This document shows positions 1 to 64,000 of a stretch of DNA of 64,000 nucleotides, piece by piece (the stretch's first letter is position 1; every line of letters starts with the position of its first letter). The stretch covers positions 12,248,922-12,312,921 of the forward strand of contig NC_092678.1 in assembly GCF_964355755.1 (NCBI RefSeq), written 5' to 3'. The DNA comes from Antedon mediterranea. Taxonomy: Eukaryota > Echinodermata > Crinoidea > Comatulida > Antedonidae. The notes under the pieces are model-generated. The model ran no database searches and was not told the DNA's origin. It saw only the letters and a list, made by a program, of their open reading frames with translations. The translations under genes and the position numbers were made by a program.

Positions 1-316
1 AGTCGTCTACATTGTATAATCTACACTGTTATTCACTGTTAGGTATTTGTACTTCATTTACGAAATAAACGAAATGATAGCCTACTTTAGGTCTAAACTT
101 ACAGCAACAATTTGGTCATAGTGTGCCATGCTCTTTGGACTCTATATGAAAGAAAGAATGAAAAGTGATATCTGTTTAATAATATAACATGGTTAGCAAA
201 ATAGCTAAGCCGGGAGCTAAGCAACAGATTCGTTGTATTTATTCTCGTATACTATTTTTTACAGTTATTTTAAACATTTTCTTTCATAAGGTAATGACGT
301 TCTCTCATCTTTAAAT
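1..316. other. Upstream / 5' flank of plexin gene
   Basis: AT-rich sequence before the plexin start codon. No coding exon is visible. It probably holds promoter or 5' untranslated sequence. A GTAATG donor-like site lies near 290, but I cannot show that it is used. Confidence 0.4.
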
Positions 317-1366
317 ATGAGTTTGCCAACATTCTTAAACATTTTTGCATTTCTGCTATATTCTTCAACATTTCTGGTAGCCATCCAAGCATCAAACAAT
401 GATGTGTTACTTGAATTTAAACCTCGTGAAAATGAAGATCTGTACCATGTCAAAATCCATAGTACAACAAGAGATATCTACATAGGAACCTACAACTCAC
501 TGTACAGACTGTCAGAGGATTTTACTATTATTTATAGTATTTCATGTTCATCAGGTGATTGCAATAATATCAATAAGATATTAGAAATTGATTATGATCA
601 TGATAGATTGATCACGTGTGGGGGAGGAAACAACGGAAGATGTGAAAGAAGATCTCTTGTGGATTTAACTTTAGATGGAAGTAATTTAGTTGATGGAATA
701 GCAAGTGAACTGTCTGCAGTTGGAATCATTGCACCTGGTGTGTTGGATGATGATACACGTAGTTCAGGTTATATTATCAAACGGAATGTTTTATACGTGT
801 CATCTGGACATACATCATTGGATCCATTAGAGTATTCCTACATGTATGTTAATGCTAGAAGACGTCTTGATACTGATGTACTATTTGGACTCACCAGCCC
901 TGCTTTTAATGCTATCACACCATCTTACAATAAACCTATACATGCTAAAACAGCATTTGATTATGAAGGATACATTTACTTTGTTGCATTTAGACCTAAT
1001 GATACTGATTACTTTCATTCGCGACTGAGTCGTGTTTGTCAAGAAAACTCTTTTGACACATTTTCTGAGACCTACATTCGATGTGTTTTTAATAATGTTG
1101 ATTACAACTTGGTACAAGCCATGTCTGTTGGTCCTGTAGGATCTGAGTTAGCTACTTCACTAGGCCTACAAGCTGGAGATAATGTCTTGTATGGAGTATT
1201 TGCTAAAGGTGATGGAAGTGGAGTTGCAACTGGACAATCTGCATTGTGTATTTACAAGTGGAATGATATTGAAGATGCATTCTTCAAAGCTTTAAATGGA
1301 TGTTTAACCTTCGTTAATGATGTTCATAGACTAGACTATACTGAAGAAGCTGATTGTTCCAAACAT
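317..1366 (+). CDS. Plexin exon 1: signal peptide and most of sema domain
   Basis: The ATG at 317 opens a hydrophobic leader (MSLPTFLNIFAFLLYSS...) typical of a signal peptide, cleaved somewhere around residues 20-26. The rest is the sema beta-propeller, with family-like segments such as YIGTYNSLYRLS, CGGG.NGRCERR, YVSSGHTSL and LCIYKWNDIE. The exon ends in phase 0 at a GTAGGA donor after residue 350. A single large first exon carrying most of the sema domain is common in plexin genes. If the donor were not used, translation would stop 12 codons later. Confidence 0.9.
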
Positions 1367-4300
1367 GTAGGACATTTTTTATTTGTTTTTCAATTACTGT
1401 AAATTATCAGTATTATTGATAAACTTTTCAAAGTCTAATTTACCATTCAGGAAATTACATTGAGTTCATAGTTAATTATGGACCAGTATCATAATCATAA
1501 TACTATAATTTGTTTGTTTTTGGCAAAATTGTGGTTCTAAATTTGTTTGTTCCAAAATATGTGTTGTCTTCATGAAGTTTTCTGCTTATTAAATTAAGGC
1601 CATTAAACAATTTACTTTACAGTACACGGTGATGGTAGCAATGTGACTATAGAAATAACTGACTGAATTATGTTATTTTTGCTACAGTTGTATTAGGAGT
1701 TTTAATTTATGTTTTATTATTCCAGCTTCTGTAAAGTTTTAACTTTACAAACGCTGGAATAATAACAAAAATGTGGTTTTATCAACTGTAAATACTAATA
1801 CTTGTTATAACAAAGATGCTTAGTTTGCCTGCTGAGGAAGTTGAGGAATTGATGTGTCCCCCAAATGATGGTAAGGATTTGCGCAGAGTTTATTCCCAAG
1901 GTACCTACACAGAAGCAGCAGTATCAGAGGCGTTGCTAACAGTTAATGATAAAATACTAACATCAGTTACTACAGCAATTGAAGAGAATCGAACAATAGT
2001 ATTTATAGGAACAGATAATGGACAACTTAGTAAGGTTAGTATGAAATTAGTATTGTAGTTTACAATGGTTTTTATAAAAACTACTATATGAATTTATTAT
2101 CAATTTAGAAAAACCTGAAAGACTGGTGATAATGAGTAAGATAAGGTACAGAGACATGACATATTTGTCAGCAACAAGACTGGTGATAATGAGTAAGATA
2201 AGGTACAGAGACATGACATATTTGTCAGCAACAAGACTGGTGATAATGAGTAAGATAAGGTACAGAGACATGACATATTTGTCAGCAACATTAATACACA
2301 GGTTGTTCTACTAAACTAGCACTCTGTTACTAATTTTGGCTAGTTTTAACACTGCTTAATATGTAGAAATATGTTTGAATGAACTATGTCTTAAATTGAT
2401 TACATGTTATGTTTTCTTCCAATTTTTAAGGCCGAGTTAACCAACAAAACCTCATGTAGAGTGTATGAAACTGTTACCATAGATACAGGTCAAGAGGTCA
2501 GATCAGACACTTTTATAGATGAAACATCTGATTATATAATAGCACTCACAGCTAAAAAGGTAAGTAATTGTTTTATATTTCTTTTGTTATAAAGACTATC
2601 ATCATCATCAGCATAATTCCAGCCATTGTCAGTCCACTGTAGGACAAAATCCTCTCCCAGCTGAACCTATCTTTCTTGTCCTGTGCAGATCTCATCCCAT
2701 CCAAGATTTTCCAGCAAATAGTGCCATCTCATTTTTCTAATTGGTCATTCTTGAAGTTCATTCCGTAATACGTAATAAGTTCTGTGTATCTGCCCATCTT
2801 AATTTTAAAAATACTTGTTGCATAATGTTTTTAGCCCTATAGAAGGCATTTTTAAAAATTCAATTTAAACCTCTTCAGATTTTTAATCCGTTTATAATGT
2901 TTTCATTATCCTTTACAATTATCATTCAATTGTATCCTAAGAACATTGTAATGGTAAATTTAAGTTTTAAAGTTTCTTGTACTTTTTATTGTTTTAGTTG
3001 TTGATTATGTTTCATAATATTTTTTTATTTTTTTATAATTATCACATTGCCTTTTATTAGTTGATCAAGTTACAAGTTGCAAACTGCAGTCAGTTTATCA
3101 CATGTGATGAGTGTATTAGTAGACTAAGTCAACTAGATGCAGATCCTTATTGTGGATGGTGTACATTATACAAAAAGTAAAATTCCAAAATATTATTTTA
3201 ACTTGTATCATGGGCTAAAAGTCTTTTACTAATGCATTTTACAAATTATTTAGATAATTTTTTTATAGCTTTTCTGATATTTTTCCAAAATGATAAATTA
3301 TGAAAATTAATGTTAGAAATTAGTTTACTGTACAGTCTATAAGCTAAGCTAATATTAAATGTTCTAGTGCTGATGGAACTATACGCTTGTCTTTTTTGTT
3401 TTTAGATGTACCAGATTTAAAGAATGCCAACAGTCTCCCTGGTTGCCAAGCAACAGTACCCAATGCGTAGAGATTAGAAGTGTTGAACCACCTTTTATTG
3501 CTAAAAAATTTGAAAATATCAACGTGAGTTGTGAAGAACAATTTATTATATGTATGAATGTATGTATGTATTTACTTTGGTGCGTTTGCGTATGTATGTT
3601 TGTATGTATAATGTTATCCTTTGTTACAATTCTTTTCACCTTTGCCCGAAACATGTCGTACAAATAAACTTATATTGAGTGCAGTTTTAACATATTTGAT
3701 CTTGATTTTTTTCTACGTCCTGCCTATGCAGCTCTTTGATTTATATGTATGTATATATATAAACATATCAGGCAAAGAACATTAATCCTAAACCGCCCGG
3801 TGATATACTGAAATTTAATCAATTAATTTGAAATGATAAAGATGAGGAAATCTGTTAGAATGAGAAAAAGTCTCCCCAACCGAGACTAGAACTCGGACCG
3901 TCTGCTTGATATGCAGCTGTCCTAACTATTAGACCACTGGGGCTTTCATGGTATTGTTCAAACTCGATTGGACAGCACTAGTCCCTCAGTTGTACGCACG
4001 CTCAGCAGAGATAAAATTGATACGCCCTCATCTTTCAGTATTTTTATTCACGAGGCGGGATCTCCGAAGAGATACTTTTATATATATAAACGTAACACAT
4101 CAGGCAAAGAACATTAATTCTAAACCGCCCGGTGATATACTGAAATTTAATTAATTAATTTGAAACGATAAAGATGAGGAAATCTGTGAGAATGAGAAAA
4201 AGTCGCCCCAACCGGACTCGAACTCGGACCGTCTGCTTGATATGCAGCTGTCCTAACCATTAGACCACTGGGGCTTTCATGGTATTGTTCAAACTCGATT

Positions 4301-7300
4301 GGATAGCGACTCTTTAACATTCTCGGCGTGGTACGGTGGAACAGTACTAGTCCCTCAGTTGTACGCACGCGCACCAGAGATCAAATTGATACGCCCTTAT
4401 CTTTCAGTATTTTTATTCACAATGCGGGATCTCCGAAGAGATACTTTTATATATATAACATTAATTCTAAACCGACCGGTGATATACTGATATTTAATTA
4501 ATTAATTTGAAACGATAAAGATCGGTACCTTCTGCTTGAACAAGTGCTGTTCCGCCGTACCACTAACGCTAACGATCGAACTTAAGCACTACTAAGCAAA
4601 CCATGCATATTCTCAAATTAGCACATGTTCGACCATTGTAGACTCAAAACTGGCTGAAGATCGAGTGTACTGTAATATAATGATATACTTTTATAATTAA
4701 GAAATTGACCTTTGTATCAGAATTCAAATAAGTTCACAAACTTGACCAGATGTTTTAATGACCATTTAGTTTATAATAGAATCCCTAAAGAAAACACTTA
4801 GCTTAACTTTGTGACTGTTCCCATCGTAAAACAATTAGATATTGACAGTTTTTAGCAGAGATTCGACAGGGCCAATTCATCATTGTAACCTCCCCAGATA
4901 AGATCAATCACTCCCACTTAAACACCCCTGGACCAACTTAGGACCAATCGTTACCCTCACAGATGACGTAGTGACATATGCAAATGAACCGAAGCCAAGA
5001 TACCCCCAAGTTTCAGAAGAGCCCAGACACACCTTACAGCTACCTCACGGAGCACACACCTTACAGCCACCTCACGGAGCACACACCTCACAGCCACTTC
5101 TCCAGAAGCAGACCTACACACTTCACATCTCACCGACAGTATCACTGATCCTCCGTTCCTTATCCTTAGTCAGTTAGTTAGCTGTATCATTATTATCGTA
5201 TCAAGTATTATACTGAATAAACAATATATGTGTTACGACAGTTAAGCGAGTAAGAGTCTTAGTACCTCAACACAACACTATATTACAGTACATCTGGCTT
5301 GTGATGCTTGTTCACAAAGGGAACAGTTATTTAATAACAAGTTTTAATATGTATGCAACTCCAATAAACAGATAGCTTAAATGTTTTTATTCATAGATTT
5401 CTCTAACTGTTGAGCAACTTCCTCCTTTAAACATCAACCAAAATTATAATTGTAAATTTGGTGACTTTCAATCATCTGCAATAAAAAATGGAGAAACATT
5501 GACTTGTAATTCACCGCCTTTATCACATGTGCCACAAATACCAACCAGGCAAGGTGAGTTAAACATTATGCTAATATGCTTTACTTTCTGTTTTATTGTT
5601 CTTTATTTAATGTAACTGTAGCAGCAGTGGCTGGTATTTCACACATGGTATGCATTCTTCTCCGTAGGAAGTGTATACTATTTAATAGCTCATAAGGAAA
5701 TAGGTTTTTGTACACACTATGAAGTATCATGCACTCACTACTCTACATTATCAACAAAGGGGATCCCCCAAAGTGACCCTTGTTTCAACCTAGTGATATC
5801 TTAAGCTATGTCTACACTATCAAACTAGATTAACAAAACAAATATGGTAGTGATATCACATCATTGTCTCCATATATGGGCACATCACATTTTTTGGAAG
5901 TCATTTGCACCAAGTATTTAAACCTATCTCCCTCTGGAAAAGAAAGTAATTAAATATTGCATTGAGGTTTTTTGTAGAGATTTTTGTATTTAATTTTCAA
6001 TTATTTTGTATTTATCCATGAAATGCATTTGAAACTAGAGGGTACTCCGAGAGTACAAACCTCCGCCTACTGTAAAATTCCCCTACATAAAATTCCCCCT
6101 GAATATATTTTTTTTACATTTTTTTTTATTAGTTCTAAGTGTAAATATGTTAACTGCACACTACAAAGTTGTGGATGACAGTGTGGTGTAATGGTTATGT
6201 GTCCAGCCTCTCACAGTTGAGATCGCTGGTTCAAGTCCCACTGAGGGTTTTTTTTTTTATTATTATTTTTTTTTTTTTTGTGGACCTTGATCTTTGACCC
6301 TGACCCTTCAAAATTTAACCACAATTATATGATGTGTCATTGATCATTGTGGCTAAGTTTGGTGAGAATCGGATCAAAACTGTGGTCTCTAGGCAGTAAA
6401 ATAGTTTTTTGTTAGTTGTGACCTTGACCTATGACCTTTCCCCCTCAAATTCGAACTCGTCCGAGCTTTTTGGCCATAGATCATTGTGTCCAAATTTGGT
6501 TAGAATCGGATAAAAACTGTGGCCTCCAGGCTGTTCACAGACACACACACAAACACACAAACACACAAACACACAAACACACACACAAACATACAGGGGT
6601 GAAAACATAACCTCCTTGGCGGAGGTAATTAAGGCATAGGCCTACACAGTAGCTAACCTTTAAATAATTTGTTTACAGCCTTTGTAGATGTTATTTTATC
6701 AGTTCACTCATCCGTAACTGATGTTGATTTTGTTTCCACTGAATTCACATTCTTTGACTGCAGTGCCATTACGTCGTAAGTACTGATTGTTCTGACTGAA
6801 TTTTTTTATAAGCATGTGTAATAAATAAACATTTTAAAAATATTTTAAATTTCACTACTTTAACTATCAAATTTGTGACACATTATTTTAAGAAAATTAA
6901 TGTTTATTTAGTTTCTACTGTACCAGGATATAATGTACATAAACTGTAATCTGTAAGTATAGGAAATAAATAATACAATATTGATAATATTGTTGTAATG
7001 GGACAGTTGTAATTTTATAATATATAGATGGTACTGTACAAAGCATACGAGATTGGTTCCTTAAATTTCAAATATATTTTGGATTGTGAACATAACAAAT
7101 ATTGATAGCTGTGAGGGAATTAATAAACAGAGTCAAATATTTAAAACCATAATATGTCAACACTTAATTATCATTCTTTATTCTTCCGTATTTGAAATCA
7201 GATATACAATATCTCATTGAAGTTAACCAATAAAACTTAGTTTTAAGACAGTTTTGCCACAAGGAACTATCAACTCGTCAGTTCTGGGTTGTGTTTAGTT

Positions 7301-10300
7301 TATTTGTATTACATTAGGCCCTATTTATAATCAAATAAAAGAAAGTCCCCTTAATCGACTTGAGTTTGTAAGGCAATGACATACTATTTTTAATCATCTT
7401 TATTCTTATAATTTGTAATTATTTTTTGAAAATTAAAATACTATCAATCAGGCTCTTGGGTTGGTCCAACATTTCTAGAAAATCTAGAAAATTCTTAATT
7501 AAACTTGTCAGCTTCTCTTATTTGTGTTTGCTGTCACTGAAACCAGAACTGTAAACCTTATCTATTATTTGTTTGTTGAAAAACAAATATGTGAAACTGA
7601 ATGAATTGGACTCTTAAAATTGAGAAGAATATAAACTTCATCAAACTGTGATGCATTGGCACTGGTCAGGCCATTACCTCTACAATCTACAAAATACATT
7701 TGTGCTCAGAATTGTTAAATAAATACAATAGATCATTATGTTAATTCAGCGATTTTGAGACCCTAGGTGTTCCTTTTGTAAGGGTGTTAAACAATAATGC
7801 CCATCGTTTTACGTTTTATGTCCCCTGAGGAGTGGAAAAATGATGAACTATTCGATATAATTATTATCTTTATTAGAATAAAAACATCTTTATATCGGTG
7901 GCATGCGTGTCAAACGGTTATATTACATAAGATAATGATTGGCACATTTGTAGTGCAAAATAAATACATGGTGTTTTACTTTTAACAATATTGTTTTGAT
8001 TTTATTCTCAATACTGTAGTTGTTCTGAATGTGTTTCAAGTTTTACTTGTGATTGGTGTGTCTATGACAACAAATGTACCCATAATGCATCAACATTCTG
8101 CACAGCAGACGACAACATTATTTTGAATGGAAATGTAAGTAATACTTGTTTTCTTTTTTTTGTGCTGTATAATCAAATGGAACTTGTATTGCTCAAATAA
8201 GCACTTTTCGAGACAACATGGTTTTGGCTAATTGTTTTTGGAAGGGCTTGGTAAGGTGCAAATTGTTGTAGTAATGTTTGCTACCACGGTTCAGTAACAG
8301 TTTACATTTGATCTTCTACTGTTATCAGTGTGAAGAACAAACAGACAAATAACTATTTTTTGTAATTATTGAATTCAAAATGTTTAATGGCAGTATTGTT
8401 ATAATATCACTTATAAGCTATTGTTTAAATATGTAGGCAGCATCACCACCAAATGGGTTTCAAGGTCAAGGGTCATGTCCACAAATTTATCAACCAAATG
8501 AGGAACTTATTCATGCAAATATACGGAAAGAAGTCATAATACCAATTAAAAATGTACCAAATGCAACAAAGGTAAATATTTAAAGTTTTTTTTTTTTCTC
8601 TTTCGTGGGGGTCACCCACATTTATTCATTCCTTTTACAAATATATATTATATAACATACATACATTTTCGTAAAAATATAAAACAATAAAATTCAATAT
8701 AGTAGTTAAAAAGGCACTATATCTATACATGTAGGCCTACATAAAATCGATGGAGTAAAAGTATGCTTTAAAAATGTACATTTTATGTTTATTGCAAGTT
8801 ATAGTAAAAGTACGACTATTTATCATTTAAATTTACTTTATATTAAGAAATGTATTAAAAATTAGCTGTTTCTTTTATTATATTTTAAATCAGTACTCAC
8901 AATTTGTATGTTTCCTTTTTTCTTTTGACCTTATATTACATCCATTACAATATATACACCCATACACACATTAATAGACCTATTTACATTTACGAATCAG
9001 TTTAATATAGTTATTATACACACATTATATGCTACCTTTTATGTTTTGGCCTTGTATAACATTTGTTTCATTCCACTATTTCAAAACGTTAAAGTTCTGT
9101 TCTTACTATGTTGCCCATTTACATTTGTTTGTTTACTTATATGTTTGACCGTGTGTTTCAGTCTATGTTTTACCCTAATACATTTATTTCTAGCATGTAT
9201 TAGTTTTAGTATAGGCCTAGGTTTGTTAGTTTTATAATATATGGCTTTATTATAGGTATGACCTTATGTTTAGCATTATTTCATATATAGAATATTATCA
9301 TAGCAGATGTACGTGTTACAATTATGTGTTCCGCCTAAACTTAATTCAATTGATTTATTACATTCTTACATAACTTTATAGCTATTAGTACAGTTTTAAT
9401 TTTCCATCATATGAATGTTTATATAATATATACACTACAGCTTGTACTAGTTTTATATTTTTCTTATTTTATAAATTCTAATAATTTAATTTTAACATCA
9501 TTCCATTTTATAACTGATTTATACTGATTACATGCGTATTCATTTTCTATAAGATTTTTTAATTCAAACTTAAACATATTCAAGATACTTTTTGATTCGT
9601 TACCCATAATGTTATCTAATAAACAAAGACTTATGCGGGATTTGTAGATACAAAACGTAAAGATAGATGTTAGTTCATTTTACAAGTTTATCTTTGGAAT
9701 CAGTAACTATATCAAACCAATGTATTGGAGTTTCATTAGGAAAGCATTCAATAATAAGATTATTGAATTTTCTCCAAACTGGCTTAATCACTTTACACTT
9801 AAGTAACATATGTTCTTCGTTTTCTATCACATTCTTACATCTATCGCAAATATTAGTTTTAGACAATTTCCAAATATGTAATCTTTTATTACAAACAAGT
9901 ATGCGATGTAAAAGTTTAAAATTGAATTGCGCAACTTTTACCATTATGTTTCATATCTTTGACTTTATTATTCAATATTTTGTTCCATACCATAATCTTA
10001 TTTAAAAACTCTGTTTCCCATTTTACCTGGGAGATTGGCACTGTCTTTAATTCAATTATAAACGTATCATAAAAACCTGTTTTAACATTTGATTTGAATA
10101 ATTCATTTTTAATATCAACATTAACTTGTTCTTTCTCTATTCTATGTCGTGCCAATACTTCCTTCCATTCAATAGGAATAGCATTCATGAGTATTCTATT
10201 ATCCCATTATGCTTTACTAATAACGTGGGAATTAAATCTTTAAGACTTACAATTGTGTTATTGAACAAAATGTCACCAATTGTTTTATAGCCCGACTTTA

Positions 10301-10865
10301 ACCAATCTTTGAAGTATAAATACTCTCCGTCTGACAGTATATGTTTATTTTCCCACAAGGTTTGAGATTTAATTTTCTGTACATTTTGAGGATCTAACAT
10401 TTCAATATTATTTATTTTCACAATTGCATTAATCATATTTAAATAAAATTCAGGCATAATTTGTAATTGTTTATGCTCTTCAAAATTAAGCTTACTTATC
10501 TCTAATGTACATTCTATAGGGTACATGTAATATTTTGGAATACATTTCCAATTGCCTGGGTCTGGGCTAAAGCCGAATTTCCACTAGGTGAATTTGTTCG
10601 CGCGAATCGAAAGCGCCAGCTTGTACGCGTGCGTATTCATGTTTATATTTTCGAAATCCTTCTCTACGCATGCGTACTAGCTGACGCCTTCGATTCGCGC
10701 GAACAAATTCGCCTAGTGGAAAATCGGCTTTAGTAGTCTCTTAACCCAGTTTAGCTTTAACGAGTTCACAACTACAAAAAAATCAATCATATTAACCCCT
10801 CCTTCTTCTATTTTATTAGTTGCGTGGACGTGACTCTATAGTTCACTATGTCGGTCGGTTGGTCG

Positions 10866-10900
<35 letters not shown>

Positions 10901-13900
10901 GGTCTGTCTGTCGGTCTGTCTGTCTGTCTGTCGGTCCGGTATCACTATGCGTTTTATCGCTTTCTGACCTTATCTTGATATCAGTTTAATCTAGCTAGGT
11001 CAATTTTTCACAGTATATTTCTTATGGCCAGGAATCAATGTGGTTATGTTTTCACGGTGCGCAATAAAAAATTACGCGGTCTACGCACGATTTAACGAAA
11101 TCACGTTTGTAATCATATCTTCAGAACCATGAATCACAATTAAATAAAATTTGGTACTCATAAATTTCAGGGCATAAATCATCATATGGCAATACAATTA
11201 CGTGCGTAGCGCATGTAACGCATGCGTACGCGCGCTTAACATTTTCAAAATTTATTTTCGATGAAATAAGAGTACGTTTCAGGCAATTTTAAGCGTTTAC
11301 AAAATTGCCATGAGTGCGCAGATTTTTGCGCGCGCACTGCGCGTTAAATGTTATTGCGCACTCTTTTTGCCCGATTTCTGTTTTCTTGACTTACTTTTCA
11401 ACTCGAAATTACGTTATACGAGCACGTCAAAAGTGACAGGCTACGCACGTGTAAATTAAAAAAATATAAATGTTTTTAAACATTTCAACATTTTTAAACA
11501 TGTTCAGTAATTTCGGTCAGTATAGTTCACTATGTCGGTCGGTCGGTCGGTCTGTCTGTCTGTCGGTCTGTCGGTCTGTCGGTCTGTCGGTCTGTCTGTC
11601 GGTCCGGTATCACTATGCATTGTAGCACGTGACTTAATGGCTGTTGGCCTTGTTTATAAGTGTTTTCCTCTTAATCTTTTCTTTTTTATTTCACCATAGG
11701 AATCTATACAATATCTTCTCTACCATTGGAAATATATGTTTTGGTACATTGATAATACTAGCATTGTATATTAATTTTGAAATTGCTAGGCTTTCAATTA
11801 TTATCATTTTCCAAAGAAGGTAAGGTGTCGTTTTTCCCATAGCCTTAAAGTATGTTCTAAATCCATAATCATTATCATCCCAGTTTTTTTTTCACAAATA
11901 CCTTTTTTATAGCCTACATAAATTCCGAGGAATTTCACTGGCTCTTTCGTCCAAGTGATACCACAAGGGGTTGCTAGGTTATTCTGAATTGATCCAATCT
12001 AGATTCCTTTACATTTTCATTTATTTAGCTTCAACCCTGAAATTATTATTACAAAATGCATTGATTTCAGTGAAAAAATATTTTAAGCTATTTTCACCTG
12101 TTGTAACAATCACAGTGTCATCAGCGAGCTGAGCTATTTTCACAATATTATCAATATCTTTATTCTCGGGTAATTCAATTCCCTTACACAATGGATTATT
12201 CCTTATATTTATTGCCATTACCTCGACTACAACAGTAAACTAGAAAGCCACTGCAAGAGTGCATACCTCCGCCTACTGTAAAATTCTCCTACATAAGATT
12301 TCTCCGGTAAAAAAAAAAAATATATATATTTGTGTGTGTCTTAATGCTGTTTGTGATTTAGGCTAATTTCACTACAAGCATGTGTATGCGAGTTTGGTGT
12401 AATGGTTATGTAACAAGCCTTTCAATTAACAATAGCTTCAGTTGACTAACAATAGAACAGCAACGCGAAAATCAAACGAGTGAATTTGAAAATAAAATAG
12501 GTTTTTTAAACTACTGGCATCAAAAAATGTGAACATTAAATCAAATTATGTTTTAAAATTACAAATCACAAATTATAACTCTTGCCTCTTGTACAAAAAT
12601 TAAGTTTTTTGGACAAGGAATTGATGATGAGCTCGTAACAGACACACACATCGGCTATCTGATCCGTCAATAATGATACTTAAAATACAGCCATCTATTA
12701 AAAAACCAACTCACATTTGAATATATATATATAAACGGTGAATACAACTGCACGTCAACATGAGCCGAGAAAGAAGAAATAACAAAAAAGATAAAGAAAA
12801 AGATCGAGTTCTACTAGCCCCAGAATCATCAACTCTTGACTCTGAATGCGGGGACCCTGACGGAACCGAAGCAACAGAAGTGGGTATGCTGAGGCGGGAA
12901 CTTCGAACATTTCAAACCATCATCAAGGGTAAGCTAAACTCGATCATTTTAAATCAAGAGGCCTTACTTAAACGAATTGACAAGATCGAACATAAACAAA
13001 CGGAACTAGAAAAATCGATCGCATTTACCAGTGATTCAATCGTAGAGATAGAGAAGAAAATCGTATCATTTTGTACGGACATTGAAGCGGTTAAGACATC
13101 AATGGACGCCGACCGGAACAACGTCACATTACTTCAAAATCAAATCCTTAAACTTGAGAGATACACTAGAAGTTTTAATTTGAGATTCGGTGGAATTAAA
13201 GAAAGTATAGATGAAATTCCAATTGAGAAAATTAATGAAATTATAAAGAACGATCTGAAACTACCGAACATTACAGTCGAAAATGCCCACCGTACAGGCA
13301 AACCCCGTACTTCACCGACCGGAGCACCTAGACATATTATCGCTAAATTCCTGTTTCGACCGCAACGCTACCAAGTACTGATGCAAGCCAAAACAGGTCA
13401 TGTGTTGAAAAATAAGGGGATCTTCGTACTAGAGGACTTACCAGAAACTGACCTTAAAAAGAAACGTAATCTCAGAGAAATAATGGCAAAAGCATACGGA
13501 GAAAGGAAACGACCAGTGTTTAGAAACGGGAACCTCTATATTAACGGAAAACTCCACTCATAAGCCGTTCATACGACTTTTGTTTTTTGTCAACAAAGTC
13601 TTCGTAAAAACTACGATGTATGTAAACAATCAATTACATTTGCATATGAAAGGGTGTCTCCTGTCAAACGTGTTATTGTTCTCACCTACTATTACGCCAC
13701 AATTAAGTAACAATCATTTGCATACAGATGAGAGAATGTCCCATGTCAAACACATATTGCTGCCATACTACCACTGTATGTAAACAAACCAGCTAATCAA
13801 TTACTAAAGTAACCTAATCCAAGACACATTGGGATACAGGTGAGAGTATGTTCCAGTCTATAACGAACATGTGATTGTCTAGTTAATTGTACGTACTATC

Positions 13901-16900
13901 TAGAAAATGGCTGAAATAGTACCGGTATGTTTATATTGCTGCTTCTTTTTTTTTTTTATATTTTATATAATACATCTGTATTATAACTATATAATGTACC
14001 GACGTACTGTGTATTATTATTTATGTTATGTCTTTGAGTTTCTCATTGACGTAAACATGACGGATACACTAGATAGGCCTAGATAGTTATCTTATTACTC
14101 TACTGTATAAACATCTGTTACAGTATATAGTAATATTTTTTAATTAAACTTATTTATTTTATTTATTTATTTTTTTTAAACTATATATATATATTTATTT
14201 ATTTATTTTTTATTTTTTTCTTTTTCTTTTTATTAATGTTACCTTTTTTAAGCAATACTACTGATGATGATGATGAAGATCTCAATCCCTATCTTAAGTA
14301 TAATGAATCTAAATACTACCATGTTGAAGAATTTAGACAAATTTCAAACATATCAGATGATGTTTCTTTTCTGTCACTTAACTGTCGTAGTATCGTCAAC
14401 AAGTTTGACCAGTTCTCACAATTTATTGACTCACTTAATTATAAGTTCTCTGTCATTGCCCTTCAAGAGACATGGTTGAGCGATAATGATGAAGTTTCAT
14501 TTTTTAACTTGCCGAACTATGTGCTTGTAAATCGTAATCGTACGGGTAGACGGGGCGGAGGCGTAGCTCTATATATTTCTGACAATTTGTGTTACAAACC
14601 ACGAGATGATTTATCTAAATTAATTACTGAAGCTGAATCCTTATTCATAGATATAATAATTGACGGGAAATATATTTCAGCTGGGGTCATTTATAGACCA
14701 CCTGAATCTAAAATCAGTATATTTAATAATCAATTTACAGAAGTTATGAATATAATTACCAAAGAAAAGACGCACTCATACCTTATGGGCGACTTTAATC
14801 TCGACCTTAACCTATACCATTCAAACTGTAATGTTCAATGTCATGTGGACGCCACTGTTTCCAATTCTTTCTTGCCCCTGATTAATAAACCGACTCGTGT
14901 AACAGAAAATACATCTTCTATTATTGATAATATATATAGTAATTCTACAAATAATCACAATATCAATACTGGAATTATTTACACAGATATATCAGATCAT
15001 TATCCTATATTTGCAATCACAAAATCTGAGAATCGTAAAAAAAATACAAAACAGTCATTTATTTTAAAACGCACTTATTTCCACCAGCAAGTCGAATCCT
15101 TTAAGGAAGACTTGGCAATTGAAAACTGGCAACCTGTCCTAAGAACAGAAGATGCAAACATTGCATATTCAACATTTGCTCACAACTTCAAACATTTAAT
15201 TGATAAAAACTTTCCTTTGAAAAAAATTAAGGCAAAAGCAAATAAAGATCGATCTCCATGGATCACCGAGGCCATAGCAAAGTCAATAACAACTAAGGGC
15301 AGGTTGTATAGTTCATACAGAAAAAATCCCACTCCCTCAAATAAACTGAAATATACTAAATACAGAAACAAACTTACAGCACTTATTAAGAAACGAAAAG
15401 AAGAATACTACTTTACTCAATTTGAAAATAATAAAAGTAATACCAAAAAGACATGGAAAACGATTAACACTATAATGGGAAGGACAAAAACACGACAACT
15501 ACCACCAACAATAAATCATGACTTTAAGCAATTTAACACCCCCTCAGAAAAAGCAAATGCGTTTAATACTTATTTCACAAGCATTGGAGAAACGTTGGCA
15601 AAACGAATCTCACAAGAACCACAAATAACAGAATCATCTTCGTATTTAACAGGAAACTATGTTAATTCTATGTTTCTAAGACCTGTTACTGAGGATGAAA
15701 TTAAAACTCTCCTCGAAAATTTGGAAACTAATAAAACACCTGGGCACGATGACATTGGAGCACTATATCTAAAACCATACTCAAACTATCTTAAACGACC
15801 GATTACTCATTTGATCAACATATCACTCGCCACCGGTTGTTTTCCGGACGAACTTAAAATTGCAAAAACAATACCTATCTTCAAGAACGGAGATAAATCA
15901 GAAATTAACAATTACCGTCCCATATCTATACTGCCATGTCTTTCGAAGGTTTATGAACGGGTTGTTAGCAATCAAACTATTTCATTCCTAAATAAGAACA
16001 ATGTACTTAATAAATCACAATATGGTTTCCGACAACAACATTCTACTATTCACGCATTATTAGATACATTTGAAAAAATTACCTCTGCAATCGAACAAAA
16101 ATGCTTTATGATAGGAATATTTTTAGATTTATCAAAAGCGTTCGATTCAATGGATCATCACATTTTATTACAGAAGATGAGACATTACGGTATCAGAGGT
16201 GTCGTTTTAGATTGGTTTAAGAGTTACTTATCAACTAGAAAACAATTTGTAAACGTAGAAGGTAAAAAATCAGAAACCAAATACATTAAGTACGGTGTTC
16301 CACAGGGGTCCATTCTTGGACCCTTACTATTCCTGATTTTTATAAATGATATGCCATTTGCCTGTAGAAACACAAACGTTATTATGTATGCAGATGACAC
16401 TAATGTGTTCCTGCAACACAATGATATTACAAGAGCATTCGATATTTTAAACTATGAAATGGCATGTCTTTCTAACTGGTTTATTGCAAATAGATTAACT
16501 GTGAACACCAAAAAAACGAATTATATTGTATTTACTAGTAGAAATGTAAAAATTGACACGTCAAATCTAACTTTGCTAATTAATACTGATATTATAGAAC
16601 GAGTAAATCAAACAAAGTTTCTTGGTGTTCATCTAGATGAGAAATTATCATTTGCATATCATATAAATTCAATCGCAAAGAAAGTTTCAACAGCTATAGG
16701 CACCATGAATAAAATAAAATGCGTACTCCCATACGAAATCCTATTAAAAATATACAACTCTCTCATATTACCTAACCTAACATATGCCATAACACTATGG
16801 GGATCTACTAATCAAACTATTTTAAATCGTCTTTATATTTTACAAAAGAAAGCACTTAGAAATGTTTGCAACGTTCCTTTTCATCATCCTTCTCTACCAC

Positions 16901-19900
16901 TCTTTGCCCGCACAAAAACATTAAAATTATCTGAGCTGTACCAAAAAAGTGTTGCGATACTCATGTTTAAGTTTCATCATAAGAAGTTGCCTATTACTTT
17001 TGACTCTTTCTTTGCTACAAACAATTCCAAACATAATTATGAGACAAGGGCTAAAGACAATTTAAGCACTGCTTTCAAAAGGACCCTATTGGGCCAACAA
17101 AGTGTCACATACAGAGGCACTAATGTGTGGAACTCACTACCCAATGACATTAAAATGTCAACCAGTATTGGTATGTTCAAACATAAAATTCATGATATGT
17201 TTGTCACCAGTTATCTTTATTTTTAAGCTACTGGTTAATTCATTTTCTCTCGACATTTGATTTGTTATTATCACTGCATTATTTCCATTGTTAGTATTTT
17301 ATCGTTACAATTAATATGGTACATTATACAGTTTTTATCTATTTATTTAATTATTTATCTATTTCAATTTCAATTTTGTTTGTTTTGTTTTGTTTGTTTT
17401 TTTTTCTCGTTTTAAGGGGCTTTGCGTCTAAAGCATTAGCTTACAGCTTAACCCCGTTCACAACCTCAATTAATTTTGCATGTACTTTGTATTATCTGAG
17501 ATTGTGAATAAAGTTATATATATTAAGTAGTTCTCGAGAAAATGCAATTTCAGTATACTTGTTACTTTAAGACTGCTCGCCGGCTTTTGAAAAATTCTGT
17601 CCTATCTTTTAACACTAGCAGGTCTGAAAAGTATACTAAAAAGTGGTCCAGAATTGGGACAATGTTCCCAAAATTTAATGGAATGGTCCTTGACCACATA
17701 TCTATCTGTATATTCATTTTGGTAAAGATCTTGTAATTACTTTTTGAGTAATCCTGCTAACAAACAAACAAACAAATGAAAGCACTCAGAGTGAAGTACT
17801 TGGCAAAATATATCCACTGACTGGGAGCATGTTGAAAGATACAATTTTTGCTTTAGGTATTATCTTTACATGGTTAAAATACTGATAAGGTTAATAATTT
17901 GTTTAAATAATTTTTAATGCAAACAATTCCGGCATTGCAACAATGACCTTTCTAAAATCAAGTTTGACCAGAATAATGGTCGAGGAGTGTCTTGAAGCTG
18001 TACCGATTTGCGGCGCCTCTGCCTTAACCCATGTAGTAATATATCAATTTACCTGAAAATCAATAGGCATGTTCTGTAAGTATATACCTGATGAAATAAG
18101 GAAGGACACACGCTGGTGCTAACAAAACTACTTATCAACTTACAATAGTTTAATTTGAATAACAATAGAACAGCAACGCCAAAAACAAACGGGTGAATTT
18201 GAAAAGAAATAGGTTTTTTAAAACTACTCGTATCAATAAACTTGTACATTAAATCAAATTATGTTTTGAAAATTACAAATCACAATTTATAACTCTTGCC
18301 TCTTGTCCAAAAATGAGTTTTTTTAGACAAGTAGTTGTCGAGAAAATGTAATTTCAGTACACTTGTTACTTTAAGACTGCTCGCCGGCTTTTCAAAATTG
18401 TCTCCTATCTTTTAACACTAGCCGGACTGACAATAATATCATTTTTATTATTTGTGAAGTTATTAATAAACCAATTTTGTTGATTTTCAATAGGCATGGT
18501 CTGAAGGTATATACCTATCTACACCCAAAAATGTAGAACGATAACTTGAAAACTGTAGGCGCTATCATGCTAACAAACAAACAAACAAATGAAAGCACTC
18601 AGAAACTGAGTGAAATACTTGGCAAAATATATCAACTGACTCGGAGCATGTTGAAAGATACATTTTTTTTGCTTTAGGTATTAGCTTTACATTGTTGAAA
18701 TCCTGCTGGGGTTAATAATTTGTTTAAATAAGTTTTTGATACAAACAACTCCGGCATTGCAGCAATGACCTATCTAAAATCAAGATTGACCAGAATAATG
18801 ATCGAGGAGTGTCTTGAAGCTGTACCGATTTGCCGCGCCTCTGCCTTAACCCATGTAGTAATATATCAATTTACCTGAAAATCAATAGGCATGTTCTGTA
18901 AGTATATACCTGATGAAATAAGGAAGGACACACGCTGGTGCTAACAAAACTACTTATCAACTTACAATAGTTTAATTTGAATAACAATAGAACAGCAACG
19001 CCAAAAACAAACGGGTGAATTTGAAAAGAAATAGGTTTTTTTAAACTACTCGTATAAAAAAGCTGGTACACTGAATCAACTGTTGTTTTAAAACTAAAAA
19101 GCACAATTTATAACTCTTGCCTCTTGTACAAAAATGATGTTTTTTGGACAAGTAGTTCTCGAGAAAATGCAATTTCAGTACACTTGTTACTTTAAGACTG
19201 CTCGCCGGCTTTTGAAAATTGTCTCCTATCTTTTAACACTAGCCGGTCTGAAAATAATATCATTTTTGTTATTTGTGAAGTTATTAATAAACCAATTTTG
19301 TTGATTTTCAATAGGCATGGTCTGACAATATATACCTATCTACACCCAAAAATTCAGAACGATAACTTGAAAACTGTAGGCGCTATCGTGCTAACAAACA
19401 AACAAACAAACATACAAACATACAAACATACATACAAACAAAGTGAATACTATACTTGGCAAAATTCTTTTTTGCCAAGTAACAAACTAGCCTTCGCGCA
19501 TAGCGCGATACTTGGCCAAATCAAAATTGGCCTCCTGACATTGACCCAATTTTCACCAAAAGTGTGTGTCTTATGCTGTGTGATTTAGGCTAATTTCACT
19601 TCAATCATGTGTATACGAGTTTGGTGTACAGGTTATGTAACCAGCCTTTCAACGAACAATACCTTCAGTCGGCTAACAATAGAACAGCAACGCGAAAAAC
19701 ACACGGGTGAATTTGAAAAGAAATAGGTTTTGTAAACTACTCGCATCAAAAAACCTCTATATTAAATCTAATTCAGTTTTAAAATTATAAATCACAAATT
19801 ATAACTCTTGCCTCTTGTACAAAAATGAAGTTTTTTGGACAAGTAGTTCCCGAGAAAATGCAATTTAAGTTTACTTGTTAATTTAAGACTGCTCACCGGC

Positions 19901-22900
19901 TTTTGAAAATTCTGTCCTATCTTTTAACACTAGCAGGTCTGAAAATAATTTTTAAAAGTGGTCCAGAATTGGAACCGTGGTCCGGATTTTAACCAAAATT
20001 GGGCAGTGTCGTCCTTGCACAAGGTGACATGTCTGGTAGTAATTTGGAGTCATTCGAATCAAAACTGTGAGCGCTAGAGTGATGACAAACAAACACACAA
20101 ACAAACAAACAAATCAACATACTTGGCCAATTTTCAATTTGGCCAAGTAACAAACACACACACAAACCAAACAGATCAACATACTTGGCCAATTTTCAAT
20201 TTGGCCAAGTAAGAAACACACGCTACCGATTACATATACCTCCTTGGCGGAGGTAAATAATAGTGCAGACAATGGGCAACCTTGACGTACTCCACATTTC
20301 ATATTAAAACTGTTTGAGTCAAATGCCTTAGCAAAGTCAAGAAAAATCATGGCTACTGGTATTTGCTTTTCTTTCGTATAAGACAACACATCTTCAACTA
20401 CTCTAATATTTTCTCCTCCAAATCTCCCTTTAATATATCCTTTTTGATCATTACTGATAATTGACCCTAATACTTTTTTAGTCTGTTTGAAAGAGCATGT
20501 GCCATTATTTTGTAAATCTACATTTAGAAATGTAATTGGTCTCCAGTTTTCGAGACACACTCTCTTTCCACTCTTAAATAAAGATTTATTACACCTAACC
20601 TCTGTGAGTTACTTAAACTATTATTGTTGTAACTGTAATTTAAAGAATTACACAAAATATCTTTTAGATATTCCCAAAAATGACGATAGAATTCGACACG
20701 TAGTCCATCAGAACTCGGACTTTTATTCAACTTCATGTTAGATATTGCTTTTGTTAGTTCTCTCCTTCTGTTAATATTCCCTCACATTCTATTTTATCTT
20801 TTTCCGATAGTTTTTTAACTGTAGTATTTCGTAAATATTTATTTATTTCATTTTCTGTTAGAATTTTATTTGAATACAGATGTTCATAGAATCTAATTTG
20901 TTCCTCTCTAAATAATTAAAGTTAATAATTTCATGAAGATATTCATTATTTATTTTCTCCATGACACTAAAATAAACTGATCTTTATATTCATTCACGTT
21001 GATTGAGAATTAATTCACTCTCCACAAATATACTTTTTTTTAACTCTTTGAGTTTTACTGAGTGGAGTTGTGGCATGGTGGTTATGATGCTTGGCTATCA
21101 ATCCAAGGTTCCTGGGTTCAAGTCCTGACATATTTTAGAACTCTACTCCAAAGACTTGTAATAAGACTTTGTTTATGTAGAGCAGCTTGTGTATGTTTGT
21201 CTTGTGAACAGGATTGCCACCTTAACGAAGGATCGTGAATGAATTATGGTTTATGCTTATTATTATCCTTGGCAATTTACCTAAATTTATAAAATAAAAC
21301 AAACACTACAGTCATGGAAAGACTTGTACTGCATGATTTAAACTGACCAATAATGTTATTCCATTCGAAATGTTAATGGAAAAAATGTTTACCCAGTGAA
21401 AGACTAGGTCATTGAAACATTCTTCCTGTGTGTGTTCTTTTATAAAACAATGTGGTTTATAAAAAATATTCAAGAAACTTGAAGCGTAGTAGTGAGATAT
21501 TTGTGTGAGATTTTAGTCTACTGTAAAGTTAAGGGATCAATTCCCACAAGAAATGGAGTAGTGTTAATATAGAATTTTGTGAAGTGATGAATTAGGCAGG
21601 ATAATTCAATTCAAAACCTCTATCAAAAACACCAACATACACCTACCTAAAATTAGAAGTTTTCATTTGTTTGTCTCTGTTTATTGTAGGTAAACAACTA
21701 TGGATCAATTCCCACAAGAAATGGAGTAGAGTGTTAATATAGAATGTTGTAAAGTGATGAATTAGGCAGGATAATTCAATTCAAAACCACTATCAAAAAC
21801 ACCAACATACACCTACCTAAAATTAGAAGTTTTCATTTGTTTGTCTCTGTTTATTGTAGGTAAACAACTATGAATGTGAGTTGCAAATTGAAGCACAAAC
21901 CGTCAGGATTCCAGCAACAGTTGATGAAACAAACTCAAATATCACATGTTCACAATACACTGTAAGCATTTTAGCAGTTATTTTAGTCACTAAATGTGAA
22001 TAGTAACACATTTTGTTTAGATGAATTAAAAAACCCAACGTGAATGAGATTTTAACAAGTTTATTAGATTTACGTCGATTCCATCCATATGATGACGTTG
22101 ATCTAAATCAAAGCTAATTTTAAATGGACATTTTTATAAAATTGACATAACAAATGCATTCGCTTAGCCATCAAAATTAAAAAAAAAGTTGGTTTTAAAT
22201 GGTTTCCATTCATAATAATATCAATAAATGTCATGCTATTGCATACATAGTGCCATAGATGGTTTATTAAATGTTAGAAATTAGATTTCAATTAAAAGGT
22301 TTAGTAATAATATAGATTAATGGTTTATGTGCTAGGTTACGGTTCTGATAATATGTTCATTATAGATTTTTTAAATAGATATTAGAGTATCTTGTGTTAA
22401 TGTTTTTCCAGTAAACATGAAAGTTTTCTGTAATTGCAATGTGCCAAAAATTAATTGTAAAAGCGTAACGTGTATTTCATTTTAGTATGACTACACATCT
22501 AAGGACAAAAATGAAGTAAATGCATATATTAAAGTATTTTGGAATGAGAATGTAATTGACAATACTTATCAAGGTTGGTTTCAATTGATTGTTTATATTG
22601 ATAAGAGTTACAACACAGCTATACAAATGCCTGTTCCTTATTGAACATATACCAGTTTATAGTCTACATCAACATACTTTTATTATAGACCTAAAGCTAT
22701 ATCTACAATATCAAATTAGTTTGATAAAAAAGTGTAATGTGTCCCAATATGGTAGTGATTAAAAGTTAAATTAAAAGTGATAATATGATATCATCATGTC
22801 CATATATAGGCACATCAATTGCCAATTAACATGAACCTCCACTGCCACTTGAGATTTATGAATTTCATGCAAACTCATGTTTTAAATCATCTTGCAATTT

Positions 22901-25900
22901 AGCATTAATACTGTATAATATCCCTTTGTAAGCTTCAAGCGTTACTATTTGACATAAAACATATTGTTAATATTTCTTGTATTGTATAATTATCTATTTA
23001 CCAGTTACATTGTACAAATGTAGTGTTCAACGTCCAGACTGCAGTCGATGTTATTCAATGAACACCACTAGGTCTGCACTTGATTGTGTCTGGTGTACTG
23101 GAGACCAATGTTCCTACAGTCCATTCTGTTCATCAATAGTGAATGAATGTCCATCACCTGTTATTATTCAGGTAATTCTACTATTTTGATTCTACTTCTA
23201 TTCTATACTAATCTTGTTTAGGGAATAAATTTGATTGAAAACGCGAATCTGAAACTGAAAAACAATTATTATACTACAAGTCTAAATCATTTCTTAAGTA
23301 GGCTTTTATGTTTGTTATTGTATTAAAAAAAGTTGTAATATGTTTTTTTTCAGATTCTTCCCATCTCTGTTGCTACAGTAACTACTCAACCTGAACCTGA
23401 TTTCACAGAGGTCATTGAACTGTTCGGAACTGATTTTGGACAGATGATGTCAGGTATTGACAGCATTACGATAGATAACAAAGAATGTGTAATAGTTGCT
23501 GATGGATTTAACATAGCTTTACAAAGGTATTTACTGAGAAAAACTTAAATAATAATAACAATAAAATATAGGTACATTCTTTTTTTATTAAATTACATTT
23601 TTATTCTTAATAATAGTATACTGTAGTAAATTTAAGGGGAAATAATTGAAATATAATTCCTTTAATATAGAACAACAACAACAAATATGAAATATACCGA
23701 CAGTTATTGTTAGTTTATTTTCTTTTGTTGCTGTGCAGTTTAGAGGTTACCATTTCCAGTCTACTAAATTACCATACTCTTTATTTATATGATTCTTCTG
23801 GTATATATCTCTCGTTGAAATAACCTTTATCAACGCAATTAAAATTGTTACATTTTAAAATTTACTATACCCACACAGTGTGAGATGTAAAGCTCCTGTA
23901 TTTGATAGTGTCTCTAAACGTGACGTTATCATAATTGCCCAAGCAAAGACAACTGCACCTATTGTCATACTCTATCAGGTATATTTTTTTTAAATAATGT
24001 AACTTAAAAATTTGAGAAATCAGTATATTATTTAAAATATTAAAAATAAACATAACTTGTATTGAATGTAATACTGTAGATGTTGTATGTGTAGAAATAT
24101 AACGTGTTTTTATTTTAGAATCCAATTATATCTGAGTTGAGTCCAAGGTTTGGTATTCAAGCTGGTGGAACTACACTAACATTCAGTGGATCTAATTTGA
24201 ACACTGGGAATGACATAATGGTATCTATTGATGAAAGTAAATGTTATGTTACAGAGTAAGAAACACAAATTCAAAGAAATTTATTGATAAGGGCAGGCTA
24301 ATCTATTAATAAAGGTATAATACATTTTTTTTCGTCGCTGCAGTAATGTTACATTTATTTCATCTGCTTCTCTGCTAATTGTGCTATAATAATCTCAAAA
24401 CTATATAAATGATTAGGTTGGTTATTTTATTTTGTATCAATTTTTGTGTCAGTATCAATGAAAACCAGATAATGTGTACAACATCAAATTATACAACATC
24501 CGGAGCTGAAGTTGCAGTAACAGTAACATTTGGAAATGCTGTTAGAGATGGTCCTACCTTCTCTTACACTACAAATCCCACAGTGACTGACTTTCAACCT
24601 AATCAAGGCATTCAAGCGTAAGAAACTATACATTATGTTCTCAATTATAATACATGTATTCGTTCATTGAATAAATGGTGAAGTACTGCAAAGTATGTTT
24701 TTATATTACCACGCACAGCTTCAGTAATTGATTGATCAATACATTTATTGAATTGATTTCATACCTATCTAAATTGTAAGGATAATTTTTTTCTAAACAT
24801 TCTTCTAAAATGTATGATATTAAATAAATATGTATATTATGTATATTTTTAAATAATTCAAATTTATTGAAATTAAAAATAATAATTTTATTGTAGAGGT
24901 GGTCAAAACATCATAGTGACAGGAACAAATTTCCAATATGTACAGAAAGCACAGATGTTGTTAAATAGTGTATTAACTGAAAATGTAAGGTTTAAATTAT
25001 GAATTGATGAATTTCGATTGAAAGAAAGAACACTTAGCTACCAATATTAGGGCATACTTACATATGTCCACCATTAAGAACTTGGTAATGGTAATTTATT
25101 TAACACTTTCTTCTTCAAAATGATTGTATAGTTTTGTAGAAATACATATAGGCCTGTCGAGGAATATTAAATGAAATAATTGGACTGGAAACAAAATAAT
25201 ATTTTTTCCTAGAACTGTATAATTCTGTCAAATGAGAATATGGATTGTGAAAGTCCACCAACCGAAGTCTCCACATCAGGTAGCAGACGGCAGGCAGACC
25301 AGGCAGTTTTACCTGTCACCTTTTCATTTGATGATTTTGTTCCTACGTTGAATGGTGATTTCGGATTTTCAGTTTTTCCTAATCCAGTTTATTATCTCTT
25401 TGATAATACATCTTCTTACGGAGAGAAAACGGAAGATCGAAGATATAAATATGACAAAAAAATTGACGAGTTTATGATTCTGATGGTAATTATAATATGT
25501 TAAAACATTTTTATTTGGTTTCGATTTAAGAGTCAGAATTCATGTATTGTAAACCCACAAAAGCTGCTTGACTTGGTCAGTTGTTGCGTATACGATGCCG
25601 ATTGGACTCCTTTCCAGCCACTTGATGGTTTTGATATTTAGTCTTATGGTCTCCAAGATTACACCGTGATCAAAGATCAAGACCGTGTCTGAAAATGAGT
25701 CCTATATGTCTTCTTGTTTAATTAATAACAATCGTTATTATTCTGATTACCTGTAAATATTATCACAATATTTTAAATATAATTAAGTACATAACATGGA
25801 CTAAATTTATGTGCTTTTAAACATGTAAGGTTTACAATTAAATCTTGCAAAATGGACTACCAGAAACGCATCCACAATATCTGAATTGTCATAAACTCAT

Positions 25901-28900
25901 ACAGTTTCAAATTTCATATATACAGTTCTTATTGGTCAGATGTTTTGCCCAATTCTGACGTAACTGTAAATTATTCTCATTACAAGTGCGAGAGAACATA
26001 ACTGACCAAATAAATTCAATACATTGCTACATTGGTTCATATAACAATTGTAATCGCGTTTTAAACTTGATTATAGTTTTGAGAATCAGTATTTTATTTA
26101 TACCAAACATAATTAAAAAAAACTGTATTTACATAACAGGGTTCTGACATCAACCTTGCTAGTGATGTTGAGGATGTTGAAGTGTTCATTGGAAGTGTTA
26201 AATGCACTGTAAATTCAATAACACGTACAGTAGTTCTTGTTGAAGTACCAGACAAGGAACCTAATCCAGTAGATGGTGAAGATCATCCTCTTGTTATGGT
26301 AGGTCGTGAGATCACCCGAAAATACTTTTAACATTATACTATAATGTTTTATTATATCCAATAGTCTGTAACCAATAATGTCAAAATCACACATTGTTTG
26401 TAAACGAACTCATTGTAATATTAATTTCTATTTAGTTGCTGTTTAGACTTAGATTGAATAAGTAAAACAACGTGCAGAACTTAGAGACAAAAAAAGTATT
26501 TGTCAAGATCCTAATTTTACAAAATTCTTAATTTTAGTCTTTGCTACTTAAACATTTTTGAATATATTCATTCTAACATTATTACTACTAGACTAGACTG
26601 TTTTTAACAAAAAATGTTTAATATTGATTGTCTCCAAATAACTTTAGATCCGTCATGGAAATCTAAAGTTCACTTTTGGTTCAATAAGATATGTAGGCAT
26701 TGAATTGTCTACCACCGTCGTAGTTATTATAATTACGGTTGTTGTGATTATGGCTATCATCATTACGATCATACCTGTCTACTGGCGTAGATCAAGAATA
26801 CTCAACAGACAATTGGAAGAAACAACAGTGAAATTTTTTACAAAAAGTAAGCTAGAAAGCAATATAAATAAACTCAAACTATTGATATCATAAAGGGCTT
26901 TGAAAAGTAAAAGCTAAATTTGGATATATGAGTGATGTAAAATATAACTCATTATTTCTACAAAAAAAAAACAAAACCCAGAAACTAAGAGTAGTGATTT
27001 TACTTCTTGAAATTAGACAGATTTTTAATTACTATCGCAAGTCATCTAGAAACGAGTTTTAACAATTTTTTGTAATAAAATTACCTTGTGATCTTCACTA
27101 TTGATGTATTATTTAGGTTAAATACATGCATTGGCATCTACTCAACAAAACCAACAAGATAATGAGAGTGCCTATATGAATACGCTACTGGCAAACTAAT
27201 CTATATATAAATTTACGTAAGGGCAAAATTCGGTAAATCGCGCCTTACTTCTAGAATTTTCACTCGATGGTATGTAAAGTTGGTTCGTACTTTCGGTACT
27301 GATTTTAACCGCCTGATGTAACCCTGTTTACTAATTAAATTGAGTTAGATAATTAGTTATTGACGATTAAAACGAATTTAGGTTCAACGATTTGCCCCAA
27401 ATAGGGGTGTTTTCCGATCGTGGTATACACTGTCTAATGGATGTCCATCTTGAAAAATACCCGCCAAAAAAATGCGAGGAGGCTTCGCATTTTTCTATCT
27501 CCTCCTACGATAATTGTTTTTAATAGCTGAAAACCGGTTGAACAGCTAGAGTACACCATCATAATGTTGAAGACAGGCCGATTTTCTTTAAAAAATACTA
27601 TTTTGATAGATTTAATATACGATTATACAAATGTATTGACTTGCGATGAATGGAACATCCCAATCTCTCAGTCTGCCAGAGTTGGTTTAACACAAGTACT
27701 GTAGGTAAATTTATGAGCCCTTGGTTTAACACATACGGTAGGTAAATATATGGGCCCTTTGAGAATAAACTTGCAATACTTTGACAATACTGTAAATACC
27801 TATTAACTATTTTTCATTTGAATCGAACATTTCTTACTGTGAATGTTCGTACTGTTATGTAATATAAAAATATATACAAATAAACTTTATTACTGAGACT
27901 GTGGATAGGCTCTACTGTTAGATATACAAATAAACTTTATACTGACAGTTCCTTCTCAACGTTTGTATTAATTAATAATTACCAAAAATATAAACGTCGT
28001 AGTGGTGTATCGTGACATGTACTTTAATATTTCAATCGATTATGACCGTGACAGTTTTAACAAAGTATTAGCCTAAATCGCAAATGTTTTAGGCCTACTG
28101 TATTTAGAGGTATATTATTTATAGGCCTATAAAACATGAACAAAATATTTCGTTACTCAGTGGATAAAGAATATATTTAAAAATTGTTCCTCTTTGTACC
28201 TATCCGCTTTCCCATCCCTCAACCCTAATGTTACATAGCGAGGAGGCTTCGCATTTTCCTATCTCCTCCTACGATAATTGTTTTTAATAGCTGAAAACCG
28301 GTTGAACAGCTAGAGTACACCATCATAATGTTGAAGACAGGCCGATTTTCTTTAAAAAATACTATTTTGATAGATTGCTAGAGTACACCATCATAATGTT
28401 GAAGACAGGCCGATTTTCTTTAAAAAATACTATTTTGATAGATTTAATATACGATTATACAAATGTATTGATTTGCGATGAATGGAACATCCCAATCTCT
28501 CAGTCTGCCAGAGTTTGGTTTAACACAAGTACTGTAGGTAAATTTATGAGCCCTTGGTTTAACACATACGGTAGGTAAATATATGGGCCCTTTGAGAATA
28601 AACTTGCAATAGGTTCGGAATATGTTAAAAACCAATTTCTATTATTTGAATCGGTAAACAGTTTCCATTTATTATACATTGATAATGAAACATGAAATAT
28701 TCCTATTTATGTCCCTCGAGGTTCATTACAATTTATATTTAGTAGTCCCACGGACTTCATCTTAGCCACTCCCCCGAGTGCTAAGGCCAAATTTATGATA
28801 CCCTACTTTCTATGTAAGTTTAGTTACAGTTAGTTTTTGACGATAATACAACGAATTTAGGTTACACCCTTCGGCCGCGAAAACGTTTCTGTACAAATAT

Positions 28901-31900
28901 GATACCGATTGGCTTTATTTCATTCAACAGCGACCATAATCTCGCCAATTACAGGATAGATAAACTATTTTATTATTGATGTGCTTATAAATTAAGACTC
29001 ATGTAAACAGCTTGATTACATCATTTTACAGACAAACGAAACTTTTTTTAAAACATACTGTTTCAATAACTGAGTATAATACTGTATACGTTTTCATAAG
29101 TAAGTGCATATACATTTTCGTGTTTTCATTAACGAGATTGTAATAGTAACTTCAGTAACTATTACAGTACTTATTTATTATACGACACAAGACAATTGTA
29201 TCTGACAGGTACGTACATTATTCTAAAAAATAAGTCTAGATAGATCCCTTAGGCGTCATAAATCACAGGCCAACAAATCAGTACTCATGACAGAAATTCG
29301 ACCCAGTTTGGTTCACACAAAAATGTTTACAGGAATTTCAACACCACAACCGATGATTTGCCCTAAATATTTAGGTAGACTACAGTTTAATTTTTCACTG
29401 AATAGGAGCTTGAATTTCCGATTTCCATTTCGCAGAATGTCTAGGTCTATTTATTTAGTTTGGTTCTTATAATATATAAATACAATCAACTTTATTACTG
29501 CGGTTCCATCACCACCACCACGTGCCGCCCAATTCCCGTACATACATTTCCATTTCTCCCTAATTTCTTTAATCCACATAAATTAATTGTCCTTTATGGA
29601 ATCCAGTATTGGTTTTGTTGTCTCTATTTCTGAATTAGGGGGACACTTCCGTTTTTGTTTAGTGTCCCAAAAAAGTCCCCGTCCGTGGATTCTACTGTAT
29701 TCGAGAACCATCTGTGAGCACCCCTAGATGGTACGCGAGCGAAGCGAGCGTGCCATCTAGTCTATATATAAATTTACGTAAGGGCAAAATTCGGTAAATC
29801 GCGCGTTACTTCTAGAATGTTTACTCGATGTTATATAAAGTTGGTTCGTACTTTCGGTACTGATTTTAACCACCTGATGTAACCCTGTTTACTAATTAAA
29901 TTGAGTCAGATAATTTAGTTATTGACAATTAAAACGAATTTAGGTTCAACAATTTGCCCCAAATAGGAGTGTTTACCGATCGTGGTATACACTGTCTAAT
30001 ACATGTCCATCGTGAAAAATACCCGCATACAATAATACGAGGATGCTTCGCATTTTCCTATCTCCTCCTACGATAACTGTTTTTAATGGCTGAAAACCGG
30101 TTGAACAGCTCGAGTACAGCTTCATAATGTTGAAGACAGGCCGATTTTCTTTAAAAAATACTATTTTGATAGATTTAATATCCGTTTATAGAAATGTACT
30201 GATTTGCAATGAATGGAACATTCCAAATTATTGCATACCTCCATGGTTTAACACAAGTAGGTAAATTTATAGACCCTTGGAGAATAAACAGAAATAGTAT
30301 TGTAATACTATACAATACTGCAAATAGGTATTTTAAAACCACTTTTGATCGCCATTTGAATCAAAAGTGTGTTGGTACTGTTAGATATAATAATTATAAA
30401 CAAATATACTAATAAACGTTATCACTGTGAGTGTGGGTAGCCCCTACTTGAGATTATAAACACATAATAATATATACTTTATTACTGTCAGTTGTTTCTC
30501 AACGTTTGTATTAATTAATAATTACAAAAATATAAACGTATTAGTGGTCTTTAAATGTACTTTACTATTTCAATCGACCATGAGACAGTGACACTTTCAA
30601 TAAAGTATTAAATCGGAAATGTTTTACTCTATTTAGTGGTATATTATTTATAGGCCTATATAAAAAAAATATTTCGTTACTGATTGGATAATAAAGAAAT
30701 ATAAAGAATAATTTAACAAAATTGGGTTTGTTTAAATGAGTCCAATAACAAATTTCGACTCATTTTGTGACAAGTTTCTAGGTGCTAATTTTTGTTGACT
30801 ACATAAATCATTATGTCTATTTATTTGTTTCTGTAAACGACAATGTTTTATAGTCCTGCCGTACGTACATTTGAAATCGCCAGTTTTTTTACGCTGAAAT
30901 TACTATGTATTCGAGAACCATCTGTGGGCACGAACTAGATGTAGTATTCACAATTAATCAACATTTTGAAATTTGTAGCGACGAGTTTAGGGTTTAGGTA
31001 CTGTATATAGATGATGATGATAGCATATCTGCATTATAATGAAACAATCAATTACACATTAGGCTACACTCTATAGTTCACTATGTCGGTCGGTCGGTCG
31101 GTCGGTCGGTCTGTCGGTCGGTCGGTCTGTCTGTCGGTCTGTCGGTCGGTCTGTCTGTCGGTCTGTCTGTCGGTCCGGTATCACTATGCGTTTTATCGCT
31201 TTTCTGTACTTTTTGAACTGTTTTGATGTCAACATGTGGGCATTTACGTGAAATTGTGCACCTCCTATTGTGAATGACGTTAGAGTTGCGCAACGTGATT
31301 TACGCGCGATTTAACGATTTTCTCGTATTTAACATAGGTAAAAAACCAAATAACATTTTAAATTGAAACTTTGCAAAAGTTTAATTTATATCAGGCGGTA
31401 ACTTTCTGTTGAAAAAAATGTGTGTTTTACACAAAGTTACGCGCGCACGCGCATTTAAAATTTTAAAATGCGCAAAATTAATTTTTAATCAACTTTCTAC
31501 GCGTTTCTTGAGCATGTCAAAAATTGCCATACGTACGCAAATGTTTACGCGCGCGGTGCGCACGTAGCATTAAATATATACTTTTTTCGCGTGATTTATG
31601 TTTTTGCAGCCTTTTCTAATAATTTTACCAACTTTTAAACAATTTCGACTTAAAATTACGTCATACGAGCACGTCGAATTGGATAATTTGCGCACGTTTT
31701 TGATGAAAAAGGTCAAAAATTCGTCAAAATTATGCCTTTTTATATAGTTCACTATGTCGGTCGGTCTGTCTGTCGGTCTATCTGTCAGTCCGTTTGTCGG
31801 TCCGGTATCACTATGCATTGTAGCACGCGACTTAATGGCTGTTGGCCTTGTTACTTAGAAAGTCAATAACTACAATGTAAGTAATTGTTAATAAATTAAT

Positions 31901-34900
31901 TCATATTTAGAAGAAGAAAAAGAAGAGGAGTTTCTAGAAATTAATGAAGATGATTCAGAAGTAAGGTATATGGGCATAGTACATGACGGCATGATAGCAA
32001 GGAAATTAAGTCAGAGTAAAGAGCATTATGTACAATGTATGCTGTTTCTGGGATGTGAGATGACTCCAGTAATGCAAGAAAGTGGATATGTAAGATATTG
32101 CTACTTGCTTGTGATTACACAACGTTACAAAACATTTTGTTGGATATCAATTAAAGCGGGGTGTTACCTCAATGATTAATTGTATTTTGTTAGGATTTTG
32201 CAGTATTTACACCATGTCATCCGAAAGGAAGTAGGCAAATTGTTTAAAATTAAAAATTCTCAACTTTACATAATCTTTTTTTAGAAAATTATTGTTTCAC
32301 ATTTATTTACAAATACGTAAGAGAATACGATATAATATTATATTATTATTACTTGTTATATGTTATGTGGTATTGTTTTATTATATTTTATAGACTGAAC
32401 TGTTGGAAGATCATCGAGGTTTACCTGAACTGGATTTGTTTTTGAACGAGAAGTATATAATGAAAATAATTAATATTTTAGACAATGACTCATCGTTTAC
32501 ATCTGTACAAAGGTATATTAAACAAGAAATATTTCTTACAAAAAACGCCGCGTAACTTTTTGACTGGACAGTTGTAAGAACAGTCTTCATTAATCTAATA
32601 TAATAGGTCGGCCAATCAAAACGCAAGTGAACAATTGGGACTTTACTTGTGATTTATGTCATTGGCCTGTCAGCACAGTCGTTTCTTTCTAGAATTAAAC
32701 GCACAAACTTGTATTGGGAATACTGTATGTTTATGTGGTTATTACTATCGCATTTAGGTATTGATAATACAGTAATAATAATATGGCTTTTGAATATATA
32801 TTTACTGTCTGTAGAATAACATTTATACATTCGGTTCGCGATGAAAAGTTATATGAATGGATTTGTAATAGGTATTTATAATAATAGTAGGCCTATATGG
32901 GTTGCATTATTGCTAAGCTATCACCAAATCGCGTTATAACATTATTTCTCAGGGTTTTTTGCACCATTGATCAATACCAAACGCGTATCGGTATTATAGT
33001 TTTTAATGAATCATTACATTAATAAAAATACCCAATTAAATCAATCGCGTCAGTCCAATTCCGACTTATGTTTCGATCACATAGTTCTGTGTCTACACAG
33101 TCCCAACTAGTTTAACAAAAAAGTGTGATGTGCCAAAATATGGTAGTGATATGCCCGAATATCGTAGTGATATGACATCGTCATGTCTATATAATATGGG
33201 CACATCATATTTAGTTTTATAGTATAGACAGTCTTATTTTACATTTTGAACGAAAGTATTTATTTGTTGATAAGCCCAATTTTGCAGTCTTATTTTACAT
33301 TTTAAACGAAAGTATTTATTTGTTGATAAGCCGAATTTTCCAGTTTAATAATAATGACCCCTTCCACAGTGCTTATACCATATACATTTTACATGATATT
33401 GACCGTGGGTTCTTTACGCCTCTGATGCATTTGTTTTTATTGTACCTTTTTAATAAATTATCATATGTTTAGGCCTAATCACGCCCAATTTAATGAAACG
33501 GTCAGATTCCGATTTCAATTGAACGAAAGTAGTACTGTATTTATTATTCATTGATAAGCCAAGGGTCCCATGGCGTTAGCCGATATCTTGAGCATTTGAC
33601 TCATGTGTCAACCTGTAACACAAATCATTCTTCAAAATCTAAAGAAAGAACCTCACACGTCTTTTTTGTGAGTGATACACTATGGATATGCCCACGGAAA
33701 TAATATGTGGACATTGCAAACAATCATAGGCCTACAGTAACAAACATAACATGGCTAATAAGCATAACATTCAGACTTGCTTGTTTTTTAGTGGATTTTT
33801 ATTTACTTTAGCATGTAGAATAAAACTAGTAACAGTGGCTATATTAATAATTATACTGATTATCCTTGATGTTATCGCGTCTAATAATAAAATATTTTGT
33901 TGTTGATAAGCCCAATTTTTCAGCCTTGATTTTACATTTTGAACGAAAGTATTTATTTGTTGATAAGCCCAATTTTGCAGTCTTAATAATGACCCTTCCA
34001 CAGTGCATTTTACATGATATTGACCGAGGGTTTTTACGCCTCTACAGCCACTGATCAATACCATAATTAATGTACTTTTTTAAATGAATATTGAAATGTT
34101 TCAACATACCCAATTAAAAAAACGGTCCGTTTTCGAGTTCAATCTTTTGATTAGAGAGGTTGGAGTTTCATTTTGAACGAAAGTATTTATTTGATTGATA
34201 AGCCAAATTTCTAGTCCTAATGATTTGAGATTCAACGGGTTTTGCTTTCAATTGTATAATAATATAATTTATAATATAATTTATATATATATATATGAGG
34301 ACTAGTTGTGTTGTGTTCCAACCGTACCACGCCGAGAATGTTAAAGGGTCGTTATCCGATCGAGTTAAAGAACAATACCATGAAAACCCCAACACTTTCA
34401 GGCCCAATAACAATGATCCCGGGCCCGAGTTTTTGTAGACCGGACTTCCATGCACAGCCATATGTTAAGGAATATGGTTCGAAATGATATTACACAACAA
34501 CGATTAGACAGCAACTGTTCAAAAGTCCAACTAATAAAATCGGAATGATCAATTAATTGAACATTTACAGCATAAGGCCCATACACTAGGACGATAACGA
34601 TCGACGATAAATAGACAAATGTGCATTTTTAATACATAAACCAAAAGAAATATAAACAATTCCTTTGATGAAAATTATATTTTCACACGTCCAATCAAAT
34701 GACGTCATCATTAGTAAGACCAATAATATCGTAACAATACAGCGATTTTATTGTTTTTATTTATCATGACGTCATTTGATTGGAATTTGAAAAACATTAT
34801 TTTTATCAAAGACAGCATAAATGATTATCCTATAGGTCTAGAACGAAAACCTTTCTAATTTCTTTTGGTTTATGTAAAAAAAATGCATGCTATATATTTA

Positions 34901-37900
34901 CCGTCCGTCGTTATCGTCATAGTGTAATTGGACCTTTATACAAAAAAAAAATAAATTGATTACGAAGTTACATGTCATTTTCACCTATTCAACACTAATT
35001 GTTACAAAGCCAATTTATATTATATATTTCATTAAAACTGAACTTTACGGTAAATGAAGAGTAAGTATCAGTTAATATGAATAATATAACTAGTAGGTCT
35101 ATGAACTTGCGTCCAGACACAGAACTGTGACATTACTATCATAAATGTTGAAACCACTTATAAAACCTTTTTTTAAAGAAAATATAATTGTGTTAGGAGA
35201 AGGCTAATAAACAAATAGATAATGTACAAACCTTTTTCTAGATCAATTAATGGAGCAGGCGTTCCTAATAATCTGCTGCTGCTACCTAGACTGATTGTTC
35301 ACCTTCTGACGATAATTTATTGGACCCCCACACGGCATCTGATAACCAAAAAAAAATTTACCAGGACTGTTTCAATGATTTAATATCTGACGGCGTATTA
35401 TTATAACATTGGCCTAGATTGACAGTCAAAAGAAAGTCATTGTAAATACCTCCCTTTATGTTGACAGAGCCAAAATAAAGTTTTGACCATTATCGAATGA
35501 TTATTTGACAGTGACTTATTATAATACCGGCCTGGTTGACAGCAAAAACGAAGTTATTATTTATTGAACAAGATTTTACAGATTTCCGTCTACATCTCAA
35601 TAATACTGTATTATCAGCAAAGGCTTTCATAGACTCTCTTCTCCCAGACTTTTTTTGGGTCCAGCAGCTACCTATAAATTATAGTCGAGTTTCCAAATTC
35701 ACAAAACTGTCAGCCTTAGATACTAAAGCTACCGCTATGAAACAGCTTATTAATAAATGTGTCCTCCTGGGACATAGCTGGCTAGAGCCGCGGCGCGAAA
35801 AATTGTAATGATTTTAGATTTAGATTTAGATAATAAGTTTATGGTTATGATACAATATCGGTACAAGGGGTACAAGGACGATGCAATCAGTGCCACTTTT
35901 AAGTTACAATGGTTTATGTCCAACTCTGTCTATTATATGGTTCTGGTGGCAGAACACGTAAGAAAAACCGTTACAGTCTATTGGTTAATATAATACTATA
36001 ATTACGCCTATAATTAATACAGACTTTTATCTGTTTTACTTTAGGCAAAACTTTTCCGCTTTGTTCTTAATGGCTATGGTTGGTGATGATAAAACAGAAT
36101 ATCTGTTTCAGTGAGTAATACTTAGTATATACCTTATTAATTTACAATTCTTGTGTATTACGTATGCAAGAATGAACGCTAGAATTGGCAGCACTGACTG
36201 ACTTAAGCGACAAGATGTAGTTGGAAAGTAAATTATCTAAGTCCACAGTAGCAATGATCGTTATACAATTTAAGTTATTATTAAGTAATTCTATGGTTAC
36301 GCTTAATTCTAATATGTTGTGTGATTAAATATTTTAGTATTATGGATATGCTTCTAAGCAAACATATTGCTAACAAAGTGAAGGCCAAAAATGTCAAGTT
36401 AGCTTTAAGCAAGTGGGTACAGTTATTTTGTGTTTTTAATAATTAATTATTAAAACCTAATTTGCAAACGTGTGTTTATCAAGTTATGACATATTACTTT
36501 AGTGACTGTGAATGTGAAATATACTTCAATATGTACTTATATACTTCTTATATACTTCATATACTTTTTATCTATTGCTATATTAATCAAATGTAATATA
36601 GCAATTACCTTCAATTACAGAAACGGCGAAACTGTTATCGAACATATGATATCTCACGTGGTGGCATTATGCATGTATAAATACACAATGGTATGTAAAT
36701 TATTTTATACATTAATAATTATACCTACATATCATTATTCTTAATAATTAAACTAATGATGTCCTAACTCAAGTCGGTTTATTATATTAGTAAGTAATAT
36801 TATGTGATTTGGTTTACGTAATGTAAAATTAGCTTGGTTTGGGTTATTTTCTTAATAAAAGATTTTCTTTCTAAATAATATAAGTCTCTTTTTTATTTGT
36901 AACAAATTTGACTCCTTAATAGGAATATCAAATAAAGTCCATCAATCATCAATTAATCAATCAAATAAGATCAGATCTAAAATAACGTACTGTATATAAA
37001 TATATTATGTGTGTTGTATACTACTTAGTTCACTTGAATTTTGCAGAAGTATGTATCAGGGCCTCTTTTGCAACTTGTAGATGCTATAACTACGAGAATA
37101 GATAGTGGTGCGGTAGACGCTGTTCATCATCATTGTCAATATTCTTTAGACGAGAACTGCCTTCTGCCAATTGATGTTACTGGAGAGAATATAGTAAGAA
37201 ATCTGCAAATGTTTTGGAAACATTTGAGTATATAACATATAACACTGAAGCATAATGCTACTTGCAAACAATTATTTTAATACATTTTTAGAGCCCATGA
37301 CAAGTAAATGTGTATATAATAAAAGTGTTTAAGAAGGTCAGATAATCCCCCAAATATTTAATTATTAGCCAATCCGATAAATACTGAATTTCCACACAAA
37401 TTCAATGGCATTTTTTTTTCAATTTAGAATTTGAGTTTGGTAGTTGATGAGGAAAAACAAGAGATTGTGAAAGTAAACAGTTGTGATACGCTATTTCAAG
37501 TAAAACAAAAACTGTTAAATGTTATGTTTAAGGAACAACCTTTTTCAAAAAGACCCAACGTTTCACACGTTCAGTTAGGTGAGTACACCAACAAACAAGC
37601 AATTTAATTGTATCTTGCTCCTTTATTCTGTAGATTTCAATTAAATACATAATAACCTTTTTTTTCTAAATCTAGAATGGAGAGTGAATGTAGATCAACG
37701 AATTATTTTACAAGATACCGATTTACAGACAGAAAGAAAACTAAAAACAATTGCAGATTTTGGAGTAATATTACTGTAGTATTTTTTGTTTTGTAATAAA
37801 TTAACTGTTAGAAAAATGTATTAAGCCTATAATAATAGGCTCAATAGACATAGGTTGTGTATAGGCCGGACGTCAGTTGACACAAGCTTAACATGACGCA

Positions 37901-40900
37901 TGCACCTTAACTAATTAATAAAAATACTTTTCTACACCAGCACGTTAGCAAACAAATAAGAGAGAGTGAATGTAGATCAACGAATTATTTTACAAGATAC
38001 CGATTTACAGACAGAAAGAAAACTAAAAACAATTGCAGATTTTGGAGTAATATTACTGTAGTATTTTTTGTTTTGTAATAAATTAACTGTTAGAAAAATG
38101 TATTAAGCCTATAATAATAGGCTCAATAGACATAGGTTGTGTATAGGCCGGACGTCAGTTGACACAAGCTTAACATGACGCATGCACCTTAACTAATTAA
38201 TAAAAATACTTTTCTACACCAGCACGTTAGCAAACAAATAAGTCGGATCTTAAATTTGAAAAATTATTTTTTTTTCAGATTCAAAATAATGCAGTGGTAG
38301 CGTTTGTAGACGTTTGGAAGGAAGATATCAACGCGTCAGACCAGTATGATACAATTAAGCAACCAATAGTTGCTAGATATGGTAATAATGATAATATGTA
38401 TTGGTATACATACTACATTCCAATTGAACCTAAACCAGAATCTACTAATATATTTCAACTTAAAAAAGAATCAGTTTCTTCTTATTTTATGTAATTATAA
38501 TTGTTCAATAATAAATTAATAATATAAAAAAACAAACAATACTGTTTATAAAGTCACGGCCATTTATGTACTGAAGATTTCTTATTGGTAGTACTTTTTA
38601 TTTCGGCAAACAGATTAACAAACAACATCAAAAAGCTTTATTCAGCCAATGAGTGGCAGAATAGACCAATTTATTTGTTGTTGTTTGTGCTATTGCTTTA
38701 TTATTGTCTATGATCTAACTTTACTTTTTAAGAAACTAACATCTACCAAACATCAATCAATGCAGACGGCACTTTCCACATTGTGAGTGATTTTAGTTCA
38801 AATACTTTGAAACATTTACAGTCACCATTAATTGAATAAACAACAAACAATTGATATAAATACATTTTATTGCTTATTGGACATCTGGTAATGAACTGTG
38901 AACTAAATATTCATTAAAGTAGCTTTACGCTAGTCGATAATTTGACTACACATCAGTTACTGTTGGTCGTTTAGGCGTTCTAGTTAAAAAAATATATTTA
39001 GCATACATTGCTTGTCATAACTAGAGACTTGGCAAGTGTAGTTGGTCAGTTTTGATTTTGAAATTGACTTTTTTTAGTTGGAAGGAAATGTGTACACGGG
39101 TGCGTATGATGCAATGGACGGCGAGAAGCCAGATATTGATGAATCCATCTTTGAAAGGTTAACTGAAACTAAGGTAGGAATAAATAAAAACAACATTTGT
39201 TGATTTAAACTATTTTTAAACAGTTGGGTTTTAATAGGATGCAACTTGACATGCATATGAGACGTATCACTCTAATGTATCTTGTTGTTGGTCAAACTTG
39301 TATTGTCCGTCTATTGTGTCCTCGAAACTTTTTTTATGGGAGTAAACCCGCTTTTATTGTTGTTTTGCATATATCGAACATCATTGGTTTGGTTTTCCTT
39401 AACATTTTACAGTAATAAGTATATTATTATCTCTCAATTCCACAGCAAATTTACCAACAGCATGTTGACTCCATAATGAATAATGTATTCAGCTCATCAT
39501 CGAACAACATCCACCTACCGCTATTTGTTAAATATCTTTTTGATTTTCTGGATAACATGGCGACTAAGCATGGTGTTAGTATCAATGAATTGAAGATATG
39601 GAAAAACAACAGGTATTGAAATTGCAATACATTGCATGTTAGAAAATGATATATTTAGGTTTTACTCAAAGCTCACAATGGTGTATCTACGATTTACATC
39701 GAAGAATTGGCTCCTAAGATGTCTGATTATTTAACATTAAAAGAAACAAGGTTAAGAAATTTAAATTATAAATATTCAAAATTCAAATTAAAAGTGTAGG
39801 CCTAATAATTTATGTTTATATATGAGCGTTTATTTCTTCTTTTATAATGAGTATTTTCCAAATTATTTGTCTTACAATTTCAATATCAGCACGTATTTCT
39901 TCCATTTTCATACAATATAATCAAAATAGCAAGAAAAATCAGAAGTGGACTAGATCAATAATCATATTTTTATCCTTTTTTAGTTTAGCTGAAATGTTTT
40001 GGTTAAGAATTCTGAGAAACCCTGCTTATGTCTGTGACATTCAACAAACGCCCCCTATTGATATTACTCTCGGTGTCATCTCTGCTGTTTTCCGAGAATC
40101 TTGGTCAATTGAGCTGTTTGGTTTTAAAAAGGTAAAACGCAAAAGTCAATGTATTTATTTTTATATTGTATGGCTGCGTATTTTAATGTGCGACGACATC
40201 TTACCGAGACCGTTTAATGAATATCAGTTTACTACTTTAGCTTCTGTTCAGAATCATATTTGTTCATATTATTGTTTTAGTTTTATATTTGCACGATTTT
40301 GTTGAAATTAAGAACTAACTGTAGACCTACAGTTTGTCCAAATCTGAAATATCATAAATACACTTTGTTTTGATTATTTGGATTCTAAACCGTCACATTC
40401 GCTTCACTGTTTATTCATGTAGACCACCCTACAGTTTCAAAATTATAATTAATATTTATATCTTTATACATATTATTATATCATGCAAGCAGTTACAAGC
40501 TACCGTACTGAGTTTTAATAATTATTTTGTAATATTTCATCAGCCATTTAATTTAAAAGTCTATTTTTGGTGAAAGTCATGCCAAGTTTGTTCTTTAGTG
40601 CTTTTTTAACTTTCATTCTTTATTTCAAAGAGTTCGCCAAGTCATCGACAGATGTATGTAAAAGAGATTCCACGATACCGCCAACTTGTTACTAAGTTCT
40701 ATAGTGACATCAAGCATACCCCAACTTGTGATCGCATGAACGTTATCGATGAAGTAAATTCTCTTATACAGGTATGTAAAAAGACTATCAATATTGCTAT
40801 TTCTCAAAGAAACTAATAGGCATTGGTTGAGGCATATGTCAATAAACAAACATATAGACTAATAGGCATTGGTTGAGGCATATGCCAATAAGTACAAACA

Positions 40901-41553
40901 GAGAAAGAAATAATGGTAAAATAATATACTAATACTAATGTTTTTTATTCTCAGCCATTTAGCACATTGTTTAAGAAGTCGAGTGTGTTAGTGAATCTTC
41001 ATTCATTTACAGTTAAATATTTAAGAGAGGTAAATATAAATAAATTATATACAGATATTTTGATAGTGTACCAGCAGAAAAAGAGTTACTGATCTATACA
41101 CGTCGGATTTACTATACTGTACTAAACAGTTGAACTAATAGTGAACAATTAGAGTACTACAATCAACACTTTTTCATGTATTAAAATTAAAAAAAGGCTT
41201 TCCATTTTATTATCCGATTTACACACCAAATAAAATTAATTATTACATGTGTCTTAGTAAAACAATGTGCATTTCAACATCATTCTGCCTCTAACATTTA
41301 TCATTTGAGTAAACGTTGTTAATATTTTAATATTTTAATTAAATATCAGGTTAAAGACGCATTCCTTAAAGGTACAAATAGAAATGAAAGTACTGTTGAA
41401 GTTTTTACAACAAAAGTAAGTAAGTCGTCGTCGTCGAAGGAACAAGCAGCGTATGTCAACTCAGAAATCCAGCAATGTCGTCGACACAATCAGAAAAGAA
41501 GAGAGGACACAGGTGTGATCATACTTTCTGATGACACAAACGCTGGCTGCTAA
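317..41553 (+). CDS. Plexin-family semaphorin receptor (37 exons)
   Basis: Plexins are single-pass receptors for semaphorins and signal in axon guidance and cell adhesion through an intracellular GAP for small Ras/Rap GTPases. Exons that I threaded by splice site and phase: 317-1366, 1816-2034, 2431-2559, 3061-3176, 3406-3523, 5397-5553, 6679-6775, 8020-8134, 8437-8571, 21860-21961, 22486-22573, 23005-23171, 23354-23526, 23879-23978, 24119-24255, 24453-24617, 24897-24984, 25213-25485, 26140-26298, 26648-26846, 31911-32089, 32204-32230, 32394-32512, 36045-36110, 36338-36412, 36621-36690, 37047-37193, 37428-37578, 37676-37764, 38279-38381, 38733-38782, 39078-39173, 39446-39612, 39984-40131, 40631-40771, 40955-41029, 41350-41553. 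They sum to 5,694 nt, an open frame of 1,897 codons plus stop, which is normal plexin length. The domain order matches the family. The paralogue (A, B or other) is not assigned. The protein is divergent in its cytoplasmic half. Confidence 0.93.
1816..2559 (+). CDS. Plexin exons 2-3: end of sema domain
   Basis: Exon 2 (1816-2034) encodes LMCPPNDG and the propeller strand IVFIGTDNGQLSK. Its acceptor is preceded by a TACTAAT branch-point-like motif about 20 nt upstream. Exon 3 (2431-2559) encodes YETVTIDTGQEV and SDYIIALTAKK, the standard last sema strands of plexins. Both exons are phase 0. The intron between them carries a 57-bp tandem repeat. Confidence 0.88.
2121..2291 (+). repeat. 57-bp minisatellite, three copies
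   Basis: Three near-identical 57-bp units start at 2121, 2178 and 2235, each beginning GACTGGTGATAATGAGTAAG. The repeat lies in plexin intron 2. The unit length is a multiple of three, so it stays open on both strands, but nothing else suggests coding. Confidence 0.9.
2596..2780. repeat. Probable dispersed-repeat fragment in intron 3
   Basis: This stretch starts with an ATCATCATCATCAGC run followed by CAGTCCACTGTAGGACAAAA. The layout resembles the 'TCATCATCAGCC...CCACTGCTGGACA' ends of repeats known in many invertebrates. I see no open frame, and the assignment is by recalled resemblance only. Confidence 0.35.
3061..3523 (+). CDS. Plexin exons 4-5: first PSI domain
   Basis: Exon 4 (3061-3176, phase 0 to 2) and exon 5 (3406-3523, phase 2 to 0) join inside a cysteine-knot PSI module. 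Diagnostic pieces are NCSQFITCDECI, YCGWCTLYKKC, RFKECQ and the tryptophan in SPWLPSN. PSI modules position the sema propeller against the downstream IPT domains. The fit in spacing, cysteines and phase is very good. Confidence 0.9.
3765..4520 (-). mobile_element. tRNA-derived SINE, two tandem copies plus a fragment
   Basis: Two long copies (about 3765-4088 and 4091-4455) and a truncated third share the same body. On the minus strand each has a tRNA-like head (3873-3944 and 4204-4274): box A TGGTCTAAT.GTTAGGACA, box B GAGTTCGAGTC (the first copy reads GAGTTCTAGTC), and a CTGC/GCAG stem around a seven-base loop. The body contains a conserved ACCGCCCGGTGATATACTG motif and ends near TATATATA tracts. 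Other copies lie at about 34290-34410 and 62170-62395. The copies sit in plexin intron 5. Confidence 0.8.
4671..5287. mobile_element. Solo LTR of an LTR retrotransposon
   Basis: The 617-bp segment begins TGTAATATA and ends TATATTACA, a 9-bp perfect terminal inverted repeat of the TG...CA type. It is flanked by the 4-bp direct repeat GTAC (4667-4670 and 5288-5291), which fits a target-site duplication. An AATAAA signal lies near 5215. No internal gag or pol is adjacent, so it is most likely a recombination-derived solo LTR. It also holds a 27-bp tandem repeat (about 5030-5100). Confidence 0.85.
5397..6775 (+). CDS. Plexin exons 6-7: first IPT-like region
   Basis: Exon 6 (5397-5553, phase 0 to 1) encodes ISLTVEQLPPL..., YNCKFG and LTCNSPPL, the hallmark strands of the IPT/TIG region after plexin PSI1. 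Exon 7 (6679-6775, phase 1 to 2) continues with FVDVILSVHSS and FTFFDCS. The intron between them holds a short MITE-like repeat (about 5808-5900) and a SINE-like element. Confidence 0.88.
6035..6626 (+). mobile_element. SINE-like element with GGCGGAGGT-type ends and tRNA-like segment
   Basis: The element starts CTAGAG...ACCTCCGCC and ends CCTTGGCGGAGGT, so its edges are inverted versions of each other. Inside, 6178-6246 looks tRNA-like: box A TGGTGTAATGGTTATG, box B GGTTCAAGTCCC. An (ACACAAAC)n tract precedes the 3' end. A longer relative with the same ends occupies 12240-20252. It lies in plexin intron 6. Confidence 0.7.
6776..8019. other. Plexin intron 7, no recognisable content
   Basis: AT-rich intron of 1.2 kb. 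Apart from ordinary splice sites I see no open frame with family features and no clear repeat structure. Confidence 0.6.
8020..8571 (+). CDS. Plexin exons 8-9: second PSI domain and linker
   Basis: Exon 8 (8020-8134) begins in phase 2 and encodes the compact PSI core CSECVSSFTCDWCVYDNKC. Exon 9 (8437-8571, phase 0) continues with GSCPQIYQPNEE and VIIPIKNVPNATK, which matches the plexin segment leading into the next beta-sandwich. The following intron is the largest in the gene (13.3 kb) and is almost entirely transposon. Confidence 0.88.
10570..10730. mobile_element. 161-bp MITE with long terminal inverted repeats
   Basis: The first and last ~65 bp are near-perfect inverted repeats, starting AAGCCGAATTTCCACTAGG on one side and the same reading inward on the other. 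Each arm carries a TTCGCGCGAA motif. Flanking TA dinucleotides (10568-10569 and 10731-10732) fit a 2-bp target duplication as in Tc1/mariner-type insertion. It would fold into one hairpin. Confidence 0.85.
10815..11655 (+). mobile_element. Microsatellite-bearing nonautonomous element, copy 1
   Basis: The layout is: TATAGTTCACTATGTCGGT, a (GTCGGTCT/GTCT)n tract, CCGGTATCACTATGC, a body of about 0.55 kb rich in CGCGC and ACGTG motifs, then a second TAGTTCACTATGTCGG...CCGGTATCACTATGC module and a GACTTAATGGCTGTTGGCCTT tail. The same two-module layout recurs at 31060-31855. Arrays of 4-bp repeats inside a modular element recall the 'pearl' Helitron-related elements of bivalves; that link is inference. 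Confidence 0.7.
12760..13563 (+). CDS. LINE ORF1: L1-ORF1p-like coiled-coil RNA-binding protein
   Basis: 267 residues. The N-terminus is basic and polar (RERRNNKKDKEKDR). Residues about 35-125 form a long heptad-rich coiled coil. A RRM-like core follows, with LERYTRSFNLRFGGIKE and AHRTGKPR. The C-terminal part has IIAKFLFRPQRYQVL and GIFVLEDLPETDLKKK. This matches the layout of ORF1 proteins that coat LINE RNA and act as nucleic-acid chaperones. The frame is uninterrupted from ATG to stop. Confidence 0.8.
   Translation: MSRERRNNKKDKEKDRVLLAPESSTLDSECGDPDGTEATEVGMLRRELRTFQTIIKGKLNSIILNQEALLKRIDKIEHKQTELEKSIAFTSDSIVEIEKKIVSFCTDIEAVKTSMDADRNNVTLLQNQILKLERYTRSFNLRFGGIKESIDEIPIEKINEIIKNDLKLPNITVENAHRTGKPRTSPTGAPRHIIAKFLFRPQRYQVLMQAKTGHVLKNKGIFVLEDLPETDLKKKRNLREIMAKAYGERKRPVFRNGNLYINGKLHS
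13564..14235 (+). other. Inter-ORF spacer of the LINE
   Basis: 672 nt without a convincing protein. It has imperfect internal repeats (ATGTATGTAAACAA, TTTGCATA.GA..AGAG and GTCAAAC each recur) and then pyrimidine/AT-rich TTTATTTATT tracts just before ORF2. Such a long spacer is unusual for two-ORF LINEs, where the ORFs usually overlap or nearly touch. Confidence 0.6.
14236..17226 (+). CDS. LINE ORF2: AP-type endonuclease and reverse transcriptase
   Basis: 996 residues, uninterrupted. The N-terminal exonuclease/endonuclease/phosphatase fold shows SLNCRSIVNK, LQETWLS, RRGGGVALY, LMGDFNLDL and SDHYPIF. The central reverse transcriptase shows NNYRPISILPCLSKVYERVV, SQYGFRQQHST, FLDLSKAFDSMDH, GVPQGSILGPLLF and the catalytic MYADDTNVF (Asp pair at about residues 720-721). 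The C-terminus has LPNLTYAITLWGS and NVWNSLPNDIK, usual for CR1/Jockey-like LINEs. All key catalytic motifs are present. Confidence 0.92.
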   Translation: MLPFLSNTTDDDDEDLNPYLKYNESKYYHVEEFRQISNISDDVSFLSLNCRSIVNKFDQFSQFIDSLNYKFSVIALQETWLSDNDEVSFFNLPNYVLVNRNRTGRRGGGVALYISDNLCYKPRDDLSKLITEAESLFIDIIIDGKYISAGVIYRPPESKISIFNNQFTEVMNIITKEKTHSYLMGDFNLDLNLYHSNCNVQCHVDATVSNSFLPLINKPTRVTENTSSIIDNIYSNSTNNHNINTGIIYTDISDHYPIFAITKSENRKKNTKQSFILKRTYFHQQVESFKEDLAIENWQPVLRTEDANIAYSTFAHNFKHLIDKNFPLKKIKAKANKDRSPWITEAIAKSITTKGRLYSSYRKNPTPSNKLKYTKYRNKLTALIKKRKEEYYFTQFENNKSNTKKTWKTINTIMGRTKTRQLPPTINHDFKQFNTPSEKANAFNTYFTSIGETLAKRISQEPQITESSSYLTGNYVNSMFLRPVTEDEIKTLLENLETNKTPGHDDIGALYLKPYSNYLKRPITHLINISLATGCFPDELKIAKTIPIFKNGDKSEINNYRPISILPCLSKVYERVVSNQTISFLNKNNVLNKSQYGFRQQHSTIHALLDTFEKITSAIEQKCFMIGIFLDLSKAFDSMDHHILLQKMRHYGIRGVVLDWFKSYLSTRKQFVNVEGKKSETKYIKYGVPQGSILGPLLFLIFINDMPFACRNTNVIMYADDTNVFLQHNDITRAFDILNYEMACLSNWFIANRLTVNTKKTNYIVFTSRNVKIDTSNLTLLINTDIIERVNQTKFLGVHLDEKLSFAYHINSIAKKVSTAIGTMNKIKCVLPYEILLKIYNSLILPNLTYAITLWGSTNQTILNRLYILQKKALRNVCNVPFHHPSLPLFARTKTLKLSELYQKSVAILMFKFHHKKLPITFDSFFATNNSKHNYETRAKDNLSTAFKRTLLGQQSVTYRGTNVWNSLPNDIKMSTSIGMFKHKIHDMFVTSYLYF
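20253..21050 (-). mobile_element. L1/Tx1-type LINE, 5' part of the split copy
   Basis: On the minus strand, broken frames read KLNKSPSSDGLRVEFYRHF, SNSQRLGVINLYL, ENWRPITFLN, GYIKGRFGGENIRVVEDV, IFLDFAKAFDS and GVRQGCPLSALLF. These are the successive reverse-transcriptase blocks of L1/Tx1-group elements. The frame breaks off at ALLF exactly where the GGCGGAGGT repeat begins and resumes at 12239. The fingers part is present but the endonuclease is missing, so the copy was 5'-truncated. Confidence 0.82.
21059..21310 (+). mobile_element. tRNA-derived SINE
   Basis: The head at 21059-21130 has box A-like TGGCATGGTGGTTATGATG and box B GGGTTCAAGTCCTG, with CAATCCAAGG where an anticodon arm would be. 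A body of about 180 bp ends in an AAATAAAACAAAC tail. It is a third, distinct tRNA-like family in the window. It does not fold as a functional tRNA. Confidence 0.65.
21534..21873 (+). repeat. ~170-bp tandem duplication spanning exon 10 acceptor
   Basis: Two copies (about 21534-21703 and 21704-21873) differ by a 2-bp indel and a few substitutions. Each ends with TTTATTGTAG followed by GTAAACAACTATG, that is, the 3' splice site and first 13 bases of plexin exon 10. Only the second copy leads into the real exon. Splicing to the first copy would run into an in-frame TAA within about 50 nt. Confidence 0.9.
21860..23171 (+). CDS. Plexin exons 10-12: beta-sandwich and third PSI domain
   Basis: Exon 10 (21860-21961, phase 0) encodes YECELQIEAQTVRIPATVD. 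Exon 11 (22486-22573, phase 0 to 1) encodes VNAYIKVFWNENVIDN. Exon 12 (23005-23171, phase 1 to 0) is the third PSI module, with YKCSVQRPDCSRCY, DCVWCTGDQCSY and FCSS. These correspond to the family's PSI2-IPT-PSI3 section. The intron 22574-23004 holds a MITE-like palindrome remnant. Confidence 0.88.
22690..22815. repeat. Short palindromic MITE-like repeat (copies also near 5808 and 33085)
   Basis: CTACAATATCAAATTAGTTT, then AAAAAAGTGTAATGTG.CC, then ATATGGTAGTGAT, then CATATATAGGCACATCA. Related copies lie at about 5808-5900 and 33085-33235. Parts of the two halves are inverted relative to each other (AAGTGTGATGTGCC against GGGCACATCA). They look like remnants of one short inverted-repeat element. 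Confidence 0.6.
23354..23978 (+). CDS. Plexin exons 13-14: IPT/TIG domain
   Basis: Exon 13 (23354-23526, phase 0 to 2) encodes ILPISVATVTTQPEPD and VIELFGTDFGQMMSGI. Exon 14 (23879-23978, phase 2 to 0) begins with VRCKAPVFDS and ends VILYQ. The RCKAP motif and G.DFG loop are typical of plexin IPT folds following PSI3. Confidence 0.87.
24119..24984 (+). CDS. Plexin exons 15-17: IPT/TIG domains
   Basis: Exon 15 (24119-24255, phase 0 to 2) starts NPIISELSPRFGIQAGGTTL, the classic IPT opening. Exon 16 (24453-24617, phase 2 to 2) contains IMCTTSNYT and SYTTNPTVTDFQPNQG, the close of one IPT and the opening of the next. Exon 17 (24897-24984, phase 2 to 0) has GGQNIIVTGTNF. Phases agree at each junction. 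Confidence 0.88.
25213..26298 (+). CDS. Plexin exons 18-19: last extracellular IPT domain
   Basis: Exon 18 (25213-25485) and exon 19 (26140-26298) are both phase 0. Exon 18 contains MDCESPP, VTFSFDDFVP and FSVFPNPVYYLFD, like the plexin consensus 'F.Y.PDP'. Exon 19 contains VEVFIGSVKCTVNSITRT, the membrane-proximal strand set. The intron between them (25486-26139) has no recognisable gene or repeat structure. Confidence 0.87.
26648..26846 (+). CDS. Plexin exon 20: transmembrane helix and juxtamembrane
   Basis: After the last extracellular strand (KFTFGSIRYVG) comes a long run of Val and Ile (about residues 1218-1241, TTVVVIIITVVVIMAIII...), then a basic stop-transfer WRRSR and the start of the juxtamembrane coiled segment (ILNRQLEETTVKFF). 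The exon ends in phase 1. Translation beyond the donor would stop after about 16 codons. Confidence 0.92.
27200..29760 (+). mobile_element. Helitron-like nonautonomous element, copy 1
   Basis: Starts TCTATATATAAATTTACG after an A, and ends ...CATCTAG before a T, the TC...CTRR termini and A|T insertion rule of Helitrons. Just inside the 3' end is the hairpin AGATGGTACGC / GCGTGCCATCT with GAGCGAAGCGAGC between. No Rep/helicase is visible, so it is nonautonomous. Internal partial duplications occur: a GAGGAGGCTTCGCATTTT block at about 27477 and 28240, and a ~69-bp direct repeat at 28307-28440. Confidence 0.8.
29761..30940 (+). mobile_element. Helitron-like nonautonomous element, copy 2
   Basis: Begins TCTATATATAAATTTACG immediately after the CTAG end of copy 1 and is closely similar to it through the CGGTAAATCGCG, GAAAACCGGTTGAACAGC and GGAATATA-type blocks. 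It ends at GAACCATCTGTGGGCACGAA without a preserved 3' hairpin. It is shorter than copy 1, lacking the internal duplications. Confidence 0.75.
31060..31855 (+). mobile_element. Microsatellite-bearing nonautonomous element, copy 2
   Basis: Same modular layout as 10815-11655: TATAGTTCACTATGTCGG, a (GTCG/GTCT)n tract, CCGGTATCACTATGCGTTTT, a body with repeated CGCGCG motifs, then a second TATAGTTCACTATGTCGG module, CCGGTATCACTATGCATTG and GACTTAATGGCTGTTGGCCTT. The apparent PTDRPTD peptide repeats on the minus strand are only the microsatellite read in frame. Confidence 0.72.
31911..32512 (+). CDS. Plexin exons 21-23: juxtamembrane and first GAP helices
   Basis: Exon 21 (31911-32089, phase 1 to 0) is acidic at first (EEKEEEFLEINEDDSEV), then has MGIVHDGMIARKLS and EMTPVMQES, aligned with the plexin 'GIPFLDY...HPVL' stretch. 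Exon 22 (32204-32230) is a 27-nt microexon encoding YLHHVIRKE. Exon 23 (32394-32512, phase 0 to 2) encodes GLPELDLFLNEKYIMKIINI, like the family's 'F..LL..K.FL..FI.TLE'. Using the upstream acceptor at 32193 for exon 22 instead would shift frame and hit a stop at the next junction, so 32204 is preferred. Confidence 0.78.
33239..34210. repeat. Cluster of ~54-bp and longer direct repeats
   Basis: The motif GAACGAAAGTATTTATTTGT followed by TGATAAGCCCAATTTT recurs near 33249, 33307, 33524 (diverged), 33942 and 34176. A second unit, AATGACCCCTTCCACAGTGC...TTTACGCCTCT, occurs at about 33352 and 33987. The arrangement suggests staggered segmental duplication of one ~0.6-kb block. Confidence 0.65.
34290..34410 (+). 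mobile_element. SINE fragment (tRNA-Glu-like family)
   Basis: ACCGTACCACGCCGAGAATG...AACAATACCATGAAAACCCC matches the flank just upstream of the tRNA-like heads at 62236 and (inverted) 4274. The tRNA-like head itself is missing or replaced after CAACACTTTCAGG. Confidence 0.55.
34572..34940. mobile_element. ~370-bp inverted-repeat element (MITE)
   Basis: The left arm (ATAAGGCCCATACACTAGG, GACGATAACGATCGACG, ACATAAACCAAAAGAAAT) is repeated in inverted form at the right end (ATTTCTTTTGGTTTATGT, CGTCGTTATCGTC, ATAGTGTAATTGGACCTTTA). Arms are about 85 bp. A second inner palindrome surrounds TGACGTCA motifs (34700-34790). No coding capacity. Confidence 0.8.
36045..37193 (+). CDS. Plexin exons 24-27: GAP core, arginine-finger region altered
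   Basis: Exons 36045-36110, 36338-36412, 36621-36690 and 37047-37193 have phases 2, 2, 2 and 0 at their starts. They encode QNFSALFLMAMVGDDKTEYL, HIMDMLLSKHIANKVKAKNV, KLALSKNGETVIEHMISHVV and SGPLLQLVDAITTRIDSGAV plus DAVHHHCQYSL. The alignment with family landmarks ('ASLL..AL', 'LRR.E.VVEKML', 'GPVDAV...A.YTLN') is clear. Where active plexins have the arginine pair before E.VVE, this protein has S-K-N-G (residues 1417-1420). The exon junction falls exactly there, but neither flank can supply arginine. Confidence 0.85.
37428..38381 (+). CDS. Plexin exons 28-30: Ras/Rho-binding insert (RBD)
   Basis: Exon 28 (37428-37578, phase 0 to 1), exon 29 (37676-37764, ends phase 0 at GGA|GTAATA) and exon 30 (38279-38381, phase 0 to 1). 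Family landmarks: VKVNSCDTLFQVKQKLLNVM, QLEWRVN (plexin 'VLEWR'), RIILQDTDLQTER and IADFGIQNNAVVAFV. This ubiquitin-like insert splits the GAP domain and in known plexins binds Rac1/Rnd GTPases. Exon 29 lies in a perfect tandem duplication. Confidence 0.85.
37681..38242 (+). repeat. Perfect 282-bp tandem duplication covering plexin exon 29
   Basis: Copy 1 (37681-37962 including the junction AG; core 37681-37960) and copy 2 (starting 37963) are identical base for base over 280 bp in my reading. Each holds exon 29 from its sixth base, its GTAATA donor and about 196 bp of intron. Copy 2 lacks the acceptor and the first 5 exon bases, so it is probably skipped. Confidence 0.93.
38382..38513 (+). 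CDS. Possible read-through 3' end giving a short plexin isoform
   Basis: If the exon 30 donor (GTAATA at 38382) is not used, the frame stays open for 37 more codons (NNDNMYWYTYYIPIEP...) and ends at a TAA at 38492-38494. AATAAA follows at about 38508. The product would keep the RBD but lose the second half of the GAP domain. This could equally be chance intron sequence. Confidence 0.35.
38733..40771 (+). CDS. Plexin exons 31-35: second GAP segment
   Basis: Exons 38733-38782, 39078-39173, 39446-39612, 39984-40131 and 40631-40771 join in phase. Landmarks are INADGTFHILEG, DIDESIFERLTETK, FVKYLFDFLDNMATKHGVS, LKIWKNNRS, EMFWLRILRNPAYVCDI and SSPSHRQMYVKEIPRYRQLV. These match the plexin 'PAVKYFFDFLDEQA', 'IWK.NSLPLRFWVNILKNP' and 'DSPS..LLYAK.I..Y' blocks. 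The conserved arginine before FW is a methionine here (EMFW, residue 1713). Exon 31 is only 50 nt but fixes the phase between exons 30 and 32. Confidence 0.86.
40812..40903 (+). repeat. 46-bp tandem duplication in intron 35
   Basis: ACTAATAGGCATTGGTTGAG recurs with a 46-bp period at 40812 and 40858. The second copy diverges after about 35 bp. No coding relevance is seen. Confidence 0.75.
40955..41553 (+). CDS. Plexin exons 36-37: C-terminus
   Basis: Exon 36 (40955-41029, phase 0) encodes LVNLHSFTVKYLRE, like the plexin 'LH.LY.YTQKYYDEI' helix. Exon 37 (41350-41553, phase 0) starts VKDAFLKGTN and continues into a polar, basic tail (SKSSSSKEQ, RRHNQKRRED) ending DDTNAGC before TAA. The usual plexin end ('...KM.LA.RL.Q.AAALENKVTDL') is not recognisable, so the tail has diverged or been replaced. 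AATAAA-type signals occur near 41804. Confidence 0.8.
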
Positions 41554-42627
41554 TAGGAGTAAATAAGTTTTTGTTTATATTTGCAAATACGTATGTTTGT
41601 CTGAATAACTATGGTAACTTTAATTTAGTTCACTAAAGATTTATAGCTACTTAAATAGGCCTATTATAAGTACCAGTAGGCCTAGAGATAAAAACGTTCA
41701 CTGACCATATAAGAAAATGTGTATAATAAGCTTTTGACCAATACTAATTAACATTAAATTACATTTCTTAAAATCTATAGTAAATATAAATGGTATTGTA
41801 TAAATAAATATATTAGAATACGCAGAAATCCAGTTTCAATATGCATAATGTAATGTAATAAATTTATTTCTCTTAAATATTACCATATATTAATAATAAT
41901 TATATAAGTGCTTCTAATGTTTATAAAATGAAAGTTAGTGTATGTGTCATCTACACCTATGCGCAATTCAACTTAGTTAGGCTGCAAGACACATGTTATT
42001 CTCCCGCATTTACATTTACCGATGCACAAAATATTAGTTATCTCTGTAAATATTCTAACAATAAGTATTTTAAATTTGAGTAATATTGATATTTTTTTGC
42101 GTGGCTATAAACATACTAGCATACTATTATTCATTTAATCACGTGACAACACATACATTGGATAATATAAGTAAAAATAATGATCTAAAATTCTTTTGAT
42201 GTTGAATATGCCATTTTCATGTTACATAATAGGTAGCCTATTCACTTTGACTAAAATTTGGATAAAAACTTATTACCTGAAAAAAAAATTGTAGGCCTAA
42301 TTTAAAGCAAAAAAAAAAAATCAAATTGGCTGCCAGCCAGGGGGTTTCGGTTAATTTTAACCGTTTAATTCGTCTCTTTATAAGTAGAATCATTTTGTTT
42401 GTTCGTAAGTGAATAACTTTATTAAAACTTTAAAATGGCCTATTCAAAGTCTGATTCCATGTTTTATGGAGTTAGGGTTAATAAACAAGATTTATTATCA
42501 ATTTTCAAATCATAATATATTATAACCAAATATAAAATGAATGAAATGAATAAAAATATTACTGAAAAATACCTGCTACATATCACAAATAGAAAGTGAA
42601 AAATATATTAATAATAGTTATTTTCAT

Positions 42628-43042
42628 TGAGATCCAGCCACTGATACCCACAGCATTGTAATTTTTTTCAGTAATTTGCCTTTGGATTTATATATATATT
42701 TTCTACTGTTTGTATCAATTTTGATCTGATTTTGCTGTAATTATGGAGGGTAATTTGGATAACTTTACCAAATTACGTCGCCTGTCCGAGAAACGTGTAA
42801 GATATTAATTTTATTCCTGTCCACCCAGGCAGCACTTGCCAGCTTTATACTATGACGTTATCCAAATTCCTTCACTTGCACTGATGAAGGGCTAGTGTTG
42901 CCCGAAAGCTCTGCTAACTTTTCTGGCTGTTTACTTTATCGTTTTGATTTAGCTTTTCGCTTTTTATTTTTGTATCTCCATTGAGATCCAGCCACTGATA
43001 CCCACAGCATTGTCATTTTTTCAGTAATTTGCCTTTGGATTA
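42628..43042. mobile_element. Direct-repeat-flanked retroelement remnant (Penelope-like?)
   Basis: Two ~65-bp direct repeats (CATTGAGATCCAGCCACTGA ... GCCTTTGGATTTA, at 42628-42692 and 42978-43042) flank a ~285-bp body. The body carries CACTGATGAAGGGCTAGTGT and CCGAAAGCTCTGCTAA. The body recurs at about 60645-60780 and inverted at 62080-62170. 'GATGAAGGGC...CGAAA' tails are common in Penelope-like elements, but this assignment is a guess. Confidence 0.5.
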
Positions 43043-43456
43043 ATAATAGTTATTAGTAATAAATTATATTTTTGCGTATAACAAGGTGATGCATTTCCAA
43101 AAATATGTTTTAGTGCTCAAAATGCAAATATTACTAAAAATACAGTAATAAAATTGTAAATATTGTTATATTTTAAAATACAATAGGACAAATTCTTGTT
43201 TGCGTAATACTTTCGAAAGCTGAATAGAACTTCGAGTTGCTAGGTTTTAGCAGCAGTCTTTTTTCATTTTCAAAACGTTGTTATACTTTAGGCCACTATC
43301 ATCATCTGTTAAGGAGATAGAAATTACAATTGTTATTATTACATAATACCACAACTTATTTTATTATATGGAATTATAATTATATTATTATGTTTATGAA
43401 AATAAAAGAGACATTTTAATTAGTATTTTTATATATTTTCCTATCATCCTAAGGAT

Positions 43457-43644
43457 GAACATATTGCACACAACGTCTCACACTGTACGAATCATTACAA
43501 CTCGAACATATTGCACACAACGTCTCACACTGTACGAATCATTACAACTCGAACATATTGCACACAACGTCTCACACTGTACGAATCATTACAACTCGAA
43601 CATATTGCACACAACGTCTCACACTGTACGAATCATTACAACTC
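43457..43644 (+). repeat. 47-bp tandem repeat, four copies
   Basis: The unit GAACATATTGCACACAACGT (first 20 bases) starts at 43457, 43504, 43551 and 43598, essentially identical. The period is not a multiple of three, so it is not a coding repeat. No spacers differ between units, so it is not a CRISPR array. Confidence 0.95.
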
Positions 43645-43999
43645 GATATGCTTTGACCAAAATTAAATATTACGCAGTACTTAAAATAATATAGTCTTTT
43701 TAGTGTATTTCCACATGGATATACTGGCAACGCATTAACAAGCATTTAAAATGAGCTAGCACTTGTGATTTGTCAAATTACTCTTGCGTTGTGCGTACGT
43801 CTTTGCATTGCGCACCAACCATTATATCATTCTTAACTTGTCGTAAGCTTCATAAAAACTTGAACGGACGGAAGTCTGCGTCGTTTTATTAATTAATGGA
43901 AACATTAAACAAAGAATTGACAGGACTTTGTCCGTAAAAAGAAAAACATGTAAATGTAGCTGTATACGGGACCTATTTTTAGTGATAAAATTAAGGTAA

Positions 44000-46900
44000 C
44001 AATAATAACTCACATAGCCAGTTCCCCTCATTAGATCCAGCAGTCTTGAAATCTGGCAACGTTTTTGATGAGTCCCACTTGTCCTTACTGACAAAATGCC
44101 AAGTTACTCCATTATCTTTACTGCGCATGTAACTGCGCATATCCTTGTGAATTCCATAGATATGCCCTTTGGATTGGTCCGAACCAATAACGTTGTGGAG
44201 GTACATTGGCAGTGCTATTGACGAACAATGTAAATTATGTGTATTTAGGTTCAAAGAGAATGATTTAAACGCAATTTATCAAATTAATGTCACTGTTCAC
44301 CATCAGAACTAAGGTGAAGGCGAACCTACTTTGGATTTTCGCCGATTAAATAAAATGGATATGGTTTGAGGCGCTTCTGCTCTTGATTCGATATAGGATA
44401 GTGGTTTTTGGCAGCTGAAAGTTTTTAAGTGTGTAGAGGTCCATGGTTCAGTGCTACCATTGGGGTTAAAAAATATTAAATCATTAAACTCACCTTTCCA
44501 TCTCCCATTTGGTGGATCATCTTGTACATAACAGGACGGAACAAACTTCTGGGATAGACGTCCATATGAAGGATTACAAGCAAAAATGATGTAGTTAGCT
44601 GGATCGTTCAATTTCTTAGTTATTACAAAACCCCGATCATAATAATCTGTCAACATAAAAATGCAATGTGGGCAATGTATGAGTTATTCGTTGGTTCTTG
44701 AAATAAATTTAAATAATGATACACGTGCTATACATTGCAGTAATAACTGATTTGCATGGTATTTAAAAAAAATCATGTGGAATATAAAGTTACTACACAA
44801 AGACAAGTTCACACATCACTGCATAAAACAAATGTATGGCATTGTATATTAAAGCTCTTTCTATTAGTGGTAAGTGAGTGTGGCATTGCTAATAATCGCA
44901 CGTGCAGGCGTCAACACTAAATACCCAGACTTGGAACGTAGTGTTTTGGATGTTATCAATTATGGCCCCCGTAAAAAAAAAGTTTTTTTTCTTCAAAATA
45001 TTAACTGATTTGTTTATTAAAGAAAGTACCTGAAACTGGACAGTTACTAGAATCTCTGACACACACAGTATGCTTTCCGTCTTCGCATTTATGGGCACCA
45101 GCTACACAACAATCGCACTGGTTAGATCCCAAGTCGTAATGGCAGACACATGTCTGAGTATTAGCCCACTTGCTGTACCTCATCACAGTTTCTTTAGCAT
45201 AGTTTGGTACACGTATCTCTGACGAATAATTATGTACTCTCTTTTATTTTGTGTTTAGAGTTCAATTTGGTTCCATTTTATTCGACTACAATATTTTAAG
45301 AACGTGGTGCTGGTTTGTAGGCTTAAAAACTGTTTTACTAAACATTGAATTGATTAAACTAAGAATACTCAAATAAATCAATGGATCAATTTTGTTCATA
45401 TAAAATCTTGATTTACTTTGAAACGACCAACGTTGGCGCTTTTCCAATTCGTTCAATACAGTAGCTATGTAATCTTTATACTACCTTGAGACATAGAATA
45501 TTCACAAATGGCTGGTAAGATAGCGGTACACTCCATAACGTCCCAGCCTCCAAGATCAGTACTGATGTCGTCTCTTGTGTCGTAGATCTCTATATAAGCC
45601 GCAGTTCCACAGTCTTTATTCGAGCTTGTCCCGGGTCTGTTAGGTAGCCATTTTGTATATGACGCTGATGAACCGTCTGTCCACTTGAACTCATCACCCT
45701 AGTAGTATGAAACGTGTAATAATTTCTATATAAATTCACGTCATTCGATTAGCCATGATATATCTTCAACCATACTTCTTTTATTACATCGTTTTGTTCA
45801 TGGTATCGTTTTAAAACAATTATTACCTATAAAAGTAATAATTATAAAAATATAATAATATAATATAATACTTACTCCAACGTCTTTCAAACCAATCCAA
45901 TATCTGTAAGGCGATTGTATAGAAACAAGGCCCCGAAGAAATTGTTGTTCAAAAGCATCTTTGATCGTGACTAATTGCGCATTGTCTGCTTCACAGGCCA
46001 CCTTTGCTGCATCCCAAGTTTCTAGCGTGTCGTTGAACACTCGGTAACACGTTTTCTTGTAAGGTGTATAACCAGGTCGACATACATCTTAGATTTTAAA
46101 TTTAATAGTATATTAATTCACTTCGCCAAAATGATCGGTATTTTCTCTAAAAATGACATTATTACTATAACATCATGGGCAAATTCCAAGATTATAGCGT
46201 TACATATTATGTATCACATGTGACGCCTTTTATTGCGATTCGGTTTAACATTGCTAAAAGATAAACATATGGCGTGCCATAGGTATACGTGAGCTGGAAT
46301 CAATGTTGTTGAGCTCGTAAAAAAATACATAACATAAACAGAAGACTTAGGGCTATGTTAAGACATTTGTGTCATGTATTCGTGATAATAGAAAAGATGA
46401 AGATACAGTACGACAAATGTGTACTGTATAATTACATTGATTGTAAACGAACAAATAGAAATCAAATGTAATGAAACTAGAAAATAAACTAAATTAAACG
46501 ATGTATGCACACATCTAGTTCCAGAATTATTTAAGCATGTAATAAATTACCATTCCCTACAGTAACATAGTATCTACATAAACTTTCCAGAATAAGAGTA
46601 TGTTTAGATTTAAGAAACCATGTATAATTAATATAAGAACAATTAGGAATATTCCAGAAGTATACTATTAATAAAAAACTGTAATCCAATAGAGTAATAA
46701 GTATAAGGAATGATCTGGAAGGTTATGAACATATTGTATATACATGGAAGTATGACATTTGTAAAGAGGGAGAAGAAGGATTTTTGATTAAAGCATTTAT
46801 TTTGAAGAAGGTTGGATATTAGATTGTAAAAGTTATTGTGAAGCCGTTGTTTAAAGTATTTACTGGATTGTTGAAAGTTGTAGTTCGTTGATTGAAATTA

Positions 46901-49900
46901 ATTTTGAGTTATTTTACAACTTTAAGGATTTCGTTTGTATACTTTTATGTCACAAGGGAGTTCCTAAAGTATTTTCAACCGCTCGAAAACATACGTAAAA
47001 TGAGTTCGTGACAAAGCATAGGAGAAATATTACCAATCTTTGGATGAGTTTATAGCCAATAACAAACATTTACGCTTATTCATTTACAACGATTTTGTTT
47101 TAGGTTCTGAAATGTAACGCTTACCACCACATCCAATATCTGGTCTGTCCGAATACTCAAATTGAAAAGGATTGGTAGAACCTAGAACTTTTGAGCTAAC
47201 CGTTGAGTACCACAACAAATCAGCCACCCCGACAAAACGTCGTGTGCCAGGAGCACTTTTACCATTTTTGTCGATTCCCAGGCGTACACGGAAAGTTGGC
47301 TTTGCGGCAATCTGAATGGTTCCAAGCTGTAAAATAAATAAAGCCTTACTAAATTTTCTATCGCCCAAGTTAGTATTTTCTTCCTTTTGGAAAACTGAAA
47401 ATGAAAAAAAAAACTCCCACGCCAATCGTGTTGAAATAAAGTAATTTATGTAGGCCGAAAGAACATCTGTCAAGCCAAGCTTGATTTTTTCCTGGCTGAT
47501 ATTAGACCAACGGTTATTTCTTACTTATTATTATCATTCTGAGGAGGATGCTCGAAATATTCACTCTCATCATTCAAAACTTGAAGTAGGTTTCCTTGCA
47601 TTTTTAACAAGCTTGCTTTGTGGAACCGTACATAAATGAATGATATACGGTAACTTTATTGCAGAATAACTTACATTCAATCGAACAGGAGTTGGACCAG
47701 GCATACTTGTGTTTACCACTGGCGGCTGCAACAACTCTGTGTATTCCGATTCAATGCTAATATACTGGACGTTTTTCGACGTCATTATTGTAAAAGTTAC
47801 GTCTACCGCTTTTCCTGTTGAGTTCCCCTCATGCCATATTGCAATCAATAGTATTACATCTTCACTAGAAACATAGACCAGAATACAATATTAATTTGTA
47901 AAATATCTAATGATATGTTAATTATAGAACAGGGAGAGTGATTTTAGGAATACAAACATGTAATCTAACCGTCAATTCCTTGTTTCCAAATCATTAGTTA
48001 CGATTAAAGTCATAACAATTTCACCAACGATAAACATTCATGAATGTTTATACTTGTCAATTAAATAATGTACATCAAACAAAAAGAATTTTTAGAGATC
48101 ATCGCTATTTACATTCGTTTTCTAAATACCAGCATTATTTTATAACAGACGTTACCGTATCAGCTACAGTATTGATGGAAGATTAGATGATTAGTAAATA
48201 TTCTGACGATGATTGTGAATTTGATATTATTTAGAATCAGTAGGTTGTTTATATTTGTAACCTTGGCTACCAATCCAGTTTCTACATTTTTGGTTTAGTC
48301 TATTTTTATTATATTAAAATAAAGAGTTTTATCCAAGAAAGACGCATACCGTTTTACTCACCCTTTATAAAATGAATTAGTTTCGTATAAAATCTTAAAT
48401 GACATCTTCGGTTCTGGGACTTTGTTAATCAATGTATGGACAGGTACTTCTCCAACCCAGATGTGAGTACCGTCACCAATCTGCATTCCTATTCCTAACC
48501 AGTGCTCAGAACCATTGACTACTTCGTCTGTATCGTCTAGAACAACTTCTACTTCAAACGCTAAGACGTTATTGGAAGCGTCTTGGTCGGTCACCTCGAT
48601 AAATCCGTCAATCCGCGTCAACGACCAGTCTTTAAGAATGCCATAGACATCATCCGTGGCAATGTACTGCGTCTGAAGAGCATAATAACAGAACTCTGTC
48701 GAGTATGTACAGTATAAAGAGTCACTAACAAATGAAACCGACACTTTGTTAATACTCCACTGGTTACTTGTCTTGTTTGTTGAAAAGTTGTATGGCAGCG
48801 TGACTTCAATTATGAGATCGGTGGTTCCTTTTGGAAACTCAACAACAAGGTTTATATGGACCGTTTGACCAATGTTAACATAGACGTTACCATCTTCAGA
48901 CTGCTCGGTAATGTTCATCAAGAAATGTGGTAGTTTGCTGAAACCGACATTGACTAAGACTAATCCGGGGTCATTAATCTCAGCCTTAATGTTAACTCGT
49001 AAAATAACTCCAGGTCTCACATCGGCTAATAATAATAATAATGATAATGATAATTGATGAATTTTTTTTTGCTAACGTATTGATCGTAACAATAATTATA
49101 ATTATACATAATTATGCTTTAAACTAGATTTGACTTAGTTATCCGCAAAAACAAACGCCAAGTGCACGTACGTACAACAATGTAACTTCTAAGAAAGATA
49201 ATTGATTCAGCAAGATAATATTAAAATACTGTACGGGAAAAATTAGAGTTCAAATAAGCGAGATGTGTTTATCAAATTTAAATTTACTAGTACAAAAGAG
49301 AAAAATACCCCCTTTTTCAACATCCGATTGGTCATTATGTTGACGCCACACCACTCGTGAAGCTTTCATAATAATAAAAAAATAGGTGGTAACCATCCAT
49401 CGTGAGGCATATTTTTTGTTCATAAATTTGCATTAAATTAGCTATTTTTAAGCTCACGATTTTTAAAATTTAATGTGCACGTGCGCCGTTATTTTGCAAA
49501 TAAAATTCATAAAAATGAATGGAATTTATCACATAAAGAAAGAACAAAAAATCAATTACAACAATGGTCATTCTACGCCATTTACGTATACAGTGCGTGC
49601 GTGTAAGTCACGTTGCGCAAGACTGACGGCATTAAAAAAATAGGAGGTACATTACTTTACATACATTTCTATATATCGACAAATTTATGAAATGTTATGC
49701 TCACACGTTTTAGAGATACACGAGACACAAAAATGGAGGCGAAAGAAAAAATAATACAGGAAAAAAAATTATTTCATACATCAATCACAAAAGTTAAAAA
49801 CAATAATAACGATGATGGTGATTGATGATGACACGACGGCGACGATGATAATAATAATACTGATTTAAATACCATTAACAGTTGAATTGATGGTTCCTTC

Positions 49901-52900
49901 AAATCGAATGTCAGATAAAAAGTAAGAATTATTAATAAAAGACAAACTAATATGTTGTGTAGCTCCAAATGCCGGGATGACTTTAACATCACTCTGAAAA
50001 GAAAGTATTGTAAATCAGGAATATTTTTTCTGAGAATCGCAGTACACAATCTACCATGCAAAAGAGAAACTCTTAAATTAATCATTTCTAATTTCAACAT
50101 AAACATAGGCCTACCCATTTGTGACCAAAATGTCATTTAGTGTCACTATTTTTTTTAAAGGCGAAGTTAGGCGGGCGTTTTTAACTGGGTTAATGATATA
50201 TTTTGACTTTGTGCTTCACATATCAAGGACCCTGCCTGAATTCCTCCATTGTAACAGAGGGGTTCTGCGATGTACAGTATCTCTTTCACAATCGTAAAAT
50301 GGTAAAAATTTGTCAGTACCGGGTGGGGTAATAATATTGTCAGATGTGTCAGTATAAGGGGCGCGTCGATATCTTTTGTAATGTTTGGTGGAATGTCAGA
50401 GTGTTGTTCAGTTCTTCCTCTGTGGATATATTCGTGGTATTATTGAATACGCCCGAAATGATATGTACCGCAGCACTGGCACAATTATGTAGGGTGTTTT
50501 CCGAACGTAGTATACGCTGTCTAATGGATGTCCGTCTTGAAAAATATTCGCACACAATATCGAATTTTCCTATCTCCTTCTACGATAATTGTTTTTAATA
50601 ACTGAAAACCGGTTGAACAGCTCGAGGACAGAATCATAATGATGACAGGCCGATTTTCTTGAAAAAATACTATTTTGATTTAATATACGTTTGTATATAA
50701 ATGTATTAATTTGCGATGAATGGAACATTGCAATCTCTGTTCCACAAATGTCTATTCCCTCAGGTGTCGTAAAGGCAAGTACACTCATAACAGAAATTCG
50801 ATCCATTTTTTTTTTTATTCTGTGCTGCAGAGGTTGTATATAGGTTTTTTTTTTAAACGGATAATGACCTAGCGTTTTCAGTCGCCGTCTATTATGTACA
50901 AAAAGTCATTATTGTAGTTAAAACACCCTTCAACCTCACTGGCATGAGTAGCGTTTTAAAGCCAGTAGCGTATAGGATAGGCCTACTGTACGAAGAATCA
51001 CATGCCCTAAACGCAGAACAACTTTGGTGGGTAGGAACCAACTTAGGCATGAATTGTCTCTAAGAAACACATGAAAAACATTATGCCTACTCATTAAATT
51101 GAGTTAGATAATTTAATATTGATTGACTTTATGATTTCTCCCGAAGAGAGGTGGTTTTCACAAATTAAGTTTTACATTATATAAACATATACAAATACAA
51201 TTTTTACTGACAGTTGCTTTTTAACGATTGTATTAATTAATACTGTAATTAAAATAATATATAAAGGTTGTAGTGAAGTATCGTTACATTGGCAGTAATA
51301 TTTCAATCGACTATGACAGTGACAGTTTCAACAAAGTATTAAATCGCAATGTTTTAATGTGTTTAGTGGTATTTTTTTGTAAAACATGAAAACAATTAAT
51401 ATTTTGTTAGTACATGGATAAAGAATATATTTAAAAACTGTTCCTCATTGCACCCCTCCTCTTCCCCATCCCTCAATCCTAATGTTACATACAAAACACA
51501 AATTAAGTTTGTTTAAATCTGTCCCATAGCATTTTTGGCTATGATCAATGACGCTCTAGTTAACATCAATAATAACAAAATGAAAGTCTGGAAATATGTA
51601 GACGACCTCACACTTGGTGAAAATAGGACTAATGGTGGTACATCGATTCAAACTAGTTTAGACACTCTGTTTGAATGGAGCATTATTAATAAACTAAAAC
51701 TAAATCCAAATAAATGCCTTGCAATGCATATCAATTTTAGTAAACATATATCCCCCTATCCTGATTTGCATATATCTAATCATTCTTTGGCTGTAGTTCA
51801 GGAAGTTAAATTGTTAGGTGTAATCATTCAAAACAATTTAAAGTGGCAAAGCCATGTAGATAACATTTGTATTAAAGCTAACAAGAAAATGTTTATGATA
51901 CGTAATAGTAGGCATGTTAAGGAGCATATTTTAGGCAAATCCTTCAAATTGTGATAACATTTCGAAACTTTGCACAGTTATTTATTAGGGTGTCAAAAAT
52001 ATGAAATGGAAGGGTTGCACAAAATTTGGTCAGGGGAAAGCCGCCATTTTGGATTTCAAAATGGCGGATCTCACATTTTCACTTGTCAGGTATATCTCTG
52101 CTAAAGAGGCACCTAGAGTTCTGATTTTACATGCAAAATATATGGTAGTGGGGTCACCAAACATATTGGTATAATTAACATTTGATTGCATGGCGGCCAT
52201 GTTGGATTTCAAAATGGCGGACTTCAAATGTTCACTTTTCAGGTATATCTCTGCTAAAAAGGCACCTAGAATTCTGATTTTAGGTGCAAATTATAATTAT
52301 GGTAATGGGGTCACCAAACATATTCGTATAACTAACATTTTGATTGCATGGCGGCCATGTTGGATTTCAAAATGGCGGACCCCAATAACTTTCCAGGTAT
52401 ATCTCTGCTAAAAAGGTACACAGTGCTCTGATTTTAGGTGCAAATTATATGGTAATGGGTCACCAAATATATTGCTATTTAACTAACATTTTGATTACAT
52501 GGCGGCCATTTTGAATTTCAAAATGGCAAGCTCAAAATGTTTCAGTACGGTACCTACAGTTATAATTTTAGGTACAAAGTATAATATGGTATTGAGGTCA
52601 ACAAACATATTGGTATAACGTCTTTGATTGCATGGCGGCCATTTTGAATGTAGCTCAAACCTGGTAACCACACAGCTCTGTACATCACAAATCACTCTTT
52701 CTGCATTTACAGTGTCCAAGTCCAAGATCACAGTCGGTGTGTCACAGCGATTTGTGACATCTGAAAGTTCCGGCAATGAACTCCAAACTGGACTAAATTT
52801 GTTGCCGTCCTTCCTCCATCCCCAGTTTGCTGGGTCCTGTTCAACCCTGAATGCATCTAGACAGTTGTACCACTTTCTGGCTTGTAGAAAAGACCGTTTC

Positions 52901-55900
52901 ACATGTTCTCTTAATGCCGCAGATGTTGGGGGGATATTTTCAATAGTCTGTAGTAAAAAGATATCGTCTTGCATCATTTACGTTCTTTCTACATAGTTAC
53001 AACAAACTGTTCTAGATAATCTGTGTCACTAACATCCCCTACAGACGATGACATCGTCTCAAATTCCTTTCCTTGAACAGATGAAGTTGTATCAGAACTG
53101 CTAAAGGAATGAAAGAACAAGTAAGCGGCTGATGCTTGTAATCCAAGAGAAGTAATCTTGTGTATTGAGATATACTTCAAGTGCTTCCCCACTCCAAACT
53201 CGATCCAAAGCTTGTGGATGCCAGGTATTCTGTGGACAGTTGGCAATGAAATAACAACAACATCACTGTCTACAGTCTTGACAAGAATGCGCGGACAAAT
53301 TTTAGCGGCATGTTTAACATGAACAAACATACGTTCATCTGCCTCTTCTATGTTACATGGCATCAGCGGTTTTATATTTACAGACTGGTTTGTTACAGCT
53401 CTGTCTCTCAGAGACCCTACAAACATTCCGTGATTTGTGTCAATGTTCTCTACTACTTCAGTTACAATTAATGAAACAACTCTGATTTGTTGTCATCATA
53501 TCTCGAATATGTGGTCCAATTGTTGGGCATGCTCCCACTGGCTTTGACGCCCCTCCTTACACCAGAGCCGCGGTTTGAACGCGTACTAGCGCGTACTAGA
53601 CTTTAAACCAGTATCTATCGAAAACCAAATCTGGTCACGTCACTGATCGAAGTTGATGGTCTATATATGGTTGTACGACAAAATGAAGCACCATTAGTTG
53701 CTGCCAAGGTGTTAGATGGACCAGCAATAATCAATATGCTCAGGCCCAATGATTCGAAGACATTCATTGAGTATATATCAAGGTCATACAACCATCAACT
53801 TCGATCAGTGACACGACTAGATTTGTTTTTAGATAGATACTTTAACGACAGTTTAAAGTCTGGTACGCGTTCAAACCGCGTCTCTGGTGTAAGGAGGGTC
53901 GTTAAAGCCAGCGGGAGCTTGCCCAACAATTGGACCACATTTTTTAGATTTGATGACAACAAATCAGAGTTGTTTTCATTTATTGTAACTGAAGTAGTAG
54001 AGAACATTGGCACAAATCACGGAATGTTTGTAGGGTCTTTGGGAGACAGAGCTGTAACAAATCAGTAAATATACAATCGCTGATGCCATGTAACATAGAA
54101 GAGGCAGATGAACGTATGTTTGTTCACGTTAAACTTGCCGCTGAAATTTTCAACGCATTGTCAACACTGTACACAGTGATGTTGTTTACAGCTTTCCACA
54201 AAATACCTGGCATCCATGAGCTTCGGATCGAGTTTGGAGTGGGGAAGCACTTGAAGTACATCCCAATACACGAGATTGCTTCTTCTCTTGGATCACAAGC
54301 ATCAGCCGCTTACTTGTTCTTTCATACCATTAGCGGTTGTGATAGAACTTCATCTGTTTAAGGAAAAGGTAAAGCTACATTTAACGAGACTTTGAAAAAG
54401 ATGCCATGTATGACTCCAGTTTTTGAGAGGATGTCATTGTCTGTAGGGCATGTTAGTGAAACAGACACAGATTATCTAGAACAGTTTGTTGTAACTATGT
54501 CTACTGCAGAACATTTAATGATGCAAGACGATATCTTTTTACAACAAGAGAAAGACTATTGAAAATATCCCCCAACATCTGCGGCATTAAGAGAACATGT
54601 GAAACGGAAGCCAGGAAGTGGTACGACTGTCTAGATGCATTCAGGGTTGAACAGGACCCAGCGAACTGAGGATAGAGGATGGACGGCAACAAATTTAGTC
54701 CAGCTTGGAGTTCATTGCCGGAACTTTCAGATGTTACAAAGGTTTTAATTCGCTGTAGACACACCGACTGTGATCTTGGATGCTGTAAATGCAGAAAGAG
54801 TGATTTACGATGTACAGAGCTGCTAAAGGAATGAAAGAACAAGTAAGCGGCTGATGCTTGTGATCCAAGAGAAGTAATCTTGTGTATTGAGATATACTTC
54901 AAGTGCTTCTCCACTCCAAACTCGATCCAAAGCTTGTGAATGCCAGGTATTCTGTGGAAAGTTGACAATGAAATAACAACAACATCACTGTCTACAGTCT
55001 TGACAAGAATGCGCGGGCAAATTTTAGTGGCATGTTTAACATGAACAAACATACGTTCATCTGCCTCTTCTATGTTACATGGCATCAGCGGTTTTATATT
55101 TACTGTAGGGCATGTTAGTGAAACAGACACAGATTATCTAGAACAGTTTGTTGTAACTATGTCTACTGCAGAACATTTGATGATGCAAGACGATATCTTT
55201 TTACAACAAGAGAAAGACTATTGAAAATATCCCCCAACATCTGCGGCATTAAGAGAACATGTGAAACGGAAGCCAGGAAGTGGTACGACTGTCTAGATGC
55301 ATTCAGGGTTGAACAGGACCCAGCGAACTGAGGATAGAGGAAGGACGGCAACAAATTTAGTCCAGCTTGGAGTTCATTGCCGGAACTTTCAGATGTCACA
55401 AAGGTTTTAATTCGCTGTAGACACACCGACTGTGATCTTGGATGCTGTAAATGCAGAAAGAGTGATTTACGATGTACAGAGCTGTGTGGTTGCCAGGGAA
55501 AATGTGATCTACAATAAGTGTCCGTGTTAAATGCATGTAATTATGAACATAAACAAATAGTGTAAAGCCAGTACGGGTTGAGCTACATTCAAAATGGCCG
55601 CCATGCAATCAAAGACGTTATACCAATATGTTTGTTGACCTCAATACTATATTATACTTTGTACCTAAAATTATAACTATAGGTACCGTACTGAAACATT
55701 TTGAGTTCGCCATTTTGAAATTCAAAATGGCCGCCATGCAATAAAAATGTCAGTTAAATACCAATATGTTTGGTTACCCATTACCATATAATTGGCACCT
55801 AAAATCAGAACTCTGTGTACCTTTTTAGCAGAGATACCTGAAAAGTGAAAATTTGAAGTCCGCCATTTTGAAATCCAAAATGGCCGCCATGCAATCAAAA

Positions 55901-58363
55901 TGTTAGTTATACCAATATGTTTGGTGACCCCATTAACATATAATTTGCACCTAAAATCAGAACTCTAGGTGCCTTTTTAGCAGAGATATGCCTGAAAAAT
56001 GAAAATTTGAAATCCGCCATTTTGAAATCCAACATGGCCGCCATGGAATCAAAATGTTAGTTATACCAGTATGTTTGGTGACCCCACTACCATATAATTT
56101 GCACCTAAAATCAGAACTCTAATTGCCTCTTTAGCAGAGATATACCTAAAAAGTGAAAATTTGAAGTCCGCCATTTTGAAATCCAAAATGGCCGCCATGC
56201 AATTAAAATGTTAGTTATACCAATATGTTTGGTGACCCCATTACCATATAATTTGCACCTAAATTTAGAACTCTAGGTGCCTATTTAGCAGAGATATACC
56301 TGAAAAGTGAACAATTTGGGTCCGCCATTTTGAAATCCAAAATGGCGGCTTTCCCCTGACCAAATTTTGTGCAACCCTTCCATTTCATATTTTTGACACC
56401 CTAATGAATAACTGTGCAAAGTTTCAGAATGTTATCACAATTTGAAGGATTGGGTCCCTTAACAGGCCTACTATAAGTTGAGAGAAGCAGGTCTTAATAG
56501 TAATGAACTTATTTCTGTTTTTAAAGGTTATCTGAGACCGGTGCTTGAGTATGCAGCCCCTTTGTGGCATGCAGGTCTTACGCAGGGACAGGTGAATCAG
56601 GTGGAAAAGATTCAGAAGCGTGTCTGCAAGATTGTGTTGGGCAATGAGTATACAACATACTCGGATTCTCTTGCCATTTTAAATCTTCAACCACTCCACA
56701 CAAGAAGATGGCACTCTTGCAAGGTTTTTGCCTCTAAAGCACACGCCTCTGGTCAATTCTCCACCTGGTTTCCTGCCCCTCAGTATAGATCCTGCATGAC
56801 CCTTAGACATAATCGTAAAGTGGAAAACTATAGTTATAAAACAAAACGTTTCCAAACTAGTCCTGTCCCTTTTATGGTTGAACTTTTGAACAAACTGTAA
56901 TTTTTTTTTTCTTGTATTATTTGAGGTAACTGCAGTCTAATTTATTCGTTTTTATATATGTATGTATTGTTGATAGTGATTATAGTTTAAATAGTTTTTA
57001 TAATGTAATACATATGCAATTCAGCCATGTGCTGCCATGTATGTAATTTGTATGTGAATTTTGAATAAATATACCGATATCTCTCTCTCTCTCTCTCTCT
57101 CAAACAATTGGTCTCATTTTGTAGCAAGTTTCTCTTTCGGAAGTAATTCCCAGGGTACTAATTTAAGTTTTTTACATAAATCACCATGTCTATTTATTCG
57201 TTCCTGTAAACGACATGTATTATTGTCCTGCGGTACGTACATTTGAAATCGCCAGTTTTTTAACGCTGAAATTACTATTTTATTCGAGAACCATCTATGG
57301 GCACGACCTAGGTGGTACGTGGGCGAAGCGAGCGTACCATCTAGTGTAATTAATATGTCTACGCAATTATCAGTTTTATTGATCGATTTTAGCAAATATC
57401 CTATCTTGTAACACTTCTCAAAATACCACAAGTTCGATAAAAAAAAAACACAACGCCCGTCATGCTTCACATTTTCCCCAAAACCAAGTGACACGTAATG
57501 TTATTGTGGTTACAAATGTGTATTCTTTGATTTTAAATATAAATTTTTTATTTACGGAGCTACTCTTAAACACGTTGATAGAAAAAATAAACAGTTACAG
57601 CTATCTAGTTTCCGTATTTGATCCGGTTTAGCTTAACCTACAACCACCGTCTTAAATTCATCTAATTCATCAACATATCGATAACGAATATTAAAAACAC
57701 CTCAGACAAAGAAGATCTTACAGTTGTGGTTGAGTCCGTTTTCCCGTTTCCTACCAGTGTCCATTTAAAAAGACAATTTGAAATGTCAAACTGAAAAAAA
57801 GTGTACTGTAATTATATCAGAATCGACGGAATAAAATAGGCGATAGTCTCGTGAGGCGATTAGGATTCAGACTGAAAAATCTCTATATGGCTAAAAATAT
57901 CATTATATTGATTTACTAAGACCATCTCTTAGTGGGCTTGTCAAATCTACATGTACGTAAAGCTGTATTATTATGTATATTCATCGTTCACTGTCGTTAG
58001 CGCACAGGGAATAACATATATAAATAAAGCACAGATAATAGTATAAACACAAGAATTTGTATGACACAAAACCAACATTCATTTTCCTTGTTTTTTACCT
58101 CCATATTTTCAGCTGTAATGGTGACTGTAAAGCCAGTTCCGGATGTCATGCCAGTCGTGTTGACAAAGAAGTCTATCTTCAATTCATCTCCTGCTCCATA
58201 GTAGTCTATCGCATGCGCATCATTCAGGGTAGCGTTCACGTTCATTACGGTGTTGGTAACTAAAATGTTAAACATTTTTTTCATCGCCAGCGTCGGCACG
58301 TCGTCATCGTCATCATCATCATTATCACCATCACCATCATTATCACCATCCTAATCACCATCC

Positions 58364-58395
<32 letters not shown>

Positions 58396-59152
58396 ATTGT
58401 TGTTGTTATTGTTGTTGCTATTGTTATTTTTATTATTATTATTATGCACTTTACAAAGCACTAATACTACCTGTTGTGACTTACTGTTGTTGTATGTGGG
58501 CACCTACTGAAATATCTCATATGTATAGACTTGAAAGGGTTCAGAGAAAGGCCACTAGAATAATTATGTACAGAAAAGAAGGAAATTGGGACACTTCATA
58601 TTTATATAGGTTAAAGACCCTAAATATTTTAAGTATTGAAGATATATTTAAAGTGTATAGACTCACATTAGGTTTTAAAATAACGCATGGCCTCTGTCCA
58701 TCATCCTTTAATGAGTTTGTGAGATCAAGTGAGAGGGGTGAAGGGCGGTTAATACATTGGAAGGCAAAGACCAATACATTTTTAAATTCATCGTTTGTTA
58801 TTTTCCCTAGATTATGGGAGCAACTTCCCAATGAAATTAAACAATGTGCTACAATTTCAGACTTTAAAGCCCAACTCATCAAATATTTGATCTCAAAATA
58901 TTAAGTTGTAATTGTTTATATTGTTTATTCAATGCAGCTTATTTTTAATTGGTGTATCTCATTATAACTTTGTTTTGTTTTGTTTTATTTTGACTTAATT
59001 TGTGTTACTTAGTTTTGTTATTTTTGTATTTTATAAGGAATGATGGAGTAAGAGCAGTTTTCTGTTTGGGCTCATGCCTATTACTTGCTTCTGGCAAATT
59101 GAATTGTAAAATGTACTTTATGAAATTTTGCCGAATAAATATTATTATTAAA

Positions 59153-59197
<45 letters not shown>

Positions 59198-60345
59198 GTT
59201 GTTGTTGTTTCGATCGTTGTTTTTGATATGCTTCTGAGGACGATTAAAGCATATTGATCGAAACGTCGAGAAACTCGACAGTTTTTTTCAAAACTACTAT
59301 ACGTTGTGTACCGCAAACTTTATATCAACATTTGATTTCGCCATGCAAACCTTCAAACAATAAAATAAATGTTACAGCAACAACGTATTGGAATCTGGAT
59401 GCAATGTTCCCGGATATATCCCATGTGACGCATGCGTAGCAATCAAAGGCACATGGCAGAACACTAGATTAAATTCGACTATGTAAACAAAATTCGAGGA
59501 ATTGTTAGTATTTAAGAACTGACGAGATTTTATTTATGAGTATGTTTCAGTTTATCTTGTTTTGAAATTAAATGAGATAAAAATAAATTTAAACCATAAA
59601 TATTTCTTACAAAAAACACTGCTCGCTTGTTGACATAACAGTTTTAAAGATATATTGTCCCCCTGAAAACATATTTTTTATTTCAAATTTGTTTTTGAAT
59701 GTGTCATTTTATAATAGTTATTCACGTTATCCAAACAATTATTTACCTGCAAAAAATGTAATTTAAAGAAAAATACTTTAACTTGTCTGTCAGACAATGT
59801 TTTTTTGGGTTATAATTAAACGTTTCTTTTCTATATTATTTTTTTGTTACAGAAGTGAATAACTTTTGTATTTGAAGTAAAATATATAAAATGTCATAAT
59901 TGTGCAATTGAAATTGAAAATTACAAAATACTGATTCTTAAAAAGATGATGTGCTTATTAAATAATTTAAATAAAGGAGATTGAATGTTATGAGATATGC
60001 AATAGCATTGATTGATATTGATTGATAAATGACGTGTCAAAAAAGAGATTCTGCAAATTTTGTTTATTGGGTTCCAATTTTGCTTTTGCTTGCTGTGCAT
60101 GCGTCGCTTGAAGCGATATCCGTGATCTAGGGATTGACATTGTTACAGTCGCACGTGCATTATAATAGCTACCTATAAATATAACAAAGCGTCAATCAAA
60201 TACCTGCACAGCCGTAGAGTTCCATTCTTAAATCTGGCCAGTATAGTATTTTATATGGATAAATACGAATGTATCGAGCATTTACAGGAGAGAAAAACGA
60301 ATTGGTAACGACACTCTCTGAATCAATAACATTTCCAGAAAATCG
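44000..60345 (-). CDS. Discoidin / C-type lectin modular protein, 3' part (5' incomplete)
   Basis: Eleven exons join in phase on the minus strand: 60345-60204, 58259-58099, 49993-49873, 49025-48362, 47864-47675, 47326-47125, 46087-45876, 45698-45485, 45218-45030, 44646-44494, 44214-44014. They give about 816 residues: the end of an F5/8 type C domain, tandem beta-sandwich-like repeats, a C-type lectin domain, a Cys-rich segment and a C-terminal domain with an Asp-box-like motif. The modules suggest an extracellular or cell-surface carbohydrate- or matrix-binding protein. I do not recognise a named orthologue. The start codon, signal peptide and first half of the discoidin domain were not found. 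The 3' end is either a stop at about 44000 by read-through or a further exon near 43927. Confidence 0.85.
44014..44214 (-). CDS. Lectin-gene exon: C-terminal domain with Asp-box-like motif
   Basis: Begins in phase 1 after a CAATAG acceptor. Contains MYLHNVIGSDQSKGHIYGI and RSKDNGVTWHFVSKD. S-K-D-N-G-V-T-W fits the BNR/Asp-box pattern S.D.G.TW found in sialidase-like and Vps10-type propeller blades. A single box does not prove a propeller. The exon ends at a strong GTGAGT. If that is ignored, the frame ends after CELLLLP. Confidence 0.8.
44494..44646 (-). CDS. Lectin-gene exon before the Asp-box exon
   Basis: Phase 1 in and phase 1 out. Encodes YYDRGFVITKKLNDPANYII, FACNPSYGRLSQKF and SCYVQDDPPNGRWK, ending at an AAAG|GTGAGT donor. 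Cysteine-containing and aromatic-rich. With the next exon it forms one domain that I do not recognise. Confidence 0.8.
45030..45218 (-). CDS. Lectin-gene exon: cysteine-rich segment
   Basis: Encodes KWANTQTCVCHYDLGSNQCD, CCVAGAHKCEDGKH and VCVRDSSNCP, about nine cysteines in 40 residues. It sits directly after the lectin domain. The pattern suggests a small disulphide-rich module, but I cannot name the family. Phases fit (1 in, 1 out). Confidence 0.8.
45485..46087 (-). CDS. Lectin-gene exons: C-type lectin domain
   Basis: Exon 46087-45876 encodes CRPGYTPYKKTCYRVFND, ETWDAAKVACEADNAQLVTI, FLRGLVS and YRYWIGLKDVG, ending phase 0 at GGA|GTAAGT. Exon 45698-45485 encodes EFKWTDGSSASYTKWLPN, DCGTAAYIEIYD, GGWDVMECTAILPAICEY. 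This is a complete CTLD with its W.G..., WTDG and C-terminal C...P.ICE motifs. The usual sugar- and calcium-binding triplets EPN/QPD and WND read LPN and WDV here, so classical calcium-dependent sugar binding is doubtful. Confidence 0.92.
46088..47124. other. Lectin-gene intron, no recognisable content
   Basis: About 1 kb of AT-rich intron. No reading frame with family features, no inverted-repeat element and no tandem array seen. Confidence 0.6.
47125..47326 (-). CDS. Lectin-gene exon: LGTIQ...DIGCG segment
   Basis: Phase 0 in and phase 1 out. Encodes LGTIQIAAKPTFRVRLGIDK, RRFVGVADLLWYSTVSSKVL and YSDRPDIGCG, and leads into the lectin domain. Looks like the last beta strands of the preceding domain plus a linker. 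The function is not recognised. Confidence 0.82.
47675..47864 (-). CDS. Lectin-gene exon: beta-sandwich segment
   Basis: Phase 2 in and phase 0 out, acceptor TTTCTAG, donor AAT|GTAAGT. Encodes DVILLIAIWHEGNSTGKAVD, VTFTIMTSKNVQYISI and a proline-rich close (QPPVVNTSMPGPTPV). The strand pattern resembles the repeats in the neighbouring 48362-49025 exon. Confidence 0.82.
48362..49025 (-). CDS. Lectin-gene large exon: beta-sandwich repeats
   Basis: 664 nt, phase 1 in and phase 2 out. Encodes PGVILRVNIKAEINDPGLVL, YVNIGQTVHINLVVEFPKGT, TDLIIEVTLPYNFSTN, FIEVTDQDASNNVLAFEVEV and HWLGIGMQIGDGTHIW. The pattern 'G..V.I.L.V..P.GTTDL.IEV.LP' is reminiscent of DUF11/surface-repeat beta sandwiches. Several N-glycosylation sequons (NIT, NFS, NKT, NGS) fit an extracellular location. 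Confidence 0.85.
49026..49872. other. Lectin-gene intron, no recognisable content
   Basis: About 0.85 kb, AT-rich. No clear repeat or gene seen; the short ATGATGATAATAATAAT run near 49810-49860 is simple sequence. Confidence 0.55.
49873..49993 (-). CDS. Lectin-gene exon: SDVKVIP...STVN segment
   Basis: Phase 0 in and phase 1 out, acceptor TTCTTTTCAG. Encodes SDVKVIPAFGATQHISLSFI and SDIRFEGTINSTVN. It completes the beta-sandwich begun in 58259-58099. The intron between the two is 8.1 kb because of nested transposons. Confidence 0.82.
52660..53480 (-). pseudogene. Transposon nuclease-like gene fragment (minus arm)
   Basis: Frames at 53426-52989 and 52977-52495 together cover EEADERMFVHVKHAAKICPR, ILVKTVDSDVVVISL, IEFGVGKHLKYISIHKI, YLFFHSFSSSDTTSSVQGK and DDIFLLQTIENIPPTSAALR. 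'D.DVVV' followed much later by 'G.D..S...GKGK' resembles the active-site and helix-turn-helix signatures of XPG/FEN1-like (PIN) nucleases. An in-frame break separates the two frames, so this copy is dead. No intact protein is described. Confidence 0.6.
53667..54780 (+). pseudogene. Transposon nuclease-like gene fragment (plus arm)
   Basis: The frame 53667-54068 covers an earlier part (LDGPAIINMLRPNDSKTFIE, RLDLFLDRYFNDSLKSGTR, LPNNWTTFFRF) that is missing from the minus arm. After a stop it continues at 54083-54361 with the EEADERMFVHV and FFHTISGCDRTSSV regions, again closed by a stop before GKGKATF. Further stops follow. This shows the gene order but the copy is not functional. Confidence 0.6.
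54817..55482. repeat. Inverted and duplicated segment inside the transposon
   Basis: 54817-55113 is an inverted copy of the 53100-53380 region, and 55107-55482 repeats 54437-54820 directly, including the same TGA-interrupted frame and GAGAAAGACTATTGAAAATA junction. It records at least one internal inversion plus duplication after the element lost function. Confidence 0.7.
58099..58259 (-). CDS. Lectin-gene exon after the discoidin domain
   Basis: Phase 1 in and phase 0 out. Encodes TNTVMNVNATLNDAHAIDYY, GAGDELKIDFFVNTTGMTSG and FTVTITAENME. The GAGDELKIDF pattern is paralleled by YVNIGQTVHINLVVEF in 48362-49025, so the protein has at least two related beta-sandwich repeats. Confidence 0.83.
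58310..58450 (+). repeat. Trinucleotide microsatellites
   Basis: (ATC)n/(ACC) runs at 58310-58355, then (TTG)n with TTA interruptions at 58363-58420, then (TTA)n. A second (TTA)n array at 59142-59197 is the 3' tail of the LINE fragment that follows. Confidence 0.95.
58465..59197 (+). mobile_element. 5'-truncated LINE fragment (CR1-like C-terminus)
   Basis: The frame 58476-58904 encodes MYRLERVQRKATRIIMYRKE, RLKTLNILSIEDIFKVYRLT and FPRLWEQLPNEIKQCATISD, the standard post-reverse-transcriptase region. A 3' untranslated part follows and it ends in (TTA)n. It is inserted in the lectin-gene intron next to a trinucleotide microsatellite. Confidence 0.8.
59198..60203. other. Lectin-gene intron remainder
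   Basis: AT-rich. The motif AGGACGATTAAAGCATATTG followed by GATCGAAACGTCGAG (59228-59275) resembles 'GAAACGTCG' tails of Penelope-like elements, but no gene is attached. Nothing else recognised. Confidence 0.45.
60204..60345 (-). CDS. Lectin-gene exon: second half of discoidin (F5/8C) domain
   Basis: Acceptor TTTTAG, donor GCAG|GTATTT. Encodes RFSGNVIDSESVVTNSFF, SPVNARYIRIYPYKIL and WPDLRMELYGC. 'F.GN.D....V.N.F..P..ARYIRI.P......LRMEL.GC' is the canonical C-terminal half of F5/8 type C domains, which bind phospholipid or carbohydrate at the cell surface. The first half must lie upstream and was not found within the window. Confidence 0.92.
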
Positions 60346-61082
60346 CTAAAATGTAAAATTACAAATATCAGATTTAATGCTTGCTATTAAATTCAATAAT
60401 AATTATTTAATCCATATAAAGAAAATGGAAGCTGAATAAATACTTACAAGTATTATACGCAACTTATGCACACAAAACAACATTTTAATTCAGCTGGAGC
60501 TGGTCAATCTTTTATATTGTTTTTGTTGTTGTTTATCATCTACTAAGCTATCTTCTTTGTTTCCACTCGTATTTCTCCACCCACTATTCACCAGCCTGTG
60601 CCTATTTTCTTTTTAATTTCTTTTATTCCACTACTCTCACTTGCACTGATGAAGGGCTGGTGTTACCCTAAAGCTCTGCTAATTTTTCTGCCTGTTTTAC
60701 ATTTACATTTTGATTTAGCTTTTTGCTTATTTTATTTTGTATTTCCATTGAGATTCAGCCACTGATAGAAAGATTCCTCCGTGTATTTACTATGCAGTGA
60801 CCACTTTGGTGTAGATAGATTATTGCATATCGCAATGAATTATAACTATATATAACTATACTATGATGAAATCTTTAAACATATAAAAAAATGATGCGCT
60901 GTCAAACTATATACTATTAAATTTAATATAATAATGAACATTTTAAGGCAGAAAGTTAATGTTAAGTTTGCTATTTTGGCCTATGAAAATGTCAAAATTT
61001 GTTTGATTGTCAAAATTATTGTTTTTTAAATTTAATATGGAATTAATGATGACTTAATCACCCTTTGTTCTCTTAATTTAGA
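60346..61082. other. Repeat-containing region upstream of discoidin exon
   Basis: Contains a copy (about 60645-60780) of the CACTGATGAAGGGCT...CTGCTAA repeat seen at 42880 and 62080. The rest is AT-rich with no supported exon. Confidence 0.5.
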
Positions 61083-61430
61083 GTGAGTGAGTGGCCGAGA
61101 CAGTGGAACCGTAATTACGTAGCCATAACATTGGCAAGGGTTCGAGGCTCACTCGCTCCATGGTTCTGGTGGTAGAACGAGTCTTCTCGGATAAGGACTA
61201 TAAACCGTAGGTCCAGTGTACACATAGCTCATGAGCACTTTAAAGAACCTAGTACATCTTTCGAGACGAGTAGGGGGTTACCCCGGTGTACTAGTCCTCA
61301 CAAACACAGCCACTGTCAAACACAGCCACTGTGCAAATTGGGACTGGACCGTTTTAGAGGTGTTTACCACCTGTTGGTCCAGATCCTTCACTAACTGAGT
61401 TAGTGAGAAGTCGAATAAATAAAATTTCAT
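61083..61430 (+). mobile_element. tRNA-derived SINE with conserved central domain
   Basis: The head 61085-61160 is tRNA-like of the Ser/Leu kind: box A GTGGCCGAGACAGTGG, box B GGGTTCGAGGCTC, and the 5' GAGTGAGTG pairs with 3' CACTCGCTC. The body has GGATAAGGACTATAAACCGT, GAGCACTTTAAAGAACCT and GAGACGAGTAGGGGG, like a central SINE domain shared among many marine invertebrates. It ends AATAAATAAAAT. Confidence 0.75.
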
Positions 61431-61539
61431 AAAAAATCATACATATGATGAACTTTAAAAAAATTAAATGCAAAATAGGTGTTCTCGAGAATTCTGACGA
61501 TCTATATTAATTAAAAAATTTATCATATTTTCAACATTT

Positions 61540-62076
61540 TGTTAACTTTATACACGACGTGCTTAGCCTGTCACTTGTATAGCGTAATTTCGAGTTGAAA
61601 AGTGAATCAAATATGATGATATTATTAGAGAAAGGTTGTAAAACAGAAATCGGGCAAAAAGAGTGCATATAAACATTTACCGCGCAGTGCGCGTGCAAAA
61701 ATGTGAGCACTCATGGCAATTTTTTAACTCTTAAAATTGCCTGATAGTACTCTTATTTCATCGAAAATAAATTTTGAAAATTTTAAGCGCGCGTACGCAT
61801 GCGTTGCATGCGCTACGCACGTAAATGTATTGCCATATGATGATTTATGCCCTGAAATTTATGAGTACCAAATTGTATTTAACTGTGATTCATGCTCGTG
61901 AAGATATGATTACAAACGTGATTTCGTTAAATTGTGCGTAGACTGCGTAATTGTTGATTGCGTGAAAACATAACCACATCCTTTCCTGGCCATAAGGAAC
62001 ATACTGTGAAAAATTGACTTAGCTAGATGATATCAAGACAAAGCCATATACACCGACATAGTGAAGTGTAGAGCGA
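61540..62076 (-). mobile_element. Microsatellite-bearing element, copy 3 (body, inverted)
   Basis: Reads as the reverse complement of the 10840-11460 body: CATATGATGATTTATGCCCTG, CGCGCGTACGCATGCG, ATAACCACATCC. It ends at ACACCGACATAGTGAAGTG with the tetranucleotide array almost gone. No second module. Confidence 0.7.
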
Positions 62077-62079
62077 AAA

Positions 62080-62400
62080 AAAGCGAAAAGCTAAATCAAA
62101 ATGATAAAGTGAAACAGCCAGAAAAGTTACCAGAGCTTTCGGGCAACACTAGCCCTTCATCAGTGCTGTTCCGCCGTACCACGCCGAGAATGTGAAAGAG
62201 TCTCTATCCAATCGAGTTTGAACAATACCATGAAAGCCACAGTGGTCTAATAGTTAGGACAGCTGCATATCAAGCAGACAGTCCGAGTTCGAGTCTCGGT
62301 TGGGGCGATATTTTCTCATTCTCACAGATTTCCTCATCTTTATCGTTTCAAATTAATTAATTAAATTGTCTTTGCCTGTTCTGTTTATATATATATATAT
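62080..62400 (+). mobile_element. Repeat remnant plus tRNA-like SINE copy
   Basis: 62080-62170 is the inverted GATGAAGGGC-type repeat. 62170-62400 is the tRNA-Glu-like SINE in forward orientation, with its head at 62236-62308 (box A GTGGTCTAATAGTTAGGACA, box B GAGTTCGAGTC), ending in a (TA)n tract. The loop of the tRNA-like arm reads ATATCAA. Confidence 0.72.
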
Positions 62401-62575
62401 ATATATAATACAACTTAATTAGTAAACAGGGTTACATTAGGTGGTTAAAATCAATGTCGAACGTATAAACCAATTTTATCGAGTCGAGTAAAAATTATAG
62501 AAGTAACGCTTGTTTTACCGAATGTTGCACTTACGTAAATTTATAATTATAATATAGATGAGTATTAAACAAGAT
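62401..62575 (-). mobile_element. Helitron-like 5' end fragment
   Basis: On the minus strand it reads TCTATATTATAATTATAAAT then TTACGTAAGTGCAACATTCGG, like the first ~170 bp of 27200-29760, ending at GTAACCCTGTTTACTAATT. The remainder of the element is absent. Confidence 0.65.
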
Positions 62576-62639
62576 CGTACACACTCGTGAGATTGTACAG
62601 TTTTTTTATTTTCAATTCCTATACATAGCAAGGTCACAT

Positions 62640-62790
62640 ACATGAGTGCAGTCGCGTGCTCCAATTTGAGTTAATGTTTACCCACCGACCGACCAACCAA
62701 CCGACTGACCAACCGACCGACCAACTAACCGACCGACATAGTAAGCTGTAGAGTCACGTTTGCATGCAACTAAAAAGGATCCTAGAACTC
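62640..62790 (-). mobile_element. Microsatellite-bearing element terminal fragment
   Basis: A (CCGA/CCAA)n array at 62683-62740 followed by CATAGTAAGCTGTAGAGTCACG and TTTGCATGCAACTA. The inverse matches the 5' edge of 10815 (TAGTTGC...ACGTGACTCTATAG), so it marks the outer end of this family. Confidence 0.6.
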
Positions 62791-63640
62791 ACCCGGAATG
62801 TGTTTGAGAGGGGAAATGGAATTTAAGGGGTCTGACATAAACCTTTCTGGTCAGATGTTTTGTTGTTGTTATGCATTGACATACTATGTTCAATTACTAA
62901 CTTTGATCCATGGATAAGATTGGGCAATATTAAAGTGTTAGGAAAGGGATAACTTTAAATTGGTCTGACATGACCTTTCCGATCGGATATATTGTCAGCT
63001 TTTGTTTTTTATGTTTTGACACTACAATATTTGTACAAATTTTGTGCGAGATGGAGTGAAATTAACTTGTTTGGGAGGGGCTAACTTATTAGTTATTATA
63101 CAATGTATTTATATACAAGAAAACACCTGCAACTGCTATCACAATATATCCTTTTCTGATAATCGTACCAAATTAGAAATATATTAGCATAATAGTATTT
63201 CTTAAAGCTACCCATTTTTCTATACTTGTTTCTTTATTGTTATATGTTTCACATTCAATGTTATACAGCATATTGCTTTTAAATGAATTCCATAAAGATT
63301 TACCCACTGGCTTATTTAATGCTGATAATATTTTTATTCTATAAATATTGAAAGCTGCAAATGTGTATATCAAATCTACTATGTTATCTCCCGTTCCTAG
63401 TATTAATTGCTTAAATGATATATTATTGTGGTTTATACATAATAATAATAATCGTGAAGAACCTTGTTAACATAAACAATATGCTAATACAAAATTTACA
63501 GAGGAGCAAAAACAAAAGATTTAATGTTTGGAAGAATAACACACTAAACAGATTCGCAAAGACCCCTGATGTCATAAACCAAACTTGGACTGACACATTC
63601 TTTTAATTTGGGACTCACTGAATTAAGAACATTGCCTCAT
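62791..63640. other. Unassigned AT-rich sequence
   Basis: Two short open frames (minus 63373-63173, plus 63415-63606) have no family features and are probably chance or decayed retroelement. GGTCTGACAT.A.CTTTC.G.TC.GAT occurs twice (62828 and 62961), suggesting an old duplication. Confidence 0.45.
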
Positions 63641-64000
63641 CGAATGATGATCTAATTATTCACCCGCTAGAGGGTGTCAGTAGTATCTAAACAAAGATGT
63701 CACAAAAGTCTGCGGAACAAACGACCTGACCACGAACAAAACTGTCGAAAACATCGCAAATGTATTTAAACATGCTATATTGAATTCTGAGTATTCGCGT
63801 CGAACTAAACAAACTAGAAAGTCTGAATGAAATATTAAAAACTATTGTAGAAGAGCAGGACATCATATTTGTAGATAACGAAAATAATTTTTGTTACAAG
63901 GATGATTTACCAGATGAATCTCTCCTTTGTGCTGATGGTCTCCATTTGTCGGAATCTGGTATAAACCGTAATTTTCAAAAAAAAAAAACGTATTTGAGCG
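63640..64000 (+). pseudogene. SGNH-hydrolase-like fragment, frameshifted, runs off the window
   Basis: One frame reads KVCGTNDLTTNKTVENIANV (63703 onward), with the G-x-N-D of SGNH block III. After a frameshift near 63795 another frame reads LNKLESLNEILKTIVEEQ and LLCADGLHLSESGI, the D..H of block V. Such domains occur both as host esterases and in ORF1 of some LINEs. In this repeat-rich setting a retroelement origin is more likely. Confidence 0.6.

Follow-up and report, generated by a model that had tools for sequence, protein, structure and literature searches.

Probable pseudo-GAP plexins, expanded and laid out like paired receptors, in the crinoid Antedon mediterranea

Plexins A, B, C and D, the RapGAP semaphorin receptors, carry a Sema domain, PSI-type and IPT modules, a membrane-spanning exon and a split GAP domain with an inserted RBD. 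In the accessible part of one study the catalytic arginines are called conserved across plexin sub-families and the in vivo need for catalysis is described as disputed, Drosophila PlexB with mutated catalytic arginines having still supported three wiring steps (PMC6597256). The starfish Acanthaster planci has, according to the available portion of its report, a plexin-B expansion and Met-LP (PMC6374515), and the CEACAM family, from a source likewise available in part, contains paired activating and inhibitory receptors (PMC2832619). In the accessible portions of the open literature on lost or inactive GAP activity, expansion, allorecognition and gene conversion, we found no plexin that naturally does without these arginines; the flatworm PSI-domain proteins in the accessible part of PMC10900676 are unrelated.

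The locus described here lies in a window of 64,000 nucleotides from the crinoid Antedon mediterranea (NC_092678.1, positions 12,248,922 to 12,312,921), and coordinates below are those of the window unless marked as genomic. Searches of the assembly yielded neither a COX1 nor a cellulose synthase match, the latter absence being a weak argument against a tunicate source. It holds a plexin-family receptor gene on the plus strand, one of six near-identical plus-strand copies. The gene has the same layout as plexins A to D but differs from them in carrying other residues at the finger arginine, at the second arginine and at most Rap contacts, and in its altered A-L-V-P loop. As in the accessible account of A. 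planci, plexins have multiplied within the lineage and neighbouring genes combine a common plexin ectodomain with another cytoplasmic domain; the second starfish type is a tyrosine kinase, whereas here both types are plexin GAPs without the finger arginine, the likeness drawn here being one of gene arrangement (PMC6374515). With the CEACAM receptors, as far as that source was available, the locus shares clustered genes, similar ligand-binding parts, different tails and candidate exchange in ectodomain exons, but the fold here is that of plexins and any opposed signalling is hypothetical (PMC2832619). It resembles the PlexB mutant, functional in vivo in the part of the report available, in being a plexin without GAP arginines, and differs in that the change is natural rather than made in the laboratory and that other contact residues are lost as well (PMC6597256).

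The ectodomain and transmembrane exon blocks are as follows.

290..1402, plus strand: exon block 1, N-terminus with the opening portion of the Sema domain; a 370-residue stop-to-stop open frame, 3' donor position approximate
1792..2589, plus strand: further Sema-domain exon blocks; 1792-2055 and 2395-2589 are kept in one plus-strand and one minus-strand paralogue
3061..8587, plus strand: cysteine-rich PSI-type block (3061-3177) and later ectodomain blocks; seven blocks present in both paralogues
21860..26307, plus strand: later ectodomain exon blocks, among them an IPT/TIG repeat; identity to the minus-strand gene 71-93% per block
26648..26890, plus strand: transmembrane exon block; 86% identity to the plus-strand paralogue, 34% to the minus-strand gene

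The Sema profile PF01403 matches positions 1145-1300 (genome 12250066-12250221) at 29.6 bits against a cut-off of 23.7, and the IPT/TIG profile PF01833 matches 24122-24268 (genome 12273043-12273189) at 37.1 bits against 20.9, with one stop within the match. The PSI-type label was assigned by eye from conserved cysteines. Exon block 290..1402 has at least 12 further matches in the array at 72-82% identity, and the seven blocks of 3061..8587 show 65-92% amino acid identity in both paralogues (the minimum being a 17-residue block) and nucleotide matches too.

The cytoplasmic domain comprises 13 exons between 36338 and 41550, equal to exons 25 to 37 of the first-pass annotation.

36338..36412, plus strand: exon 25; AG/GT flanks, recovered in four of the five other plus-strand copies; ends in the S codon followed by bases 1 and 2 of the K codon
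36621..36690, plus strand: exon 26; completes the K codon with its first base and continues as N-G-E-T-V-I-E, G being the extra residue
37047..37193, plus strand: exon 27, GAP segment ahead of the RBD; AG/GT flanks, copies compared
37428..37578, plus strand: exon 28, RBD; AG/GT flanks, copies compared
37676..37764, plus strand: exon 29, RBD; AG/GT flanks, copies compared
37676..38243, plus strand: tandem duplication (unit about 283 bases) that takes in exon 29 and the intron 3' of it; second exon copy at 37963-38046
38279..38381, plus strand: exon 30, end of the RBD, reads A-F-V-D; AG/GT flanks, copies compared
38733..38782, plus strand: exon 31, 50 bases, required for the frame; AG/GT in all five other plus-strand copies
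39078..39173, plus strand: exon 32; AG/GT flanks, copies compared
39446..39612, plus strand: exon 33, second GAP segment; PF08337 39.3 bits
39984..40131, plus strand: exon 34, E-M-F-W; second-arginine codon is M at 39994-39996, N1728 equivalent is R at 40006-40008
40631..40771, plus strand: exon 35, activation-segment helix S-P-S-H-R; PF08337 35.6 bits, copies compared
40955..41029, plus strand: exon 36; AG/GT flanks, copies compared
41350..41550, plus strand: exon 37, C-terminal tail, then stop codon; copies compared

When spliced, this domain matches plexin-A1 (3ryt) over residues 2-464 of a 524-residue query (phmmer, E=3.1e-56); the query held about 36 residues read into the intron from an early model of exon 30, which leaves the catalytic positions unaffected, and the exon 30 boundary was revised by comparing copies. 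The plexin cytoplasmic profile PF08337 (cut-off 25) matches twice, at 39443-39613 (genome 12288364-12288534; 39.3 bits) and at 40622-40792 (35.6 bits).

The first-pass annotation had proposed that the GAP arginines are lost at the junction of exons 25 and 26 and again in exon 34, and both losses were confirmed. Exon 25 ends TTA AGC AA/gtgggt (36412) and exon 26 begins cag/A AAC GGC GAA ACT (36621), giving L-S-K-N-G-E-T. A phase-2 intron splits the codon for the second arginine of R-R in every copy with a readable junction (the window gene, four other plus-strand copies, L001, L002, L003, L005 and three minus-strand genes), so that by exon homology S-K stands where R-R stood. MAFFT, which accommodates the one additional residue (G) that the plus-strand genes have after N, agrees with this placement; an ungapped phmmer alignment would put K-N there, and arginine is absent under either. 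Exon 34 reads S-L-A-E-M-F-W against L-P-L-R-F-W, so that the second GAP arginine is M. Alignment to plexin A and B GAP domains and to L001, the canonical plexin of this genome, placed no arginine at the catalytic positions. At the sites equivalent to plexin-A3 R1407, R1408, R1724, N1728, N1732, Q1754, D1758, P1772, N1774 and K1775, whose roles are given in the accessible part of PMC3787391, L001 has R R R N N Q D P S K and the window gene S K M R N A E P H R. The window gene thus retains two of the ten catalytic or Rap-contact positions, and two of the seven Rap switch contacts (N1732 and P1772).

The excess of catalytic-site loss over loss at other conserved columns was not significant in the plus-strand type (2/9 against 61/120 retained; one-sided Fisher p 0.094), so part of it may be general divergence along a long branch. 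The same test gave p 0.0032 for the minus-strand type, 0.063 for a gene at 5.99 Mb, 0.35 for L002 and 0.65 for L003. The tree separates only plexin-A1, plexin-B1 and L001 (100/100); it places the plus-strand type on a long branch and gives no supported branching order for the divergent types. Each of the five divergent plexin types under comparison lacks N1728; in two of them, L003 and the 5.99 Mb gene, the finger arginine is still present.

Genome searches, whose copy counts are lower bounds, place at least six plus-strand genes in the array, five of them head-to-head with minus-strand plexins. Neither this array nor its second cytoplasmic type was visible to the first-pass annotation. Window gene included, S-K-N-G is found in all five readable plus-strand copies and E-M-F-W in all six. 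From the five other copies 63 of 65 cytoplasmic exons were recovered, with an AG acceptor in 63/63 and a GT donor in 58/58 internal cases; for L015, the stretch examined yielded neither exon 25 nor exon 26. The intact frame claimed for all 37 exons was checked, and holds, for exons 25 to 37: the cytoplasmic exons of all six copies, the window gene among them, are free of stops and have indels in threes. Pooled pN/pS over the 15 pairs of the six copies is 0.31 (p 6e-5 in a binomial test of three disjoint pairs), and in these exons neither a broken frame nor relaxed selection was detected. The suggestion of a recently relaxed paralogue was not borne out, all six copies keeping both the frame and the changes.

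One minus-strand gene was compared in full and is 71-93% identical to the window ectodomain in 18 of 19 blocks (65% in one 17-residue block). The last stretch common to the two genes stops at 26300, and at the transmembrane block identity falls to 34%, the boundary of the shared and unshared parts. The minus-strand type reads A-R for R-R, with A as finger residue in all three readable copies and K at the second arginine in all five; on these grounds it was set aside as a catalytically active partner. Its inner part is also constrained (pooled pN/pS 0.10 for the 10 pairings among 5 copies; the segments are partial, exons 25-27 falling outside the stretch used for L008 and exons 25-26 outside that for L010).

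On these data we consider it probable that the array is a natural, lineage-specific expansion of pseudo-GAP plexins laid out like paired receptors, with both types kept as non-catalytic receptors. The pseudo-GAP reading of the first-pass annotation gains support from the arginine loss together with the intact cytoplasmic frame, and GAP activity is predicted to be absent in the window gene. Its RapGAP domain retains the plexin framework yet is predicted to be catalytically dead, the finger arginine being exchanged for S, the adjacent R for K, the second arginine for M, and most Rap switch contacts replaced; the finger has been lost in both types, to different residues (S in plus, A in minus). 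The two types most likely persist as receptors for one ligand class, which they probably share, and we hypothesise that their function is paired or antagonistic. Output could run through scaffolding or GTPase binding, or else by opposing catalytic plexins through ligand competition or inactive dimers. The RBD loop of the window gene reads A-F-V-D against A-L-V-P in plexin-A1 and -B1. The L-V-P of this loop is important for Rac/Rnd binding, so its alteration makes signalling through Rho GTPases less favoured.

We regard as highly improbable an artefact of gene model or assembly, in which alternative splice sites would bring the arginines back or sequencing error has removed them. The exon 25 donor gtgggt is weak by consensus and another frame of exon 26 reads K-R-R-N, but that frame stops after 19 codons and a donor choosing it would not rescue the domain; the replacements moreover recur in every readable plus-strand copy and the intron phase is identical in L001, L002, L003, L005 and three minus-strand genes. 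It is unlikely, too, that the plus-strand genes are relaxed duplicates decaying towards pseudogenes, their intact look owed to recent duplication and gene conversion. Their cytoplasmic parts are indeed very alike, pS between copies being only 0.01-0.10, which leaves little time since they became so; surplus or partial Sema exons are present at 12.581 and 12.684 Mb, stop-bearing fragments at 13.9-14.1 Mb, and the two exons of L015 that were not recovered point the same way. Against decay, six copies combine an intact frame and splice sites with indels in threes and the pooled pN/pS given above, and the long branch of the plus-strand type implies a long existence without loss of frame.

An active GAP with changed substrate or chemistry, a nearby basic residue serving as finger on another GTPase, is a reading to which we give little credence. 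Basic residues do adjoin both lost arginines (the K of S-K, and an R four residues past the second site), and the loss of N1728 in five of five divergent types, with the finger arginine kept in two, would fit a substrate shift preceding finger loss; yet the replacements affect three arginines at once, along with five of the seven switch contacts, and lysine is a poor stand-in for an arginine finger. Less easily set aside, but still doubtful, is a decoy or dominant-negative role: sending no signal itself, the plus-strand type would do no more than capture ligand or tie up catalytic plexins in inactive dimers. In its favour, the gene has kept its ectodomain but changed at the catalytic pocket and at the A-L-V-P loop, and dimerisation activates plexin GAP according to the accessible part of PMC3787391; some 500 cytoplasmic residues are nevertheless under purifying selection, which a pure decoy would not need.

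Non-catalytic retention remains our preferred reading, and natural arginine-less plexins under selection beside the canonical L001 would directly test plexin roles beyond RapGAP catalysis. If the shared ectodomain with two tails is functional, plexins would join the receptors that are deployed in pairs. More tentatively, head-to-head plexins that swap one ectodomain between two enzymatically dead tails might serve self/non-self, immune or gamete recognition rather than axon guidance.

The Sema exon does not sort by inner type, median dS being 0.355 between plus-strand genes, 0.289 between minus-strand genes (five included) and 0.335 across strands. Long shared runs at p<0.01 occur in 10 of 66 Sema-exon pairs, four of them among the 35 plus/minus pairs, and one of the 66, a head-to-head plus/minus pair, passes Bonferroni correction, under a null that ignores the clustering of variable sites. 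From at least 26 Sema-exon matches, 13 entered the dS comparison and 12 the run test; the incomplete L028 was left out of the run test, L029-L031 were aligned and not counted in the dS comparison, and L016, L032 and the 13.9-14.1 Mb fragments are in no count. Diversifying selection on this exon was not detected, one of 67 windows along it lying above 1, no more than in shuffles; its pN/pS of 0.41 indicates purifying selection. As a minor feature of the window gene, the second copy of the duplicated exon 29 has no normal acceptor, and the exon is unduplicated in the one plus-strand paralogue compared.

The genome (354 Mb, 18 contigs) places the window at 12.249-12.313 Mb on contig C9, where the cytoplasmic part of its plexin was rebuilt as 13 exons (36338-41550). 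Its protein, queried with about 36 intron residues still included and exon 31 absent, matched plexin-A1 (E=3.1e-56, phmmer). The first-pass annotation had read L-S-K-N-G-E-T at the exon 25/26 junction and E-M-F-W in exon 34, with apparent loss of the GAP arginines; both motifs were recovered in the rebuilt exons, and alignment to other plexins of the same genome likewise gave S-K for the R-R pair (R1407, R1408 of plexin-A3) and M for the second arginine (R1724) in the near-identical + strand genes to which the window plexin belongs. The phase-2 intron that splits the R-R pair is common to these + genes, to loci L001, L002, L003 and L005, and to three readable genes of the - type, the - strand plexins lying head-to-head with + genes.

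Residues at the catalytic arginine positions of plexin GAP-domain loci
L001, 5.82 Mb: junction M-R-R-N-E-S-V; second arginine R
L002, 2.46 Mb: junction L-I-R-N-E-T-V; second arginine R
L003, 3.44 Mb: junction L-R-R-N-E-G-V; second arginine R
L005 (same gene as L004), 5.99 Mb: junction F-R-W-T-E-S-V; second arginine R (in L004)
genes of the - type: junction L-A-R-T-D-S-V (three readable); K at the second arginine position
+ genes: junction L-S-K-N-G-E-T-V; M at the second arginine position

Roles of the catalytic arginines and Rap switch contacts are taken from PMC3787391, and plexin-A3 numbers were assigned via the constant spacing of these sites in plexin-A1. Two of ten catalytic/Rap-contact sites are kept in the window (N1732, P1772), two in the - type (R1408, N1774) and nine in L001; L001 is the only canonical plexin seen in the genome, along with a fragment resembling its 3' end at 1.97 Mb (L016). 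In alignment columns where plexin-A1, -B1 and L001 agree, the - type retains 1/9 catalytic/contact columns versus 72/114 others (one-sided p 0.0032), which clearly points to catalytic-column loss in excess of divergence. For the + type, whose branch in the tree is long (1.84 changes per column), the same comparison is only suggestive of such an excess (2/9 versus 61/120, p 0.094); the remaining types gave p 0.063 (5.99 Mb gene), 0.35 (L002) and 0.65 (L003). The Rap-contact asparagine N1728 is gone in all five divergent plexin types compared (L003, L004/L005, L002, L006 and the window), L003 having lost it with all three arginines kept; a substrate shift may have preceded loss of catalysis.

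The cytoplasmic exons of the + genes appear to be maintained. In five further copies (L007, 12.36 Mb; L009, 12.60; L011, 12.716; L013, 12.82; L015, 12.97), 63 of the 65 exons sought were recovered, exons 25 and 26 of L015 not being found in the stretch examined, where a reverse-transcriptase-like frame precedes exon 27. All 63 have AG acceptors and all 58 internal exons GT donors. With the window included, all six copies are free of stop codons in these exons, indels are multiples of three, S-K-N-G is kept wherever the junction is readable (5/5) and E-M-F-W in 6/6. Pooled pN/pS is 0.31 (15 pairs), and in three disjoint pairs 47/79 changes are nonsynonymous versus 79% expected without selection (p 6e-5); pooled pN/pS for the - cytoplasmic segments is 0.10 (10 pairs). 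The earlier argument from an intact frame thus holds for the cytoplasmic exons of six copies, and a pseudogene reading is made unlikely by frames, splice sites and pN/pS.

A tandem duplication of about 283 bases (37676-38243) has copied exon 29 with its donor in the window, the one + paralogue compared having a single copy; as the second copy lacks a normal acceptor, splicing may be unharmed. Tyrosines in Y-D-A-M and Y-V-N-S (39078-39173, 41350-41550), contexts that we take to be similar to SH2-binding motifs, are present in 6/6 + copies.

A first-exon protein search of C9 matched at least 26 places, and 13 of the matches listed, eight + and five -, lie in 12.23-12.92 Mb. Judged by location, each of six + GAP domains follows a + Sema exon and each of five - GAP domains a - Sema exon, a pairing that is based on colinear exon blocks in three genes (the window's, a + paralogue and a - paralogue) and assumed elsewhere. 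Sema exons within head-to-head pairs are 14 to 40 kb apart:
-12.235/+12.249 Mb
-12.535/+12.576 Mb
-12.663/+12.682 Mb
-12.778/+12.798 Mb
-12.898/+12.919 Mb

Among the matches listed, none pairs with the + gene at 12.338 Mb. The two extra + Sema exons (12.581, 12.684) each lie just downstream of another; these second first exons, 2-6 kb downstream in two + genes (12.5756/12.5815 and 12.6819/12.6841 Mb), are possibly alternative first exons or duplication leftovers.

In a full-length comparison with one - gene, 19 ectodomain blocks are present in both + and - paralogues, 18 with 71-93% protein identity between window and - gene and one, of 17 residues, with 65%; first introns are also alignable. 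The last exon stretch in common is 26138-26300, and the transmembrane block (26648-26890) has 86% identity to the + paralogue versus 34% to the - gene. Most ectodomain matches to the + paralogue are 82-96% identical in nucleotides, and the final 3.6 kb reach 99%. Median Sema-exon dS is 0.355 among + (28 pairs), 0.289 among - (10) and 0.335 between types (40), so the ectodomains do not cluster according to inner type; pS in + cytoplasmic exons is just 0.01-0.10. Sequence exchange between the ectodomains of the two types would fit these data, with modest support from testing 12 Sema exons for shared runs: 10/66 pairs gave p<0.01, including four that join a + and a - gene; the number of such pairs may be inflated by clustering of variable sites, and only the head-to-head pair -12.663/+12.682 passed Bonferroni correction. 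Sema-exon pN/pS is 0.41 (78 pairs), and diversifying selection is not evident within this one genome (1/67 sliding windows above 1, column shuffles giving as many), which weighs against the pairs serving self/non-self, immune or gamete recognition.

We suggest that + and - proteins most likely bind semaphorin-type ligands via the common ectodomain and would function independently of GAP catalysis, as scaffolds, through GTPase binding or by antagonising catalytic plexins. L-V-P of the A-L-V-P loop is important for Rac/Rnd binding; the + type has A-F-V-D there and the - type A-L-V-K, making Rho GTPase signalling less certain. Drosophila PlexB with mutated catalytic arginines is reported to be functional in vivo, residual activity being allowed by the authors (PMC6597256). 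Work on a starfish (PMC6374515) describes lineage-specific plexin expansions, and adjacent genes joining a plexin ectodomain to a different cytoplasmic domain; work on CEACAM (PMC2832619) describes paired receptors whose likeness is maintained by gene conversion. Our literature search, mainly of open-access papers, found no report of plexins naturally without the arginines.

Other elements were seen in the window and elsewhere on C9:
12742-17226: a pair of long open frames, one of 273 aa and one of 1030 aa, inside a plexin intron that by eye look like a non-LTR retrotransposon; the 273-aa frame has no Pfam match
43800-50500, - strand: an apparent further extracellular gene, tail-to-tail with the plexin, in which 45798-46088 matches the C-type lectin domain (PF00059, E 1.2e-8)
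C9 21.38-21.42 Mb: clustered matches to Sema, TIG and tyrosine-kinase domains, the combination that a Met-type receptor would show
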